Part shown: positions 1 to 64,000 of the stretch, in pieces
Layout of the letters: each line of letters opens with the position of its first letter
How positions within the stretch are numbered: the first letter of the stretch is position 1
From: an uncultured Eudoraea sp.
GTDB taxonomy: Bacteria > Bacteroidota > Bacteroidia > Flavobacteriales > Flavobacteriaceae
Direction of reading: 5' to 3'
Assembly (NCBI RefSeq): GCF_947490415.1
Contig: NZ_CANLGX010000004.1
Location: 1-64,000, forward strand
DNA length: 64,000 nucleotides
Notes under the pieces: model-generated
Told to the model about the DNA's origin: nothing
Databases searched by the model: none
What the model saw: the letters and a program-made list of their open reading frames with translations, nothing else
Made by a program: the position numbers and the translations under genes

Positions 1-77
1 AAAGCAACAGAACGCGGGAGCGTTCTGGCTTTTAGTTGAGCAACAACCCCCTTAAGGATCACCGCAGGTAATCCTGC
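1..77. repeat. 77-bp direct repeat, copy 1
   Basis: Bases 1-77 recur exactly at 168-244, a period of 167 bp. Each copy begins with a perfect 7-bp hairpin (AGAACGC, loop GGGA, GCGTTCT) followed by GGCTTTT, so it resembles a degenerate terminator. It then carries TTGAGCAACAACCC and ends in GGTAATCCTGC. The window starts inside or at the edge of this copy, so its true left end is unknown. Confidence 0.9.
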
Positions 78-88
78 CACCCCGACCA
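71..88 (+). repeat. tRNA-Pro 3' tail fragment
   Basis: This stretch reads ATCCTGCCACCCCGACCA. It matches the 3' T-arm and acceptor strand of a bacterial tRNA-Pro, whose 5' end begins CGGGGTG, including a CCA end. No D-arm or anticodon arm precedes it; the sequence upstream is the 77-bp repeat. It is therefore a detached tail and not a functional tRNA. The identification rests on memory of tRNA-Pro acceptor sequences. Confidence 0.55.
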
Positions 89-93
89 ACAAA

Positions 94-120
94 AGCCAGA
101 CATTCTTGTCTGGCTTTTTT
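94..120 (+). terminator. Rho-independent terminator after the tRNA-Pro tail
   Basis: A perfect 8-bp stem AGCCAGAC / GTCTGGCT with a 6-nt loop is followed by TTTTTT. It sits directly after the tRNA-Pro-like tail and would end a plus-strand tRNA transcript whose gene lies left of the window. Confidence 0.75.
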
Positions 121-167
121 GTTTGAATGAGCTCAAGGCGAAGCTTTGAAAGTGAAATGAAAACAAA

Positions 168-244
168 AAAGCAACAGAACGCGGGAGCGTTCTGGCTTTT
201 AGTTGAGCAACAACCCCCTTAAGGATCACCGCAGGTAATCCTGC
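168..244. repeat. 77-bp direct repeat, copy 2
   Basis: This is an exact copy of bases 1-77. After the shared GGTAATCCTGC the two copies diverge: copy 1 continues into a tRNA-Pro tail, and copy 2 into AACATCAACTACG and then a second terminator hairpin. Because the tails differ, each unit may have taken its 3' end from a different tRNA or been rearranged. Confidence 0.9.
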
Positions 245-298
245 AACATCAACTACGTTTATCAAAGATGAACTTGGTTGGCGAAGCCCAACCAGGAG

Positions 299-330
299 AA
301 TCCAATCACGAAAGTGGTTGGATTTTTTGT
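299..330 (+). terminator. Rho-independent terminator
   Basis: An 11-bp stem AATCCAATCAC / GTGGTTGGATT (one G-U pair) with a GAAA loop is followed by TTTTTTG. It acts on the plus strand and closes the repeat region before the convergent AraC gene. Confidence 0.75.
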
Positions 331-405
331 TTTTAGAGCGAAGTGCTGCCAGGCACTAAAGCAGTGGAAACATAAAAGACACACAGGCGACAACCTCTGC
401 CGGGT

Positions 406-1323
406 TTAATTCATCCTCCTATATTCATTAGGCGTATACCCCACTTTATTTTTGAAGAGACGGGTAAAGTGCTGTGGATATCTGAATCCAAGCTCGTAGG
501 CAATCTGACTTAAAGATTTATCGGGGTCAAAGATTTTTTCCTTGGCCACTTCGATGATTTTAGCCTGAATATGATCATGGGCACTTTTTCCGGTTTCCTT
601 TTTGACAAGGTCACCGAAATAATTGGAGGACAGGTTTTGTTCCTCCGCAAAATAACTTACCGAAGGTATTCCCAACTCCCTGGCTTTTCCTGTTTGTATA
701 TAGGAATTCAAGGAATTTTCAAACCGTTGGATAACGCCTAGGTTTTCCTTTTCCCTTGTAATGAACTGCCGATCATAGAATCGCATACAGTATTTCAAAA
801 AGAGCTCAATATTCACAATGACGAGCTCTTTACTGTGCTTGTCTATTCCCTGGGATAGTTCTGCACGTATTTTATCAAATAAGTCTAACACCAATTGTCT
901 CTCCTTTTCGGAAACATGAAGTGCTTCATGAAATTGATAGGAAAAAAAAGTGTAATCGGTCATTGTTTTAGCCAAGTGGGTACCCCAAAGCAAATCAGGA
1001 TGAAATAAAAGCGCATGACCGGAAGGTTTAAAATTCTTGTCGATGTGCCCTACATGAACCAATTGTCCGGGTGCTAGAAATACCAATGTACCATCCTGGT
1101 AATCATAGTTCTGACGACCATATTTCAAAATACAGCCCTCCCCCTGTTTAAGAAAAATACCGTAAAAATGATACCGTACGGCATCAGCATGTTCCTGCCC
1201 CTCCCAGGTTCCTTCCGATAAATCATGCACACTGACCAATGGGTGCAAGGTTGACAGATTGAATTTGGAGCAGTAATCATCGACCTTTACCAAATCTTTA
1301 GTGGAGGACATAGACGTTTTCAT
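406..1323 (-). CDS. AraC family transcriptional regulator
   Basis: This 305-residue protein has the AraC two-part plan. Residues 1-150 are a cupin-like sensing region, and about 200-305 form the double helix-turn-helix, with the typical second-helix signature SQIAYELGFRYPQHFTRLFK and the closing GYTPNEYR. It reads away from the NTF2/flavodoxin/molybdenum-enzyme operon that starts 207 bp away, so it probably controls that operon in response to a small molecule, perhaps the enzyme's aldehyde or heterocyclic substrate. The family and DNA-binding role are seen in the sequence; the target and ligand are inferred. The ATG start is unambiguous. Confidence 0.9.
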   Translation of the reverse strand: MKTSMSSTKDLVKVDDYCSKFNLSTLHPLVSVHDLSEGTWEGQEHADAVRYHFYGIFLKQGEGCILKYGRQNYDYQDGTLVFLAPGQLVHVGHIDKNFKPSGHALLFHPDLLWGTHLAKTMTDYTFFSYQFHEALHVSEKERQLVLDLFDKIRAELSQGIDKHSKELVIVNIELFLKYCMRFYDRQFITREKENLGVIQRFENSLNSYIQTGKARELGIPSVSYFAEEQNLSSNYFGDLVKKETGKSAHDHIQAKIIEVAKEKIFDPDKSLSQIAYELGFRYPQHFTRLFKNKVGYTPNEYRRMN

Positions 1324-1433
1324 TTTTCCGAATTTAATTAATGTTTTGTAAATAAACCATATAGCGCATCAAAATCATTAAAAATGGTAGCTAATTCAGT
1401 AAATAGGGTAACTGATCTGTCCTAAATATTCCA

Positions 1434-1441
1434 TAAGTTTG
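1434..1441 (+). promoter_or_regulatory. Candidate -7 promoter element (TAAGTTTG)
   Basis: TAAGTTTG matches the Bacteroidota -7 consensus TAnnTTTG and lies 90 bp before the first gene of the plus-strand operon. No clear TTG -33 element is present at the usual spacing, so the promoter may need an activator such as the divergent AraC protein. Confidence 0.35.
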
Positions 1442-1530
1442 AGAAGTAAATATTTATAGACTACATAAAGAACTTTAACTATAAGGTCTAAAAATAAAAA
1501 TATCCATTAGTAACTATTAAACACTTAAAA

Positions 1531-1983
1531 ATGAAAAAACTATTATTCGGAATACTTTTAGTAGCAATTGGCCTTCCATCTTTCGCACAAAGTGCCAATA
1601 TTGAAGAAGAAATTAAAGAACTCTCAAAACAAAAATGGCAATGGATGGCAGACAAGGATGTGGACAAACTGGCATCCCTTTTCCATGACAAATCAAAATT
1701 TGTACACATGAGCGGTTCCTGGAAAAAGGACAGGGAGCTGGAAATCATAAAAACTGGAAGTATATGGTACAAAAATGCGGATGTCCACGATGTTGCCGTT
1801 GAAGTTTTTGGAGACGACACCGCGGTGCTTTGGAACCGCATTACGCTTACCGCCCATGTAAGGGGAAATGACGTTAAAAATGAATTTACCGTAACGGAAT
1901 TTTATCAAAAGGAAGGGGACGGTTGGAAGTTGCTGGACCTGACCTTTAGCAGTGTTAGGGACACCCATGAAATTGAACATTAA
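1531..1983 (+). CDS. Secreted NTF2-like (DUF4440/SnoaL-type) protein
   Basis: This 150-residue protein has an N-terminal signal peptide (residues 1-20, ending PSFAQ). A small cone-shaped NTF2-like domain follows, with the motif KQKWQWMADKDVDKLASLFHDKSKFVHM that resembles DUF4440 proteins. Such domains bind small hydrophobic ligands or act as isomerases or hydrolases, and the role here is unknown. It is the first gene of a co-directional run through 8199. The next gene is a close paralog, so the pair arose by tandem duplication. Export implies a periplasmic role near the Tat-exported molybdenum enzymes. Confidence 0.75.
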   Translation: MKKLLFGILLVAIGLPSFAQSANIEEEIKELSKQKWQWMADKDVDKLASLFHDKSKFVHMSGSWKKDRELEIIKTGSIWYKNADVHDVAVEVFGDDTAVLWNRITLTAHVRGNDVKNEFTVTEFYQKEGDGWKLLDLTFSSVRDTHEIEH

Positions 1984-2007
1984 CAAAATGTGAAAACCTC
2001 AGAAAAC

Positions 2008-2457
2008 ATGAATATTAAGGCTACAGTATTTGGAATCCTATTCGTCTTAATAGGTGGACAAGTAACCTTGGCACAACCCTCGGGCATCGAAAAGGAAATT
2101 ACCGAACTATCCAAACAAAAATGGCAGTGGATGGCCGATAAAAATGCAGATAGCCTTGCCGTACTTTTCCATGACAAGGCCAAATTCGTCCATATGGGCG
2201 GTACCTGGGGAAAAGACCGGGAGGTGGACATCATTAGAAACGGATTCATCCATTACAAAAATGCCGATGTACACGAAGTCATGGTAGAAGTTTTGAACGA
2301 AAACACGGTTATTGTTTGGAATCGAATTACGCTCTTGGCCGTGGTTGGCAGTAATGAGGTCACCAACCCTTTTATGGTGACAGAAGTCTATGTAAAAGAG
2401 AATAGCCATTGGAAATTGGCCGACTTGACCTTTAGTAAACTCCTCACCAGAGATTAG
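2008..2457 (+). CDS. Secreted NTF2-like protein, tandem paralog
   Basis: This protein has 149 residues from the ATG at 2008. An upstream in-frame GTG at 1990 is possible, but the ATG gives a clean signal peptide (MNIKATVFGILFVLIGG...LAQ) and a length matching its neighbour. The body repeats the neighbour's sequence almost motif for motif: KQKWQWMADKNADSLAVLFHDKAKFVHM, WGKDREVDII, HYKNADVHEV and VWNRITL. It lies 24 bp after the first copy and 14 bp before the flavodoxin gene. It is probably a periplasmic ligand-binding or isomerase-like protein working with the same enzyme; its function is unknown. Confidence 0.75.
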   Translation: MNIKATVFGILFVLIGGQVTLAQPSGIEKEITELSKQKWQWMADKNADSLAVLFHDKAKFVHMGGTWGKDREVDIIRNGFIHYKNADVHEVMVEVLNENTVIVWNRITLLAVVGSNEVTNPFMVTEVYVKENSHWKLADLTFSKLLTRD

Positions 2458-2471
2458 AATAATTCGAAATC

Positions 2472-3095
2472 ATGAAATTTGCGGTCTACACATTGTGTCT
2501 ATTTATTTGCCTTGGCTTAGCCGATTTGGAGGAGGAAAGGTTCAGTCAGATAGGAAATTGCCAAAGTTCCGAAAGGACGCTAATCATCTACCTATCCCGC
2601 ACAAACAACACCAAAGTCCTTGCGGAAATCATACATCAAAAAGTTGGTGGTGATTTGGTGGCCTTGGAATTGGAAAATCCCTACCCCGATAATTATGATG
2701 CCATTGTAAAACAGGTGGCACATGAAAATGAAACTGGATTTTTGCCTCCTTTAAAAACAAAAGTTGATATGACCAGATACAATACCATTTTCGTGGGATT
2801 CCCAACATGGGGTATGCAACTGCCCCCGCCCATGAAAAGTTTTTTGTATAATAATAACCTGTCGGGAAAGAGCGTGATCCCCTTTAACACTCACGGTGGT
2901 TATGGTTTGGGCAACAGCTTTGAAAAGGTCAAGGAACTTTGTCCCGACAGTAATGTCCTCAAAGGATTTTCCATAACAGGTGGCAGTGAGAGAGATGGAA
3001 TTTATCTTGCGATTAAGGGGGCTAACAAAAATGAAGCGGAAAAGCAGGTTGAAAAATGGTTGGGTGAAATCAAACTGTTGAAAAACAAGCCATAA
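2472..3095 (+). CDS. Flavodoxin family protein, probably exported
   Basis: This 207-residue protein has a hydrophobic N-terminus (residues 1-18) and then a flavodoxin fold from about residue 35. The FMN phosphate loop is YLSRTNNTK, and the middle strand motif FVGFPTWGMQLPPPMKSFL matches the flavodoxin pattern VGFPIWW...P.....FL. A later segment, PFNTHGGYGLGNSF, is also typical. It should bind FMN and carry electrons or act as a quinone or flavin reductase. The hydrophobic start suggests the periplasm, which is uncommon for flavodoxins, and the protein could pass electrons from the adjacent molybdenum enzymes. Signal cleavage is not certain because charged residues follow the hydrophobic run. 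Confidence 0.75.
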   Translation: MKFAVYTLCLFICLGLADLEEERFSQIGNCQSSERTLIIYLSRTNNTKVLAEIIHQKVGGDLVALELENPYPDNYDAIVKQVAHENETGFLPPLKTKVDMTRYNTIFVGFPTWGMQLPPPMKSFLYNNNLSGKSVIPFNTHGGYGLGNSFEKVKELCPDSNVLKGFSITGGSERDGIYLAIKGANKNEAEKQVEKWLGEIKLLKNKP

Positions 3096-3191
3096 GGCAA
3101 TAAGAATTAACATTTTTTTTAATAAATCCATTACCTCATAAGCGATAGGATTCCAACAAAATCAATAACTTTAAACAAATCATTAGAAATC

Positions 3192-3656
3192 ATGGCAGTA
3201 TTCAACTTAAACATCAACGGAAAAAAACAAACGGTGGACGTTGATCCCAACACACCTATGCTTTGGGTACTACGGGATCATCTTAAACTGGTCGGAACAA
3301 AGTATGGTTGCGGGATTGCACAATGTGGTTCTTGCACTATTCATTTAAGTGGTATAGCGGTTAGGGCTTGTGTGCTTACCGTATCTGCTGTGGGCAATCA
3401 AGAGGTCACTACGATTGAGGGACTTTCTGAAAATGCGGATCATCCGGTTCAAAAAGCATGGTTGGAGGTAGACGTTCCGCAATGTGGATACTGCCAGACG
3501 GGACAAATCATGACCGCAGCTGCATTGTTGGAACAGAATCCTAATCCGTCCGATTCAGAAATCGAGATGGCCATGAATGGTAACATCTGCCGATGCGGAA
3601 CGTATACCCGAATAAAAAAAGCCGTTCAACTAGCTGCTGAAAGTAATAACTCCTAA
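3192..3656 (+). CDS. (2Fe-2S)-binding small subunit of molybdenum hydroxylase (IorA/CoxS type)
   Basis: This 154-residue protein has the two-cluster layout of xanthine dehydrogenase family small subunits. Cys40, Cys45, Cys48 and Cys60 form the plant-ferredoxin-type cluster (CGIAQCGSCTIHL). A second set of four cysteines in QCGYCQTGQI and GNICRCGTY forms the all-helical cluster. It moves electrons from the molybdenum centre of the large subunit made by the next gene, 10 bp downstream. It has no signal of its own and would be carried through Tat with its partner. Only one small subunit is present for two large subunits. Confidence 0.92.
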   Translation: MAVFNLNINGKKQTVDVDPNTPMLWVLRDHLKLVGTKYGCGIAQCGSCTIHLSGIAVRACVLTVSAVGNQEVTTIEGLSENADHPVQKAWLEVDVPQCGYCQTGQIMTAAALLEQNPNPSDSEIEMAMNGNICRCGTYTRIKKAVQLAAESNNS

Positions 3657-3666
3657 AGCCATAACT

Positions 3667-5925
3667 ATGACATTCATAAAAACAAAAATCGGAAGACGTG
3701 CCTTCATCAAGAACACCAGTCTCGCCAGTGGGGGCCTTGTATTGGGCTTTAGTATCTTAAATGCTTGTAAGCCTGAACAAGCCAAAGAAATGGCGTCTAT
3801 AGAAATGCCTAATGAATGGTTCGAGATAAACTCCTACCTGAAAATTGGTGACAATGGTCTGGTCACCATTTATACGCCCAATCCCGAATTCGGGCAAAAT
3901 ATCAGAACCTCCATGCCCATGTTGATTGCAGAGGAATTGGACTTGGATTGGAAAAACGTTCTCGTTGAACAAGCTCCCTATCACCCCGAAAAATATGGTT
4001 TTCAATTCACCGGTGGCAGCCAAGGAATTAGAAGAAGATGGGAACCCCTTCGAATGGCAGGAGCAACGGCCAGGCATATGTTGAAAGAAGCCGCTGCCAT
4101 GGCTTGGCAGGTTCCAGCTTCTGAAATCAAGACCCTCGAAGGTATTTTGAGCCATGAAACCTCAGGAAATTCAGCTGGCTACGGGGAAATGGCTTCGGCT
4201 GCTGCTCAGTTGCCCGTGCCCGAAGAGGTGAAATTGAAAGAAATCAAGGACTTTACACTTATTGGTAAGTCTATAAAAAATGTAGATGCCAAAGCTATTG
4301 CTACAGGCCAAGCCATGTTCGGATCCGATTATCAAAAAGAGGGTATGCTTATCGCTATGATCGAACATCCTCCCGCTTTCGGTATGACCTTGGAATCGGT
4401 AGATGGCACAGCCGTAAAAGCCATGCCCGGCATCAAGGATGTAGTGACTATTAAAAGTTTTAAGGATGGATTTGAAAAAGGCGGTTTCGATACCAATGCC
4501 TTTCCTGAACTTGTGGCAATAGTAGGCAACTCCACATGGGAAGTGATGCAGGCCAAGAAACAATTAAAAGTGAATTGGAAGCCTATTGCCGCCCAAACCG
4601 AAACTATTAGTGGATTTAGGGGAAAAGAAACAAGAAATATTCCTGCTGGCCTTGAATCTACAGAATCCCATATGGCCAAAATTGAAGAATTGGCATCCAA
4701 AAAAGGAAAACTGGTTCGTAAAGACGGTAATCCTGAGGCAGCTTTCAATAATGCTCCCAAAATTATAGAAAGAAGTTATTCCGCACCTTACCTTGCACAT
4801 AATTCCATGGAGCCGTTGAACGCTTTTGCACATGTAATCGGGGATAAAGTGAAGATTGCGGCACCAATTCAGATTCCTTCATTGATTGTTCCCACGATTG
4901 CCAGCAGCCTGGGTATTCCAGCAGAAAATATTGAAATGGAAATGCCCCGTATGGGTGGTGGTTTTGGTCGCAAAGCTTATGCCCACTATGTAGTCGAAGC
5001 AGCTTTGATTTCCCAAAAAGTAAATGCCCCAATAAAGTTGATATATACTCGGGAGGACGATATGACAAATGGAATATATCGCCCTACTTATCATGCGACC
5101 TACCGTGCGGCTTTGGATGAAAACAACAATTTGACTGCCTTACATGTGAAAGCAGGCGGTATTCCTGAAAGCCCTTTGTTCGCCAATCGATTTCCGGCCG
5201 GAGCGATTGAAAATTATATGGCTGAGGAATGGTCCATTGATAGCAATATAACCATTGGTGCGTTTCGTGCACCACGTTCCAATTTCATGGCCGGTGCCGA
5301 ACAAGCCTTTTTGGATGAAGTGGCAGAAGCCGCTGGCAAAGACCCCATCGAATTTCGATTGGAACTTCTTAAACGAGCTAAGGAAAACCCCGTAGGCGAA
5401 GAAAATGATTATGATGCGGAGCGGTATGCGGGAGTTTTGGAATTGCTTCGCGAAAAAGCAGCGTGGGGAGAGAACAAAGCCAACGTTCATAGGGGCGTAT
5501 CGGCCTATTTCTGTCATAATTCCTATGCAGCACATGTCTTGGATTTAACCAATGAGAATGGCAAACCCGTAGTACAGAACGTCTGTTGTGCCATTGATTG
5601 TGGAATCGTGGTGAATCCCGATGCAGCTAAAAACATGGCTGAAGGAGCCATAATTGATGGCATTGGAAATGCCTTTTATGGGGAATTGACCTTTCGGGAT
5701 GGTGTGCCCCAAAAGAAGAATTTTGACCAATATCAAATGATCCGAATGGCAGATGCTCCCAAAAGGATAGACGTTCATTTTGTACAAAACGAAATAGCAC
5801 CGACCGGAATGGGAGAACCACCATTTCCACCTATTTTCGGAGCGTTGGCCAATGCCTTATACAAGGCTACAGGTCAACGGCATTATCATCAGCCGTTTAT
5901 TACAAAAAAACAAGTCTTAGGTTAA
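3667..5925 (+). CDS. Tat-exported molybdopterin-binding large subunit (IorB/aldehyde oxidase family)
   Basis: This 752-residue protein belongs to the xanthine dehydrogenase superfamily and resembles isoquinoline 1-oxidoreductase beta. A twin-arginine signal (GRRAFIK, Arg10-Arg11) leads to a Cys34 in SILNAC that could be lipid-anchored. The molybdopterin-cytosine binding motif MGGGFGRK lies near residue 428 and the catalytic Glu near 716 in MGEPPFPP. It should hydroxylate an aldehyde or N-heterocycle in the periplasm, passing electrons to the 2Fe-2S subunit just upstream. The natural substrate is unknown. It shares most of its sequence with the next gene, so the pair is a tandem duplication. 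Confidence 0.9.
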   Translation: MTFIKTKIGRRAFIKNTSLASGGLVLGFSILNACKPEQAKEMASIEMPNEWFEINSYLKIGDNGLVTIYTPNPEFGQNIRTSMPMLIAEELDLDWKNVLVEQAPYHPEKYGFQFTGGSQGIRRRWEPLRMAGATARHMLKEAAAMAWQVPASEIKTLEGILSHETSGNSAGYGEMASAAAQLPVPEEVKLKEIKDFTLIGKSIKNVDAKAIATGQAMFGSDYQKEGMLIAMIEHPPAFGMTLESVDGTAVKAMPGIKDVVTIKSFKDGFEKGGFDTNAFPELVAIVGNSTWEVMQAKKQLKVNWKPIAAQTETISGFRGKETRNIPAGLESTESHMAKIEELASKKGKLVRKDGNPEAAFNNAPKIIERSYSAPYLAHNSMEPLNAFAHVIGDKVKIAAPIQIPSLIVPTIASSLGIPAENIEMEMPRMGGGFGRKAYAHYVVEAALISQKVNAPIKLIYTREDDMTNGIYRPTYHATYRAALDENNNLTALHVKAGGIPESPLFANRFPAGAIENYMAEEWSIDSNITIGAFRAPRSNFMAGAEQAFLDEVAEAAGKDPIEFRLELLKRAKENPVGEENDYDAERYAGVLELLREKAAWGENKANVHRGVSAYFCHNSYAAHVLDLTNENGKPVVQNVCCAIDCGIVVNPDAAKNMAEGAIIDGIGNAFYGELTFRDGVPQKKNFDQYQMIRMADAPKRIDVHFVQNEIAPTGMGEPPFPPIFGALANALYKATGQRHYHQPFITKKQVLG

Positions 5926-5949
5926 TCTTATAAAAAAACTGGGTATTCT

Positions 5950-8199
5950 ATGTCATTAGCAAAAACAAAAATCGGAAGACGTTCCTTTATAAAAACTACT
6001 TCACTAGCAGGTGGCGGAATGCTGTTGAGCTTCAATTGGCTGATTTCCTGTAAATTGACCCCTGAGGAAATCTCAACTTTACCCAAAGAATGGTTCAAAC
6101 TAAACGGTTTTTTGAAGATCGGGGACAACGGACTGGTAACGATTATGTCACCCAATCCTGAAGGCGGTCAGAACGTAAAGACCTCAATGCCCATGATCGT
6201 TGCCGACGAACTTGATATTGATTGGAACGATGTTATTGTGGAACAAGCACCCTTGAATACTGATCTGTACAGTTTCCAATTTATAGGTGGCAGCCAGGCC
6301 ATTCGACGAGGCTGGCCAGGTCTAAGAATGGCAGGAGCAACAGCACGGCAAATGCTTCGAAAGGCAGCTGCCCAAGCTTGGCAAGTACCCGTAGAAGAAA
6401 TTACCACCAATGCAGGCAAGCTTCTCCACGAATCAAGTGGTAAATCTGTAGGATACGGAGAAATGGCTTCGGCCGCAGCACAAATTGAAGTCCCCGAGGA
6501 AGTTGAACTAAAGGATGTAAACAACTTTAAGATTATTGGTACTTCACGCAAGAATGTAGATGGGCCAAAAATTGTAACCGGACAGCCATTATTTGGAATG
6601 GACACGCATCGGGAGGGCATGCTTATTGCCATGATAGTTCACCCTCCTGCGTTTGGGTTGAAACTGAAATCGGTAGACGACTCAGTTGCCAGGAACATGC
6701 CCGGGATAAAGGATGTATTTACGGTCAAAGTATTTAATGATGGCTACGAAAAGACGTTCTTCGATACACGTACCTTCAACGAGGTGGCCGTGATAGTAGG
6801 GAACTCTACCTGGGAGGTGATGAATGCCAAAAAAGCCCTGAAAATAGAATGTGAACCTATAGAGAGTTCAACCGAGTCGCGGGACAGGTTTGGTAGAAAA
6901 TACAAGGAAACTACCCCTGCAGGACTTGAAAGCACGAATGATCATTACGCCCAAATGGAAGCAATGGCGGCCAAACCAGGGGAATTGCGCCGTAAGGATG
7001 GAGACCCCGATGCGGCATTCAAACGTGCGGCAAAGATTGTGGAAAGTACCTTTACAGCCCCATTCCTTGCCCACAATTGTATGGAGCCTATGAACTTTTT
7101 TGCCGATGTGAACGATACTAAGGCTGAACTTATAGGACCTCTGCAAAAACCCGAATTAACGGAACAGGCATTATCTTCAAGACTGGGTATGCCCGTGGAG
7201 AATATCGATATAAAAATGACACGATTAGGGGGTGGCTACGGCCGAAGATCCTACGCCCACTGGTTGATAGAAGCTGCACTCATCTCCAAAAAGATGAACG
7301 CCCCTGTCAAATTAATCTATACCCGGGAAGATGATATGACCGATGGCATCTATCGCCCTGCTTATCATGCCAAATTCCGGGCGGGTCTTGATTCCGAAAA
7401 TAACCTCATCGCTTTCCATGTGAAGGCCGGTGGAATACCTGAAAGCCCTTTGGCAGCAAACCGCTTCCCGGCCGGTGCGGTTGAAAATTACCTGGCCGAG
7501 GATTGGACCATTGATTCTAATCTAACAGTAGGGTCCTTCAGAGCACCGCGATCCAATTTTATGGCAAGTGCGGAACAATCATTCTTGGATGAAGTAGCAG
7601 AGGCTGCCGGAAAAGATCCCATCGATTTCAGATTGGAATTACTTGATCGCGCCAATAAAAATCCAGTAGGTGAAAATAACGATTATGAGGCAGAACGCTA
7701 TGCCGAGGTAATAAAACTGGTGAAGGAGAAATCCAATTGGGGCAAATCAGACCCTGGTATCCATCGTGGTGTATCAGCTTACTTTTGTCATAATTCCTAT
7801 GCAGCACAGGTACTGGATATAGTCATTGAAAATGGTATGCCTTTGGTACAAAAAGTCACTTGTGCCATCGACTGTGGAATCGTTGTCAATCCGGATTCAG
7901 CGGTCAATATGGTCGAAGGTGGTATTGTTGATGGTATAGGGAATGCACTCTACGGAGAACTGACCTTTAATGAAGGTATACCACAAAAGAACAACTTTGA
8001 CAGGTACCGAATGATCAGAATGAGTGAATCACCCAAAGAAATAGACGTTCATTTCATTAAAAACGAAATTGACCCTACTGGCCTGGGTGAACCGATGTTC
8101 CCTCCTATCTTCGCAGCCGTGGCCAATGCCTTGTTCAAGGCAACCGGTAAGCGACATTACAATCAGCCTTTTATTACAGAAAAAGCTTTAGTGGGATAG
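5950..8199 (+). CDS. Tat-exported molybdopterin-binding large subunit, paralog
   Basis: This is a 749-residue paralog of the preceding gene, 24 bp downstream, with the same architecture. The Tat motif GRRSFIK is at Arg10-Arg11, a good lipobox (LISC) at Cys34, LGGGYGRR near residue 426, and the catalytic Glu near 713 in LGEPMFPP. No second iron-sulfur gene follows, so it either shares the single small subunit or is an accessory or alternative-specificity subunit. Both motif sets are intact, which argues for two active enzymes rather than a decaying copy. Substrate differences probably lie in the variable region around residues 300-340. Confidence 0.9.
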   Translation: MSLAKTKIGRRSFIKTTSLAGGGMLLSFNWLISCKLTPEEISTLPKEWFKLNGFLKIGDNGLVTIMSPNPEGGQNVKTSMPMIVADELDIDWNDVIVEQAPLNTDLYSFQFIGGSQAIRRGWPGLRMAGATARQMLRKAAAQAWQVPVEEITTNAGKLLHESSGKSVGYGEMASAAAQIEVPEEVELKDVNNFKIIGTSRKNVDGPKIVTGQPLFGMDTHREGMLIAMIVHPPAFGLKLKSVDDSVARNMPGIKDVFTVKVFNDGYEKTFFDTRTFNEVAVIVGNSTWEVMNAKKALKIECEPIESSTESRDRFGRKYKETTPAGLESTNDHYAQMEAMAAKPGELRRKDGDPDAAFKRAAKIVESTFTAPFLAHNCMEPMNFFADVNDTKAELIGPLQKPELTEQALSSRLGMPVENIDIKMTRLGGGYGRRSYAHWLIEAALISKKMNAPVKLIYTREDDMTDGIYRPAYHAKFRAGLDSENNLIAFHVKAGGIPESPLAANRFPAGAVENYLAEDWTIDSNLTVGSFRAPRSNFMASAEQSFLDEVAEAAGKDPIDFRLELLDRANKNPVGENNDYEAERYAEVIKLVKEKSNWGKSDPGIHRGVSAYFCHNSYAAQVLDIVIENGMPLVQKVTCAIDCGIVVNPDSAVNMVEGGIVDGIGNALYGELTFNEGIPQKNNFDRYRMIRMSESPKEIDVHFIKNEIDPTGLGEPMFPPIFAAVANALFKATGKRHYNQPFITEKALVG

Positions 8200-8316
8200 A
8201 CGAATTGTGCGAAAACTATAAAATTATCCATCTTAAAAATCGAATATAAAATGACAAATCCAATGTCTATATTCGAAAGGGTACTTTAAACGAACGTTTT
8301 ACGGGACTAATCAAGT

Positions 8317-8583
8317 TCAGATGTAACTGAACATAAATACCTTTCCTGATTTTTTTGCCTCTTTAGTCGTAAAATCCTGTACCTCCTTTAAGTCAGATGA
8401 ATCGGCGACCCTGTGGCAAACTCGATTCAGGTGGACCGTGACAAAGCCCTTACAGGGCTTAAATACTTCGACACTCATGGTAAAGGAATCGCGTGGTATC
8501 CATTGTTCTAGGTTTTCACTATATTTCTGCAGAATTTAGCCCTGAGGCACAACTCGCAGACTGCTATCGCAGATGTGGTACAT
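8317..8583 (-). pseudogene. Possible broken minus-strand gene remnant
   Basis: Between the molybdenum enzyme and matB lies a minus-strand reading frame of 89 codons, starting at an ATG at 8583 and interrupted by a TAA at 8536-8538. After the stop it stays open to a TGA at 8317. The longest uninterrupted part with an ATG starts at 8478 (53 residues, beginning MSVEVFKPC). The composition looks protein-like, with balanced charge, but no family is recognised. It may be the remnant of a regulator or enzyme lost when the two operons came together, or simply a chance open frame. Confidence 0.3.
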
Positions 8584-8625
8584 AGGGCAGTCTATTACAA
8601 AACAGTTTAATCTATAATTTCGTAA

Positions 8626-10113
8626 ATGATAACATTAATAGATCGCGCTTCTGCATTTAAAGAAAGAATAGCCATAAAAAGTAACGGACAAAGTTATACC
8701 TACAGCCAGCTTTTAAGTGAATCTAAAAGTGTGGGCATCAAATTATTAAACGGCAATAAAGATTTAAACGGGGCTAGAATAGCATTTTTGGTTCCTGCGG
8801 GTTTCCAGTACGCGTGTATTCAGTGGGGGATCTGGAGGTCCGGTGGTATAGCTGTCCCACTTTGCGAAAAACATCCATTACCTTCCATCACCTATATTCT
8901 TGAAGACACCAAAGCTTCTGCCGTAGTTTTTTCAAAAGAATTTGAAAACCTGCTTAAGCCGCTTTTTAATACAACCGACATCCGTTTTATCTCATCAGAA
9001 ACATTTGAAGAGCAAGAAGGCAGTTTACCCAACGTTCAAATGGAGCGTAGTGCGCTTATTCTATACACCAGTGGCACAACCGGGTCACCTAAAGGTGTAG
9101 TCACCACACACAACAATATTGAAACGCAAATAACGGCATTAACAACTTCGTGGGAGTGGGATAAAGACGACCATGTCTTAAACGTACTTCCGCTACATCA
9201 CGTTCATGGTATCATTAATATGTTAAGTTGTGCTTTATGGAGCGGGGCTTGTTGCGAGTTTCTTTCTAAATTTAGTGCTAAGGCGGTTTTTGATACTTTT
9301 TGTAAAAATGAGGTCAATGTCTTTATGGCCGTGCCCACTATTTATTTTAAATTGATAACGTATTACAATGAACTCCCGGAATCAGACCAACAAAAAATTT
9401 CGGAACAGCTAAAATCATTCAGATTAATGGTTTCTGGATCTGCCGCATTACCTGTAAGCGTCTTAGAACAATGGAAAGAAATAAGCGGGCATACCTTATT
9501 GGAGCGTTATGGAATGACAGAAATGGGAATGGCCATAAGCAACCCGTACCATGGTGAACGAAAACCTGGTCATATTGGACAAGCATTGCACGGAGTAAGC
9601 ATACGATTGGCAGATGAAAACGATATGGAAGTAGCTGAAGGAATGCAAGGGGAAATTCAAATTAAGGGAGCCAATGTATTTAAAGAATACTGGAACAAAC
9701 CAAAAGAAACAGCCAATACCTTTACTGCTGATGGATGGTTCAAATCAGGTGATATTGCCGTTTTAGATGATGGTAGTTATAAAATTTTGGGAAGGAACTC
9801 CATTGACATCATAAAATCTGGAGGGTATAAAATTTCGGCATTGGAAATCGAAGAGGTTTTACGAACGCATCCAAAAATAAAGGATTGTGGTGTGGTAGGA
9901 ATTCCGGATGACGAATGGGGAGAACTCATTGGTGCCAGCCTTATTTTAGCGTCAAAAGATTTAGATATTGAACAATTGAAAACATGGCTTAGCGATAAAT
10001 TACCCGGCTATAAAACCCCGAGAAAATATATCATTCAAGATGATCTACCCAGAAATGTTATGGGTAAGGTTACTAAAAACGATATTAAGCAGCTATTCAT
10101 TACTACTAAATAA
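8626..10113 (+). CDS. matB: Malonyl-CoA synthetase (MatB-like acyl-CoA ligase)
   Basis: This 495-residue ANL-superfamily ligase has the AMP-binding loop YTSGTTGSPKG near residue 147, the core motif ERYGMTEMGM, the hinge region GWFKSGDIAVLDDGSYKILG and the catalytic C-terminal Lys in RNVMGKVTKND. The segment SNPYHGERKPGHIG is characteristic of malonate or methylmalonate ligases of the MatB type. It should make malonyl-CoA from malonate, CoA and ATP in the cytosol. The next two genes are a MadL/MadM malonate transporter, which strongly supports malonate as substrate. Spacing to madL is 6 bp. Methylmalonate activity cannot be excluded. Confidence 0.88.
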   Translation: MITLIDRASAFKERIAIKSNGQSYTYSQLLSESKSVGIKLLNGNKDLNGARIAFLVPAGFQYACIQWGIWRSGGIAVPLCEKHPLPSITYILEDTKASAVVFSKEFENLLKPLFNTTDIRFISSETFEEQEGSLPNVQMERSALILYTSGTTGSPKGVVTTHNNIETQITALTTSWEWDKDDHVLNVLPLHHVHGIINMLSCALWSGACCEFLSKFSAKAVFDTFCKNEVNVFMAVPTIYFKLITYYNELPESDQQKISEQLKSFRLMVSGSAALPVSVLEQWKEISGHTLLERYGMTEMGMAISNPYHGERKPGHIGQALHGVSIRLADENDMEVAEGMQGEIQIKGANVFKEYWNKPKETANTFTADGWFKSGDIAVLDDGSYKILGRNSIDIIKSGGYKISALEIEEVLRTHPKIKDCGVVGIPDDEWGELIGASLILASKDLDIEQLKTWLSDKLPGYKTPRKYIIQDDLPRNVMGKVTKNDIKQLFITTK

Positions 10114-10119
10114 CGAAAC

Positions 10120-10491
10120 ATGAAAATATATGGAGTCGCCCTTTTGGCCGGATGCTTTTTATTGGGGAAAATACTGGGCAATATGCTAGGTGCACTTATC
10201 AATATCAATAGTGATATAGGTGGTGTAGGTTTTGCCATGTTCCTGTTGATGTTATCAAGTATCTATTTGAGAAAAAAAGGATGGTTGGTTCAGGAATCGG
10301 AAAGAGGGATTTGGTTCTGGAGTTCGATATACATACCTATTGTAGTAGCAATGGCGGCTACACTTAATGTAAAGGCTGCGGTGTCCGGGGGGTTCATAGC
10401 CATTCTTGCCGGTATAGGCGTTACGGTAGTCTGTCTGTTTTTAGTGCCGGTTATCGCTAAGATTGGCAGAAAAAACGAATCAGAATCTTAA
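10120..10491 (+). CDS. madL: Malonate transporter subunit MadL
   Basis: This 123-residue inner-membrane protein has about four hydrophobic segments. It matches MadL in its opening (KIYGVALLAGCFLLGKILG), the glycine-rich DIGGVGFAMFLLM and the motif FWSSIYIPIVVAMAA. MadL is the small subunit of the two-protein MadLM malonate:sodium symporter. It sits between the malonyl-CoA synthetase gene and madM, 6 bp and 9 bp from each, so the three are certainly one transcript. It is known from malonate decarboxylase operons; here no decarboxylase is present. Confidence 0.9.
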   Translation: MKIYGVALLAGCFLLGKILGNMLGALININSDIGGVGFAMFLLMLSSIYLRKKGWLVQESERGIWFWSSIYIPIVVAMAATLNVKAAVSGGFIAILAGIGVTVVCLFLVPVIAKIGRKNESES

Positions 10492-10500
10492 AAGGGGAAA

Positions 10501-11247
10501 ATGGAAATCATTAACGATGTCATTGGCAAAAACGGACTCATATTTGCCTTTCTTCTTGTTGGAGTTATCATGTTGCTTTCTGCCTGGATATCTAAAACCT
10601 TTACCCAAAAGAGAATTCCGGCTGTTGCCATTGCCGTTATCATTGGGTTAGCACTGGCCTTTTTTGGTGATAAAAAAGGGATATCTGACGTCTCTATTTT
10701 TGCAGGTATGGCTTTACTAGGGGGATCCATGCTACGGGATTTTGCAGTAGTTGCAACCGCAATGGGTGCTGACATCAGCAAAATAAAACAAGCCGGTCTT
10801 GCCGGTACTATATCTTTATTCGTAGGTGTATTTGTTTCATTTTTTGTGGGTGTAGTAATTGCAATCAGCTTAGGTTATTCAGATGCCGAAAGCATTGCAA
10901 CCATAGGAGCAGGAGCTTGCACTTATATTGTGGGTCCGGTAACCGGTTCAGCTTTAGGAGCCAGTTCGGAAGTAATAGCTATTAGCGTTGCCACAGGGAT
11001 TGTAAAAACCATTTTCCTTACAATTGCCACACCAATGATTGCCAAAAGGATAAAATTGGACAACCCACATTCGGCAATGGTCTTTGGAGGATTATTGGGA
11101 ACTACCAGTGGTGTAGTAGCTGGTCTTGCCGCAACTGACGAAAAGTTGGTGCCCTATGGTGCACTAACGGCAACATTTTTCACAGGATTAGGATGCCTGT
11201 TGTGTCCGTCAATATTTTACTTATCCCTTAAGTTGTTTGGTTTTTAA
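10501..11247 (+). CDS. madM: Malonate transporter subunit MadM
   Basis: This 248-residue inner-membrane protein has about eight hydrophobic segments and matches MadM. Recognisable parts are IPAVAIAVIIGLALAFFGD, a FAGMALLGGSMLRDFAVVATA block and the glycine-rich GAGACTYIVGPVTGSALGAS. It forms the malonate:sodium symporter with MadL. A purine-rich AAAGGGGAAA directly before the ATG serves as ribosome-binding site. It is the last gene of the matB-madL-madM operon. The convergent cyclase gene ends 148 bp away. Confidence 0.9.
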   Translation: MEIINDVIGKNGLIFAFLLVGVIMLLSAWISKTFTQKRIPAVAIAVIIGLALAFFGDKKGISDVSIFAGMALLGGSMLRDFAVVATAMGADISKIKQAGLAGTISLFVGVFVSFFVGVVIAISLGYSDAESIATIGAGACTYIVGPVTGSALGASSEVIAISVATGIVKTIFLTIATPMIAKRIKLDNPHSAMVFGGLLGTTSGVVAGLAATDEKLVPYGALTATFFTGLGCLLCPSIFYLSLKLFGF

Positions 11248-11394
11248 CCAAAAAAACTATGTGCATCTCCATTTAAGCAGTGTAAACAAAAAAGACAAGT
11301 GGGCTATAGCGCTCAGGTAATATCCGTAAAATGCCCCGCAAGTTGGTTTTGTGTGCACCCTGATTTGTATAAGCTCTTTATAATAAGGTGAATT

Positions 11395-13428
11395 CTATAC
11401 AGGCAAGTCCATTTTTTTCAGGAGGTCCTGAAATCGAGGTTCATCACGTATAAAGTCAAAAATAGGATCTACACTAATGTAAGGCATATTGCTGTCATGT
11501 TCTTCATACGCTTTTTCGAGCCATTCCAAGGCCTCTTCTTTCATATCTGCACGGCAATAAAGTGTAGCTATTTGCCATGAAGGAAAATAAATAGAATCGC
11601 GTCGTGAGATCATCATTTCGGCAGTACGCCGCATGGCCAAATTATACCCGCCTTCTTCAAAGCCTTGATCAATAGCTTTCAAAGCTAACTCATTTTCCCG
11701 CAATTTGTATATTCTTTTTGCAATATCGAGCGCCTTTTCCTCATCGCCCAATTCATGATAAACCGCCCACAATGCCGGGAGTGCAATGCCCTGATCCGGT
11801 TCTATTTCATATAGTTTTTGTAACAATTCAAGAGCTTCATCAAACTTTCCGGCATTTTTGAGGGCCTGTCCATGAATAGACATATACAATGTATTAAATG
11901 GATCTAACTGCATAGCCAGTTCACTATGTGGGAGGCCCATTTCGGGATTACCCGTTATTGCTAAAAAATGTGAGTAATATGCCTGTGAAAAGGCGTAGTT
12001 TGGATTTAATTCAATGGCTTTCAAAAACTCTTGTTCCGCTTTTTTCCAATTCCACTCTCCCCAGGTATATCTGGTGGCCATTCTGGCATGAATTTCTACT
12101 AGCGAACTGTCTAGCATCAGGGCCCTATTCCATGCAACTTCTGCTTTCTCGGAGACTTCATAATTGGGTAAAAACCCATGCATCACATAAGCCCAATAAG
12201 TTCTAGAAATACCCAAATAAGCCAGGGCATAATTCGGATCAATTTTACTGGACAATTGAAAATAATCCATGGCACGGTCAAGGTCTGGTTTAGTACCTAA
12301 CTCCCAATGGCCCATACCCCTGAGGTAAGCTTCATAAGCATCCGGATCTATCGGTTTGGATTCAGATAACAATTTTTCTTCCTGAGGCGTCAGATTTAAA
12401 TGAATTTGCTGGGAAATCTCGTTCGCAATTTTTTTGGTAAGATTAGAAAGCTCTCCTTTCTCAATGTTGAAATCGTGTACCCACAACTGCTTCTCCTCAG
12501 GAAAGGCACTTACCAATTTTACCTGAATACAAATATTTTCACCATAACAGGTCACTGAAGTTTCTACAGCAGCATCAACACTGAGCTCAGTGGCTATTTG
12601 AGGAATTGATTTTTCCACGTTGCGATAGGCATTGGCTGTTCGTTTAGAAGGTACTCTTAATGCACTTATTTTTCCCACATCCCCAATTAAAGCATCATGT
12701 ATGCCTGCCACAATATATTCCAGTGATTCATCGCCGGTAAAATTGTCAAATGGTAAAATTAGTAATGATGATATAGGAGCAGCCTCAGTTTTGAAGGCAT
12801 TTCGTATCCAGGGTCCATTTGCAATTATCAATAGCAACAGAATGATATAGGTATAAATTGACCTTGTAAGTTTATAAAACAGACTTTTTCCCTTAAGTTG
12901 CTCTATTTTAGAAGCAGAAGGGATTGGTAGTCCATCTTCAACGATGGAATAGGTGTTTACCGGATAATCAACATTTTTTAATTTGACCTGACCCAGGTAT
13001 TTCGTTTTAACAGCGCTTTTGGCCCGAATGGATTTCTGGATAGATTCAGATATATAAATACCTCCGGGTTCTGCGGCCGATTGTAATCGAGATGCAATAT
13101 TTACGCCATCTCCAAAAATATCCTCGTGATCAAAAGTGATATCACCCAAATGTAATCCGATCCGAATTTTCTCATTGATTTGCTGCCTGGCCTGTTTTTG
13201 TATTTCGATAGCGCACAACACCGAATCAATTGCACTATCAAATTGAGCCAGCATACCATCGCCCATTTCTTTGATAAGCTTGCCATTGAACTGATTGATG
13301 CTTTTGATATGAATATCCCGACTTTTTTCCAAAACTTCAAAAGCCTTATCCTCATCTGATCCCATCAAGGCGGTATAGCCGACAATGTCGGTAAACATAA
13401 TTGCAGCTAGTTTTCTTTTGGTACGCAT
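11395..13428 (-). CDS. Class III adenylate cyclase with TolB/FlgO-like and TPR domains
   Basis: This 677-residue protein starts with a class III cyclase domain (residues 1-165). FTDIVGYT and MGDGM supply the two metal Asp residues, the Lys in LIKEMGD and the Asp in EDIFGDGVN specify ATP, and NIASR gives the transition-state Asn and Arg. All catalytic residues are present. One membrane span lies near 190-210, then a FlgO/TolB-like domain (about 220-340) beginning LLILPFDNF, then TPR repeats to the end. It probably makes cAMP in the cytosol while the rest lies outside the inner membrane. The gene stands alone, so its input is unknown. Confidence 0.85.
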   Translation of the reverse strand: MRTKRKLAAIMFTDIVGYTALMGSDEDKAFEVLEKSRDIHIKSINQFNGKLIKEMGDGMLAQFDSAIDSVLCAIEIQKQARQQINEKIRIGLHLGDITFDHEDIFGDGVNIASRLQSAAEPGGIYISESIQKSIRAKSAVKTKYLGQVKLKNVDYPVNTYSIVEDGLPIPSASKIEQLKGKSLFYKLTRSIYTYIILLLLIIANGPWIRNAFKTEAAPISSLLILPFDNFTGDESLEYIVAGIHDALIGDVGKISALRVPSKRTANAYRNVEKSIPQIATELSVDAAVETSVTCYGENICIQVKLVSAFPEEKQLWVHDFNIEKGELSNLTKKIANEISQQIHLNLTPQEEKLLSESKPIDPDAYEAYLRGMGHWELGTKPDLDRAMDYFQLSSKIDPNYALAYLGISRTYWAYVMHGFLPNYEVSEKAEVAWNRALMLDSSLVEIHARMATRYTWGEWNWKKAEQEFLKAIELNPNYAFSQAYYSHFLAITGNPEMGLPHSELAMQLDPFNTLYMSIHGQALKNAGKFDEALELLQKLYEIEPDQGIALPALWAVYHELGDEEKALDIAKRIYKLRENELALKAIDQGFEEGGYNLAMRRTAEMMISRRDSIYFPSWQIATLYCRADMKEEALEWLEKAYEEHDSNMPYISVDPIFDFIRDEPRFQDLLKKMDLPV

Positions 13429-13555
13429 TTAATCAATATAAAAAAAAGACAGTTAGGCGATAGCCTGCATTGGGTTATTTTGAGCAACAACCCATTAAAG
13501 TTCAACCCGGTTAAACCAGCTACTCCAACTTGAATTGTTCCAAAAGAGAATACTT

Positions 13556-15958
13556 TCAATTACTGCTGGCAGCCTGCCCAAAGGTTACAAAACCTTTTTC
13601 AGCCCTGTTTATATTCTCAATCCCCTGTAATAGCGCATCCGGATTAAAGGATATACTATTAATGCCTTCCTTTACCAAGAAACTGGCAAATTCCGGGAAG
13701 TCGCTGGGTGCTTGTCCGCACAGTCCAATTTTTGTATTGGTCTTTCGTGCAGAAGCTATAGCCATGGCGATCATCTTTTTGGCAGCGGGGTCATTTTCAT
13801 CGAACAATTGGCCCATCAATTCGGAATCGCGATCGATTCCTAAAGTCAGCTGGGTCAAATCATTGGAACCGATGGAAAAGCCATCAAATATTTCAGCAAA
13901 TTCCTCTGCCAAAATTACGTTGCTTGGAATTTCTACCATCGTGTAAATTTCAAGGCCATTCTCGCCTCTTTTCAATCCGTTTTCTTCCATGATGGCCACC
14001 ACTTTTTTACCTTCCTCCAACGTTCTGCAAAAAGGAACCATTACTTTAAGGTTATCAAGGCCCATGGTATCTCGAACTTTTTTAAGGGCAGCACATTCCA
14101 GGGCAAACCCTTCTTTATAGAGTTCGTTGTAATATCTGGATGCCCCACGGAAACCCAACATAGGGTTTTCCTCTTTCGGTTCAAAATCCTTGCCTCCAAT
14201 CAGGTTGGCATATTCATTGGTTTTAAAATCACTCAACCTAACTATGACCTCTTTAGGATAAAATGCCGCTGCAATTGTGGCAATACCCTGTGAGAGTTGA
14301 TCTATAAAATAATCCTGCTTGTTGGTATAACCCTGCGTAAGTTTGTTTATTTGCTGTATTACGGTGGCATTTTTTAGCTTATTAAATTTGACCAAGGCCA
14401 TCGGATGCACTTTTACAGAGTGGGTTATGATAAACTCCATTCGTAATAAACCTACCCCATCATTAGGGTAAAGCGATAATTGAAAAGCATTTTCCGGATC
14501 GGCCAATATCATTTTTACCTCGGTATGCGGCATTCGTATGTTTGAAAAGTCGATTTCCTCCTCTTTATAAAGAAGTTTACCTTCATAGACATACCCCGTT
14601 TTACCTTGGGAACAGCATAAAGTTATCCTTTCCCCATCCTCAATAGTAGCCGTGGCATTATGGCAACCCACAATTGCGGGAACGCCCAGCTCCCGTGCCA
14701 CTATTGCAGCATGGCTGGTCCTTCCGCCTTTATTGGTTATAATACCACCCACTTGTTTCAATAAGGGATCCCAGTCCGGAGTAATGGTATCCGTAACGAT
14801 TATATGTTCCGATGTCAGATTTTTTCCCTCTTTGGGCGATTGCAAAAGACGGGGTATCCCAACTTTTATTTTGGAGCCAACTGCATTTCCACTAGCCAGC
14901 ACCTTTCCTTTTTCCTGTAGTTTATATTGTATGAACAGTTTTTTGTTCTTACTCTGGTGTACCGTTTCAGGACGGGCCTGAATGATATAGAGTTCATTGG
15001 TAAGTCCATCCTTTGCCCATTCGATGTCCATAGGTTTTTGGTAGTGCTTTTCAATTACCAAAGCCCATTGTGCCAAAGTAATTATTTCTTCATCAGATAA
15101 TACAAATTGTTGCTGTCTGGGAAGCGGTGTATGTATATTGACTGTTGGAATCCCTTTTTTGGACTTCTCATAGATCATAGTTAATTTTTTATCCCCCATT
15201 TTTTTCTGGATGATAGGATATTTTCCCAATTCCAGTCCCGGTTTGAATATGTAGTACTCATCGGGGTTAACGGTACCCTGAACAATATTCTCCCCTAATC
15301 CCCATACCCCGGATAACAAGATGACATTCTCAAAGCCTGATTCAGGTTCAATAGTAAAACCAACACCGGAACAGCCCATATCTGCCCGTACCATATTTTG
15401 TACTCCTACAGAGAGGGCTATCTCATCATGTTTAAAACCCTTTTCTTCGCGATACTTAATTGCACGATTTGTATATAAAGAAGCAAAACACTTTTTGACT
15501 GCTTCAAGCAATGCGACTGTGCCCTTTATATTCAAAAATGTATCGTGCTGGCCCGCAAAACTTGCATCAGGCAGGTCTTCGGCTGTGGCACTGCTACGTA
15601 CGGCGACAGCACACGGTTCCTTTTCATATAAATTTTGATAGGCTTCAATAATTTTTTGGGCAAGATCTGACGACATTTTTCCACCCAAAATAAGCTTACG
15701 GGCCTTTGTCCCAATTTCGTCCAGATTATAATAATTTTCAGTATCTAATTGCGCTAAAGTAATTTGCAAAGGTTTTCGAAGGGAATTTTCATCCAGAAAA
15801 TTCCAGAAAGCATTAGAAGTAGTCGCAAAACCATTGGGTACTTTTAGTCCCTTGGAGGTAAGTTTGTTATACATTTCACCTAAAGAAGCATTTTTGCCAC
15901 CTACCTGCGGAATATCTTGTATCCCTATTTCATCAAAGTATTTGATATATTTTTTCAT
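13556..15958 (-). CDS. ppsA: Phosphoenolpyruvate synthase
   Basis: This protein has 800 residues from the ATG at 15958; an in-frame ATG at 16003 would add 15. It catalyses ATP + pyruvate to PEP + AMP + phosphate for gluconeogenesis. The N-terminal ATP-grasp part has GGKNASLGEM and VRSSATAEDLPDASFAGQ. The swivelling domain carries the phosphohistidine in GGRTSHAAIVARELGVPAIV. The C-terminal PEP/pyruvate domain has IGSNDLTQLTLG and the acid/base Cys in GLCGQAP. I chose the inner start because family members begin near MKKYIKYFDEIG and because it puts the FNR-like site at 16046-16057 at the same distance as in neighbouring genes. Confidence 0.93.
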   Translation of the reverse strand: MKKYIKYFDEIGIQDIPQVGGKNASLGEMYNKLTSKGLKVPNGFATTSNAFWNFLDENSLRKPLQITLAQLDTENYYNLDEIGTKARKLILGGKMSSDLAQKIIEAYQNLYEKEPCAVAVRSSATAEDLPDASFAGQHDTFLNIKGTVALLEAVKKCFASLYTNRAIKYREEKGFKHDEIALSVGVQNMVRADMGCSGVGFTIEPESGFENVILLSGVWGLGENIVQGTVNPDEYYIFKPGLELGKYPIIQKKMGDKKLTMIYEKSKKGIPTVNIHTPLPRQQQFVLSDEEIITLAQWALVIEKHYQKPMDIEWAKDGLTNELYIIQARPETVHQSKNKKLFIQYKLQEKGKVLASGNAVGSKIKVGIPRLLQSPKEGKNLTSEHIIVTDTITPDWDPLLKQVGGIITNKGGRTSHAAIVARELGVPAIVGCHNATATIEDGERITLCCSQGKTGYVYEGKLLYKEEEIDFSNIRMPHTEVKMILADPENAFQLSLYPNDGVGLLRMEFIITHSVKVHPMALVKFNKLKNATVIQQINKLTQGYTNKQDYFIDQLSQGIATIAAAFYPKEVIVRLSDFKTNEYANLIGGKDFEPKEENPMLGFRGASRYYNELYKEGFALECAALKKVRDTMGLDNLKVMVPFCRTLEEGKKVVAIMEENGLKRGENGLEIYTMVEIPSNVILAEEFAEIFDGFSIGSNDLTQLTLGIDRDSELMGQLFDENDPAAKKMIAMAIASARKTNTKIGLCGQAPSDFPEFASFLVKEGINSISFNPDALLQGIENINRAEKGFVTFGQAASSN

Positions 15959-16045
15959 TGCTTTTTTATTTACAAACCAGTAATTGCTAAAACCTGAAAT
16001 CATTTCTCCTACAACAAATTTCCCTTAGTTTCCCAAGCCCTACTA

Positions 16046-16057
16046 TGATTTAGATCA
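16046..16057. promoter_or_regulatory. FNR/CRP-like palindrome upstream of ppsA
   Basis: This is a perfect TGAT-TTAG-ATCA palindrome, 88 bp upstream of the preferred ppsA start. It has the core of FNR/Anr-type sites (TTGAT-N4-ATCAA) and recurs upstream of two neighbouring genes, with a one-mismatch version before a third operon. Confidence 0.6.
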
Positions 16058-16127
16058 GTGAGTTATAAGCCGTTTAGGAGAATTAAAACAGACAGGACCT
16101 TTCTCCTGGAATAAAACCTCTCCCCTA

Positions 16128-16586
16128 TTACGAGGCCTCCCTGAATTTACCGGTAATCTCATTTATATTGATCCGATATACTATTGGGATACCTTGTTCA
16201 GATAATTTACTGGAAAATTCACTGATAAATTCGGGATGTGAACCCTCCTTTCTGGAAATGATCTTTTTTACATTTTGGGCAAACTCATGAAGCAGGTACT
16301 TGGCATCAATTCCTTCCAATTCTTCAAACATGCCATGTACTTGTACAGATCGCCAGTTGTTTACAGACTTTATTTCTTCGACCTCTAGTGAAACAATATC
16401 ATTTTTCCGCATAGCCTCTATCTTATGGCCTTCAGCAGAATATCCAATAATTGTATTATTTGACTGATCATAATAATAAGTAATCGGTATTACATAAGGT
16501 TCTTTATGTGCTATGAATGCCAAATGCCCAATATAATTATTGCTCAACAGCTCTGTGCATTCCCTGGTTTCTAATTTTTTTATCAT
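16128..16586 (-). CDS. Pyridoxamine 5'-phosphate oxidase-like flavin-binding protein
   Basis: This 152-residue protein has the split beta-barrel fold of PPOX-class FMN proteins. The opening LLSNNYIGHLAFIAHKEPYVIPITYYYD and the following GHKIEAMRKNDIVSLEV match the family block of short FMN-binding reductases and sensors. It probably binds FMN or F420-like or heme cofactors; the exact reaction is not predictable. It lies between ppsA and the phosphoribosyltransferase operon and has its own FNR-like site 81 bp upstream. Together these suggest a role in redox or low-oxygen stress. Position and family are solid; the function is inferred. Confidence 0.8.
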   Translation of the reverse strand: MIKKLETRECTELLSNNYIGHLAFIAHKEPYVIPITYYYDQSNNTIIGYSAEGHKIEAMRKNDIVSLEVEEIKSVNNWRSVQVHGMFEELEGIDAKYLLHEFAQNVKKIISRKEGSHPEFISEFSSKLSEQGIPIVYRININEITGKFREAS

Positions 16587-16666
16587 GACAACATAATTTC
16601 TAATTCTTCTTAAGAATAATTCCCCCTTTTAGGTATAAACTTAGTCTTAAGAATACACTTTTGGAA

Positions 16667-16678
16667 TGATGTGAATCA
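16667..16678. promoter_or_regulatory. FNR/CRP-like palindrome upstream of the PPOX gene
   Basis: This perfect TGAT-GTGA-ATCA palindrome lies 81 bp upstream of the PPOX-family start codon. It is the same half-site pair and nearly the same distance as at ppsA. Confidence 0.6.
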
Positions 16679-16818
16679 GTTGGATGTAAAAATTATTCTC
16701 AAAACAACCAAAAGGGCATCCTAAGGTTATAGTGAGCTAATCTATATTGAAATAAGCCTCAGAATGATTCTAATATCTATCTAATACCAAAGCTAATTTT
16801 GGTGATGTTTTATTTAAA

Positions 16819-17445
16819 TTAAGCCACATTACATTCTTCCAATAACTGTATGGCTTCTTCATCGGATACCTGGTTAAAAAATTCATAGAACTGCCCTACG
16901 GCCATAAAATCAGACGGAGTCTGCAAACAGATTACCTGGTCGATATACGATGAGTCTTCGAGGCTTTTAACAGCCGAAGGAGGTGCCACTGGAATGGCCA
17001 CAATTACTTTTTTTGGTTTTTGGGCACGAACCATTTCTGCAGTAACCCGAATGGTGTTTCCTGTGGCGATGCCATCATCTATAATAATAACAATCTTATC
17101 CTTTAAATCTTCCGGCTGTCTGTTTTTATAGTATTGCTGGTGTCGTTTTTTTAATTTTTCCCTAATTCGCTCTGTTTCTTCGGCAATATAGTTTTTATGG
17201 ATCCCTGAGACATCTTTGAGTATTATATTTTCCAGGCTTACTGCACCTATTGCATATTCTCTGTTATATGGATGTCCAATTTTTTTGGAAAGAGCAACGT
17301 CCAAAGGGGCTTGAAGGGCCTTTGCGACAATGGCCCCTATGGGTAATCCACCTCTGGGTATGGCCAGGACTACTACTTCTTTATCTTTAAACGGCAGTAA
17401 TTTGTTTGCCAACTGAATTCCCGCATCAATTCTATCCTTAAACAT
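16819..17445 (-). CDS. Phosphoribosyltransferase family protein
   Basis: This protein has 208 residues from the ATG at 17445. The PRPP loop is VIIIDDGIATGNTI near the middle, followed by the usual APPSAV segment. The start at MFKDRIDAG fits the family (usually MFxDRxDAG) and lies 2 bases after the TAG stop of the upstream hydrolase. The longer frame to 17484 would overlap the hydrolase by 37 bases. Members of this group often sit beside, or are fused to, dienelactone-hydrolase-like proteins in stress islands, as here. The true base substrate is unknown; some may not be catalytic transferases. Confidence 0.85.
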   Translation of the reverse strand: MFKDRIDAGIQLANKLLPFKDKEVVVLAIPRGGLPIGAIVAKALQAPLDVALSKKIGHPYNREYAIGAVSLENIILKDVSGIHKNYIAEETERIREKLKKRHQQYYKNRQPEDLKDKIVIIIDDGIATGNTIRVTAEMVRAQKPKKVIVAIPVAPPSAVKSLEDSSYIDQVICLQTPSDFMAVGQFYEFFNQVSDEEAIQLLEECNVA

Positions 17446-17447
17446 TC

Positions 17448-18104
17448 CTAGCTTTTTTTTGGTTGTAGATGTTTTGTAAACCATTTTGCCGATACTGCCG
17501 CCACAGCCTCTAATTTGCCGCTTTCTTCAAAAAGATGTGTGGCTCCGGGAATAATTTCCAGTTTCTTTTCACATCTCAAATTGCCATAGGCTTTTTGATT
17601 CAGTACTATGACCACTTTGTCCCAGCCACCAACGATGAGGAGTGTGGGTGCGGTTACCTTATACAACTCGGACATGGCAAGATCGGGCCTTCCTCCCCTG
17701 GAGACCACAGCGGCAATTTCATCACCAAAGTATGCAGCAGCACTTAATGCAGAGGCTGCGCCTGTGCTGGCTCCAAAATAAGCCAATTGTAATCCTTTGG
17801 TTTCCTTTTGCGTTTTTATCCATTCCGTTACTTCGATCAATCTTTGAGTCAACAGATCAATATTGAAGCGGGTTTTGTAGAGCCGATCTTCTTCTTCAGT
17901 TAGAAGATCAAACAATAAGGTGGCCAGACCCTCATGCTGCAATACACCTGCCACATAGTTATTTCTGGGACTCAACCTGCTACTACCGCTTCCGTGCGAG
18001 AAAAGTACCAAAGCCCTCGCATTTTCAGGTATAAAGAGGTTTCCTTTTAAAACCACCTGGTTTAAAGGGATCTCAATCGTCTTATGCTTCTCCTCTAACA
18101 ACAT
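17448..18104 (-). CDS. Alpha/beta hydrolase (dienelactone hydrolase-like)
   Basis: This 218-residue protein is a compact alpha/beta hydrolase. It has an oxyanion-side motif LFSHGSGSSRLSPRN, a nucleophile region YFGASTGAASALSAAA (Ser in GASTG), an acid region VGGWDKVV and the catalytic His in GATHLFEE. It has no signal peptide. Its TAG stop and the phosphoribosyltransferase ATG are 2 bases apart, so the two are translationally coupled. Substrate unknown. A near-perfect FNR-like site lies 85 bp upstream. Confidence 0.85.
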   Translation of the reverse strand: MLLEEKHKTIEIPLNQVVLKGNLFIPENARALVLFSHGSGSSRLSPRNNYVAGVLQHEGLATLLFDLLTEEEDRLYKTRFNIDLLTQRLIEVTEWIKTQKETKGLQLAYFGASTGAASALSAAAYFGDEIAAVVSRGGRPDLAMSELYKVTAPTLLIVGGWDKVVIVLNQKAYGNLRCEKKLEIIPGATHLFEESGKLEAVAAVSAKWFTKHLQPKKS

Positions 18105-18188
18105 ACTTCAGCTATTTTTAATAGGTTCTTGCTTATTATGTAGATTATTCTATTTTTCAAAGTAATTGATAACAAACAAGTCAGACAA

Positions 18189-18200
18189 TGATTACGGTCA
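18189..18200. promoter_or_regulatory. Imperfect FNR/CRP-like site for the hydrolase operon
   Basis: TGAT-TACG-GTCA differs from the perfect palindrome at one base. It lies 85 bp upstream of the hydrolase start, matching the spacing of the ppsA and PPOX sites. Confidence 0.4.
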
Positions 18201-18222
18201 TTCCCATATGCAATTATTAAAC

Positions 18223-18234
18223 TGATTTAAATCA
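18223..18234. promoter_or_regulatory. FNR/CRP-like palindrome upstream of the small protein gene
   Basis: This perfect TGAT-TTAA-ATCA palindrome lies 66 bp before the ATG at 18300, in the divergent region between the hydrolase operon and the small gene. Confidence 0.6.
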
Positions 18235-18299
18235 TTCCCTTTATTTTAGGAACTGGCTAGATTTATTGAAGAAAAAGAAAATTACCTAAACTCCGGGCC

Positions 18300-18512
18300 A
18301 TGAATTCATTACAAATTATGATGAAGGAAATTACCGAGCTTACCACAATGATGGAGACCGAATACCCGGAACTTTATCAGTTTTTAGATGAAAACCCAAT
18401 GACCATTCCCGCTACCAATCATCCTCATATTGACATTGTAGTATTAAGGGAATATTTAGAGAGTTTGAAAGGATTACTGCGGCATCACCTGGAAACACAT
18501 AAGAAAAACTAA
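18300..18512 (+). CDS. Small hypothetical protein
   Basis: This 70-residue, probably cytosolic protein is likely helical, with the stretch TEYPELYQFLDENPMTIP in the middle and a basic C-terminus (HHLETHKKN). No family with known function is recognised. It is divergent from the hydrolase/phosphoribosyltransferase operon and has a perfect FNR-like palindrome 66 bp upstream, so it is probably a member of the same stress regulon. The coding call rests on its start, length, composition and promoter context. Confidence 0.6.
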   Translation: MNSLQIMMKEITELTTMMETEYPELYQFLDENPMTIPATNHPHIDIVVLREYLESLKGLLRHHLETHKKN

Positions 18513-19010
18513 TAGAGCTGTTAATTGAATACACCTTGACAATAATATCTTATAAATGAAGTTATTCTCCAGAGATGTTTTTATATAGCGATAGACAAAT
18601 TTGTTTATGTACTGTCTTTTTTGTTAGCAGCAATAGTAAAAAACAAGCTGACCTTTATCAAGCCGTAAAATAGCCTGCTCCAATTTAAATATCTCTTATA
18701 GGTTACCACTAAAAAAGAGCTGCACTTTATGTTAAAAAAAATGATTTTTCTCTCAATTCTTCAAAAAATTACAGATTTCAGGAAGTTTCTTTCCAAAAAA
18801 TGAACAATAACTTTTTTTCAAACCAAAATAGCCCTTAAACCCAATCCCAGAAGCGCTTAAGAAACTTTTTAAAGTAGAAAAACAACCCCTGTTATTCTTC
18901 CATTCATCCGATAAATGACTCTATTTATCGAAAAACTATGAATTTTTGCTAGGTCATAGCTCCAAACATTTTGTGATCTTTGGAATGTTATTAACCCAAT
19001 ATCTTGACCT
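18513..19010. other. AT-rich intergenic region
   Basis: No reading frame or RNA gene was recognised in this 498-bp, very AT-rich stretch with A and T runs. It must hold the promoter of the PD40/PorP pair. No confident TAnnTTTG box was found close to the start. Confidence 0.5.
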
Positions 19011-20264
19011 ATGAAGAATGCTTTAACCTACAAAGTAGCTTTAGGATGTATCATAACGTTTTTTTGCTATTCATCGTATTCGCAGAATCCTAAGTTTACT
19101 AAATCTGCTAATCCGGAAATTTATGAAGCCAATAAACGAGCGAGTAATTATCAGGAGTTATTAAACTTAGGATATGCCGAAAAAGAAATTTATGAAGATT
19201 TAGGCAATGCCAATTTTTTAAGTCAAAATTACGAGACAGCCGTATTTTGGTATAAAAAACTGATAGCGATCAGTGAAGATGGCATCCTAAGTTCCGGTTA
19301 TTCTGAGCGTTATCACTATGCACTGCAAAAGACGTCTGACTCAGAGATAGCCGGTACTAATGATAACAAAGATTGGTTGGCACAAATCAGGGCCGAATAC
19401 CACGTTAATACCCCATTAGCCGATCAAGGCAATTCAGCAAAGGATTTATCAAACAATATCAATGAATCACTAGCCGACCTGGCACAACAGGTATTGGAAG
19501 GTGAAAATGATTTAGTGGTTTTAAACGATAAAACATTTAACTACAAAAACGCCTATAAAACTCCAATTACAGTTACGGCAGATGGGAAAACCGCTTATTT
19601 TAGTAAAGCCAGTTACATACAACCCAAGTATGGTGTTTTTTCTAAAAAACAATTAGTTCATAAAATCTATAGGGCGGAAAAGATAAATGGACAATGGAAA
19701 AATATTAAAGAAGTAGCATTATCTCCCAAATATTACTCCAGCATGCACCCTACAGTTACTCAAGACGGGAAGCGATTATTTTTCACCTCAGACATGCCAG
19801 GTACTTTTGGAAAATACGATATCTATGTGTCTGAAATAAATAAGGATGGAAGCATGGGTGTTGCAAAGAATTTAGGTGAAAAAGTAAATACCAAAAAGAA
19901 CGACCTATATCCCAATCTTGCGGGAGGCACTACCCTGTTTTTTGCATCAGATGGCCATAAAGGCCATGGCGGACTGGATGTATTTATGGTGCAGGTATTT
20001 AACAAAAAAGTGGGGTGGTCTGTGAACCTAGGGAGTCCTATTAACAGTGACAAAGATGATTTTGCAATTTCCCTTACCGGAAATGGAATGGGCTATGTGA
20101 TGTCTAATCGCGGGAATGCTACAGATACTGCTCAACAAGTGGCATTCTCTTTTTCGAATCCTAAAAAAGACAAACAAGAGGAAAATGGCGGATATAACTT
20201 TGCAGAAGTTTTCAGCAATGATGTAAAAGTAAATTTCGCGAGCTCTGTTTATGAAGATGATTAA
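19011..20264 (+). CDS. Secreted PD40 beta-propeller protein, T9SS-associated
   Basis: This 417-residue protein has a signal peptide ending near YSQ (residues 1-25). A short TPR-like region follows (about 35-100, with YETAVFWYKKLIA). WD40-like PD40 repeats run from about 170 to 390, with SSMHPTVTQDGKRLFFTSDMPG, a FGKYDIYV segment and HGGLDVFMV. PorE/SprE-like proteins with this plan normally end in an OmpA peptidoglycan-binding domain; this one stops after the propeller. It precedes a PorP/SprF gene, the usual neighbour. It probably helps anchor or guide a cell-surface adhesin or T9SS cargo. Confidence 0.8.
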   Translation: MKNALTYKVALGCIITFFCYSSYSQNPKFTKSANPEIYEANKRASNYQELLNLGYAEKEIYEDLGNANFLSQNYETAVFWYKKLIAISEDGILSSGYSERYHYALQKTSDSEIAGTNDNKDWLAQIRAEYHVNTPLADQGNSAKDLSNNINESLADLAQQVLEGENDLVVLNDKTFNYKNAYKTPITVTADGKTAYFSKASYIQPKYGVFSKKQLVHKIYRAEKINGQWKNIKEVALSPKYYSSMHPTVTQDGKRLFFTSDMPGTFGKYDIYVSEINKDGSMGVAKNLGEKVNTKKNDLYPNLAGGTTLFFASDGHKGHGGLDVFMVQVFNKKVGWSVNLGSPINSDKDDFAISLTGNGMGYVMSNRGNATDTAQQVAFSFSNPKKDKQEENGGYNFAEVFSNDVKVNFASSVYEDD

Positions 20265-20473
20265 AGTAATAGCAAGGCTATAACTTCAACCAAACAGGTA
20301 CTCATCAATGATCTATTTGGCAGCACCAGGATCGATGATTTCAAAACAACTATTCAGATAAGAATGTGCTTAGTTTAAAAGAAATTTTTCGAATTATCCA
20401 ACCCGATCAACACTAGTTTAAAAAGTACAAATCGGATTATAAGTATTCAGAATAAAATTTAAATTTCAATCAG

Positions 20474-22300
20474 ATGAACTGTAACACCACTAATATTAAG
20501 AAAGTATTCGTACTTAAAGTGTTTTGCCTGATTCTATGTATTCAAGCTTCTTACGGTCAGGAAGCAATTTCTGATCTAAGTACAAACACTGCCTATCACA
20601 ATCAGTTGTTTTTTAACAGGTTCTTAATAAATCCTACATTTTCATTGGTTAGGGAAAATAAATCATATCTGAATATTCTGCACCGAAATCAGTATGCTGC
20701 TTTTGAAGACAATAATCAAAACTATTATCTGGGATTTAGCAATAAATTTAATGAACATACTGCATTGGGTATAGGTGTTTACAGTCAACGAATAGGAGTT
20801 ATCCAGGAGTTTGGCTTTAATGCAAATTATGCTACTTCTGTGCAATTGGGTTCGAAAAGTAAATTAACATTTGGAACCAACGTTACTTATTACAGCTTAG
20901 GACTGGATAAAAATCGTGTGGTTGCCACAGAAAATGACCCCCAAATACTGGAAGCAAAGTTAGAAAATAAGATCGCCATACAACCGGGAATTACATTCTC
21001 CTATGGCAATTTTGATGTCGGAATCTACGCGGAGGATCTTATCAGATACAGCCAGACCACTAATGAGTTTTTAACTAGTTTTAATACCAAAACTGTAAAA
21101 ACATCGCTACAATATACGCACGCATTTATGACTAAATATGGTTTATTCGCAAACGCCAGGTTAATGCCGCTTGTTCAATTAGGCCAAAATATAGATGGGA
21201 GTCTTTCTTATGTAGGATCTGTTATCCTTGAATTACCTAAATATGGCTGGTTTCAAAGCACACTGGATGATACCTATGGAATGTCGATAGGTTTAGGTTT
21301 TAATCTTAGCAAAAAGTTATCTCTCGGGTATTTGGTAGAAAAAAATGTCCTGGATCAAGATGCCGCATTTGGCTGGAACCATGAATTGTCCCTGGCATAT
21401 ACTTTTAAAAATCAACCTTCTGCCCTGGGTGGATATGTAGTAAAATCAGAAGAAAACAGAATTGATGAAATTGTTCAAAATTATGAAGAACAACTGGCGC
21501 AATTAAAGGAGAATCAAACTAAAGACAAGAAGAATCAGATTGATGAACTTACCAGAAAGTATGAAGCACAAATAGCCAAATTGACCAGTGCCCAAACTGA
21601 AGCAAACGGAGATAAGAAGAAATCATCTGCCGGCAAAAATAAAGATTTAAAAAATACACCTCAAACTACACTTGTGGCATATACAATTGAAAAAGAGGAA
21701 GATCCCAATACACTGGCTTACCAAAACCGCTTAATTTTGGACGAGCTAATATTAAGACAAGACTCTATAGAGAATGCGCGTAACTCCCAATTCGAGAAAA
21801 AGTTTGAAATGATCGTAAGAATTTTAAGAAGTGATGTTGAAAACAGCATTAAATCTAACTTACAGGATTTCAATAATCCTGAGAATACAGTAATGGTTTC
21901 AAACGACAGGGAGTTTAAAACAACTAATAACCTGGAACTAAAAACATCTAATAATAGTTTATCTGAGGCGGAGCGTAAAGAATATATTAAGCTTCCCATA
22001 AAAATTAGTAATCTAACAGATGTTGGCGTAAAATCTGGTTATTATGTGATCGCCAACGTATACAAAAACAAGAAATATTTAAATGCTTTTATGAATCAGC
22101 TGAATGAACAGGGGTTGAATGCGAAACAATTTTACAATAAGAAAAATGGTTTGTATTATGTTTATTTGGCTGATTTTAAAGTTAAGGAAGAAGCCGAGAT
22201 CGCTTATGTTTCTGATTTAAATGGAAGATATAATGATGAGAAGTGGATCATGCAGGTTGACAATCCCCCGGCAACTGCGGATCTTATGTATGAAGATTAA
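20474..22300 (+). CDS. PorP/SprF family outer-membrane protein with coiled coil and SPOR-like end
   Basis: This 608-residue protein starts with a signal peptide (to about residue 28). Residues about 35-310 form the PorP/SprF beta-barrel domain, with the early motif HNQLFFNRFLINPTFS and a final AYTFKN strand. A charged coiled-coil region follows (about 325-385, EEQLAQLKENQ and KYEAQIAKL). A SPOR-like domain closes the protein (about 510-600: GYYVIANVYKNKKYLNAF and GLYYVYLADFK). SprF-type proteins work with gliding adhesins in T9SS export. The SPOR domain would bind denuded peptidoglycan, replacing the OmpA anchor absent from the preceding gene. Confidence 0.85.
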   Translation: MNCNTTNIKKVFVLKVFCLILCIQASYGQEAISDLSTNTAYHNQLFFNRFLINPTFSLVRENKSYLNILHRNQYAAFEDNNQNYYLGFSNKFNEHTALGIGVYSQRIGVIQEFGFNANYATSVQLGSKSKLTFGTNVTYYSLGLDKNRVVATENDPQILEAKLENKIAIQPGITFSYGNFDVGIYAEDLIRYSQTTNEFLTSFNTKTVKTSLQYTHAFMTKYGLFANARLMPLVQLGQNIDGSLSYVGSVILELPKYGWFQSTLDDTYGMSIGLGFNLSKKLSLGYLVEKNVLDQDAAFGWNHELSLAYTFKNQPSALGGYVVKSEENRIDEIVQNYEEQLAQLKENQTKDKKNQIDELTRKYEAQIAKLTSAQTEANGDKKKSSAGKNKDLKNTPQTTLVAYTIEKEEDPNTLAYQNRLILDELILRQDSIENARNSQFEKKFEMIVRILRSDVENSIKSNLQDFNNPENTVMVSNDREFKTTNNLELKTSNNSLSEAERKEYIKLPIKISNLTDVGVKSGYYVIANVYKNKKYLNAFMNQLNEQGLNAKQFYNKKNGLYYVYLADFKVKEEAEIAYVSDLNGRYNDEKWIMQVDNPPATADLMYED

Positions 22301-23134
22301 TGATTTTCCAAGGACAATAGGAACAATAAATGAAGTTGTCTGTTATACTTGAAACTATTTATCCATAAATAACTGTGTGTCCTACTTATGGAATTCTGAC
22401 AAGTGTAATTAATCAGGAGTCATTTGCGATTAGGCTTACTTTCTATATGAACGAGTTAATTTCGAAGTTTTTCAATTATAATTGCAATATATGGGTTTAG
22501 TTTTGTGCTTCTAAAGATGGTTTAGCGATAAACATTACACTTCCCATAGTTTTTTGAGGTATAAATAATGGAGTAAATGGACAATATTACCGACCAGTTG
22601 GTCTGTATTTGAACGAAAATACCTACGTTATCTCAGTGCTTTTGTGTTTTTTATATATATTTAAAATATAAAAGTAACAGAATAACGATCGCTCAACCCC
22701 CAAAACCCCATAATATGCAGACTCAAAATTACCCCAAAATCAGCCCGCAAAGCAGGCCAAAAACAAGAGCTCACCCCGTAATCTTCTTAAAAGAGGCTCC
22801 CATTTAAAGTTTAGTAAATACAGTTTTTATTCTTGTTTATCTTATCAGCTTCTGGAATTATTCAGTTCCTAATAAGATTAACAAGATTGGATGTATTTCT
22901 ATACAATGGTGCTCCTAATTCTTAAAACAGATAATTCTTGTTTTAAGGCATTAACATCAAATTTGATTTCATTTTATGAGATTGATGGCTAGTATCTTTG
23001 CTAGTATACATCCCTATTTACTATGGTTTAAAAATTGCTGACCGAGCAATGATTTATCCGTATTAACTTGCTCATTTTCAAACTTTTAATTTCTTATTTT
23101 CTTAATATTTTTCAACCCCAAAATACTAATAGAT
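22301..23134. other. Long AT-rich intergenic region
   Basis: This 834-bp stretch lies between the PorP gene and the LuxR-type regulator. Apart from a possible 30-codon ORF at 22715-22807, listed separately, no gene, tRNA or clear terminator was recognised. The region may hold a promoter for the regulator gene. Confidence 0.5.
22715..22807 (+). CDS. Possible 30-residue small protein
   Basis: An ATG-to-TAA frame of 30 codons lies in otherwise empty sequence. The peptide is basic and rich in Pro, Gln and Lys, beginning MQTQNYPKISPQSRP and ending FLKEAPI. The GC content is higher than in the flanks, which is one reason it stands out. No ribosome-binding site is clear and no family is recognised. 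It could be a leader peptide, a small protein or chance. Confidence 0.25.
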   Translation: MQTQNYPKISPQSRPKTRAHPVIFLKEAPI

Positions 23135-23761
23135 ATGAAATCAAATATCCTTAAAATAATTGTTATAGATAATGACCGTTTATTTCATGCGGCATACAGG
23201 TACTATTTTGAAACCTACCAGGATTATTCCCTTCAAGGAATTTATGTTTCGGTAGAGGAAGCCTTAAAAGATTATGATGATCTATTACCCGATATAATTG
23301 TTTCTGAAGTATCTATGCCCAACGTATGCGGCATTCAAGGAATTGGCATGTTCAGAAAAAAGGATCCTGATGTAAAAATTATTATGATAAGTGCCCAAAA
23401 CGGCTTTGAGATTATAAAAAGGGCTTTCAAAAACCGGGCAAATGGTTACCTGACCAAACCCGTGACCAGGAAAAGGTTGTACAATGCCTTAAATTCTATC
23501 AAATTTGAAGGTGCCACCATGAGTAATGACATTGTTAAAGCAGTGATCTCCATGTTTCACAGAAAATCATACAATAATTTTTCAGAAAGAGAAAATCAAA
23601 TAATTGATTATCTGTGTCAGGGTGCGACATACAAGCTAATAGCCGACAAGCTGTTTGTTACAACGAGCACGGTAAATTTTCATATTCAGAATATCTATTT
23701 AAAACTCGATGTGAATTCCAAATCGGAGGCGCTTAGCAAACTACAAGAAATGGAGAATTAA
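23135..23761 (+). CDS. LuxR-type response regulator with Glu in place of the phosphoacceptor Asp
   Basis: This 208-residue protein has a receiver domain (residues 1-125) and a LuxR-type DNA-binding domain (about 145-205, with SERENQIIDYLCQGATYKLI and TSTVNFHIQNIYLKL). The acidic pair Asp12/Asp14, the Ser in MISA and Lys108 in YLTKPV are conserved. The expected phosphoacceptor Asp is Glu58 in DIIVSEVSMP. Asp-to-Glu changes often mimic the phosphorylated state, so this may be a constitutively active or differently controlled regulator. It stands alone, with no kinase gene next to it. Confidence 0.88.
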   Translation: MKSNILKIIVIDNDRLFHAAYRYYFETYQDYSLQGIYVSVEEALKDYDDLLPDIIVSEVSMPNVCGIQGIGMFRKKDPDVKIIMISAQNGFEIIKRAFKNRANGYLTKPVTRKRLYNALNSIKFEGATMSNDIVKAVISMFHRKSYNNFSERENQIIDYLCQGATYKLIADKLFVTTSTVNFHIQNIYLKLDVNSKSEALSKLQEMEN

Positions 23762-23882
23762 AGATGTGGTAAGATTGGTGTTGGCCTACCATGGCTGCGA
23801 AGGTTATAAAAGAATGGTCATTTGATAAACAAATGACCATATTTGACAAATTATATTGTAAGGTACTTTTACCTTCTGCCGG

Positions 23883-24947
23883 TTAATTGGATTCATTTTC
23901 ATTAATCATAGCTTGTGCATCTTTTTTTGTTCCCAGGACAATGGCTATCCATTTTGTCTTTGGATTTTGTTCCAGAATGATTTTCATGGTCATAGTTAGG
24001 GGAACAGATAAAAACATACCTACGGTACCAAAAACAAATCCCCAAAAAATAAGGGATATGAATACAATCGCCGTAGATAATCCCAGGCCCTGGCCCATCA
24101 ATTTTGGTTCAACAATACTTCCTATGATCATATTCACCACAACAAACGCAATAAGAGTAGCCAAAGCGCCCCCGAATCCCAATTGGACCAGCGCAAATAA
24201 AACGGCAGGAAAAGCTGCAATAAAAGAACCAATAGTTGGAATATAATTTAATAAAAAGGCTATTAAACCCCATAAGATAGCATAGTCAACACCAATTATT
24301 GCCAAAATAATCCAAAGTACTATTCCGGTTAAAAGGCTTGTAAGCGTCTTAATTGAAAGATAATGACGAATGTTCCTGGCAATGGTATCAAAAAAGGAAT
24401 AATTGGCTGAATAGTCTTTTAAGATCGCCTTTACCTTTATAGCAATATCATCCAATTCCAATAAAAGAAATAGAACCAAAAAAAGAATCGTTAATAAATT
24501 GCCCATAAATCCCCCCAATTCACCAAGGGCTCCGGCCGTAACACCCATTATCTTAGCTGGTTCCATCAATCCTTTCATTTTATCAAAGGAAATATCAAAC
24601 CCAAGATCATTAAAAAAACTTATAAAAGAAGTACCTATTTTATTCAAGTTTTCTTCATATATCCCGGCATTTTTGGAAAAAGAAGACAGAGAACTCCCTA
24701 TTAGTTCTCCAAATCCAAAAAAGATGGCTATAAGCAGGGTAAACACAATTAAAACAGCCAAACCTTGTGGTACCTTCTTTTTCATAAGATACGTAATGGG
24801 TTGTGTACAAATAATAGAAATAAACAATGCCATTAACATTGGAGTGATTAGCGAAGCTCCGTAAATAAAACCTGCAATAGCAATTATAAAGGCGGCAAGG
24901 CTTATAATAAAAGGGAACTTTATTGTTGTTTTGTCTTTAAGATTCAT
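23883..24947 (-). CDS. AI-2E family transporter (UPF0118-type membrane protein)
   Basis: This 354-residue inner-membrane protein has about eight spans. It shows the AI-2E/PerM pattern: an N-terminal pair of helices, a soluble region (about 75-150), and C-terminal glycine-rich segments such as LLNYIPTIGSFIAAFPAVLFAL and VVNMIIGSIVEPKLMG. The PTIGSFIAAFPA and EPKLMG motifs are the family signature. Family members export small molecules or act as Na+/H+ antiporters, and the substrate is not predictable. It is the last of six co-directional membrane genes (28706 to 23883), 56 bp after the ion channel gene. Confidence 0.88.
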   Translation of the reverse strand: MNLKDKTTIKFPFIISLAAFIIAIAGFIYGASLITPMLMALFISIICTQPITYLMKKKVPQGLAVLIVFTLLIAIFFGFGELIGSSLSSFSKNAGIYEENLNKIGTSFISFFNDLGFDISFDKMKGLMEPAKIMGVTAGALGELGGFMGNLLTILFLVLFLLLELDDIAIKVKAILKDYSANYSFFDTIARNIRHYLSIKTLTSLLTGIVLWIILAIIGVDYAILWGLIAFLLNYIPTIGSFIAAFPAVLFALVQLGFGGALATLIAFVVVNMIIGSIVEPKLMGQGLGLSTAIVFISLIFWGFVFGTVGMFLSVPLTMTMKIILEQNPKTKWIAIVLGTKKDAQAMINENESN

Positions 24948-25003
24948 GGTTTTTTTATTATTAGAAGAATATATATGGGAGACCTAAATATAATTATATT
25001 ATC

Positions 25004-25630
25004 CTAATTCTTGCTGGCATATTTCCCGACCAATATGGCTACAACAACCGCCACATAGAATTGACCCGTAACTGCAATAAGCATAGCCAAAGACTGAGCC
25101 AAAGGGAGTTGAGGTGTAATATCTCCGTAGCCGGCTGTAGTTAAGGTTATGAGCGTGTAATAAACCAATTCCATATCAGAATTACCACTTGAGTTGAATG
25201 AGCCGGGAATGTACAGATCACAAAAAGCCACCAGGCTCATAAACATAATTCCCAATAATAAATATCCGTTTAAGGCATTTACCAGCGTATAAATTGTGAC
25301 ATTCTTTTGATGCATCATATGTCTGATAACATAACCTACAAGAAATATTATAAAAAGATTCGTGGTTAATTCCGCTAAATAATGTACATATATTAAATCA
25401 ATTGCCCGTGTTGCCAGTTCAATCAGGATGGCAACAAATGCCATAAACATTACTTTCCTGGAGATCGGGTATGATGCTAAAAAAATGATTAATAAAAAAA
25501 GGATTATGGAAAGTGCGTTGGAGGAAAACTCAATAACAGGCATAATAAAAACAAATATAAAACAAGCCAACAACAGCAATATTGCCGATTTGTTTTTATC
25601 CTTGATTGTAATACCTATATTTTCGAGCAT
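25004..25630 (-). CDS. Potassium-channel-type membrane protein
   Basis: This 208-residue protein has about six hydrophobic segments. Near the end it carries a pore loop with the K+ selectivity filter TTAGYGD (about residues 164-170), followed by a final inner helix. The filter and the two-helix pore are typical of KcsA/voltage-gated-like potassium channels. There is no cytoplasmic RCK or cyclic-nucleotide-binding domain after the pore, so gating is unclear. The extra N-terminal helices may act as a sensor. It is part of the 23883-28706 operon and is followed by the AI-2E gene. Confidence 0.85.
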   Translation of the reverse strand: MLENIGITIKDKNKSAILLLLACFIFVFIMPVIEFSSNALSIILFLLIIFLASYPISRKVMFMAFVAILIELATRAIDLIYVHYLAELTTNLFIIFLVGYVIRHMMHQKNVTIYTLVNALNGYLLLGIMFMSLVAFCDLYIPGSFNSSGNSDMELVYYTLITLTTAGYGDITPQLPLAQSLAMLIAVTGQFYVAVVVAILVGKYASKN

Positions 25631-25705
25631 CTCCCTACTAGTTTTCCGGTTTTTTTGTCTGTATTCTTCACCTATGCCAAAATAACTTCTATTTATTCTT
25701 ATTAA

Positions 25706-26314
25706 CTATTTATTTTTTGGTTTTAATAACCATATAAATACGGGAGGAAGAACAAACCAGGCAAGAGTCCAGACAAGAGGCCCCACAAAGGCAAGCCCAA
25801 CATTTACAACTGCTGTAAGAGGTTCCATTAGGTTGTCTTTTGCAATAGCTTTAACCTGCTCCTGGTCTATTTCTTCACGTATCAGTTTATTTTTTGCAGC
25901 GTACATCCAGGCACCAATACTGGTAAACCCTGCAAGGGCAAGACATCCGGCCTGAAGTGCCGGTGATGATTTACTTACCAAAGCCGGGTCGGCAATAGCA
26001 AAATACACAAACAATACCACCAGGAACAACTGAACCAGAGAGAGTAAGGCGTGCACCCCATTAGTTTTTATAAGGTTTTTAAAGAGGTTATTATTCTGAT
26101 TCCAGTACAACAATGCCAGCCCGCCACCTATAAAAATTCTCAGTAATTCTGAACGGTTGTCTACCATATGACTTAACAGACCCAAAGGTTTGTGTGTCCA
26201 CTCCATGTCTTCAAAGGTGGGCAGGTAGTTGATTATCAAGTGGAAAAATAAGAGGGCATATACCACATCTATAAACCTGCTTAATCTTTGTAAATAAACT
26301 GTCTCTGGCTTCAT
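25706..26314 (-). CDS. TMEM175/DUF1211-like membrane protein
   Basis: This 202-residue protein has about five or six spans. It begins RLSRFIDVVYALLFFHLI, which resembles the TMEM175 signature RxxxFSDGVFAI, here altered to FIDVVYA. It may be a potassium channel or a diverged relative. The Ser-to-Ile change at the FSD motif, which lines the pore in known TMEM175 channels, makes the ion selectivity uncertain. It neighbours a filter-type K+ channel in the same operon. The assignment is moderate, since the match is mainly the first helix. Confidence 0.6.
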   Translation of the reverse strand: MKPETVYLQRLSRFIDVVYALLFFHLIINYLPTFEDMEWTHKPLGLLSHMVDNRSELLRIFIGGGLALLYWNQNNNLFKNLIKTNGVHALLSLVQLFLVVLFVYFAIADPALVSKSSPALQAGCLALAGFTSIGAWMYAAKNKLIREEIDQEQVKAIAKDNLMEPLTAVVNVGLAFVGPLVWTLAWFVLPPVFIWLLKPKNK

Positions 26315-26403
26315 CTTTTATTGATTTGTTATATTTCGTGTAAGTAATAAATCATACAAGTACTATTTCTGTGGCTTTTGCGCGCTTATGGTTTAAGAAT
26401 TAA

Positions 26404-27270
26404 TTAAAGAACAAACTCAACTAAGAAACGTAAATCATACACCGTTCCCTTGGTAGGTCTAATAACGTTCTTAAAGAACTGCAGACCCAGATTCAATGTA
26501 GTTTTTTTTCCAAGCGGTATCTGGTATTGGCCACCTCCACCCAACGGCAAGTAAACCTTTTCGCCCGCCGGTTTGTCCCAATACACCGAAACACCATAGG
26601 GCATATAAATGAGATCAAAGCGTTCCACCACATTAAACACTACAAAGGGTTTAATCATTAACATGTTTACTGCTTTTAAATCAGATGGGCCTGCTACTGA
26701 CCATACCTGCAGCGCAATTGCCCCTGCAAACCAGCGACCACTCTCAAATTCATAATCAATGCTGGGTCCTAAAGAAAATTTACCACTTCCAAGGGTTTTA
26801 TCAGAAGCTGTTGGAAACATTGCGGCAAAACCACCTGTTAAGTGGTGCTTCCCATGATGGGCTCCTTTCCTCGAAAACCAAAAGCCCATTAATAAATCAT
26901 TAATGCCGTCCGCAGGAACAATTTCATCTGTTGTTTCTTCAGGATTACCATTTGGCTGTCCGGGGATCGCCCTGGGGTAAGAATCGACCTCAAAATAGGA
27001 TATATTTTTAATCTCATATTTTCCGATATTCAGGTAACTCTCAAATTCTATTCCCAAGGTCTTGGCATCATCACCGGGATCGTTTAAAAAACTAAAAAAC
27101 GGCCAGGTACGTTGAGAACCTAATCTATAGAAAGTTTCATTGCTCTCCGTTTCCTGTTCCTTTAAATGATCTCTTTCGCCTTTGGTTTCGACCTGCCCAA
27201 ATATACCGATGTGCGTGAATAACATTAAAGACCATAAAACAGCTAATTTGATTTTCATATTCATATTCAT
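26404..27270 (-). CDS. Secreted outer-membrane protein, unknown function
   Basis: This 288-residue protein has a signal peptide that ends near GIFGQ. Three ATGs lie close together at the N-terminus (MNMNMKIK), so the exact start is uncertain. The body looks like an outer-membrane beta-barrel, with alternating aromatic strands such as WFAGAIALQVWSVAG and a C-terminal strand ending in VEFVL. Text such as MIKPFVVFNVVERFDLIYMP resembles transporter-type outer-membrane proteins, but no specific family is assigned. It is in an operon with two inner-membrane channels and a sister barrel gene, so it may be the outer-membrane part of an ion or small-molecule route. Confidence 0.6.
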   Translation of the reverse strand: MNMNMKIKLAVLWSLMLFTHIGIFGQVETKGERDHLKEQETESNETFYRLGSQRTWPFFSFLNDPGDDAKTLGIEFESYLNIGKYEIKNISYFEVDSYPRAIPGQPNGNPEETTDEIVPADGINDLLMGFWFSRKGAHHGKHHLTGGFAAMFPTASDKTLGSGKFSLGPSIDYEFESGRWFAGAIALQVWSVAGPSDLKAVNMLMIKPFVVFNVVERFDLIYMPYGVSVYWDKPAGEKVYLPLGGGGQYQIPLGKKTTLNLGLQFFKNVIRPTKGTVYDLRFLVEFVL

Positions 27271-27346
27271 TTGGATATTATAATAGGACTATATTATTTC
27301 CTTGGGTTATAATTTTATTAACAGCCAGGTCTAATTATTGATTTTA

Positions 27347-28189
27347 TTATTTGCCTCCACCCACCGGCATAGTATAAGTAAAATTAAGGCGAAAAGAACT
27401 CTGAACCGCCGGGCCCTGCCAGTTTTTGTAAATCGCACTGGTTTGGTATTCGACATAGGCATTTATAGAACCTTTAGCCATCACCCATACCTTACCGAAT
27501 CTAAGTCCTATGGGCAGGTAAAACCCTTTGGTGTTCCAATCGTAAAGAGCCACCATATCGCCGTTACCCGCGTAGTATCCCGAATCTCCGAAACGGTAAT
27601 TAAGGAAGGGGGCAATACCCAGCGGATTTGCGTCTGAAGTTCCCGCCGGAAGCATTCCGGGATCTATAGAGCGAAAGGATTGGGTAAGCAAAACCCCGTA
27701 GAACCACAGTCCGGAATTATTAACAAGAGCTCCTGAAAGTCCATACCCCCATTCATCCTTTGCCACATCTTTATTTCCAGGCAATGTAACCATTGGGCCT
27801 ATACCGGCCCTACCGGTTCCCCAGTCGCTAAATCTTGGAATGATTAACGCAAAGATCTCGGTATTTCCAAATCCGGATTTCCCGTTATTTACATCTTCAT
27901 AATGCCGGATGGTTACCCTTGGAAGAATCGTAAGGCCTTTTAAGGGTATAGGAGCAACAATTCGCAGTTGTACATAGTTGTCGAGCCCTGCTCGTCTGGG
28001 TGTCCCATTTACTATATCGCTATAATAATTTGGCATAAATTGATAAGCAAACTGGAAACTCCATTGGGTGGCTGTGGCATCCAATGCTTTGGAAGCATCG
28101 TCCTGTATCGGTTTTACATTCTCCTCGGTATCCTGAGCCATTACAGGTATGGCCAGCATTATGGCCCAAATAAATAATAATTTTCTCAT
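27347..28189 (-). CDS. Secreted outer-membrane protein, unknown function
   Basis: This 280-residue protein has a signal peptide ending VMAQ (residues 1-18). The remainder has amphipathic beta strands, including LPRVTIRHYED and FRLNFTYTMPVG at the C-terminus, consistent with an outer-membrane barrel. It shares its layout and length with the downstream gene at 26404-27270 and with plant-litter and marine Bacteroidota porins that I cannot name with confidence. It starts 10 bp after the small membrane gene, so they are one transcript. Its role is unknown. Confidence 0.6.
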   Translation of the reverse strand: MRKLLFIWAIMLAIPVMAQDTEENVKPIQDDASKALDATATQWSFQFAYQFMPNYYSDIVNGTPRRAGLDNYVQLRIVAPIPLKGLTILPRVTIRHYEDVNNGKSGFGNTEIFALIIPRFSDWGTGRAGIGPMVTLPGNKDVAKDEWGYGLSGALVNNSGLWFYGVLLTQSFRSIDPGMLPAGTSDANPLGIAPFLNYRFGDSGYYAGNGDMVALYDWNTKGFYLPIGLRFGKVWVMAKGSINAYVEYQTSAIYKNWQGPAVQSSFRLNFTYTMPVGGGK

Positions 28190-28199
28190 AGTAACTTTT

Positions 28200-28706
28200 T
28201 TAATTATTTAATGGTATGTCTTCATTTATAGGTCTTTTAATAGAAATTATATTATAATTGAATAATCCCTTTAGCTTTTCCCAGAAGTCACCTCCCAGGA
28301 TAAATAAACTCAACAGTAGCATCAAATCGGCACCAATAATACTTCTTAGCGGCATATTATTAAAAAAGGAAAAATAATGGGCCAAATAAGGTTGGAAAAA
28401 GCCGAGAATAATGGGTGCTACGAAAAAAACTACCCCAATAAAGTGCCGCGTCTTACCAACCTTTTGGGGAGATATGATCGTAATAATTTTCACGGCTTTA
28501 TCTTTAAGATACAGATACCCGCTTTTCCCCATAATTGCAACGGCCACAAGCATAAATATTTCAGGGATACCAAAAGCCAGCAACCCACTTAAAACACTTT
28601 TAAAAGTGCCTGATAAATGTGAATTAAGTACTGCCGGGATCAGCAATGGACTTAAGAAGCCAGAAACTAAAACAACTGCACCAGTAATTATCCTATATTT
28701 TTTCAT
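28200..28706 (-). CDS. Small membrane protein (transporter-suffix-domain type)
   Basis: This 168-residue protein has about four membrane spans. It begins MKKYRIITGAVVLVSGFLSPLLIPAV and includes LLAFGIPEIFMLVAVAIMGKSGYLYLK, the pattern of small proteins annotated as transporter-suffix-domain proteins. It is the first gene of the six-gene minus-strand operon (28706 to 23883), ten bases ahead of the first outer-membrane gene. It may be an accessory subunit for the transporters in the operon. The family name is recalled and not verified here. Confidence 0.6.
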   Translation of the reverse strand: MKKYRIITGAVVLVSGFLSPLLIPAVLNSHLSGTFKSVLSGLLAFGIPEIFMLVAVAIMGKSGYLYLKDKAVKIITIISPQKVGKTRHFIGVVFFVAPIILGFFQPYLAHYFSFFNNMPLRSIIGADLMLLLSLFILGGDFWEKLKGLFNYNIISIKRPINEDIPLNN

Positions 28707-29174
28707 TTTCTATTGGCTCTTGAAGTTTATTTATTAAATATCTACAAGTTTAACCTCCATTTTGTAGCATATGTTCCGAATCCTTGCTCAAAAGTATACC
28801 CAAAGGACATAAATAAACCCCAATTTTTCCCCTGGCACATTCAAGACTCATTTTTTGCTTGTAGTGTCATGTATTACGTATGGTTATGATATAATAAAAT
28901 GTATTCGGGAATTACTTTGCTCTTTGTACTAAAAGCATCTTAAATAAGAACGACAAGATAAATCCATACCGTTATTTGTCAGATCAAGGAAAAATAGCAT
29001 CTAGACAGGGTGCTCCGATACTTCCGAAACACCCCTTTTTATCTATTCTCCAATCTTTTTTGGTTCAATTTACTGCTAATCTTCTATAAAAAGGTATACA
29101 GATCTACGACCATACCAGATGTGTTTAATTTCACACCTCATAAAAGTTATTTTTGAAATTCCATTACTTACAAC
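28707..29174. other. Intergenic region between the channel operon and the sulfatase
   Basis: No reading frame or RNA gene was recognised in these 468 bp. The sulfatase ends at 29175 and the channel operon starts at 28706, both on the minus strand, so the region should hold the sulfatase terminator and the operon promoter. A candidate -7 box is listed at 28789-28796. Confidence 0.5.
28789..28796 (-). promoter_or_regulatory. Candidate -7 promoter element (TACTTTTG, minus strand)
   Basis: On the minus strand this reads TACTTTTG, matching TAnnTTTG, 83 bp upstream of the operon's first ATG. A TTG at 28823-28821 lies 24 bp further upstream, somewhat longer than the usual spacing, so the call is tentative. 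Confidence 0.35.
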
Positions 29175-30737
29175 CTAGCGGCTTGTTGGTATCATTTCAT
29201 TCACCTGTTTTTCGATAGTGCTCAGACTCCAATCCCCTGGCACCTGGCTAGGAGGAAACTCTTTGAAGGTATTTAGGAAATTCAGAGCGTAATACTGCAT
29301 ACCCCCCAACATATAAACACGATCTACATACCAGTCCCAATATGTATTAGAGCCTTCCAGAGCTTTCTCAAACGGGTCACGTCTTAAGTTAAACAGGTAC
29401 GGGCCCCTGAGTTCTACAAAAGGCTCAAACCATAGTGCAAGTTTGTTTTCACGCTGAACGCGGAACATCGCTTTCCAATCTCCATAGCGAAGTGCGGTGA
29501 TTTCTCCTGCATCACTTACATAAATAAAGCCCTTGCGTGCAGATTCCTCAGATTTCCCCATCAGATAGTCCAACTGGTTCACTCCATCAATATAATTCTT
29601 GTACTGTCTTCCATTAAGTGTGACCCCTTTTTTGAGTTGATCAGCAATGTCATCGGCACCCGCAACAGCTGCAAATGTAGGTAGCCAATCTTCATGAGAA
29701 AAGATCCCGTTCAGGGTTTTCCCGGCAGGAAATTTCCCGGGCCATTTGATGAAGGCAGGTGACCGGAATGCCCCCTCCCAACTAGTATTCTTTTCCCCGT
29801 GGAATGGAGTTGTACCGGCGTCTGGCCAGGTATTGAAGTGAGGTCCGTTATCAGTGGAATAAAAAACGATGGTATTGTCTGCAATACCAAGCTCATCCAG
29901 ATAATCCAAAAGCTGGCCCACATGCATATCATGTTCGATCATCCCGTCCGTGTATTCATCATTACCGGAGTGGCGACGTTCTTCCTTTACATGAGTACGG
30001 AAGTGCATACGGGTTCCGTTCCACCAGGTGAAGAAGGGTTTCCCGGCATCAACTTGTTCCTTGATAAACCGCTTGGCCACAGTTACTGTTTCGTCATCAA
30101 TGGATTCCATGCGTTTCTTGGTAAGAGGTCCGGTATCCTCAATCCGCTGTCCACCTTTACCGTCAGCCCAACTATGGATAACACCCCTGGGCCCGAAAAC
30201 CTCTTCGAATTTCTTTCCATTGGCCAGCACCAAATCATGGGGATAGTCTTCATTTTCTGGTTCTTCCTCCGCATTCAAATGGTACAAGTTTCCAAGGAAT
30301 TCATCAAACCCATGCATCGTTGGCAAATGTTCATCCCGGTCTCCCTGGTGGTTTTTACCAAACTGTCCGGTGGCATAGCCCAGGCTTTTCATCACTGTGG
30401 CTATAGTTACATCCGTTTTTTGCCAGCCTTGTGGAGCATTGGGCATCCCTACTTTTGTCATACCCGTACGAACTGGCACATTGCCTCCCAAGAATGCCGC
30501 ACGACCGGCGGTACAGCTCTGCTGGGAATAATAATCGGTAAAGGCAATACCTTCTTTTGCAACCCGGTCGATATTTGGAGTCTTAAACCCCATCATCCCA
30601 TGGTTGTTATGACTTATATTCCAATATCCGATATCATCACCCCAAATGACAAGGATATTGGGTTTTTCGTTTTTTTGCGCAAAGACTGCCACGCAAAATA
30701 GCAATAGAATTGTCGTTGCTAAATATCCTTTTCTCAT
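29175..30737 (-). CDS. Arylsulfatase (formylglycine-type sulfatase)
   Basis: This 520-residue protein has a signal peptide (residues 1-20, ending AVFAQ). The catalytic signature SCTAGRAAF has Cys75, which should be converted to formylglycine by a maturase. Metal ligands come from WGDDIGYW (about 32-39) and YSTDNGPH. The length and motif order match type I arylsulfatases. It removes sulfate esters, probably from algal or other marine polysaccharides or small aryl sulfates, outside the cytoplasm. It has no SusC/D or glycosidase neighbour, so it is not in an obvious polysaccharide locus. Confidence 0.93.
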   Translation of the reverse strand: MRKGYLATTILLLFCVAVFAQKNEKPNILVIWGDDIGYWNISHNNHGMMGFKTPNIDRVAKEGIAFTDYYSQQSCTAGRAAFLGGNVPVRTGMTKVGMPNAPQGWQKTDVTIATVMKSLGYATGQFGKNHQGDRDEHLPTMHGFDEFLGNLYHLNAEEEPENEDYPHDLVLANGKKFEEVFGPRGVIHSWADGKGGQRIEDTGPLTKKRMESIDDETVTVAKRFIKEQVDAGKPFFTWWNGTRMHFRTHVKEERRHSGNDEYTDGMIEHDMHVGQLLDYLDELGIADNTIVFYSTDNGPHFNTWPDAGTTPFHGEKNTSWEGAFRSPAFIKWPGKFPAGKTLNGIFSHEDWLPTFAAVAGADDIADQLKKGVTLNGRQYKNYIDGVNQLDYLMGKSEESARKGFIYVSDAGEITALRYGDWKAMFRVQRENKLALWFEPFVELRGPYLFNLRRDPFEKALEGSNTYWDWYVDRVYMLGGMQYYALNFLNTFKEFPPSQVPGDWSLSTIEKQVNEMIPTSR

Positions 30738-31048
30738 AATAAATTTGATTTTTGTTAATAGTTCTCGTTATAAATGTTTATGAAGTATAAATCTATTGAT
30801 TTTTGTAACAAATCTTAGGGTATTCAATGTATTTATTAAAGTTTTTAATTTCGCTAGATCATGTAAATACCCTTGCTGAATATGGCCAGGTACTTTAAAC
30901 GCACCTGTCAGGTTTGTGAAAATATGGCACTACAGGTCCTTTTTCATTTTCTCTCTGCTATTCCAGTTTCGAACAAATTAGCTTTGGGATCTACGTATAA
31001 AATAATTTACCACAAAATACAGCGCTATCTATACCTTTTCCGGTAATC
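30738..31048. other. Intergenic region
   Basis: These 311 AT-rich bases lie between the sulfatase start and the stop of the 174-residue gene. No gene is visible. It must contain the sulfatase promoter, but no clear consensus box was found. Confidence 0.45.
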
Positions 31049-31573
31049 TTAGAATCCCTTAGTTACACCAATACCAAAGGAATATGTACCATATTCCTTT
31101 TTAAAATCATAGCTAAAAACCGGTGCTAAACCCCAATTTTGGCCAAGTTCAAATTCATAATCCGTACTTGCTCTTAATATGAATAAATTCTTATTCTTTT
31201 CAAACTCAACTCCGGGTCCTGTAAAAATACTCCAGCCTTTTAATAACCTATATCCGATAACCAGACCAGTCACAAATGCAGCTTCCCTCTTAAGGTTTTC
31301 CCCTTGAAATTCTACCACGTATTTACCTAATTCAATATCCACAACTACTCCAAGCTTCCATTTTGGATTAAAATGATAGTAATAATCCGCCCCAATGGTA
31401 GCTAAATTTTGAGATCTTAATGTTTCCCCATCTTCAATAGCCTTAGGTATATGTGTCACCCCAACTAAGATGGCAACATTATGTTTTATTTCCTTTTCCT
31501 CCTCCATTTCCTGGGCCTGAATTGGCATCAGACCGAGGAGAAACAGCAGAAAGGTGAGTAAAATAAATTTCAT
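31049..31573 (-). CDS. Secreted outer-membrane beta-barrel-like protein
   Basis: This 174-residue protein has a signal peptide ending IQAQ (residues 1-20). The remainder has strongly alternating beta strands, for example ATIGADYYYHFNPKWKLGVVVDIELGKYVVEF and YGTYSFGIGVTKGF at the end, which fits a small outer-membrane barrel. No specific family is recognised. It stands alone between the sulfatase and the AsmA gene. Confidence 0.6.
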   Translation of the reverse strand: MKFILLTFLLFLLGLMPIQAQEMEEEKEIKHNVAILVGVTHIPKAIEDGETLRSQNLATIGADYYYHFNPKWKLGVVVDIELGKYVVEFQGENLKREAAFVTGLVIGYRLLKGWSIFTGPGVEFEKNKNLFILRASTDYEFELGQNWGLAPVFSYDFKKEYGTYSFGIGVTKGF

Positions 31574-31754
31574 AAATGATCTTTTTGATAAATATTAAAT
31601 AAAAGTTAAAATTAACAAAAATCACTGCAAGTTTAAGCATCTATGTTCCAAATTTCCTACTAAACTTGCTATTGGTTTTTATTACAAAAGGTGGGCATTT
31701 AAACTTTAGCCAATAAATACCTGGTGGAATATTTTATTTTTTCCCAATAGTTTA

Positions 31755-31770
31755 AAGCCCGAGAGGGCTT
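31755..31770. terminator. Weak hairpin after the AsmA gene
   Basis: A 6-bp stem AAGCCC / GGGCTT with a GAGA loop lies just beyond the 3' end of the minus-strand AsmA gene. On the minus strand the hairpin is followed by TAAAC and not a T-run, so termination here would be inefficient or Rho-dependent. Confidence 0.3.
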
Positions 31771-31776
31771 ATCGGA

Positions 31777-34700
31777 TTATTTTATCGGAATTGGATGAAG
31801 AACTTCCCCCTGGTAAACAGGTTCACATTTGTCCCCCACGACAGAATTTATAAAGTTAATAACAGATCCAAGCAGCGTTTTGGCGATTTTTAAATTGCCG
31901 GATTTTACACTACCCATTTTACCATAAATGCGCTGCTCCATTAGGCTGCAGCCCTTTTTATCAAGAACATAGGCGGTAAAGCCGGGGATGGAATCATTTA
32001 TAAAATCAAATTCACCCTCAAATGCAAGCCGGTTGGATGATGTACTAAATGCAGCATCCTCTGTTTTTAAAACCCCATGATCAACACTCCAACGGGTAAT
32101 TACCTTAGAAACATATGTCTTGTCCTCCGGTTTCAGATCAGCAGTGGCAATAAGACTAGTAAAATTTGCTCCTTTTGTTACAGCAATACCAATAGGTCCT
32201 GCTAGTACAATGGCGCTGACATCTGCCAGGTTAAACTTTTGAGTGCGTTGGTATTTTCGCAGGAGATTATCAATATCAATACCATAAAGAATTAAAGAAT
32301 CGCCCGTCATATTCACGGTACCCCTCAGATTTGTGCTCACTTCTTCCCAATTGGTGCCACTTCCTGTGAATTGTAAAGAAGCATTCAATGTTCCTTCCAT
32401 AAGCTTCCTGTCAGTATAATCTTCAAGGACAGATTCGATGGAGATATCTACCAGATCATACGTGAATTCAAAATCTGGAGGAGTCTTCGCAATGTCTAAA
32501 AATAAGGATCCTTTATCCTGATTACCCGATTCTCTTAAACTTGAAAAGTCCAAATTAAATTGGTCATTTGCCGCATTAAAATCAATGTCAATAGGAATTT
32601 TAGGAATACTTGATGTATTAATGGCATCAGCATGCAGTTTCCCTGTTAAGGCTTCAATGCCCACAATCCTGTAGGAACCGGGAAAATGTTTAAAGCGAAG
32701 ACTATCTAATTTCAAACTGAGATTATTAACCTCATAAGATGTCGAATCAGCTAACCTTAAAATAATATTGCTATTAGTAATGGCCGTTTTTCGCAAGGCA
32801 AAAGGAACTGTTTCTAGTACTCCTGATACATTTAAATTGCCATTCACTATAGTCAATTTATCCGCACTAATATTTTTTGCATTTAACAAATCGCCGTCAT
32901 TCATTTCTCTGATCAGATCTGATACGTATTCCTCAGGGATATTATTTAGTTTCAGCTCCGCATTTACATCCAATGTACGGAAATCATCAGGGATCACAAC
33001 ATTCCCCAATATATCGGCAGATCCAATTGGAAGTTCCGCATGAAGTCCAGGGATAGCTACGTTAAATCCAGTTTGGGTCTCACTAAACTTAATAAGGCCT
33101 TCCAGTTTTGATAGCCCCGGGAGTTTATCCAGCTCAAAGGACATATGTTGGAGCTCTATATTGAGTGAGGGAAAATATGAATCATAAGCATCATTATCGC
33201 TGCCGGTTACTTTTACTTTCGTCTCGAAATAACGTATACGGTCATTTATCAAGGCAGTGGAATTTGGATTTAAAATGAAATGGGAAGTGTATAATTGAGA
33301 CGACTTTACTTCAAGATCTGCCTCAAGTTCCTGCTCTTTATTAAAAAGAAAATGATACAGGTTCTTAATCCTGCCATTGATCGTCATATTGCTGCTATCA
33401 TATTCCATACTTAGGTTGTTCAGGCTTACCTCATTTCGGCTTTCACTAATAGTACCCTTGAACTTACTGATTGTTTTTTCAGAGGGGTTGTATTTGAACC
33501 CTATATCTTTCATTTGCAAAGACCAGCTTCCAATACTGTCCATCTGGAGCTTATTATCAAGATTTAACAAGCCATCAAAGTCTGAAGTGAAATTGATCTT
33601 ACCTTTAAGGGAGTCGATACTTGAAAATTGAAAAATATCGTCATAACCATCCAAATCCAGTGCTATATTTACGTTACTTTTTAAATATGGGTGCTGGAAA
33701 TTCTTCACAAAGAAATTTCCGGAAACAGAACCTCCGGGAGTCTCACCTCTTAAATTGCGTAAAGAGAGAATTGCAGTTGAAAAATCAGCGGCTTCACCGG
33801 TATGTAATTCCCCGTCAAAACCGACATTATTAAAATTCCCCTTTCCGGCCGGGCCTTTCATACTAAGATCCTTTACACCAAAATTCAAATCAATTTTTGG
33901 GAAATTATCTTCCATTTTGCCCTTTATCTGACCGTTTAAAACAATATCGGCATTTTGAATCGATGACATATTCTGTTCCAGTATATCTTCCTGGATTAAT
34001 TTCGAAAGGAAAGCCATATCGTTAGATGAAGCATCAAATTGCATATCAATGTAGTTGCCATTCTTGTGGTTATAAGTCCCTTTAATGTCTACTGAAACAT
34101 TTTCAAAGTTCAAAGCTCCTTTATGAATGACAATTTGTTGAGAAGCATCGATATAATCCAAATTGAGTGAAAGTGATGCCGGTCTTTGCTCTGCAATAGA
34201 AGGTAATTTTGCGCTTTTGGTTATTTCAAATGAAGTTTCAATATCGCAGGATATTCCCTGGGTATTTAATAAGATCGTACCATCGAGGGAAGCCAGTTGT
34301 ACCTCGGAAGAATGTTTTTCACCGGGGTTATTATACTTCAAAGTTATATTGTCAAGATCAATTGCTTTTAGATCAATCACAAGTAGTTTCTTCCCGGCTT
34401 CTGGTTTCTTTTGATTTTCGGAAGTTTTGCTTTTTTTTGGTTTCGACACCTTGAGGGCAGTCGAATCTAAATTAATATTTGCTATAGGGAGGTTCTGCGG
34501 CTTGGAAAATGCTTTTTCCAGATTAGTTTTATTGTCCTCGTACATAAACAGATCCAAGACCCCCTCTTCTATACTTATGGTTGTAACCTTTAAGTTTTTA
34601 TTTCTGATTAGTTCCCAGGGAGCGAAATCGAGATAGATATTCTCAGCATACAATATGGGCGACTGGTCTTTTTCTCTAAGGGAATCTTTTTTCTCATAGA

Positions 34701-34941
34701 AATTTATATGCCTGAGCCTTACACTAATATTTGGAAAGTGCTGAAAAAGGACCATTTCAATATCTTCAATTTCCAAGTCTCCATATTCAATTTCTGCAAT
34801 ATAATCCTGAATCTGCGACACCATAAAACCTTTGACATCCTTGTAGAACAGGAATCCCAAAAAAATGCATAAGACTATTAGTATGCCCAACGCAATCAAT
34901 ATTCTTTTGACTATTTTAATCAAAAATGATTTTGTAAACAT
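31777..34941 (-). CDS. AsmA family protein
   Basis: This 1054-residue protein has a single N-terminal membrane anchor (residues about 12-33) and then a long beta-rich periplasmic body. It starts with the AsmA pattern GDLEIEDIEMVLFQHFPNISVRL and has AsmA-like C-terminal repeats ending in KIAKTLLGSVINFINSVVG. AsmA-like proteins form hydrophobic grooves that carry lipids between inner and outer membranes. The size is larger than E. coli AsmA (about 617 residues) and closer to YhdP/TamB-type bridges. Residues about 160-195 are Lys/Ser-rich and probably an insertion. Confidence 0.87.
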   Translation of the reverse strand: MFTKSFLIKIVKRILIALGILIVLCIFLGFLFYKDVKGFMVSQIQDYIAEIEYGDLEIEDIEMVLFQHFPNISVRLRHINFYEKKDSLREKDQSPILYAENIYLDFAPWELIRNKNLKVTTISIEEGVLDLFMYEDNKTNLEKAFSKPQNLPIANINLDSTALKVSKPKKSKTSENQKKPEAGKKLLVIDLKAIDLDNITLKYNNPGEKHSSEVQLASLDGTILLNTQGISCDIETSFEITKSAKLPSIAEQRPASLSLNLDYIDASQQIVIHKGALNFENVSVDIKGTYNHKNGNYIDMQFDASSNDMAFLSKLIQEDILEQNMSSIQNADIVLNGQIKGKMEDNFPKIDLNFGVKDLSMKGPAGKGNFNNVGFDGELHTGEAADFSTAILSLRNLRGETPGGSVSGNFFVKNFQHPYLKSNVNIALDLDGYDDIFQFSSIDSLKGKINFTSDFDGLLNLDNKLQMDSIGSWSLQMKDIGFKYNPSEKTISKFKGTISESRNEVSLNNLSMEYDSSNMTINGRIKNLYHFLFNKEQELEADLEVKSSQLYTSHFILNPNSTALINDRIRYFETKVKVTGSDNDAYDSYFPSLNIELQHMSFELDKLPGLSKLEGLIKFSETQTGFNVAIPGLHAELPIGSADILGNVVIPDDFRTLDVNAELKLNNIPEEYVSDLIREMNDGDLLNAKNISADKLTIVNGNLNVSGVLETVPFALRKTAITNSNIILRLADSTSYEVNNLSLKLDSLRFKHFPGSYRIVGIEALTGKLHADAINTSSIPKIPIDIDFNAANDQFNLDFSSLRESGNQDKGSLFLDIAKTPPDFEFTYDLVDISIESVLEDYTDRKLMEGTLNASLQFTGSGTNWEEVSTNLRGTVNMTGDSLILYGIDIDNLLRKYQRTQKFNLADVSAIVLAGPIGIAVTKGANFTSLIATADLKPEDKTYVSKVITRWSVDHGVLKTEDAAFSTSSNRLAFEGEFDFINDSIPGFTAYVLDKKGCSLMEQRIYGKMGSVKSGNLKIAKTLLGSVINFINSVVGDKCEPVYQGEVLHPIPIK

Positions 34942-35035
34942 TAAGGCATAATTAATTTTAATAGGTGTAATTTATAAAAATAGTTAATTGAAAAAGGCTG
35001 CTACATGATATTAGTCAATGAAGAACACAATTTCA

Positions 35036-35995
35036 CTACTTCTTCTTCAATTTCCCCGGCGACTTATCCAACCACGAGTACACATACGAAACACCAAATA
35101 CATCAAAATCACTGCCTTGCTGAAATCGGATTCCTGAAGCCGCGGTAAATTTTAAAGTATGACTGGGGTTTATAGGCAATGAATAGGTTATACCAAGCCT
35201 AAGTTGAGAAATAGTGGCATCTCTTCTTATATCATTTATAAAAGATTCAGCACCATAACCGTAACCAAAGGAGAGGGCAAGCCACATCCCTTTTTTCTTA
35301 AAGGACCTTATAATATTTCCCTTGGCGACCCATAGCGCAGATTGAGACAAGGTATTATCGCCCAGAAACTCTTTGTTATCTGAAAATAGCCAGGCACCTA
35401 CATAGGCCTCCAAAACCCAATTATCCAAATTATGAGAAAGGCCATAAACTGCCCTAAGACTCCATCGGTTGGAACCTAAGTTTGGAAGTTGTTCCTTTTT
35501 ATAATTACCGGTTGGAATTACCAGCTGAAGCGCCAATCCTGTAATGGTTTTTTGCTTATACTCTGAAAAATCTTTAGCGTTAATAGAGGGGGCGCCGGTG
35601 AGATTAACCGAGGCCCTTATCCTTAAATCTCCAAATCCCGTATACGAATCTTCAAAAGAAGTGTTTTGAAAAATACCTGTAAAATCTCCTCCTGCAAAGG
35701 GTAGTATAACATCTACCTTTCCTGATTTACCAAAAAAATCAATAGCTCTTACATAGGCCAAAATTAAGGTATTGATTTGCCCATCAAAGTCTTCCAAAGG
35801 CAAAGAGGGGTCCAGAAGGGTGTTTCCCGAGGCATAAGCATAGGCTAATCCAACAAAATTAAGCTCTTTAGGTAAATTAGTAAGGGCTCGTGGTTCAAGC
35901 TCCTGAGAATATCCACAATTAAATATTACAGGGGAAAGAACTAAAATAATTAGAAGGATTTTAAAGCGCACTTTCCCTATTAGTTGATCGGTCAA
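35036..35995 (-). CDS. Transporter-like outer-membrane protein (MetA-pathway/phenol-degradation type)
   Basis: This 319-residue protein starts with TTG at 35995 or GTG at 35971; both precede the same signal sequence (FKILLIILVLSPVIF). No in-frame ATG exists near. The body resembles the putative MetA-pathway transporter family, an outer-membrane barrel with FAGGDFTGIFQNTSF and YGLSHNLDNWVLEAYVGAWLF segments, closing with a Tyr/Trp-rich strand. The substrate is unknown. It lies between AsmA and a small secreted protein, and there is a strong minus-strand terminator upstream of it. Confidence 0.65.
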   Translation of the reverse strand: MTDQLIGKVRFKILLIILVLSPVIFNCGYSQELEPRALTNLPKELNFVGLAYAYASGNTLLDPSLPLEDFDGQINTLILAYVRAIDFFGKSGKVDVILPFAGGDFTGIFQNTSFEDSYTGFGDLRIRASVNLTGAPSINAKDFSEYKQKTITGLALQLVIPTGNYKKEQLPNLGSNRWSLRAVYGLSHNLDNWVLEAYVGAWLFSDNKEFLGDNTLSQSALWVAKGNIIRSFKKKGMWLALSFGYGYGAESFINDIRRDATISQLRLGITYSLPINPSHTLKFTAASGIRFQQGSDFDVFGVSYVYSWLDKSPGKLKKK

Positions 35996-36171
35996 GAATA
36001 ATTCAAAAAATAAATATTACCGGATGGAAGACTTAAACTTCCAAATAAAAATGTATATCAAGAAATTCTAAAGTACAAGTTCCTATATAAAATGGCAAAA
36101 ACAAAATGATGAAACCGCATAAATTAAATAGACATTAAACCCACTGAAGATATCATGTGAAAATGATGGCG

Positions 36172-36213
36172 AAGCACAAAAAAAAGGGGGAATGCAAACC
36201 ACTCCCCCTTTTT
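36172..36213 (-). terminator. Rho-independent terminator for the 193-residue protein gene
   Basis: An 11-bp perfect stem AAAAAGGGGGA / TCCCCCTTTTT with an 11-nt loop lies 31 bp beyond the stop at 36244. On the minus strand the GC stem is followed by eight Ts, so it terminates the 36825-36244 transcript. The reverse orientation is also usable. Confidence 0.8.
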
Positions 36214-36243
36214 CAATTCCAAAATATTTTTAACTGAATTCGC

Positions 36244-36825
36244 TTATTCAACTTTCGTCAAAGAAACGGCTATGGCCTCTGCATAAGTCAATATCACAAC
36301 TTGTCCAATATGCAGCTTTTCCATAAATGCCGCATCCGTCATCGGTATAGTTAAATAATTTCCATTAGGGCCCTCTACCGTAGCCATCATCTGCGGTCTG
36401 TTAAGTATTTCAATAGTTACAATAGCTTTAACCATTTCTCCTACTGCCGCTGCGGGAGCTTCACCTGCAGGAGCCTTGTCTTCCCCTTCTAAAACAACAA
36501 ATGGTTCTGCCAATTCTGTAGCAGTTGGGGTTCGAAACTCAGCTTTTAAATACGTATAATAGTCAAAAGTAATTACATCACCAACTGTGATTTCATCAAA
36601 CCTTTTAACCTCCGGGCCGGCTGTAACAGTAACCAGTTCTCCATTAGCCCCTTTTAGGGTTACATCGCGGGTTTCTTTAACAATATCCGTGACTGTTCCC
36701 TGCATACTTACAAGACTTAATCTTTCTCTTGGTTCTATGGTACTATCAAGATCCTGCGCTAATAAAGGATACGTTAAAAATGTACAAAAGAATAAAGCAA
36801 TGGCATAAAATTTAAATGTTTTCAT
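36244..36825 (-). CDS. Secreted protein with two similar small domains
   Basis: This 193-residue protein has a signal peptide ending LLAQ (residues 1-23). Two halves look alike: residues 43-100 (GTVTDIVKETRDVTLKGANG and TVGDVITFDYY) and residues 125-190 (VKAIVTIEILNRPQMMATVEGPNG and IGQVVILTYAE). Each resembles a short OB- or SH3-like barrel. An Ala/Pro-rich linker (EDKAPAGEAPAAAVGEM) joins them. The function is unknown. It ends at a strong terminator. Confidence 0.7.
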   Translation of the reverse strand: MKTFKFYAIALFFCTFLTYPLLAQDLDSTIEPRERLSLVSMQGTVTDIVKETRDVTLKGANGELVTVTAGPEVKRFDEITVGDVITFDYYTYLKAEFRTPTATELAEPFVVLEGEDKAPAGEAPAAAVGEMVKAIVTIEILNRPQMMATVEGPNGNYLTIPMTDAAFMEKLHIGQVVILTYAEAIAVSLTKVE

Positions 36826-37027
36826 AAAATGTAAGTTTTAATTTTTTTACCGGAGTATTGCCTTAGTGCAATTCCGGTATTTAGTGTTTAGCGGCAAAAG
36901 TAAATTTTTTATTTCCTTCGGTAAAGAATCTTTGTCATTAAATGTTTTCAGTGTTTTATTATATGCTACACAATAAAACCTAATTCTAAAAATTCGTGCT
37001 TACCGAGCTGAAATTCGGCATAAAAAC

Positions 37028-38191
37028 CTAGGCGATTTCGTGGGACTTATGAGCCTCGGCCAGGGCCAGTTCACAATAGGCATTTATTTTCTGTACTAAT
37101 TCTAAAGTTTCTTCAGAATTAGGATATCCATGAGGGATTTTTTTGGCGATCGCAGAGGCCATCTCTTTGTAAACCTTCACTACCTCCATTATAGAACCGG
37201 CACTTAGAATCAGTTTTGCAGCAAGTCCTTTTCTGATTTTTACATTTTCAGTAAAAACCTTCTGATTATTATATACTTCGGCAAGTGTAGCTATAGCCAT
37301 AACCTGAGGTATTGCACAGAATCTGAATACACGTTCGTTTCTTAATATTTTTAAGTAAGCAAGGCAGTCCGTGGCATGAGAAAGCGCATCATTTACCATA
37401 TGATTAAGACCGGAGACAGATTCTAATTTTCCCGGATGTAATGAAAAACCTTCAACTTTTGGACTATATAAGGTCCATACTTCTTCAGGCCAAAAGATTC
37501 TGTTTTCGTCCAGGTCTTCTTTATAGTCCCTTACAATATTCGTTTTCTGCAAAAAGAGGCCCATGGAGTTAGCGAGCATTTTCTGCGATTCCAATTCCTT
37601 GCTCTCTATTTCGGAAGCTGCAAAAAGTTCAGATAACCCTATTCCAACCAATCCCGCAACATAATGGCAGTAAAGATTGTAGTCTTCCAAAGTGGTTATC
37701 TCAGTCTCTGCAAAATCTGCCATTCCTGCACCCATTTTTTGGCAGATATCTGTTATAATGTTTTGGTATTTTACGTCCAGTACTAAAAATGCCTCTATTA
37801 CCTTATCATAATTGGCGAGCAGATCTCGATATTCTTCTTTGTCGCCTACATTGTCAAGTTTCCACCCCTGCTCGACATTTTTTGTATAAAACTCCCGAAG
37901 CAGATTAATTTTAGTATCCTGAGCCAAATCCATATCATCTTCTATAGAGTCAAGCGCTCTTAAGATCAGATAGAAAAGGCAAACAACGTCCCTTACCTCA
38001 TCCGGTAATTGGCGAATAACCGCGGCAAATGATCTTGATACCTTATCTAGTGTATTATAGCAATAGGCAAGGTTGCTATCCTTTATTATCTTACCATTTT
38101 TATGTTGACCAATAATTTTCTTACGCCCAAATTTGAGCTTTAAAAGCGCAGCCATCTCCTCCGGTTTTAAAATAGATTTCTTTATTGACAT
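37028..38191 (-). CDS. Squalene synthase, eukaryote-like
   Basis: This 387-residue protein is a trans-prenyltransferase with Asp-rich motifs LDSIEDD (Asp81 to Asp86) and VRDYKED (Asp222 to Asp226). Several blocks match animal farnesyl-diphosphate farnesyltransferase as I remember it: YCHYVAGLVGIGLS, ANSMGLFLQKTNI and FCAIPQVMAIATLA. It should join two farnesyl diphosphates to give squalene with NADPH. It lacks the C-terminal membrane anchor of eukaryotic enzymes. It lies 36 bp after the LolA-like gene, with an RND exporter further upstream. No cyclase or epoxidase gene is in the window, so the end product is unknown. It may instead make dehydrosqualene. Confidence 0.88.
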   Translation of the reverse strand: MSIKKSILKPEEMAALLKLKFGRKKIIGQHKNGKIIKDSNLAYCYNTLDKVSRSFAAVIRQLPDEVRDVVCLFYLILRALDSIEDDMDLAQDTKINLLREFYTKNVEQGWKLDNVGDKEEYRDLLANYDKVIEAFLVLDVKYQNIITDICQKMGAGMADFAETEITTLEDYNLYCHYVAGLVGIGLSELFAASEIESKELESQKMLANSMGLFLQKTNIVRDYKEDLDENRIFWPEEVWTLYSPKVEGFSLHPGKLESVSGLNHMVNDALSHATDCLAYLKILRNERVFRFCAIPQVMAIATLAEVYNNQKVFTENVKIRKGLAAKLILSAGSIMEVVKVYKEMASAIAKKIPHGYPNSEETLELVQKINAYCELALAEAHKSHEIA

Positions 38192-38227
38192 GATAAGTTG
38201 TTTTGCTTGGCCTAAGCCTATTTCTAT

Positions 38228-38989
38228 TTAGTTGATAACTGGTTCAATACTAAAATTTTCTTCTTTTAAATCGGGCCTGGCTTTAATTTTCAAAACTTTT
38301 ATTTCATTGTGCTTAGCTTTTTTAAGGTCCTTATTCACCATAAACATGGGTTGGATTTTTCCTTTGAGCTGCCCAATTGCCTGAAAATCGGAATAGGTTG
38401 TAATACTTTTTTCCGTTCCGTCTTTGTCATAGGCTATAATTTTTAAAATACGATACGTATTTTCTTCAATTAAATATTCGGTTTCACCATTTTCCAAGTC
38501 TAAAACATCATTTACCTGCAATTTATAACAGGATTTTCCCTCAAACTCTTCATTCCCTTTAAAATCGAAACTCAATTGATTCCGATCCTTCGAGGTGTAA
38601 TTGGAAATAGACACTCCAGAATTAACTAAATCCATATTTTTGGAAGTAGCCTTCATCTTTCTGATTTTTCCATTTGCCGGAGTAAATATTTCTATCAATC
38701 CTGGTTCATCGGGATAACTCGTTATAACAATGGTAATCCCTTTTAACTTATCAGGATGTTGAATTACAGTTTTAGTCTTTTCTACCTCTCCTAATTTCCC
38801 AATAAGCACATTGTATTGTTTGTCTTTTGACTTCCCATTACTGGTTATCTCCTTTATCTCCAGTGATAGTTCCAAATTTTCAGTTAAAAGCTGATCTGCC
38901 GCTTTTCCAAAAATTTCGGCAGCATTATTCTGACCCATAACGGGCGAATAAAATGCTAAGAAACATACTATTAATTTAAGCTTTAACAT
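38228..38989 (-). CDS. Outer-membrane lipoprotein-sorting (LolA-like) protein
   Basis: This protein has 253 residues from the ATG at 38989; a TTG at 39007 would add six. A signal peptide (MLKLKLIVCFLAFYSPVMGQ) precedes an unclosed beta-barrel LolA/LolB-type fold with IEIFTPANGKIRKM and DFKGNEEFEGKSCYKLQV. Such proteins carry hydrophobic molecules through the periplasm, and in Bacteroidota they often lie beside MMPL-type RND transporters. It sits between the RND exporter and squalene synthase, so it may carry a terpenoid or other lipid to the outer membrane. Confidence 0.78.
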   Translation of the reverse strand: MLKLKLIVCFLAFYSPVMGQNNAAEIFGKAADQLLTENLELSLEIKEITSNGKSKDKQYNVLIGKLGEVEKTKTVIQHPDKLKGITIVITSYPDEPGLIEIFTPANGKIRKMKATSKNMDLVNSGVSISNYTSKDRNQLSFDFKGNEEFEGKSCYKLQVNDVLDLENGETEYLIEENTYRILKIIAYDKDGTEKSITTYSDFQAIGQLKGKIQPMFMVNKDLKKAKHNEIKVLKIKARPDLKEENFSIEPVIN

Positions 38990-39227
38990 AGAGCGCAATA
39001 TTACCAATTTTTTAAATAAAACTGGTACTCATCCCATTATTATATAGAAAAGTAGTGTATCCCATTCTCTGCATATAGTTATTATAAACGTATTAATTAT
39101 TCAATAAAGATACTCTCAATCAAAAAAACAGTCAATACCTCAAAAGAGGCATGATAGGCGGTGTAAGGCAAATTTGGTAAAAAGGGCATTCTTTACAGAT
39201 TATGATACCTTTTAATAAATACAATTA

Positions 39228-41468
39228 CTATTCCAAAAACCGGGGTTTTGTTAAAATTACTATGGCTGGAACCAAAAAAAGTGAACTAATCAGGCAAGTT
39301 GTTATAGAGATAACTATCAAGGCACCAAAAAACTTTAAAGGGGTGAAATTGGATAAAATAAGTGGCATAAAGCCAACTATAACAGAAAGTGCATTAATGA
39401 TTATTCCTCTGCCCGATGTGTTAAGTGTTATGCGCACTGCGTTCTTATGATCATGCCCTTTAGATCGTTCTGTTTTAAAGCGCCATAAAAAGTGAATAGT
39501 ATAGTCCACTCCTACCCCAATCATAATTGAAGATAATAAGGCTGTGGCTATGTCTAAGGCTATTCCAAATATCCCCATTAATCCAAACAGCACAACAATG
39601 GCAATGGTAATCGGCAAAGTGGAGAGCAATCCGGCCCTGGGGGAATGAAACACCAAACTCAAAATGATAAAAACCACGGCCAGGGCAAATATCAACGATT
39701 TAATCTGACCCCAAACGACCATATCGGCCAGTTCAATTTCTGTAAGCCCGGCTCCGGCAGCAAATTGAACATTAGGATCATCCTTTGTAAGTGCATTAAG
39801 TTTTTGCAGTACCCTTTTATTGGCACTATTGCTGCCATCTTTAAGACTTATCAGGATTCTCGCATTTTCGTAATTGTAGTCCAGGTATTGAGAAATATCA
39901 TCTTCATTCCCTCCCAGCGAAAAGACTTCAATTAGCTGGTATATCTCATCTGATGTTGCCGGAATTTCATCATAACCCTCTTCTGTGGGTTCATAAAATC
40001 CTTTGCTTAGTTCTTTTACCAGTGACACCGGAGAACTAACCAGACCCACCGCAGGGTCTTTTATAATTTCTTTTTCGTACATCTCCATACGTTTCATCAC
40101 CTCCGTGGAGAGCACATCGCCTGAAAAAAGTAAAGAGATAAACTGTGAGCCCCCAAATTTTTCATTTATCAATTTTGTAGAACGACCTACTTCGGACTTA
40201 GCAGAAAAATAACTTTCAACATTGGTATCAACTTTTAATAAAAATACCCCGATTACCCCAATCACTGCCACGATCACGGAAATTGTAATAATCTTTTTTG
40301 GATGTAAGGTTACCCAATTACCCATATTACTTAGCCATCTATCCAAGATGGGTGCCTTTTTCTGTTCCGTACCTGTATCCCTGCGCTTTGGTTTAAAAAA
40401 TGAGAGCATTGCCGGCAGAAACCAAAGACTCAATAGTAACGCAAACCCGATTCCAATAGCAGTTAGCACCCCTAATTCGGCCGCCGGCATCATGGTGTGA
40501 CTTAGCAAACCCAGTATTCCCCCTATGGTAGTTATACCGGTTATAAATATGGGCTTTTTAAGGTCGATGTAAATTTGCTTACAAATTTGTTTCATGGTAA
40601 GTGATTCCTCACCTCTCGCCAATTCCTGATAATGTGCTATCAGGTGAATCCCATAATCGTTGGCAATTGCGATGATCATGATGGGCATTAAAATGCTGAA
40701 AAGCGAAATCTTCCATCCTAAGAAAGCCATCAAACCAAAAGAGAGAATAATGCTCATAAGAACGATCAGAAAGGGCATAAACACCCCTTTCCACTCGCGA
40801 AATGAAAAGTATAACATAAAGACCATGAGAAACATGGCAATGGGAAGTAGTACAACCAAATCATTCAGTATATTTCCCTCAATAGAATAGCGGATAAAAG
40901 GTAAACCTCCTAAAAGGACTTCTTCCGTTCCCGGATGATCGGTTACAATTCCCTTTATTTCATCTATAATTATATCGGGAGTTTTGGTGTTTTTTATGAG
41001 CACCAAAGATACAAGGCTAAAATCTTCAGAAAAAAACCGGTTAGTCATACTATTGGCAGCAATTCTTTTCTTTAACAACTCAAAATCGGCTTGATTGTCC
41101 GGAATTTCTTCAAAGAAAGGTGTCATTGACATTAATCCGTCGTCAATAGAAATTTCCTGCGCAGTAAATGGAGAAATAATACGATCTAAACCTTCCAGTT
41201 CACTCAAATTGGTTGCAAGTGATTCAAGTCTTTTTAAGGTAGCTGCATTAACAACATCCTCAGAATGGAGCATTAACAAGATCATCTCACTTCCCCCAAA
41301 AATACTATCCAGCTCTTTTAAGTAAACCTTGTTTTTTATGGTATCGGGTACATAATCATCCACATTGGAATTTACCTGAAGCCGTGGAATTAAAAACAAG
41401 GAAAGCAGAGTGATAACCATTGCGGTTATTACAATAAGAGAGCGATACTTAATAATTTTATCTTGCAT
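39228..41468 (-). CDS. RND superfamily transporter, MMPL/HpnN type
   Basis: This 746-residue protein has two MMPL/sterol-sensing-like membrane blocks, each of about five or six spans, at residues about 190-370 and 570-740, plus an N-terminal helix and two periplasmic loops. The TM4 motif ANDYGIHLIAHY and its counterpart GVDYTIHFLWRF carry the conserved Asp of the RND proton relay. It pumps lipids or hydrophobic compounds, as HpnN does for hopanoids. It heads a co-directional run with the LolA-like protein and squalene synthase, which favours a terpenoid-lipid role. Confidence 0.85.
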   Translation of the reverse strand: MQDKIIKYRSLIVITAMVITLLSLFLIPRLQVNSNVDDYVPDTIKNKVYLKELDSIFGGSEMILLMLHSEDVVNAATLKRLESLATNLSELEGLDRIISPFTAQEISIDDGLMSMTPFFEEIPDNQADFELLKKRIAANSMTNRFFSEDFSLVSLVLIKNTKTPDIIIDEIKGIVTDHPGTEEVLLGGLPFIRYSIEGNILNDLVVLLPIAMFLMVFMLYFSFREWKGVFMPFLIVLMSIILSFGLMAFLGWKISLFSILMPIMIIAIANDYGIHLIAHYQELARGEESLTMKQICKQIYIDLKKPIFITGITTIGGILGLLSHTMMPAAELGVLTAIGIGFALLLSLWFLPAMLSFFKPKRRDTGTEQKKAPILDRWLSNMGNWVTLHPKKIITISVIVAVIGVIGVFLLKVDTNVESYFSAKSEVGRSTKLINEKFGGSQFISLLFSGDVLSTEVMKRMEMYEKEIIKDPAVGLVSSPVSLVKELSKGFYEPTEEGYDEIPATSDEIYQLIEVFSLGGNEDDISQYLDYNYENARILISLKDGSNSANKRVLQKLNALTKDDPNVQFAAGAGLTEIELADMVVWGQIKSLIFALAVVFIILSLVFHSPRAGLLSTLPITIAIVVLFGLMGIFGIALDIATALLSSIMIGVGVDYTIHFLWRFKTERSKGHDHKNAVRITLNTSGRGIIINALSVIVGFMPLILSNFTPLKFFGALIVISITTCLISSLFLVPAIVILTKPRFLE

Positions 41469-41972
41469 TATGTAAAATCAGATATTTCTGAAAAAACAGA
41501 CAAAAATCAATCTCCATACTTTAGAAAGAGAAAGAAATTGTATAGTAATAAATGTTTTAATTCCAGGAGATAAATGTAATTTATTTCTAAAACAAAAACC
41601 CTAAATCTGAGGATTTCTATGGCACAAAATTATACCAGATAGCGATTCCAATCAGGCTAAATTTCCGACATCAGTTAAAAGTCAATCCCCTATTCAAGTT
41701 ACTTTTGCTTATAAATGCCGGGACTGAGCAATTAGTTTTGTGGTTCATAATATATTTTTCGCAGATCTTTTTGCAATAGGTTAATATATAAACAGATATT
41801 ATGCCTTTTTGTATTCGTTAAATATTGCTGGCAATAAGTTTTATTCTAAACAATACATTAGTATATTTGCCCCGCAAAATAATCGAGTATTTTGCAGGGT
41901 TGCGTAGCTTCCTCCTCTTCCTGTGCCAAGGCTTTGGTGGATACTGTGGAAAGAAGCTTCTACCCGCATCAT
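41469..41972. other. Leader and promoter region of tRNA-Arg
   Basis: Besides the promoter box at 41862, this 504-bp stretch holds a hairpin near 41871-41899 (CCC GCAAAAT pairing with ATTTTGC AGGG, one bulge). It also holds GGTTGCGTAGCT at 41898-41909, which is 11/12 identical to the 5' end of the tRNA that starts at 41973. No protein gene is recognised. Confidence 0.5.
41862..41869 (+). promoter_or_regulatory. Candidate -7 element of the tRNA-Arg promoter (TATATTTG)
   Basis: This is a perfect match to TAnnTTTG, 104 bp before the tRNA. A clear TTG -33 element is not evident, though T-rich sequence precedes it. Confidence 0.5.
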
Positions 41973-42046
41973 GGTCGCGTAGCTCAGCTGGATAGAGCAT
42001 CTGCCTTCTAAGCAGACGGTCACAGGTTCGAATCCTGTCGCGATCA
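41973..42046 (+). tRNA. tRNA-Arg (anticodon TCT)
   Basis: The acceptor stem GGTCGCG / CGCGATC closes with one G-U pair. The D-arm is AGCTCAGCTGGATAGAGC. The anticodon stem TCTGC / GCAGA encloses the loop CTTCTAA, giving anticodon TCT. The T-arm ACAGGTTCGAATCCTGT is perfect. The discriminator base is A and no CCA is encoded. It reads AGA codons. Confidence 0.97.
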
Positions 42047-42058
42047 CTTAAAGCGTAA

Positions 42059-42087
42059 AATCCATCACCTGGGTGATGGATTTTTGT
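42059..42087 (+). terminator. Terminator of tRNA-Arg
   Basis: A perfect 10-bp stem AATCCATCAC / GTGATGGATT with a CTGG loop is followed by a T-run, 13 bp after the tRNA. Confidence 0.85.
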
Positions 42088-42339
42088 TTTATAAAAGGAT
42101 GGAAAGCGCATGGCTTTTCAATCCTGGAATAAAATAAAAAAACTGCGCGAGCGGTTGGACTTTACATTTTCACCCGGGGTTACAAAGGAAAACCGTCTTT
42201 GTCCTCCATAGCGTAGCGAAGAAGGAAGGTAATCCTGCTTGCGCTAAAAATATATATTTTGAAGCTTGTAGTAAAACAGACCCAGTTGTGCCAACAACTG
42301 TACTTTCTATTTTCCGGCGGGAGGTCCAAAGATCATGAG

Positions 42340-42357
42340 CCCCGATAGTTATCGGGG
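42340..42357. repeat. Palindrome, copy 1
   Basis: CCCCGATA - GT - TATCGGGG is a perfect 8-bp inverted repeat. The same core recurs at 42505-42522 with an AC loop, so the two copies are in opposite orientation. Confidence 0.8.
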
Positions 42358-42504
42358 TGAATGCTTCTGATCAGCCTAAAAAGGCGAAGCCTTTTGGAGT
42401 TTTTTATTTGCAACATTGAGCAAGAAGGATCACGAATGCTAGCGAGTAATCTTGTTAATAAATTAGAGCAAAAGGCCAACGTGCCTGCTGGCCCTTCACT
42501 ATCA

Positions 42505-42522
42505 TCCCGATAACTATCGGGA
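42505..42522. repeat. Palindrome, copy 2
   Basis: TCCCGATA - AC - TATCGGGA is a perfect 8-bp inverted repeat and matches copy 1 in the opposite orientation, enclosing about 150 bp between them. Confidence 0.8.
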
Positions 42523-42552
42523 GTCACGAGACCTTTGACAATTGTTCAGTCC

Positions 42553-42573
42553 CCTGTCGCGATCACTTAAAGC
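42553..42573 (+). repeat. Duplicate of the tRNA-Arg 3' tail
   Basis: These 21 bases, beginning CCTGTCGCGATC, are identical to 42034-42054, the 3' T-arm and acceptor end of tRNA-Arg plus eight downstream bases. A decayed version of the tRNA terminator hairpin (CCATAAC..GTAATGG then TTTTTT) follows. The two copies lie 519 bp apart. Confidence 0.9.
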
Positions 42574-42630
42574 AGAAAGTCCATAACGCAAGTAATGGCT
42601 TTTTTGTTTGGAAATGCTAAACTACATGGA

Positions 42631-45600
42631 TTAACTGGAAACAATTACTTTAAACTGGGAAGTGGATTCTCCATCCCTGATTTTTATAAAATAAACTCCA
42701 TTGCTTAGGAAAGACAGGTCCAGAGGGTTTTTACCCTTAAATTGTTTCACCAATTGTCCTGCAATAGTATAAACTTCAATCAAACTTTTATCTGAAATCC
42801 CCGGTAGATTTAGATATTTAGATGTTGGGTTGGGATATGCTATTATTTTGTCCGTAAAAGATATTAATTCCAAATATTCACCTTCACAGGGCAGACTGGA
42901 TTTCAAACTTACGAGATCGCCATTATTCAAAGGGATACTAAATTGTTTATTTTCAAATGTCCCTTTTACCTCATTATTCACGGTCAACACAAAAGGCGGG
43001 GTACCGGTATCAATGTCGAAATAGGTTTTAGAGGATAATCCCTGAAATTCTGTCTTTGCCGTAACATCTAATGGTTGTACTTCCGGGATGTTTAAGTTAT
43101 AACACTGTTCAATTGTAGGCTCATTTTCAACTCTTAAACACATAGTATACATCCCAGGTGCTAGATTTTCAATTATAATTTCCCGGTTAAAAAAGTATTC
43201 CTGACCGTTAATCAGAGCGACATAATTGTAATACTCTTCAGCATCAATAGAAATGGCCCCATCATTTAGATCCAGACAACTTTCGCCAATAGTCTTAACA
43301 AGAAAATTATCCGGTTTCAAATTAACCAGGCCCTCAAAATATTCCTGAGCCAAACCAAATGCTTCCTTACCGATTTTCTCGCCAATTTTGCGCCCCGGAA
43401 TGTCATCTATAGGAGGGTGAATGCCTCCCCAAATACGGGATAAACTGGTCTGGTCCGAGGCATCTCTATAAGTAGCCCATTGCAAGGTTAAGTTTTCACT
43501 GGGGCCATTTTCAAAAACTAAAAAATTATTCTGTTCAATATCAAAGATTCCCAGGCCTCCCGGAAAATAGGGATCACCTGTAAGCAGGGTGAGTACCTCT
43601 GCGGCGGCACGCGAAAAAGTGGAATGCCCGGAAAGATAACCTGCAAAAGGTGGTGTTACGAATGTAGGGCGCTGATAAGGCCACCAGCGCGTTCCCAGGA
43701 TCCAGTCAACTCCTGCGATATCTGTGGATGCGTTATTAATGAAATCTGGCCCTTTCCATGCGTATATTTTAATTTTTCCCACGTTAACATCTCCAACTCC
43801 CGCCAGGGGATCACCACTTTCAATCAATTCAATTCTCCCGGGAATAAGGGGCAATCCTTGTGGATGATAACCTGGAAGTGAGGCATTAGTGCTTTGACCA
43901 TTAGAAGCCATATAGCGAATAGCTGAAATTGGCCGGATATAATCATAATAACCTTTAATTCCCCAGGCGTTTACAGCAGCATCGTGCATTGCGCCTCCCA
44001 GTGCTAAATAAGATTTTACATCCCACTCTAAATCACTAACCACTGAACCTTCGCCCCCAAACTGTTTTACTGTTTCCGGATGATCGCTTACATAATTTAA
44101 AATCGTGAACCAATGTCCGGGAGGAGTTTCTGAATCCGGGCCATCTGCCCAAAATTCTGCAAGAACCCTGGCGTAATCGGCTCTTTTAACCAGTTGCGGT
44201 ACATAAGGTGCCTGTGTTGTGGGGTTTAAATCATGCCCCATACCAATATCACCTCCTTCCATAAAGTCATAAAAAGACTGGTATTCCTCAAACGTTTCAG
44301 GGTACAAGGCAATATCCACATTACCCAGAGCTCCTGGTGAAATATCTATTAAAGTGGGGTCGTTAGGGTCCAAATGCGAAGACCAGGACGCTACCAATGC
44401 AAAATGCCATTTGTAAGGATCGGTAAAGCCATCTTCAGAGGAATTACTGATTCCCGGAGGACCTCCCGGATTATTGTAGATATAACTATCAAAACCATTG
44501 TTTAAAATCTCCAAATCTGAAGATTTGAGTGCAAACGGAGTAACTTTCCCCCATTCCGGGCTTAAAAATTCAGGGACAGCCCCTTCAATCAAATTTCCAC
44601 TCTGATCTATAAAACTTTCAAAAGCAAGCGGCTGCCATCGGTTAGGGTTGTTTAATTCATAAACGTCTAAATAATTTTCTAAAGAAAGCGGACTATTAAC
44701 CGGGTTATAGTCTTGATTCTCATAGCTATTTTCTTCATTAGCACCGTCCTGATAGCCAAATTCTATAAGTTTTTCCGCCAGATAATTACCTAATGCTGCA
44801 TAAGACCCGGACGAGTAATCTATGTCTTTAAAGGTGGGATCATAACCTAATTCTGTAAACAATGCGTTAAATTTTTGCAATGCATAAACTGCTCTGGGAG
44901 AATCAGAGAATCTGTGCGAAAGCAGGCGATATAAGGCATAGCTTAATACTTCATGCCTGGCAGCTTCTAGGTCCACGGGGGGTAGTATTCCCTCAAAGCC
45001 ACAGTAAAAGTCGTTAAAGGTCTTTCCAAGGAATACGGTTTCAGCAGTATCGTCAAACAAGGCCCAGGCATCATACATGGCCAGTGAACTATGAAAAAGA
45101 TTACGGGCATGAACTGTAGGCCGAGCCAGATCCAGGCGTATGCCATCTAATAATACCTCATTCCAATGGCGTGCAATGGACCAATCCGGATTAAGAGTTC
45201 CACCTCCATTTCCCCCACCATTTGGGTTTCCGTTGTTTTCAACTGGACTGGACCCTTCCACAAGCGTTATTAATTGGTTAGACGTCACATTTTCAAAACG
45301 ATCTTTTAAGCCGCTTAGCCAGGTAACCTCTACATAATCTACCTCAGTCGCCGCTCCTATGCCAAAAAATTCTGAAAGGCTGTTCTGGCTGATAAAGCCT
45401 TCGCCGCACATGGTATATCTATAATATACCTGTTCTCCTACTCCTATTTCAATATAAGACCCAATACCCATTCGGTTGCTCTGAGTACCCTGAAGTTTTA
45501 TTTTTAGCCAGTTATTTTGTGTCACTGTCTGGTTTACCCATAAGTCTATAGGCTGGTTCTCAATATTCACCACCGCAATATCAGGTAAGCCATCGTTCTG

Positions 45601-46740
45601 TATATCTCCAATGGCATTTCCATGACTGGTTCTGATATTATTCATAAAACCTGTATTGGAAGGTATTGTATAATTACCGATGCCATTGTTTTCATAATAT
45701 GCAGATGGAGGCCGGCCATCAGAACCATCTAGCTGGCTACTCACAAATAAATCAAGGTCACCATCATTCTCACTATCTAAAAAGACAGCGCCCCAACCAT
45801 AGCCATCATAACGAGTACCATTGTTCTGTGCTATATTGCTAAAAGTACCATCTCCATTGTTTAATAAAAATGCATTTCCCAGCACGCTGCCAGATAAAGC
45901 CGGCGGGTAAATGTTGGTAACGTAAATATCCAGCCATCCGTCATTGTTATAATCTTCTACCGTGGTTGACATGGCATCCATAAAGAGATCCATGCCAGAG
46001 GCACTACTTACATCCTGAAAGGTTCCGTTACCTCTGTTTCTGTATAAGATATTAGGCAATTCGTCTTTGTCATTAGCCAGAAAAAGGTCCTGAAACCCAT
46101 CTCGATCATAATCAATGAATGCCGCACTTTGGGTAAGATAACCTTGTGATGCCAGGCCAGCAGATAGCGTAACATCTGTAAACGTGCCATTATTTTCATT
46201 GCGGTAAAGTAGATTATAATTTATCCTTTCTGGATCTCTTACAGAGAGAAATACATCAAGGTCACCATCATTATCATAATCTCCCCAGGAAACTCCCCAG
46301 TATTGGGAGGCTTGAGTGGCGATTCCTGAAGCAGCGAGGATATCCGTGAAATTATTACCCCCATCATTCCTGTAAAACCAACATCTGCCCTGTTCACTGG
46401 TAGCGAAAAAATCATTGTCACCGTCATTATCGAAGTCCACCCATAAAACCTGGCGGGTATATATTCCTTCGCTACTAATGGGTAGTTCAATGATTTCAAA
46501 CTGCCCTCCAGTATTCCGTAGAAATTGAAAATCCCGGTTCGCAGAGGCCGGTATAGTAATATCGTCCCAGCCGTCATTATCAAAATCCATAAAAGAGATA
46601 CCCGGGCCATGAAAAGAAGGTATTGATCCGTAAATCACTTCTTCATTTACCAATTCAGTTAAGTTTTCCTCAAAAAAAACCTGGCTATTACCGAGAAAGC
46701 ACCAAAACTGCAGTAAAAGGGGGATTATTAATTTCCTCAT
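42631..46740 (-). CDS. T9SS-exported FG-GAP/ASPIC and vanadium-haloperoxidase fusion
   Basis: This protein has 1369 residues from the ATG at 46740; a TTG at 46764 is less likely. A signal peptide precedes FG-GAP/VCBS propeller repeats (about 20-390, many DxDNDGxxD motifs) and an ASPIC/UnbV domain (about 400-510). Then a vanadium-haloperoxidase/PAP2 domain (about 520-1180) has KGYYDYIRP, LSGHSTFSRAAA and GGIHPPIDD, the binding and catalytic motifs. A type A T9SS sorting domain ends it (IIAYPNPTSKYLNLPG to the C-terminus). It should be a cell-surface or secreted enzyme. The halide preference cannot be told, and phosphatase activity is possible. Confidence 0.87.
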   Translation of the reverse strand: MRKLIIPLLLQFWCFLGNSQVFFEENLTELVNEEVIYGSIPSFHGPGISFMDFDNDGWDDITIPASANRDFQFLRNTGGQFEIIELPISSEGIYTRQVLWVDFDNDGDNDFFATSEQGRCWFYRNDGGNNFTDILAASGIATQASQYWGVSWGDYDNDGDLDVFLSVRDPERINYNLLYRNENNGTFTDVTLSAGLASQGYLTQSAAFIDYDRDGFQDLFLANDKDELPNILYRNRGNGTFQDVSSASGMDLFMDAMSTTVEDYNNDGWLDIYVTNIYPPALSGSVLGNAFLLNNGDGTFSNIAQNNGTRYDGYGWGAVFLDSENDGDLDLFVSSQLDGSDGRPPSAYYENNGIGNYTIPSNTGFMNNIRTSHGNAIGDIQNDGLPDIAVVNIENQPIDLWVNQTVTQNNWLKIKLQGTQSNRMGIGSYIEIGVGEQVYYRYTMCGEGFISQNSLSEFFGIGAATEVDYVEVTWLSGLKDRFENVTSNQLITLVEGSSPVENNGNPNGGGNGGGTLNPDWSIARHWNEVLLDGIRLDLARPTVHARNLFHSSLAMYDAWALFDDTAETVFLGKTFNDFYCGFEGILPPVDLEAARHEVLSYALYRLLSHRFSDSPRAVYALQKFNALFTELGYDPTFKDIDYSSGSYAALGNYLAEKLIEFGYQDGANEENSYENQDYNPVNSPLSLENYLDVYELNNPNRWQPLAFESFIDQSGNLIEGAVPEFLSPEWGKVTPFALKSSDLEILNNGFDSYIYNNPGGPPGISNSSEDGFTDPYKWHFALVASWSSHLDPNDPTLIDISPGALGNVDIALYPETFEEYQSFYDFMEGGDIGMGHDLNPTTQAPYVPQLVKRADYARVLAEFWADGPDSETPPGHWFTILNYVSDHPETVKQFGGEGSVVSDLEWDVKSYLALGGAMHDAAVNAWGIKGYYDYIRPISAIRYMASNGQSTNASLPGYHPQGLPLIPGRIELIESGDPLAGVGDVNVGKIKIYAWKGPDFINNASTDIAGVDWILGTRWWPYQRPTFVTPPFAGYLSGHSTFSRAAAEVLTLLTGDPYFPGGLGIFDIEQNNFLVFENGPSENLTLQWATYRDASDQTSLSRIWGGIHPPIDDIPGRKIGEKIGKEAFGLAQEYFEGLVNLKPDNFLVKTIGESCLDLNDGAISIDAEEYYNYVALINGQEYFFNREIIIENLAPGMYTMCLRVENEPTIEQCYNLNIPEVQPLDVTAKTEFQGLSSKTYFDIDTGTPPFVLTVNNEVKGTFENKQFSIPLNNGDLVSLKSSLPCEGEYLELISFTDKIIAYPNPTSKYLNLPGISDKSLIEVYTIAGQLVKQFKGKNPLDLSFLSNGVYFIKIRDGESTSQFKVIVSS

Positions 46741-46761
46741 CGAGCTCTTTCCAAATCTATT

Positions 46762-46769
46762 CAAAGATA
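46762..46769 (-). promoter_or_regulatory. Candidate -7 element (TATCTTTG, minus strand)
   Basis: The minus-strand sequence TATCTTTG fits TAnnTTTG, 21 bp upstream of the ATG at 46740. It overlaps the alternative TTG start, which supports the inner ATG as the true start. Confidence 0.4.
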
Positions 46770-47487
46770 TAATATTACTAATTACTCATCATTATCTCAT
46801 TATTCCTAACTTCTTCACATAGCAGCCTTTAATAAAAGGTCTAAAGCATTTAAAAGTGTTCCTAAAATTCATAACTTTCTAAAAGTTGGTTCCCTATCCG
46901 CGATTGACTATTGTAATTTTAAGATGAGAAGATGTCCGCCACTTTCAATTAACAGCTTCAACATGTTTTTTTATTTTTCTCCTTTTGTGTGATTTAAAGG
47001 AGGCCTGTAAGAATTTTAATTGTCGCAATAATGCAAAGAACATAATTTTCAAACCCATTTTTTTGCATTATGCTAAAAATGTTTTAATACAATGTCATTT
47101 ACCCTAAAAATAAGACATTACATCCCCTTCTAGAAAGAATAAATTATAATAACCGAATTTTATTAATATCTTGGACCCATTCAATCCTCCCTGGATTTTG
47201 CCTGCATTTGTCATCGTAATATGATAATGAAATTTAATTGTATCTTAGTCCTACCTCTAAGCTATTTTTAAAATTACTCAAGAGCAATTCCTGTTAGCTT
47301 TTATTAGAAAATAATTTCTCTTAAAAATTCGGGAATAGTGGATTATGTGGTATGGCAAGGTGTAATCCACTGGCAGTTAAAACCTGTAAAATAGAATTAG
47401 ACTTGCCTTAATGAATATTTCCCCCAAATAAATTAGGATGTATCAGATGTGCATCTTATTATGCAATAACCAAAACTAATTTGCTAA
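46770..47487. other. Divergent intergenic region
   Basis: This AT-rich region of about 720 bp lies between two divergent T9SS proteins. No ORF of note is seen. Promoters for both genes must lie here; CTAATTTGC just before the 47488 start is a partial -7 match. Confidence 0.5.
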
Positions 47488-50400
47488 ATGAAGCACTTTT
47501 ACACAAAAATTATGGTATATAATCAATGGACCCCATTTAGGCAAACCGCTTTGCTTAAAAATACAGGTCTTTTTTTAATGCTATTTTGTATGGTATTGCC
47601 AGTGGCAGGGCAAAAAGGAAATAATAAAAATATTACCCTCTTTACTTGTGCCGAGGAAATTGAAAATGGTCTGTACCGGGCTTATTTTGGATACACAAAC
47701 CCTAATGACGATGCAATAACTGTCCCTGAAGAGGATAGTTATGTTTATCTAAGTAGTAAAATAGATGATGATGAATATCAGGGTATACAAAAGTTCAATG
47801 TAAACAACACCTTTGAGCCTGGTACTGTAGAAAGGGCTTTTTCCGTAGTATTCAATGGCAAAGGGCATGCCAAATGGACCCTGGTCCAGAACAAGAATAC
47901 AGAAACAAAGGTACGAGCTGCTTCAGATTCTCCTGTATGTCAGGATCTTGGAACTATTTTTCCGGTTTTCGGAGGTGTTGGAAAGGTTTTCAAACCTATA
48001 GGATCTGAGTTAACAGCATTGGGCACGGCAACTGCCGGAGATGTACCCTCTAAATTAATATACCAGATCAATACTAGTAAAGAGGTACTTATAGAAATCG
48101 TACCGGCCAATGGTAAAATGCAGGATGTGCTGGATCTACTTCAGCTTGCCGCGCCCTCGGGCTTTGGTAGATCATTGTCACACTTTATCGTAGCTCCGAC
48201 CATTATCGCCCAAAAATATGCTACCATAGATGTATACTTCCCAATTAGTAGATTATTGGAATTGAATGCCTACGGAGACGGTACCATTTCTACGATAATC
48301 AATTTTGCAAGACCTTTATACCTCCCAAATTTAAGTGCGGGTACCGTTACTACCCAGGGTGATGCGGCCATGTTGACAAATGATGTGCGTGAATCTTTTA
48401 GTATCGGCAGGGAACAAGATGGGAGCCGCATACCGTTAGATGGACGTGGAGTAAAAATAGGGGTCATTTCAGATAGTTATGACAAAGTCAATCCAGGCGA
48501 AGCGGCTTTGGATGTCGATCAAAGTGATTTACCCGGGTTAGAAAATGACGAAGGCAATTTAACCCCGGTTGATGTAAAAAAAGACTTGCCGGGCAAGGGT
48601 TCAGACGAGGGTCGAGCGATGCTGCAGATCATACACGACGTCGCCCCTGGCGCCGAACTTGGATTCTACACCGGAGTCTTATCTCCACGAGATTTGGCGC
48701 TGGGTATTGAAACGTACTCCGAAGATGGCTATATGATCATAACCGATGATGTTACCTACCCGTTGGAACCATTTTTTGGGGATGGAGAAATAGCAGAGGC
48801 CATCAATGATTTTACAGCTAAACCCGGCAGGGCCTATGTAACCTCTTCCGGAAATTTTGCCGACAATGCACAGCAAGGTGTTTTTGTAAATTCAGATCCC
48901 TCTGTTGTACCAGATTTTCTCCCCGATGGAACAGTTGCACACCTTTGGGACAACAACGACGATATAGGTAATGAAATTAGTTTAGAGCCAGGTACTTATA
49001 TGTTCGTGCTGCAATGGGATGAACCGCAGGCATCTCAGAACTTTAATAATTCCACACCCACAGACCTGGATATTTATTTGATTACAGATGAAGGTGAACG
49101 AATAGTGGATACCAATCGCAATAACGAATTAGGAGATTCAGTTGAGGCCATGCTATTTCAGGTTACTGCCAAGTCCACTGCCAATATAATGATCACAAGT
49201 GCCAACGGACCGGCTCCGGCTAATTTGGCTTTTCGGTATGTTGTCTTTAGGTCCAATGGTCTGGAGTATTTGGAATATACAACTGGTGCTCCAACCGTAA
49301 CCGGACATGCAATGACAGATGCCGCTGTAACCGTAGGAGCTGTATTCCACGAACTTGCCCAGAACCCATCGCCAGAGGCCTTCTCTTCCTATGCCGGTGT
49401 ACTTTCAAACAATGTGGCATTAAACGTTGATATCTCAGCCCCGGATGGGGTAGATATTAATAATATCACCAATTTTGGAGCCGATACCGATGGTACCGGA
49501 TTTAACAACTTCTTTGGTACCTCAGCAGCCGCACCACATGCTGCTGCAACCATAGCTTTAGTTATATCGGCTCTGCCAACATGGTATCCAAGTGGTTTAC
49601 CCCAAGATTTGATAACTGAATTAGAATTGGTGGTTGAGTCTAATTCCAATGTGCTGGGAGATCAGGTCCTGGCATTATTAAAAAGTGCAGCGGTGCCCTC
49701 GGGTATCCCGGAACAAGCAGGAGTAGGGCTTATAAATGCCGTTGGTTCGCTCCAAAAAATAGCAACACAGACCGCTATTTTAACGAAGGTTGAGGTGCCA
49801 GAAGAAGAAAAGGATAATCTCAGTGTAGTACCTGTACAGGTAACGCTACTCGGAAAGTATCTTCCAGAAGACCCTACGGTATTCCTAGGCGAGGGCGACA
49901 GTCAAATAGAATTGGAAATTATTTCGAACAACGACACAGAAATTGTAGTTATTGTACCTCCATTCATAGGTAACCCAAATGCCTTGGTCAATACCATTAG
50001 CATCACTGAAACTGGTGAAGATGGCGGCAACTCCAATCCTTTGCCCATTATTGAAGATGGTAGAGTTGCTGTGAAAATTTATGCAGATACTGTAGCTGTA
50101 GAATATGGACAGTCTTACCAATTTAACTTTACTGCTGAAGGGCTTCCGGACGGGATTGAATTTGGTGATGAACTCCCCCCAATTAAACTTGAATCCCCTG
50201 CTGATGCTCGCGCTCCCTTTCCGGGGGTAACCAATTATGCCATTACCCCCTCAATTGACACAGCAAATGCCACAGTTGACCAACTGGCAAATTTGGATAG
50301 CTACCTGATAAACTTCGTGAACGGACTCTTAAGCGTCACTAAAAAAGAACTGTTAATCACTCCAGAATCCCAAGAAATTGTATATGGGGATGCGGTGAAC

Positions 50401-52515
50401 GTGCAACTCAACTATGATTTCATGAACGATGGCATAGAAGATGCGGACCTTTTTCTCCAAACCATCATAAATGCCCATAATGATGACTTCTTTGAAGAGA
50501 ATACCTTGGTCCTGATCAACAAAAGTAGGGCTGTTGTGAACCAAGAACAAATCCTGGATTTATTGAATGGTGGAAGTTGGATTTCCAGTGAAAGGGTCAT
50601 CCAAAACAAATCCAGGGCAGTTGTTAACAGTGATTTGGGTAAAATGAACTTACTTGATTTGGATGAACAAAATTTTGCCAACTATTTTGATATAGAGCCT
50701 ATTGGTAATAAGTCTAGAGCTGTTGTTAATAAATCGAGGGCCGTGGTAAATGGGCAAGATCTTTTAAATGATCAAATAGAGTTATACGATGCAATTAGCA
50801 ACAAATCTAGAGCTGTTGTGAATGGAACTACCATTTTGAACACAAATGGATTTGAAGATTTTGCATCGATATTCGCCATAGTGGATTTTGAAGACGGCAC
50901 CCCTGAAGGAGAAGAAGAGCGAAAAGTGGATATCATCTACGCCACTAACCTGTTAACGAGCCTTGATGTTAACGTAGGGGAAGAACCCTCATTCATTTTT
51001 CCTGGGGCTTTCCTTTCCAACCTATCAAATAACTTTAACATTGAATACGGTTCTGCCAACATTACGGTAAGCCCGGCTATTTTAAAGGCTGTCACTGATG
51101 GTTTGGAAATTCCCTACGGAACCACCCTGATGCCTTCCGATTTCAATACGGTTCTAAAAGGTTACGTTTATGGAGAAACCCAGGCCGTTGTTTTCCCATC
51201 CGAGGAACAGCCGGAATTAGGCGAAATCATTTACTTTTTCGTCGATTCTGAAGGCAATGAATATGAAATCTCAGACCCCCTAGAGGTAGGCGAATATCAA
51301 ATTAAAATCAAAAATCCTCAGAACTATATCATTGATGATTCAGATCAGATAGCAATTTTGAATATTGTTAAAAGGAGTTTGACGGCAAGTTCGGCACCTT
51401 TATCGGTAACGTATGGCAATCCTCTTTCTTTAGAAGATTTCACCACTACTTTTGAAGGGTTTGTAGGCGACGAGGAAGAGACCACTGATTTATCCTATTA
51501 TTTGGTAGATGCGCTGGATAACCGATTCGAAATCTCAGACCGCCTGGAGGTAGGTGAATATTTAATTAGGATCGATGATACTCAGCGGTATACTATTGAA
51601 TATAGTGATGAGCATGGGGCTTTGAGCATTGAGAAGAAGGAACTGTCCTTTGCTATCAATGATTTGGTTATCGAAGAAGGAGATGTTATTTTGAATAGTG
51701 ATATTAGCCTTAAAAGTAATCCAGAAAATCCGGTAGGATTTGTCAATGATGGTGATAAGTATATGGATGATTCATCTTCGGTCTTTGGTACTGCCATACC
51801 GTATTATTTCGAAAACGCCCTAGGTGAAACATATGAACCCGGGGATACAGGAATATTCTTTATCCTAGTTACAGAACCTAGAAATTATTTTATTACATAC
51901 AGCCCACAAGCCGTAATCTATATAAATGCTGAGGGTAATGACAGGAAGATAAGGGCCTATTTGGATTGTGTTCAGGAAAATCCGGGTGATCCCAGTGGTT
52001 TCGATTTTATTGCGAATTACCGGTATGAAAACCCGAATAATGAGGTGGTGTATATTCCGAATGGAGCGCTTAATAAAATAACGGGCGAATACGGCAGCTT
52101 TATAGGGGCACCACCTACCGCTTTCTTGCCAGGCGAGGGTACTTTCCAAATTCTTTTTGATGGTCAAAACATTAAGTGGGAATTAACTTCAGGAGGCAGT
52201 ACTAATCCAAGTTCTACTACTTCTGATGCTAATGCAGACTCTTCAAAATGTAGTTCGAGTATTAATGATGAAGAGGAAAATCCTTCTTTTATACTTTATC
52301 CCAATCCTGTTGTCAATTCCTTATTAATCGATAAGACCATTAACGACGCGGTAGATGTCGAAGTTTTTGATTATTATGGAATACTCAGATTTAGCACGAA
52401 ATGGAAAACTGTAGGAACTTATGAAATTAAAATGGAGTCCTATCCTCCTGGTTTGTATATTGTGAGGATGACCAGCACAAAAAGAGTCTGGGTATATTCA
52501 GTAATTAAGCAGTAA
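47488..52515 (+). CDS. Very large S8-like protease with MBG repeats, NKSRAVVN repeats and T9SS domain
   Basis: This 1675-residue protein has a signal peptide (to about residue 43). A small domain (about 52-131) is repeated near 1487-1570. The S8-like fold has Asp327 (VISDSY), Glu372 (DEGRAM, where His is expected), Asn454 (SSGNF) and Ser678 (GTSAAAPH). IPT/TIG-like and MBG domains cover about 770-1480. Between them NKSRAVVN occurs five times (about 1011-1112). A type A sorting domain ends it (ILYPNPVVNSLLI onward). It is probably surface-attached or secreted via T9SS; the protease may work with Glu in place of His or be inactive. Its stop is 1 base from the next gene's ATG. Confidence 0.83.
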   Translation: MKHFYTKIMVYNQWTPFRQTALLKNTGLFLMLFCMVLPVAGQKGNNKNITLFTCAEEIENGLYRAYFGYTNPNDDAITVPEEDSYVYLSSKIDDDEYQGIQKFNVNNTFEPGTVERAFSVVFNGKGHAKWTLVQNKNTETKVRAASDSPVCQDLGTIFPVFGGVGKVFKPIGSELTALGTATAGDVPSKLIYQINTSKEVLIEIVPANGKMQDVLDLLQLAAPSGFGRSLSHFIVAPTIIAQKYATIDVYFPISRLLELNAYGDGTISTIINFARPLYLPNLSAGTVTTQGDAAMLTNDVRESFSIGREQDGSRIPLDGRGVKIGVISDSYDKVNPGEAALDVDQSDLPGLENDEGNLTPVDVKKDLPGKGSDEGRAMLQIIHDVAPGAELGFYTGVLSPRDLALGIETYSEDGYMIITDDVTYPLEPFFGDGEIAEAINDFTAKPGRAYVTSSGNFADNAQQGVFVNSDPSVVPDFLPDGTVAHLWDNNDDIGNEISLEPGTYMFVLQWDEPQASQNFNNSTPTDLDIYLITDEGERIVDTNRNNELGDSVEAMLFQVTAKSTANIMITSANGPAPANLAFRYVVFRSNGLEYLEYTTGAPTVTGHAMTDAAVTVGAVFHELAQNPSPEAFSSYAGVLSNNVALNVDISAPDGVDINNITNFGADTDGTGFNNFFGTSAAAPHAAATIALVISALPTWYPSGLPQDLITELELVVESNSNVLGDQVLALLKSAAVPSGIPEQAGVGLINAVGSLQKIATQTAILTKVEVPEEEKDNLSVVPVQVTLLGKYLPEDPTVFLGEGDSQIELEIISNNDTEIVVIVPPFIGNPNALVNTISITETGEDGGNSNPLPIIEDGRVAVKIYADTVAVEYGQSYQFNFTAEGLPDGIEFGDELPPIKLESPADARAPFPGVTNYAITPSIDTANATVDQLANLDSYLINFVNGLLSVTKKELLITPESQEIVYGDAVNVQLNYDFMNDGIEDADLFLQTIINAHNDDFFEENTLVLINKSRAVVNQEQILDLLNGGSWISSERVIQNKSRAVVNSDLGKMNLLDLDEQNFANYFDIEPIGNKSRAVVNKSRAVVNGQDLLNDQIELYDAISNKSRAVVNGTTILNTNGFEDFASIFAIVDFEDGTPEGEEERKVDIIYATNLLTSLDVNVGEEPSFIFPGAFLSNLSNNFNIEYGSANITVSPAILKAVTDGLEIPYGTTLMPSDFNTVLKGYVYGETQAVVFPSEEQPELGEIIYFFVDSEGNEYEISDPLEVGEYQIKIKNPQNYIIDDSDQIAILNIVKRSLTASSAPLSVTYGNPLSLEDFTTTFEGFVGDEEETTDLSYYLVDALDNRFEISDRLEVGEYLIRIDDTQRYTIEYSDEHGALSIEKKELSFAINDLVIEEGDVILNSDISLKSNPENPVGFVNDGDKYMDDSSSVFGTAIPYYFENALGETYEPGDTGIFFILVTEPRNYFITYSPQAVIYINAEGNDRKIRAYLDCVQENPGDPSGFDFIANYRYENPNNEVVYIPNGALNKITGEYGSFIGAPPTAFLPGEGTFQILFDGQNIKWELTSGGSTNPSSTTSDANADSSKCSSSINDEEENPSFILYPNPVVNSLLIDKTINDAVDVEVFDYYGILRFSTKWKTVGTYEIKMESYPPGLYIVRMTSTKRVWVYSVIKQ
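50518..50823 (+). repeat. Five NKSRAVVN coding repeats
   Basis: The octapeptide NKSRAVVN is encoded at 50518-50541, 50605-50628, 50707-50730, 50728-50751 (sharing an Asn codon) and 50800-50823. The codons differ from copy to copy (AGT, TCC, TCT, TCG for Ser; AGG, AGA for Arg), so the DNA has drifted while the peptide has stayed fixed. Confidence 0.9.
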
Positions 52516-52516
52516 A

Positions 52517-54523
52517 ATGATGCATTTATTATTAAGGGTTGTAACAAAATGGTCAACAATTGCCGGTATTTTTGTGTTGACAATGACCCCGCAGATAACA
52601 CTAGCACAAAATGCCTCAATAGATAGTCTTAAGGCAATTGTGCAAACAGGGAAACAAGACACCACAATGGTAGTTGCCCTAAATGCATTGAGTTCAGAAC
52701 TGATACAAACCGAAGAATTGGAGGAGGCCAAAGCCTATGCCGACCAAGCCATTGCCCTTGCCAATCAATTGGATTTCAAAAAAGGCAAGGCCTATGCGCT
52801 TAAGAATATAGGTATCGCAGAGTATTACCAAAGCAATTACAAAGAGGTCCTAAACTATTGGACCCAATCTTTACAAACCTTTGAAGCCATTCAAGATACT
52901 TTGGGTATCGCCAATTTGGCCCTTAATCTTGGGGTGGTGTTTTACGATCAAGGCAGTCATGCCAGGGCTTTGGATTATTACCTGCAATCGCTCAGTTTTT
53001 CCGAAAAACTGGGAGATCCCGTGAGAATCACCTCTGCTCTGGTTAATATAGGATCAGTTTACACCGAATTGAATGACTATGACAAAGCGATAAACTACTA
53101 CGAACAAGTGGAACCCTATTTAGCAACTTTAAAAAACATACAACTGCAGTCGGCTTATTTATGGGGATTGGGTGAAGTTTATAGCAAAAAAGGGGATCAT
53201 GAAAATGCCTTAAAATATTACAATGAAGCCTTGGTAATTAATAAGAACACCTCGGATTACGCTCATATTCTTACGGCTATTGGGAAAGAAGAACGTCAGA
53301 TCGGAAATGTCCAAAAGGCCATTGAATATTTTGATTTGGCATTTAAGACCGCTGAGGATTCTGACCTCCCGCTAGATCAGGTTCGGACGCTTTTGGCGTT
53401 GGGTAATACCTATAAAGAAAGTGACCCGAAAAAGGCCCTTCAGGTCTACAAAACTGCCGAAAATTTGGCGATGGAGATAGAGACCGATGAAGAACTAAGG
53501 GATATTTATCAAGGGATGGCTTTGGCTTATGATGCCGCGGGAAATTATAAAAATGCCTATGCCTATCAGAATAAATACCTTGATTTAAAAGATAAGATCT
53601 TCAATATAGAGACCGATGACAAAATACGAGGGTTGCAATTCGATTTTGACCTTGACAAGAAAGAGGATGAAATAGGATTACTCGAGAAAGAAGCTGAAAT
53701 TACGCAATTGCTTGCTAAGCGGCAGCAATATGTGATCTATGGTACTGTTTTGGGTCTGCTTTTGGTCTTTGTACTTGCTGTAGGATCCTATAAGCGCTAC
53801 CGTTATGTGAAGAAAACCAATAAGATCATCGAAGAGGAGAAAAACCGATCCGAAAATCTGTTGTTAAATATCCTTCCGGACGAAACCGCTTTGGAACTAA
53901 AACAGTTTGGTAAAGTAAAGGCCAAAAAATTTGAATCGGTGACCGTCATGTTTACGGATTTTAAAGGCTTTACCAGTTATTCTCAAAATTTATCACCGGA
54001 ATTACTGGTTAAAACTGTGGATTATTATTTTTCGAAGTTCGATGCCATCATGGAAAAATATGACCTTGAAAAAATTAAAACGATCGGTGACGCCTATATG
54101 TGCGCAGGGGGATTGCCTTTTCCTACCAAAGACCATCCTTATAAAATGGTTCAGGCCGCTTTCGAAATTGCTCAGGTGATGGAAGAAACTAGACTTAAAC
54201 CTCCTAAGGATATTGTTCCTTTTGATGTCCGTATTGGCATCAATACGGGTGTCATTATTGCCGGTGTGGTTGGAACCAGAAAATTTGCCTATGACATCTG
54301 GGGTGATACGGTTAATGTGGCAGCACGCATGGAATCCTTATCAGAACCGGGAAGGGTAAATGTATCTCAAAGTACCTATCTGCTCATTAGGGATCGCTAT
54401 AACTGTGAGCATCGCGGACAAATACATGTCAAAAACAAAGGGATGATGGATATGTATTATGTAAATGAGAAAAAAGATGAACCTTCCATTAAAGCAAAGA
54501 AAGAGAATATAATAAATATTTGA
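52517..54523 (+). CDS. TPR class III adenylate cyclase
   Basis: This 668-residue protein has an N-terminal signal-anchor or signal peptide (about 1-30). TPR repeats lie at about 55-360, and a membrane span at about 410-430 (YVIYGTVLGLLLVFVLAVGSY). A coiled linker is followed by a class III cyclase domain from about 475. FTDFKGFT and IGDAYM give metal Asp residues, Lys522 (EKIKTIGD) and Asp593 (AYDIWGD) match ATP-type cyclases, and NVAARM gives the catalytic Asn and Arg. The TPRs should lie in the periplasm and the cyclase in the cytosol. It is translationally coupled to the large S8-like protein. Confidence 0.87.
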   Translation: MMHLLLRVVTKWSTIAGIFVLTMTPQITLAQNASIDSLKAIVQTGKQDTTMVVALNALSSELIQTEELEEAKAYADQAIALANQLDFKKGKAYALKNIGIAEYYQSNYKEVLNYWTQSLQTFEAIQDTLGIANLALNLGVVFYDQGSHARALDYYLQSLSFSEKLGDPVRITSALVNIGSVYTELNDYDKAINYYEQVEPYLATLKNIQLQSAYLWGLGEVYSKKGDHENALKYYNEALVINKNTSDYAHILTAIGKEERQIGNVQKAIEYFDLAFKTAEDSDLPLDQVRTLLALGNTYKESDPKKALQVYKTAENLAMEIETDEELRDIYQGMALAYDAAGNYKNAYAYQNKYLDLKDKIFNIETDDKIRGLQFDFDLDKKEDEIGLLEKEAEITQLLAKRQQYVIYGTVLGLLLVFVLAVGSYKRYRYVKKTNKIIEEEKNRSENLLLNILPDETALELKQFGKVKAKKFESVTVMFTDFKGFTSYSQNLSPELLVKTVDYYFSKFDAIMEKYDLEKIKTIGDAYMCAGGLPFPTKDHPYKMVQAAFEIAQVMEETRLKPPKDIVPFDVRIGINTGVIIAGVVGTRKFAYDIWGDTVNVAARMESLSEPGRVNVSQSTYLLIRDRYNCEHRGQIHVKNKGMMDMYYVNEKKDEPSIKAKKENIINI

Positions 54524-54660
54524 TCTTAGATAAGATAGCCATAATACCAGGCAAAAATTCCTTTACTTATACCGTGGGAGAATTTCCAATAAAGGCTGGA
54601 ATAGATCTTTATAATAAAATGATTGATCGTATTCCGGACGACAATTTAATAGCCGTGTAA
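54520..54660 (+). pseudogene. Possible 46-codon remnant after the cyclase
   Basis: A frame from TTG at 54520 stays open to TAA at 54658. It encodes a balanced peptide with IPGKNSFTYTVGEFPIKAG. It overlaps the cyclase stop. No family is recognised and it has no ATG, so it may be a decayed piece of a gene or a chance frame. The following 120 bp have no gene. Confidence 0.2.
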
Positions 54661-54783
54661 GAAATAGCGGAATAATTTGGTTTGGCTGTAAGAGTTTAAA
54701 TCATTCATAAAGACCATAAGTGGTGAAAAGTTAGAAATAAAACAAATCTTTAAGGTGGATAGCTAAATATAAAACAATACATA

Positions 54784-55437
54784 ATGAAACTATTCAGATT
54801 TCAAATACTTCTTCAAATCGTATGTCTCGCGGTCACAATGATATTTACTATCGAAACTAATGCTCAAGCTATGGAAAATACAAATTTCCAGGCTGGGCTC
54901 AAGGCATATCAAGCCAACAACCTGCCACTGGCTTATAAAGAGTTTCTCACAGCTGCAAATGACGACCACGCTGATTCCCAATTTAATGTGGCTTTGATGT
55001 ATGAGCAAGGCATAGGTGTAAGTAAGGATGAGAAGGAAGCCGTTGTTTGGTATGGTAAATCTGCCGCTCATGGGAATTCTGCTGCACAATTCAATCTAGG
55101 GGTGCTCTATGAAAATGGTCGTGGCACCAAGATTGATTATGCAAAAGCCAATGAATTGTATCGTAAAGCTTCTGCACAGGGAGATCCGCTGGCCATTGGT
55201 AATCTAGGCATGCTCTATATGCGGGGCCAGGGCGTGAAAGAAAACAAGGTTGCTGGTGTGGCGCTGCTCCTGGTGTCGGCTTACCTGGATTCCTCACCAC
55301 AAAACCATGCTAAACAAAATATTTCAGCTACTCGTGACCTAACTTCAGAAATGATAACAGACGCCCAGAAGCTCGCCAAAGAATTTAGTACTGCCAAAAA
55401 CCTGTTGGTGCCCCTGGATGAATATTTGAAGGAATAG
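54784..55437 (+). CDS. Secreted Sel1-repeat protein
   Basis: This 217-residue protein has a signal peptide (about 1-28, ending TNAQA). Three to four Sel1-type helical repeats follow (about 35-170). Typical motifs are SQFNVALMYEQGIGVSKDEKE, AAQFNLGVLYENGRGT and AIGNLGMLYMRGQGV. Such solenoids mediate protein-protein contacts. It lies 260 bp after the adenylate cyclase, separated by a non-coding stretch. It may be an envelope scaffold for the signalling or secretion proteins nearby. Confidence 0.85.
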   Translation: MKLFRFQILLQIVCLAVTMIFTIETNAQAMENTNFQAGLKAYQANNLPLAYKEFLTAANDDHADSQFNVALMYEQGIGVSKDEKEAVVWYGKSAAHGNSAAQFNLGVLYENGRGTKIDYAKANELYRKASAQGDPLAIGNLGMLYMRGQGVKENKVAGVALLLVSAYLDSSPQNHAKQNISATRDLTSEMITDAQKLAKEFSTAKNLLVPLDEYLKE

Positions 55438-55677
55438 GAGAATAAAATCTAGAAATAGCAATCCGACACCTGAAACTGGGCATGCAAAAGAAGATTTCCG
55501 TTTTCTTAACAAATCTTAAAACCAAAAATAAATTAATGCTAAAAAAAACCTTGAGTTAACATAGCCTTTACAGGCTGTAATAGTTTTCCACAGGAAGCAG
55601 ACTGATATCCCATTTATCTGTTTTCCTTATTTTTTCAACTATGGCCTCACAGCAATCAATATAATACCGCGAAACTT

Positions 55678-57213
55678 TTAATTACTTTGAAGGAAACCGG
55701 GTGTTAAACTACGCAGACCATATCGTAGCCTACCCCTCAATCCCGCTTTTACAATATGATTATAGGTGCTAATAGGAAGCTTACTTATTATTTCATGAGA
55801 TAGCTTAACTTTTTTCCCGGGGCCGCGCAGTCTGAATTGAGTGGCTTGCGTAGGACCATACATTAAGTGCAGCCAAAGCCTTGGGCGCAGGAAAAAGTAT
55901 TTGTACAAAGGAGGGCTGCAGCCAATAATTTCAGCCATGCCATTCATATACCTATGATAATCTACTAAGCTTCTTATGCGATCCGCGTTTGCCTCAAATT
56001 GTTCGCGGTATACATCCAAATCTTTCTGTGCTATTCTATCCATTTCCACAGGATCCGGTAATTTCATATCGCCATTAAAAATTAAGGCACAATAACGCGA
56101 TTGTATTTCCATTATGGGGAACTGACTTCCAAATCCGGGCCTCGCCCACCCTATCCAGGCTATTCGATCTCCATATTCCGGATGAAACATGTGCTTATAC
56201 ATCTTCCGTGGATCACAGGTTTTAAGTCCTTCCGGCATAAAGTCTACCTTGTTCTGATAGCCGGTACTAAAAACTACGGCGTCAATATCCTCTAATGTGG
56301 TACCATCTGCAGTGATTAATTTACGCCCATCTTCTTCCACTTTGGTGATTTCTCCAACCACCTTACAACCATAATGCGCAATAGCTTTGGGTAAAGCGAG
56401 TGTTTTAGTCCCGAATATTCCCCAGATACCTCGTTTAACTGTAATTTTTGCATTGAGGTCTGCCAGGGCATCAAATACCGGATCCATTCTGGCCCTTTCC
56501 AGTTTAAGCACAAAAGGACTTAAATATTTTCCATAGTCGCGAGGCAGGTCCCAAATTCCACGATGTGTTGAAACATCTGCGGCATGGCCGCCACGCTTCC
56601 TTGGAACTACCCAACCTGTAGATTCACGGAGGCTTACCCAACATTCTTTGGCTACTTGTGAAATCTCGAAGGCTACATCGGATCCGGACTCGCCTCCACC
56701 TACTACAAGTACACGTTTATCCTTAAAATCGCTGGCATTTTTATAATCTCTTGAATGTGAATAAGAAACTTTGGTAAGTTCCTTCTGCCATTCAGGATAT
56801 CTGGGAACATTATTGTTTCCTATTGCCAAAATAAGACGCCTGGTTTCTATTAATTCTCCCGATGCGAGTCCAATCTCCCAGTGGTCTTCCTCTATTGAAA
56901 CCACTTTTGCTACCTTGCTACTATAGCGTATATGCTCTTTCACCCCAAAATGACCGGCATAGGAATTCCAATAGGAAACGGCTTCATCCTTGCTCCAAAA
57001 ATGATGATCCATACCTTCTCCAACCCAGAAATCGGAAAACATGCTAAAAGTAACAGAAGATGTTAGTATAAGGTTGTCATACCCTTTAGAGAAAACACCG
57101 CCCAGTGTATCGGACTGTTCCAAACACAAAACATTCTTTATTCCTTTTTCCAGCAGTTCTTTAACGGCAACTATTCCTCCCGGTCCTGCTCCAATTACTA
57201 CACAGTTATACAT
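55678..57213 (-). CDS. FAD-dependent monooxygenase (FMO-like)
   Basis: This 511-residue protein has the FAD loop GAGPGGIVAVKELLE at the N-terminus and a second nucleotide-binding loop VLVVGGGESGSDVAFE near residue 170, the layout of flavin-containing monooxygenases. The middle part has GIWDLPRDYGKYLSPF and a later AWIGWARPGFGSQFP. It should oxidise a nitrogen, sulfur or carbonyl compound with NADPH and O2. The exact substrate is unknown. It starts 3 bp after the stop of the 172-residue gene, so they form an operon. Confidence 0.85.
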   Translation of the reverse strand: MYNCVVIGAGPGGIVAVKELLEKGIKNVLCLEQSDTLGGVFSKGYDNLILTSSVTFSMFSDFWVGEGMDHHFWSKDEAVSYWNSYAGHFGVKEHIRYSSKVAKVVSIEEDHWEIGLASGELIETRRLILAIGNNNVPRYPEWQKELTKVSYSHSRDYKNASDFKDKRVLVVGGGESGSDVAFEISQVAKECWVSLRESTGWVVPRKRGGHAADVSTHRGIWDLPRDYGKYLSPFVLKLERARMDPVFDALADLNAKITVKRGIWGIFGTKTLALPKAIAHYGCKVVGEITKVEEDGRKLITADGTTLEDIDAVVFSTGYQNKVDFMPEGLKTCDPRKMYKHMFHPEYGDRIAWIGWARPGFGSQFPIMEIQSRYCALIFNGDMKLPDPVEMDRIAQKDLDVYREQFEANADRIRSLVDYHRYMNGMAEIIGCSPPLYKYFFLRPRLWLHLMYGPTQATQFRLRGPGKKVKLSHEIISKLPISTYNHIVKAGLRGRLRYGLRSLTPGFLQSN

Positions 57214-57216
57214 TTT

Positions 57217-57735
57217 TTATAGTATTATATTTTCAATTAGTAAATCGACCGATTCAAAAAGAGGCAGAAGGTCTTTATCAACATCCTGCTTTTGTATTAT
57301 ATCATGTACATGCCCGGAACTAAGTTCCGGAGGTAAGACTTCAATTATCTTGGTATAAAGGAGTTGTTCGCCAGAAGAAATCTTTATCTTAATGTTCGAA
57401 ATCAGGGCTATACTATGTTCTTCATCAATTAAGAAGTCATTTTTTATCCAATCTGGCAATCTCACAGGCAGTGCTCCTATAATTTTCTTTGTATAATCAA
57501 TTTTGAACTTTTGCAATGTTTTCCCCAGTAACCCTCCCTCCAGGATACGTTTGTGGACAGCTTCAATAGGTTTGTGATCTGTGTTATAAAACCTAACCAC
57601 GCCTACTGTTCTTGAAATTCCCTTTTTATCTTTAAGATGAACAACCCTTATTTTATCATCCTGGCGAATAATTTCACACTCAACGGGGCCATATAGTTTC
57701 TCAAGTGTGGAGGTATGCAGGGTATTGGTATCCAT
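57217..57735 (-). CDS. Hypothetical protein, possibly chorismate-lyase-fold
   Basis: This 172-residue soluble protein has no signal peptide. It is not firmly recognised. The arrangement of RTVGVVRFYNTDHKPIEAV, ILEGGLLGKTLQKF and YTKIIEVLPPEL resembles the UbiC/chorismate-lyase-like fold, where a signature Leu-Gly and Glu follow an edge strand. This is a weak impression only. It is followed after 3 bp by the monooxygenase gene, so it may supply or prepare that enzyme's substrate. Confidence 0.6.
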   Translation of the reverse strand: MDTNTLHTSTLEKLYGPVECEIIRQDDKIRVVHLKDKKGISRTVGVVRFYNTDHKPIEAVHKRILEGGLLGKTLQKFKIDYTKKIIGALPVRLPDWIKNDFLIDEEHSIALISNIKIKISSGEQLLYTKIIEVLPPELSSGHVHDIIQKQDVDKDLLPLFESVDLLIENIIL

Positions 57736-58097
57736 ATAGTCTATAGTAATAATCTTAATTATACTCTTGGTTTATTTTTTAAAAAATGACAGTGCCCATT
57801 ACTCTTGTACTGAAAGTTTTGTCGCCTAAAATACTCAAAATTTAGTAATGTCTCTTATTTATGAATTCTTTTTAGTTACCAAAAAACTGTACCATATAAT
57901 CGTAGAAACCGATACTGTTTTTAGTTCTTGAAAGCTAATTCAAAAAAGGGAAAATCTCCTATATATGTGCGAATCTTCTTTAAATACCGATAAACTTCTA
58001 TGCATATTCTTACGGAAGCTAAACTATATCAATAATTTTTGTAAATTCCATCATTATAACTTTGAAAAACCCAACCATTACCATTTTCCAACTAACT
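57736..58097. other. Divergent promoter region
   Basis: No gene is seen in these 362 AT-rich bases, between the 172-residue protein gene and the kinase gene in the opposite direction. A TTG at 58062 is an in-frame alternative start for the kinase. Confidence 0.5.
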
Positions 58098-61000
58098 ATG
58101 CCAAAAACTATTTATAACCCTCGCCTAAAAGTAGTAATTCCTTTTTTTTGTTTCTTTTTAATCGCCATTTCACCTCTTTTGGCGCAGAAACAATTGGGAA
58201 AACCAATTATTACAAATTACAAATACCAGGATTATGGAGCTGGACCTGCTAATTGGTGGGCTTTAGAAGATGACCAAGGAATTATGTACTTCGCAAATGG
58301 TGCAGGAATTTTGCAATACGACGGGGTAAATTGGAAAGTAATTAGGCTACCAAGGGTTGGAGGTGTACGATCATTGAAAAAAGATAAGCAAGGAATCATT
58401 CATGTTGGAGGTATTGGGGAAATAGGATATTTGGAAGCAGACGCCAAAGGGGAATTTCAATATAAGACTTTACTAAATGAAATTCCAGAAGAGCATAGGT
58501 CTTTTAAAGATGTATGGGAGATAGATTACCATAAGGGGCGAATCATTTTTAGAACGGAATTTAAATTATATGCCTGGGATGGTGAAAGCATGAAAGTGAT
58601 TCCCTCTAAGGATGGTTATCATGTAGGTAATATTATTAATGACACCTATTACTTACGTATTTGGGGGGTGGGTCTCTGTATTTTAAAGGATGATGACACT
58701 TTTGAATTGGTGCCAGGAGGAGAAGCATTTACTAGTGAGCGTATTTATGCCATCTTACCATATGATGAAGATCAATTACTTATTGGTACAAGAACCCAAG
58801 GGTTTTACCTATATGATGGTAAAGAATTTAAACCATTTAAGACAGAAATAGATGCCTACGTTAAAGATAAATTATACCTGCCAGGAGTAGCTTTAGATGA
58901 TGGCCGATTTGTCTTAAATACATTTAGCGATGGAGCTTATTTAATTGATCATGATGGAAAATTAATACAGAAGTATACTACAGATAATGGCTTGCAAGAT
59001 GGGAGCGTAGATTATGTATATGTAGATTCCAGAGGTGTTCTTTGGATTATGCTCTTAAATGGGATTTCTACTACAAACCTAAATTCCACTTTTACCTCTT
59101 TGGATTCTGATATGGGGCTATCTACAAATGTAGTCAATGCTGTTTATAGATTTAAAGGTGTCCTTTATTTGAGTAACAACGATGGTATTGCTTATTTGGA
59201 TGAAGAAGAAAAAGTGATTAAAAATATACCTGGCACCTTTGGTCAGGGGACTAATTTTCTTGAAATCAACGATAGGCTTTATGTGGGAACGAATGGGATG
59301 GGATTTGTTGAAATAACGGGAACTTCCTTTAAATATGTAAGGGAAAACATTAATTATGACTTTAGAGCTGGTTTTATTTATCAGTCAAAAATGGATCCAA
59401 AGCGCGTATATATATCACATCAGCAAGGAATAATAAGTTTTTATTTTGATGAGCGTAAAAATCAATTCCTCGAAGAATCATATACTAATGAACCCATTCG
59501 AAGTAGCGCTAATATGCTTGAAGCTTCCGATGGAAGTTTATGGGTAGAGTCTAGTTTAGACAGCCAGGTGATAAGGATTTATCCGAAAATAGTTAATAAT
59601 AAACTGAGTTTCTCAGATTCAAAATTTGATTATTTAGATAAGAGTGATGGGTTACCTAGTTCCAGAATATTTTTCGTAGAAGCCGATGAAGAAATAGTCT
59701 TTTGGGCAACAGAAACGAAGCAGTCTTTTGCTTATAGCGAAAGTGAAAACCGTTTTGAAGAGAAAAAATTCTTTTTTAGTAGCCTGGTAGATTTTGATAG
59801 ACCAGGCACTAATTTTTTTAAGGATGATAAAGGTAGTCTTTGGTTTGATGTGGGATCTGGACTGATGGTGGCCTCAAAAGATTCCAATGGAGATTATATA
59901 ATTAATAAAGATACTTTTAAGGAACTTAAAAACAATCGATTATGGACTATTTATGTTGAGAATTCTAAGGAAGACGACTCCCAGTTGGCATGGTTCACAG
60001 GTCCAGATGGTGTTATAAGATATGAAGGAAATCTTTCGAAACCCTATGTTCCTAACTTCAATGTAGAATTAAGAAAATTTTCCATTGCAGGAGATTCTCT
60101 TATATATGCTGGCAACATGGATTTTCCAGAAGGTTATAAAATACCTTTTGAACAGAATAGTGTAAATATTGGATATGCAGCCCCCCTCTTTATTGGGCAA
60201 AATGAAATGCAATATAGTACTCAGCTGGTTGGAATAGATAAATCATGGTCAGAGTGGACCAAACAGGCTTCCAGAGAGTATATCAATCTTCCTCCTGGTA
60301 ATTATAGTTTTAGGGTAAAAGCTCAAAATGTATATGGGGATGTCTCCGAAGAAAAAGCCATCACCTTTAGTATTAGTACTCCATGGTATGAAACGTGGTT
60401 GGCCTATGCACTCTATGTCTTGGGCTTCTTAGTACTGGTTTATGCTATTGTCAAAACCAGAACCAACCTTTTGGTAAAGCAGCAAAAAGATCTGGAAGAA
60501 AAAGTGGAGGAACGTACCAAAGAAGTTCAACAGCGCCTGGATGAATTGGCTACTATTAACCATGTAAGTAAAGCGCTTACAGAAAAATTAGAGCTTAGTG
60601 AACTGATACAACTTGTAGGAAATGAGATGAAGGACCTATTTAAATCGGATATTACCTATCTGGCCATATTAGATGAGGAAAAAGGGATTATTAATTTTCC
60701 ATATCAGGATGGTGATGATATGCAACCAATGACTTTTGGTGAAGGGTTCACTTCTAAAATCATACAAAACGGAGAAGCTTTGTTGATTAATAAAGATACT
60801 GATATTGTTGCCCAATATGATAAGTATGGGATTTCCCAGACAGGTAAACGGGCAATTTCATATTTGGGAGTTCCAATTCCTGTTGAAGACAAAGTTATTG
60901 GGGTGCTAAGTGTTCAAAGCACCCAACAGGCCAGCAGGTTTAATCAGGAAGACAAAAATTTACTAAATACTATTGCAATTAACGTGGGTGTGGCCCTGCA

Positions 61001-62477
61001 CAATGCAGAACTTTATGAAGAAGCTAAAGAAGCAAAAGCAAAAGCTGAGGATGCCAATGAAGCGAAAAGTGCTTTTCTTTCAACAGTAAGTCACGAATTA
61101 CGTACCCCGTTGACATCGGTATTGGGTTTTGCCAAAATAATCAGGAAAAGGTTGGAAGAAAAGATATTTCCTGCTGTAACCGTTGATGATCAAAAAATAA
61201 AGCGAACCATGAAACAGGTTAGCGAAAACCTGAATGTGGTGGTGTCTGAAGGGGAACGGCTTACTAATTTGATCAATGATGTGCTGGATCTTGCCAAAAT
61301 TGAATCAGGTAGAATGGAATGGAACAAGAAACCAATTTTCCTCCAGGATGTTATTAGCAGAGCCATTGCGAGCACCTCGTCTTTATTTGAAGAGAAGAAA
61401 CTAACCCTGAAGAAAAAGGTTTCAGAAGATCTTCCGGTAGTGAGTGCTGATGAGGACAAGCTTATTCAGGTGGTAATTAACCTTTTGTCTAATGCAGTAA
61501 AATTCACAGATAAGGGATCTGTAGTGATTGAGGCCTCCTTAGATAACGGGCAAATACTTGTTGAAGTACAGGATACAGGGATAGGTATCGCCGAGGAAGA
61601 CCGTCATAAGATCTTTGAGCGTTTCAGACAAGCCGGGGATACCCTGACAGATAAACCCAAAGGGACTGGCTTGGGACTTCCAATTTGCAGGGAGATTATT
61701 GAGCATCATGGGGGAATTATCTGGATGAAGAGCACGGCTGGGGTAGGCAGCACTTTTTTCTTCACTATACCGGTTATGGGAGAGGGAACAGACAAGCCAC
61801 CTATTCAATTAGACAGAATACTTAAAAGCTTAAAAAAGCAAATTAAGCACTCCTCACTAAATACCTTAAAGAAGGCACAAACGATATTAGTCGTTGATGA
61901 TGACACTCCTATAAGATCTCTCTTAAGACAGGAGCTCACGGAAGCGGGATACGAAGTAAAAGAGGCTGCCAACGGCAAGGCAGCTTTGGATATGGTAAGA
62001 ATGTCTAAACCCGATTTGATCATTCTTGATGTTATGATGCCTGAAATAAATGGGTTTGATGTAGCGGCGGTATTAAAAAACGATCCTGCTACCATGGATA
62101 TCCCTATAATTATATTGTCTATTGTACAGGATAAGGAGCGAGGGTTTAGAATAGGCGTAGACCGGTATCTTACCAAACCAATAAATACAGAACATTTGTT
62201 TCATGAAGTAGAAGAACTGCTGGAACAAGGAGTATCTAAAAAGAAAGTATTGGTAGTTGATGAGGATGCCTCGGCAGTAAAGACGCTTTCCGATGTCTTG
62301 AACGCAAGAGGCTATAAAGTGGTGGAATCTAATTCCAAAGACTTTTTAGAAACGGCCACAAAATCCAAACCGGATATCATTATGCTCAACTCAGTTTTCA
62401 ATGGGGATCAAAAAAAATTAAAGGAGTTAAAACTTCAGAAAGGGATGGAGAACGTAATGTTCTTTATCTATGAATAA
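58098..62477 (+). CDS. Hybrid two-component sensor kinase with propeller, GAF and two receivers
   Basis: This protein has 1459 residues from the ATG at 58098; TTG 58062 would add 12. A signal peptide (about 1-32) precedes two-component propeller repeats (about 60-650) and a Y_Y_Y-type domain (about 680-755). A membrane span (about 763-787), a GAF domain (about 830-975), a HisKA (His near 998, SHELRTPL), a HATPase (NLLSNAVKF near 1127, GTGLGLPI) and a receiver (Asp near 1310) follow. The second receiver (from 1383) has Asn near 1430 where Asp belongs and is short. It probably senses an outside ligand and signals through the CheY-like and cyclase proteins downstream. Confidence 0.88.
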   Translation: MPKTIYNPRLKVVIPFFCFFLIAISPLLAQKQLGKPIITNYKYQDYGAGPANWWALEDDQGIMYFANGAGILQYDGVNWKVIRLPRVGGVRSLKKDKQGIIHVGGIGEIGYLEADAKGEFQYKTLLNEIPEEHRSFKDVWEIDYHKGRIIFRTEFKLYAWDGESMKVIPSKDGYHVGNIINDTYYLRIWGVGLCILKDDDTFELVPGGEAFTSERIYAILPYDEDQLLIGTRTQGFYLYDGKEFKPFKTEIDAYVKDKLYLPGVALDDGRFVLNTFSDGAYLIDHDGKLIQKYTTDNGLQDGSVDYVYVDSRGVLWIMLLNGISTTNLNSTFTSLDSDMGLSTNVVNAVYRFKGVLYLSNNDGIAYLDEEEKVIKNIPGTFGQGTNFLEINDRLYVGTNGMGFVEITGTSFKYVRENINYDFRAGFIYQSKMDPKRVYISHQQGIISFYFDERKNQFLEESYTNEPIRSSANMLEASDGSLWVESSLDSQVIRIYPKIVNNKLSFSDSKFDYLDKSDGLPSSRIFFVEADEEIVFWATETKQSFAYSESENRFEEKKFFFSSLVDFDRPGTNFFKDDKGSLWFDVGSGLMVASKDSNGDYIINKDTFKELKNNRLWTIYVENSKEDDSQLAWFTGPDGVIRYEGNLSKPYVPNFNVELRKFSIAGDSLIYAGNMDFPEGYKIPFEQNSVNIGYAAPLFIGQNEMQYSTQLVGIDKSWSEWTKQASREYINLPPGNYSFRVKAQNVYGDVSEEKAITFSISTPWYETWLAYALYVLGFLVLVYAIVKTRTNLLVKQQKDLEEKVEERTKEVQQRLDELATINHVSKALTEKLELSELIQLVGNEMKDLFKSDITYLAILDEEKGIINFPYQDGDDMQPMTFGEGFTSKIIQNGEALLINKDTDIVAQYDKYGISQTGKRAISYLGVPIPVEDKVIGVLSVQSTQQASRFNQEDKNLLNTIAINVGVALHNAELYEEAKEAKAKAEDANEAKSAFLSTVSHELRTPLTSVLGFAKIIRKRLEEKIFPAVTVDDQKIKRTMKQVSENLNVVVSEGERLTNLINDVLDLAKIESGRMEWNKKPIFLQDVISRAIASTSSLFEEKKLTLKKKVSEDLPVVSADEDKLIQVVINLLSNAVKFTDKGSVVIEASLDNGQILVEVQDTGIGIAEEDRHKIFERFRQAGDTLTDKPKGTGLGLPICREIIEHHGGIIWMKSTAGVGSTFFFTIPVMGEGTDKPPIQLDRILKSLKKQIKHSSLNTLKKAQTILVVDDDTPIRSLLRQELTEAGYEVKEAANGKAALDMVRMSKPDLIILDVMMPEINGFDVAAVLKNDPATMDIPIIILSIVQDKERGFRIGVDRYLTKPINTEHLFHEVEELLEQGVSKKKVLVVDEDASAVKTLSDVLNARGYKVVESNSKDFLETATKSKPDIIMLNSVFNGDQKKLKELKLQKGMENVMFFIYE

Positions 62478-62505
62478 CTATTAATTAATAAGGAAGGAAA
62501 AATAT

Positions 62506-62883
62506 ATGGGACAAAAGTTACTCATTGTAGATGACGAAGCTCACATCAGAATGCTAATCGAGCAAACTCTGGAGGATTTGGAAGATGAAGGTGTTGAATT
62601 ACTGTTTGCAGAGAATGGGGAGGAAGCATTAAACTTAATACAGAAAGAGGAACCTAACCTCGTATTTCTGGATGTTATGATGCCTAAGATGAACGGGATG
62701 GAAGTCTGTCAGAAAGTAAAAAAAGAACTCAAATTATCACATGTATATATCATACTCTTGACCGCAAAAGGTCAGGAAGTAGATCGTCAAAAAGGGCTGG
62801 ACATGGGAGCAGACCGTTACATGACCAAACCTTTTGATCCGGATGAGATGTTGTCTATTGCAGAAGAAATTCTGAAGCTGTAA
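62506..62883 (+). CDS. CheY-like single-domain response regulator
   Basis: This 125-residue receiver has the acidic pair in LLIVDDEAH, the phosphoacceptor Asp in VFLDVMMPKMNG, Thr in LLTAKG and Lys in YMTKPFDP, all intact. It has no output domain. AAGGAAGG lies 5-10 bp before the ATG, an unusual clear ribosome-binding site. It starts 28 bp after the hybrid kinase and ends 2 bp before the cyclase ATG, so it probably relays phosphate from the kinase to control the cyclase. Confidence 0.92.
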   Translation: MGQKLLIVDDEAHIRMLIEQTLEDLEDEGVELLFAENGEEALNLIQKEEPNLVFLDVMMPKMNGMEVCQKVKKELKLSHVYIILLTAKGQEVDRQKGLDMGADRYMTKPFDPDEMLSIAEEILKL

Positions 62884-62885
62884 GT

Positions 62886-64000
62886 ATGACAAGGCATACG
62901 GATTCCAAATATTATTTAAAAGCCCTCAAAAATATCTTAAAAAAGAGCCATAGTTCAGAGCAGGTAATTACTGCTATCGCGGCCAAATTGAGATTGAAAT
63001 TTGCAGTCATCGGCTTTGATGACAAACTAATACATGGAACTCCCTTAGATAGCTTTCAATCATTTCCTTTAAATCTGGATGAAATTACCTATGGAACTCT
63101 GTTAGCTTCAGGTGAGGACGGAAATTTACTGGCCAATATGATAATGGTCTTTGTTGAAAAAGAGATCGAAAAGAAAAAAATAGGAAATGAAGTTTTAGGC
63201 TTGTACAGAGAGATTAATATGATCTATGATTTTAGTGAGCGGATTTCAGAAAAAATAGATGCCAAATCAATTGCAGAAATGGCACTTGGTGAGGCCTCGC
63301 AAATCATCAATTCTACCCACGGCCTCTTCTTAATTTACGAGCCTGAGAAAAATAAAGTTGTTGAACTCGCCTCTTTTGGCCAGAATCCGGATAAGGAAGA
63401 AAATATTGACAAATTAAATTTCTTGCTCAAAGAGCTAATAAGCAGAGGCACTTCTGCCATTGTGCCTTCAGAAAAAATTGAGAATAACCCTGCATTAAAT
63501 CACCTTAGGACCATTATGTATTCCCCGTTAAAAGTTAAACATCGCACTTTGGGCATGGTTATACTGGGTCATAATGAGCAAAATGAGTTCACTGCCGCGG
63601 AATTGAAATTACTCACCACCATTTCATTACAATCAGCAGGAGCTTTGGAGACTGCCTATCTGTATCAAAAAGGTCTGCAGGAATCCAAGGAACGAGAAGA
63701 AGCTATCAGGTCTATTCATGAAGTAAGTCAAAAATTCGTTCCGCATGAATTTATTAAATTTTTAGGGAAAGATAAGCTGACAGAGGTGTCTTTAGGAGAC
63801 CTTGTGGAAAAAGAAGTAACCGTACTCTTTGCCGATATCAGAGATTTTACTACCATATCCGAATTTTTGACCCCGGAGGATAACTTCCTTTTTATCAATT
63901 CATTTAATAAAAGGATGGGGCCCATTGTTCGGGAAAATGGCGGATTTATAATGCAATATCTTGGTGATGGTTTTATGGCGCTGTTTCCTGATGGCTCTCA
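62886..64000 (+). CDS. GAF-containing class III nucleotidyl cyclase (partial, cut by window end)
   Basis: The ATG at 62886 opens a frame that runs to the end of the window without a stop (371 codons seen). Residues about 120-265 form a GAF domain, followed by a short helical linker (about 265-300) and a class III cyclase domain with FADIRDFT and LGDGFMALF. The first two metal Asp residues are present. The purine-selecting position, Lys in the other two cyclases of this window, is Gln357 (IMQYLGD). It starts 2 bp after the CheY-like gene. The C-terminal part (second Asp, Asn/Arg) lies outside the window. Confidence 0.87.
   Translation, partial: MTRHTDSKYYLKALKNILKKSHSSEQVITAIAAKLRLKFAVIGFDDKLIHGTPLDSFQSFPLNLDEITYGTLLASGEDGNLLANMIMVFVEKEIEKKKIGNEVLGLYREINMIYDFSERISEKIDAKSIAEMALGEASQIINSTHGLFLIYEPEKNKVVELASFGQNPDKEENIDKLNFLLKELISRGTSAIVPSEKIENNPALNHLRTIMYSPLKVKHRTLGMVILGHNEQNEFTAAELKLLTTISLQSAGALETAYLYQKGLQESKEREEAIRSIHEVSQKFVPHEFIKFLGKDKLTEVSLGDLVEKEVTVLFADIRDFTTISEFLTPEDNFLFINSFNKRMGPIVRENGGFIMQYLGDGFMALFPDGS

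Follow-up and report, generated by a model that had tools for sequence, protein, structure and literature searches.

A putative triterpenoid synthesis-and-trafficking cluster with a eukaryote-type squalene synthase in Eudoraea

Described lipid transport systems and the Eudoraea cluster

To our knowledge, only two systems, HpnN and BstABC, have been described that move sterols and hopanoids between bacterial membranes. In the sterol producer Methylococcus capsulatus, BstABC comprises an inner-membrane RND protein and a periplasmic carrier, of which BstB belongs to the phosphonate-binding family (PMC10942540). LolA-fold carriers have also been described from lipid gene clusters, namely LolA2/LolB2, encoded by the F. 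johnsoniae flexirubin operon, and LolA3, which has no known role (PMC11885536, PMC13103446). For Eudoraea adriatica, a pair of genes for squalene epoxidase (SE; G504DRAFT_2315) and oxidosqualene cyclase (OSC; G504DRAFT_2316) has been published (PMC4919349). The main text of that study never mentions “squalene synthase,” the portions consulted deal with no bacterial sterol transporter, and its lipid table does not include Eudoraea. A published transport link, in which an RND-LolA pair accompanies a squalene synthase, was not found in the literature.

The window, i.e., the whole analyzed stretch of 64,000 nucleotides from an uncultured Eudoraea sp., carries the three predicted open reading frames in a row on the minus strand. 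They code for an MMPL/RND (HAE3-like) transporter of 746 amino acids (39228–41468), proposed here as a triterpenoid pump, a LolA-like, LolA3-type periplasmic carrier (38228–39007) of 259 amino acids from a TTG start or 253 amino acids from an alternative ATG at 38989, and a eukaryote-type squalene synthase (SQS) of 387 amino acids (37028–38191). The intergenic gaps measure 220 nt between the RND and LolA-like genes and 36 nt between the LolA-like and SQS genes. Upstream of the RND gene, a tRNA-Arg(tct) detected by ARAGORN (41973–42047, plus strand) forms a convergent boundary.

The transporter was assigned to the MMPL family (PF03176; 141.4 bits, cut-off 20.5) and resembles HAE3 proteins over residues 7–739, with a score below the cut-off of that family (TIGR00921; 286.2 bits, cut-off 351.9). 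The original prediction of an MMPL/HpnN-type exporter thus held for its MMPL part, whereas the score for HpnN was far too low (TIGR03480; 131.8 bits, cut-off 751.85), as were those for a second HpnN model (NF052374; 76.6 bits, cut-off 1100) and for BstA (NF045600; 67.9 bits, cut-off 1400). All four RND proteins scanned gave similar values (HpnN 127–144 bits, BstA 64–71 bits, against the same cut-offs of 751.85 and 1400). Sequence matches to solved structures included MmpL3 (1.5e-15) and HpnN (1e-7). The predicted structure, a moderate model (pLDDT 76.3), has an RND fold that AdeB, Patched, and NCR1 match equally well (Z 43–44), so that the fold does not distinguish a drug pump from a sterol transporter; neither HpnN nor MmpL3 was among the 50 structural matches listed. 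The carrier was recognized as LolA-like, as predicted (PF17131; 60.5 bits, cut-off 30). Its model forms a LolA-type barrel and matches 3bk5, the DUF1329 protein 4z48 (Z 21.6), and LolA3 of P. gingivalis (9tp6; Z 21.3, rmsd 3.3 over 223 residues), the last of which is one of the three best structural matches. Judged from the model, the carrier resembles the orphan LolA3, although lipid and lipoprotein cargo are not distinguishable by the LolA fold itself. The tree of LolA proteins gave no clear grouping, and long branches met in it.

Like HpnN, the RND protein is encoded near triterpenoid genes, in one relative within a hopanoid cluster, but its gene adjoins one for a LolA-like protein. The combination of an inner-membrane RND protein and a periplasmic carrier recalls BstABC, with the difference that the present carrier is LolA-like. 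It differs from the LolA2/LolB2 and LolA3 loci in that the carrier gene adjoins both an RND gene and a gene for a triterpenoid enzyme. The three genes probably constitute a triterpenoid synthesis-and-trafficking module that works in the manner of HpnN or BstABC and represents a separate lineage. The SE and OSC of E. adriatica were already known (PMC4919349); for the transport link in the cluster, no published precedent was found. If this reading is correct, the cluster would encode a third transport system, with a LolA-type carrier and the synthase in one cluster and with representatives in sterol-type and hopanoid-type genomes, and the question of sterol and hopanoid transport would become testable in a cultivated marine bacterium. 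Zaragozic acid and terbinafine, which inhibit squalene synthase and squalene epoxidase, respectively, have already been applied to bacterial sterol synthesis (PMC6606645).

Squalene synthase and its origin

The SQS protein scored 447.6 bits with TIGR01559 (cut-off 286.75), whereas its scores for HpnD (61.6 bits, cut-off 278.6) and HpnC (29.7 bits, cut-off 250.45) were far below the cut-offs, which bears out the predicted eukaryote-like enzyme as opposed to the HpnC/D pattern. Its top match among solved structures was squalene synthase 3vj8 (1.8e-92), which we take to be the human enzyme, with 46.4% identity over 332 residues. The peptide blocks predicted to be common to animal FDFT1 were present in this alignment. 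In the six bacterial sequences listed in the alignment, both of the predicted Asp-rich motifs and the positions corresponding to Tyr73, Arg77, Tyr171, and Phe288 (human numbering) were found to be retained, with E or V aligned to human K117 and E or K to Q233. No transmembrane segment was predicted by hydropathy, in agreement with the postulated lack of a membrane anchor. The Eudoraea enzyme is thus of the same family as eukaryotic FDFT1/ERG9 and retains the catalytic residues, but has no predicted anchor and belongs to a tree group formed by Flavobacteriaceae only. Based on its family and these residues, it would couple two molecules of farnesyl diphosphate in an NADPH-dependent reaction that yields squalene. 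The genome contains two SQS_PSY genes, that of the cluster and one adjoining a carotenoid-desaturase-like gene (by eye); the latter SQS_PSY gene was taken as CrtB.

In a phylogenetic tree with two eukaryotic sequences, from which locus L006 and the partial L008 were left out, ten SQS proteins of Flavobacteriaceae formed a group of their own beside, not inside, the eukaryotic ones (support 89/92; 99/98 without far outgroups). A recent acquisition of the gene from a eukaryote would fit its patchy spread, as SQS exceeded the TIGR01559 cut-off in 6 of 397 Flavobacteriaceae genomes and in one of 395 genomes of a phylum draw. The protein is also as near to 3vj8 as the latter is to 7wgh (46.2% identity), presumably a fungal squalene synthase, and AU tests rejected neither a grouping with 3vj8 (p = 0.214) nor one with 7wgh (p = 0.163). 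Such a recent transfer nevertheless appears unlikely in view of the separate group and of the merely 58–63% identity between this SQS and those of three other genera, which together suggest a long history of the gene within the family or its arrival from an unsampled bacterial lineage. As to the two origins considered in the original prediction, the tree set the group apart from the two eukaryotic enzymes, and neither alternative topology was rejected by the AU tests. The finding bears on whether bacterial sterol genes derive from eukaryotes. A plasmid search for SQS relatives yielded 20 records, all with less than 60% identity (the 15 listed had 22–30%), none were found on viral contigs, and a search of genome contigs with a single protein query retrieved seven close relatives.

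Squalene epoxidase and oxidosqualene cyclase

The predicted lack of a cyclase in the window fits the open reading frames seen there, and the genome's single SQHop_cyclase_C match falls elsewhere. The genome search that had been suggested for epoxidase and cyclase genes recovered both as a divergent pair about 240 kb from the SQS cluster (L011; SE, 463 amino acids, 9981–11372, minus strand; OSC, 653 amino acids, 11669–13630, plus strand). SE scored 247.4 bits with PF08491 (cut-off 20.1), a family that also matches in 2 of 14 control genomes, and its sole PDB match at E ≤ 1e-20 was squalene monooxygenase 6c6n (2.8e-83). OSC exceeded the cut-off of the squalene/oxidosqualene cyclase family (TIGR01787; 528.7 bits, cut-off 322.7) but not those of hopene cyclase (272 bits, cut-off 431.1) and osq_cycl (TIGR03463; 558.1 bits, cut-off 851), and its top PDB match was lanosterol synthase 1w6k (7.9e-119). 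The motif VSDCTAE occurs in all three Eudoraea genomes, with D455, C456, and V453 retained, and the DCTAE motif with Val453 is of the lanosterol type (PMC4919349). Since OSC differs from 1w6k at W230, H232, T381, and Y503, lanosterol itself is uncertain as the product.

The divergent pair known from E. adriatica is retained in both other Eudoraea genomes examined (G304 and G104), and in none of the three is it linked to the SQS-RND-LolA cluster. At E ≤ 1e-30, SE was found in 3 of 397 Flavobacteriaceae genomes, all three of which contain SQS. Judged from the genes present, SE would oxidize squalene and OSC would cyclize the product to a protosterol, e.g., lanosterol or an isomer. As the pair resides in the same Eudoraea-type genome, a short sterol pathway is the most likely destination of the squalene. 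Three further candidates for pathway enzymes were rejected: a sulfotransferase adjoining SE, considered for sterol sulfation, could not be located in the stretches from G304 and G104; a short-chain dehydrogenase following OSC was present in the own genome and G104, but not in G304; and a P450 (L078), considered as CYP51, had four NCBIfam matches at E ≤ 1e-15, all to other P450 families and below the cut-offs.

Distribution and proposed cargo

The RND-LolA-SQS order recurs in other genomes, a check put forward with the original prediction, and is contiguous at 9 of 12 SQS loci; eight of these are Eudoraea-type, and the nine are therefore not independent. When the two best candidates per genome were scored, a close RND orthologue (at least 68% identity) was found in five of the six genomes with SQS and in none of the 391 without (Fisher 7.5e-11), and by genus in 3 of 4 versus 0 of 233 (Fisher 1.8e-6), kinship being ignored in both cases. 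The SQS genome lacking such an orthologue is G276; this genome, the genome G102, and the unlinked position of SE-OSC speak against the proposed module. The relative G367 has genes for RND, LolA, a sulfotransferase, HpnA, HpnH, SHC, an HpnG-like protein, and SQS inside 12 kb, and no SE was detected in it at E ≤ 0.001. The occurrence of the same pair in the hopanoid cluster of this epoxidase-less relative suggests that RND-LolA serves polycyclic triterpenoids and not sterols alone. Co-occurrence, gene order, and fold are consistent with a pathway in which the RND protein would draw its triterpenoid substrate out of the inner membrane and pass it to the LolA-like periplasmic carrier, which would deliver it to the outer membrane. 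The originally predicted lipid-making and lipid-moving cluster is thus strengthened by the recurrent gene order and the tie between RND and SQS, while export to the outer membrane stays conjectural. Tentatively, RND-LolA may be a dedicated polycyclic-triterpenoid export system of Bacteroidota that evolved apart from HpnN and BstABC, acting on sterols in Eudoraea and on hopanoids in another genus, and carriage of a non-protein lipid would then be a first function assigned to LolA3-type carriers.

A different cargo, such as phospholipid, carotenoid, lipoprotein, or another hydrophobic metabolite, with SQS linked to RND-LolA by shared regulation or joint transfer only, is considered rather unlikely. 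It would agree with the flexirubin-operon location of LolA2/LolB2, the lack of a known role for LolA3, and the distant RND-LolA pairs (28–29% identity) in G359 and G261, both without SQS above the cut-off, which indicate that this type of pair is general. However, those distant pairs are also flanked by a Steroid_dh and a START gene, no close RND orthologue was seen without SQS in the 397 genomes, and that of G367 lies inside the hopanoid cluster. Even less probable is that the module exports squalene or an uncyclized derivative and that its use for sterols and hopanoids arose later in some genomes. The unlinked position of SE-OSC in Eudoraea would fit this idea, as would two genomes with SQS: G102, in which the cluster is complete but SE was not detected at E ≤ 0.001 and the cyclase match reaches only 31 bits (cut-off 26.1), and G276, which has no cyclase match at E ≤ 1e-6. 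Against it, a cyclase (OSC or SHC) scoring more than 180 bits is present in four of the six SQS-containing genomes, compared with three matches of only 37–72 bits, above the 26.1-bit cut-off, in the 391 others. The 665-amino acid protein behind the match in G102 was, as a matter of judgment, not accepted as a triterpene cyclase, as its sole Pfam match, SQHop_cyclase_C at 34.3 bits (above the cut-off of 26.1), was limited to 181 residues of the C-terminal half, and a 22-bit SE match in G276, which covers 51 of 276 positions and exceeds the cut-off of 20.1 bits, was not counted.

The next gene after SQS (36244–36825, minus strand) codes for a 193-amino acid protein with a signal-like N-terminus (by eye) and no Pfam match. 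It is retained at L002–L007 and L055 with 67–97% identity (window copy apart) and was not seen at the SQS loci L057, L058, and L059, i.e., it is confined to Eudoraea-type loci and is a candidate member of the module. An AsmA gene (31777–34941) and an outer-membrane gene (35036–35995) were rejected as module parts, since they follow SQS in L005 but are absent in L007 and L055. As a side observation, five repeat copies were counted in a subtilase.

The RND-LolA-SQS cluster and its squalene synthase

The genome carrying the window (3.89 Mb, Flavobacteriaceae, completeness rating 100%; the window is on its contig C4) encodes, all on the minus strand and in agreement with the original prediction, an MMPL/RND transporter (RND; ORF at 39228-41468), a LolA-like carrier (38228-39007) and a squalene synthase (SQS; 37028-38191). 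A convergent tRNA-Arg gene lies upstream of the cluster. Since the intergenic gaps measure 220 nt (RND-LolA) and 36 nt (LolA-SQS), a single transcript is plausible; a separate promoter ahead of the LolA-like gene is possible.

The proposed eukaryote-type rather than HpnC/D-type character of the SQS was borne out by profile searches, with 447.6 bits to TIGR01559 and scores far below cut-off for the HpnD and HpnC models. The best solved structure was the squalene synthase 3vj8, which we take to be the human chain, and 7wgh is presumably fungal; pairwise identities were 46.4% (SQS-3vj8), 39.1% (SQS-7wgh) and 46.2% (3vj8-7wgh). Both Asp-rich motifs and the positions of Tyr73, Arg77, Tyr171 and Phe288, which we assume to be catalytic, are retained in six bacterial sequences (the genome of the window, E. 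adriatica, the further Eudoraea genome G104, and G276, G102 and G367 from other genera). Transmembrane segments were predicted in none of the five SQS tested.

In the SQS tree, calculated without locus L006 and the partial L008, ten Flavobacteriaceae sequences grouped together next to 3vj8 and 7wgh and far from the haloarchaeal relatives and the sequences of genomes G407 and G412. In approximately unbiased (AU) tests, a grouping of the Flavobacteriaceae SQS with either solved structure was not rejected (3vj8, p = 0.214; 7wgh, p = 0.163). Aconitase identity to the genome of the window was 91% in G104 and 76-80% in G102, G276 and G367, whereas SQS identity was 58-63% in all four alike and RND identity 68-72% in the three that carry RND. 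The flat SQS and RND values against varying aconitase values indicate that the G104 module lies as far from that of the window as the modules of the other genera do. This distance could reflect rapid change, an exchange between lineages, or replacement.

Gene order and occurrence

The neighbourhood conservation at issue in the original prediction was examined at 12 distinct SQS loci (that of the window, L002, L003, L004, L005, L006, L007 (= L056), L008, L055, L057, L058 and L059), leaving out the sub-cut-off loci L060 and L061. RND-LolA-SQS is contiguous and co-directional in nine (that of the window, L002, L004, L005, L006, L007, L008, L055 and L058), eight of which are Eudoraea-type and one from another genus (L058, G102); RND is split into two ORFs in L002, and L008 is truncated by contig ends. 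L003 begins too near SQS for RND-LolA to be judged, L057 (G276) has SQS without RND and LolA, and in L059 (G367) RND-LolA and SQS are non-adjacent within one 12-kb stretch. Counting from the first start codon, the RND and LolA reading frames share 14 nt in both L058 and L059, but the overlap is not certain for L059 because this codon is TTG. L002 and L006 are distinct SQS loci of one metagenome-assembled genome, FCS_Bacteroidota_05, which may therefore mix two Eudoraea species.

Named records matching SQS belonged to Eudoraea (6/7) or a 'Flavobacteriaceae bacterium' (1/7). TIGR01559 exceeded its cut-off in 6 of 397 Flavobacteriaceae (the genome of the window, G104, G304, G276, G102 and G367) and in 1 of 395 genomes of a phylum-wide draw, again that of the window. 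In that draw, G412 (L060, 9489-10541) and G407 (L061, 9719-10771) carry a 350-aa SQS relative at 149 bits, under the cut-off; in L060 it is followed by a gene for a FAD-dependent protein (PF21688). Squalene epoxidase (SE) was found in three of the 397, all Eudoraea (E<=1e-30), and SQHop_cyclase_C in eight (E<=1e-6), each scoring above its 26.1-bit cut-off: G367 with 417 bits, the three Eudoraea with 181-194 and, weakly (31-72), G037, G150, G323 and G102.

At E<=1e-90, RND was detected in five SQS-positive genomes (68-100% identity) and, at 29%, in G359 and G261. Close RND thus occurs in 5/6 SQS-positive versus 0/391 SQS-negative genomes (Fisher 7.5e-11) and, by genus, in 3/4 versus 0/233 (1.8e-6), both tests ignoring kinship. 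Counting against a reading as triterpenoid export, G276 has SQS without RND; its congener G059 has neither.

Transporter, carrier and a hopanoid cluster

Of the predicted MMPL/HpnN-type exporter, the RND gene stands but the HpnN type does not, the score lying far under the HpnN cut-off (131.8 versus 751.85 bits), as it does for BstA (67.9 versus 1400); HAE3 reached 286.2 (cut-off 351.9), and results were alike in three RND relatives. The closest PDB sequence matches were MmpL3 chains (1.5e-15; HpnN 1e-7). The structural model (pLDDT 76.3) matches AdeB, Patched and NCR1, the yeast NPC1 relative, equally closely (Z 43-44). The LolA-like model (pLDDT 81.4) reached Z 21-22 to 4z48 (a DUF1329 protein), 3bk5 and P. 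gingivalis LolA3, and about 10-13 to classical LolA chains. P. gingivalis LolA3 is reported to bind LolB only very weakly (PMC13103446), a lolA3 deletion in F. johnsoniae is described as without phenotype, and LolA2/LolB2 of the flexirubin operon are suggested carriers of pigment or lipoproteins (PMC11885536).

In G367, the genes of L059 that separate RND-LolA from SQS (436.4 bits) encode a sulfotransferase (PF13469), HpnA (480.7 bits, cut-off 367.65), HpnH (531.7, cut-off 225.05), squalene-hopene cyclase (801.6, cut-off 431.1) and an HpnG-like protein (162.6, under the 187.1 cut-off); there is also a short ORF. No SE was found in G367 at E<=0.001. The pump-carrier pair is therefore associated with triterpenoids and is not confined to sterols, this single genome supplying the hopanoid case. 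The distant RND-LolA pairs of G359 and G261 (L069, L070) are flanked by Steroid_dh (PF02544) and START-domain genes; they may represent another steroid- or lipid-linked use, and these neighbours hint that RND-LolA pairs serve lipids more widely. The proposed transport link between SQS and RND-LolA is the new part; no published report of it was found in the open-access literature searched.

Late pathway genes and probable end product

The search beyond the window located an SE (profile match at C4:278121-278894, 247.4 bits) and an oxidosqualene cyclase (OSC; match at C4:280625-281599, 184.7 bits) as a divergent pair on the same contig, about 240 kb from the SQS cluster. The pair is retained in G304, taken as E. 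adriatica DSM 19308 (SE 87%, OSC 89%), and G104 (75% and 74%). The pathway question, left open originally, can now be answered: a short sterol pathway is favoured, and its late genes have been described before in this genus. PMC4919349 lists SE and OSC for E. adriatica, the latter grouped as lanosterol synthase; no Eudoraea appears in the lipid table of that paper. The OSC motif VSDCTAE places Val at 1w6k position 453 in all three Eudoraea, a lanosterol-type residue by the rule given there; the enzyme differs from 1w6k at positions 230, 232, 381 and 503. The sole P450 found best matches other P450 families in NCBIfam, all below cut-off, and the pathway thus probably ends in a C30 protosterol.

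A sulfotransferase gene adjoins SE in the genome of the window (L011, 8429-9169); a second lies beside RND-LolA in G367 (L059, 3393-4601), and a sulfatase is encoded downstream of the SQS cluster (window 29175-30737, minus strand). With these genes a sulfated triterpenoid is conceivable, but the sulfotransferase adjoining SE was not found in the G304 and G104 stretches.

Two further large genes were observed in the window. That at 47488-52515 (plus strand) encodes a subtilase of 1675 aa (PF00082, Por_Secre_tail), in the middle part of which the heptapeptide KSRAVVN occurs five times. That at 42631-46764 (minus strand) fuses FG-GAP and UnbV_ASPIC domains to a C-terminal part with a match to the vanadium chloroperoxidase helical domain PF22778 (26.9 bits, under the 27-bit cut-off) and a sorting tail.
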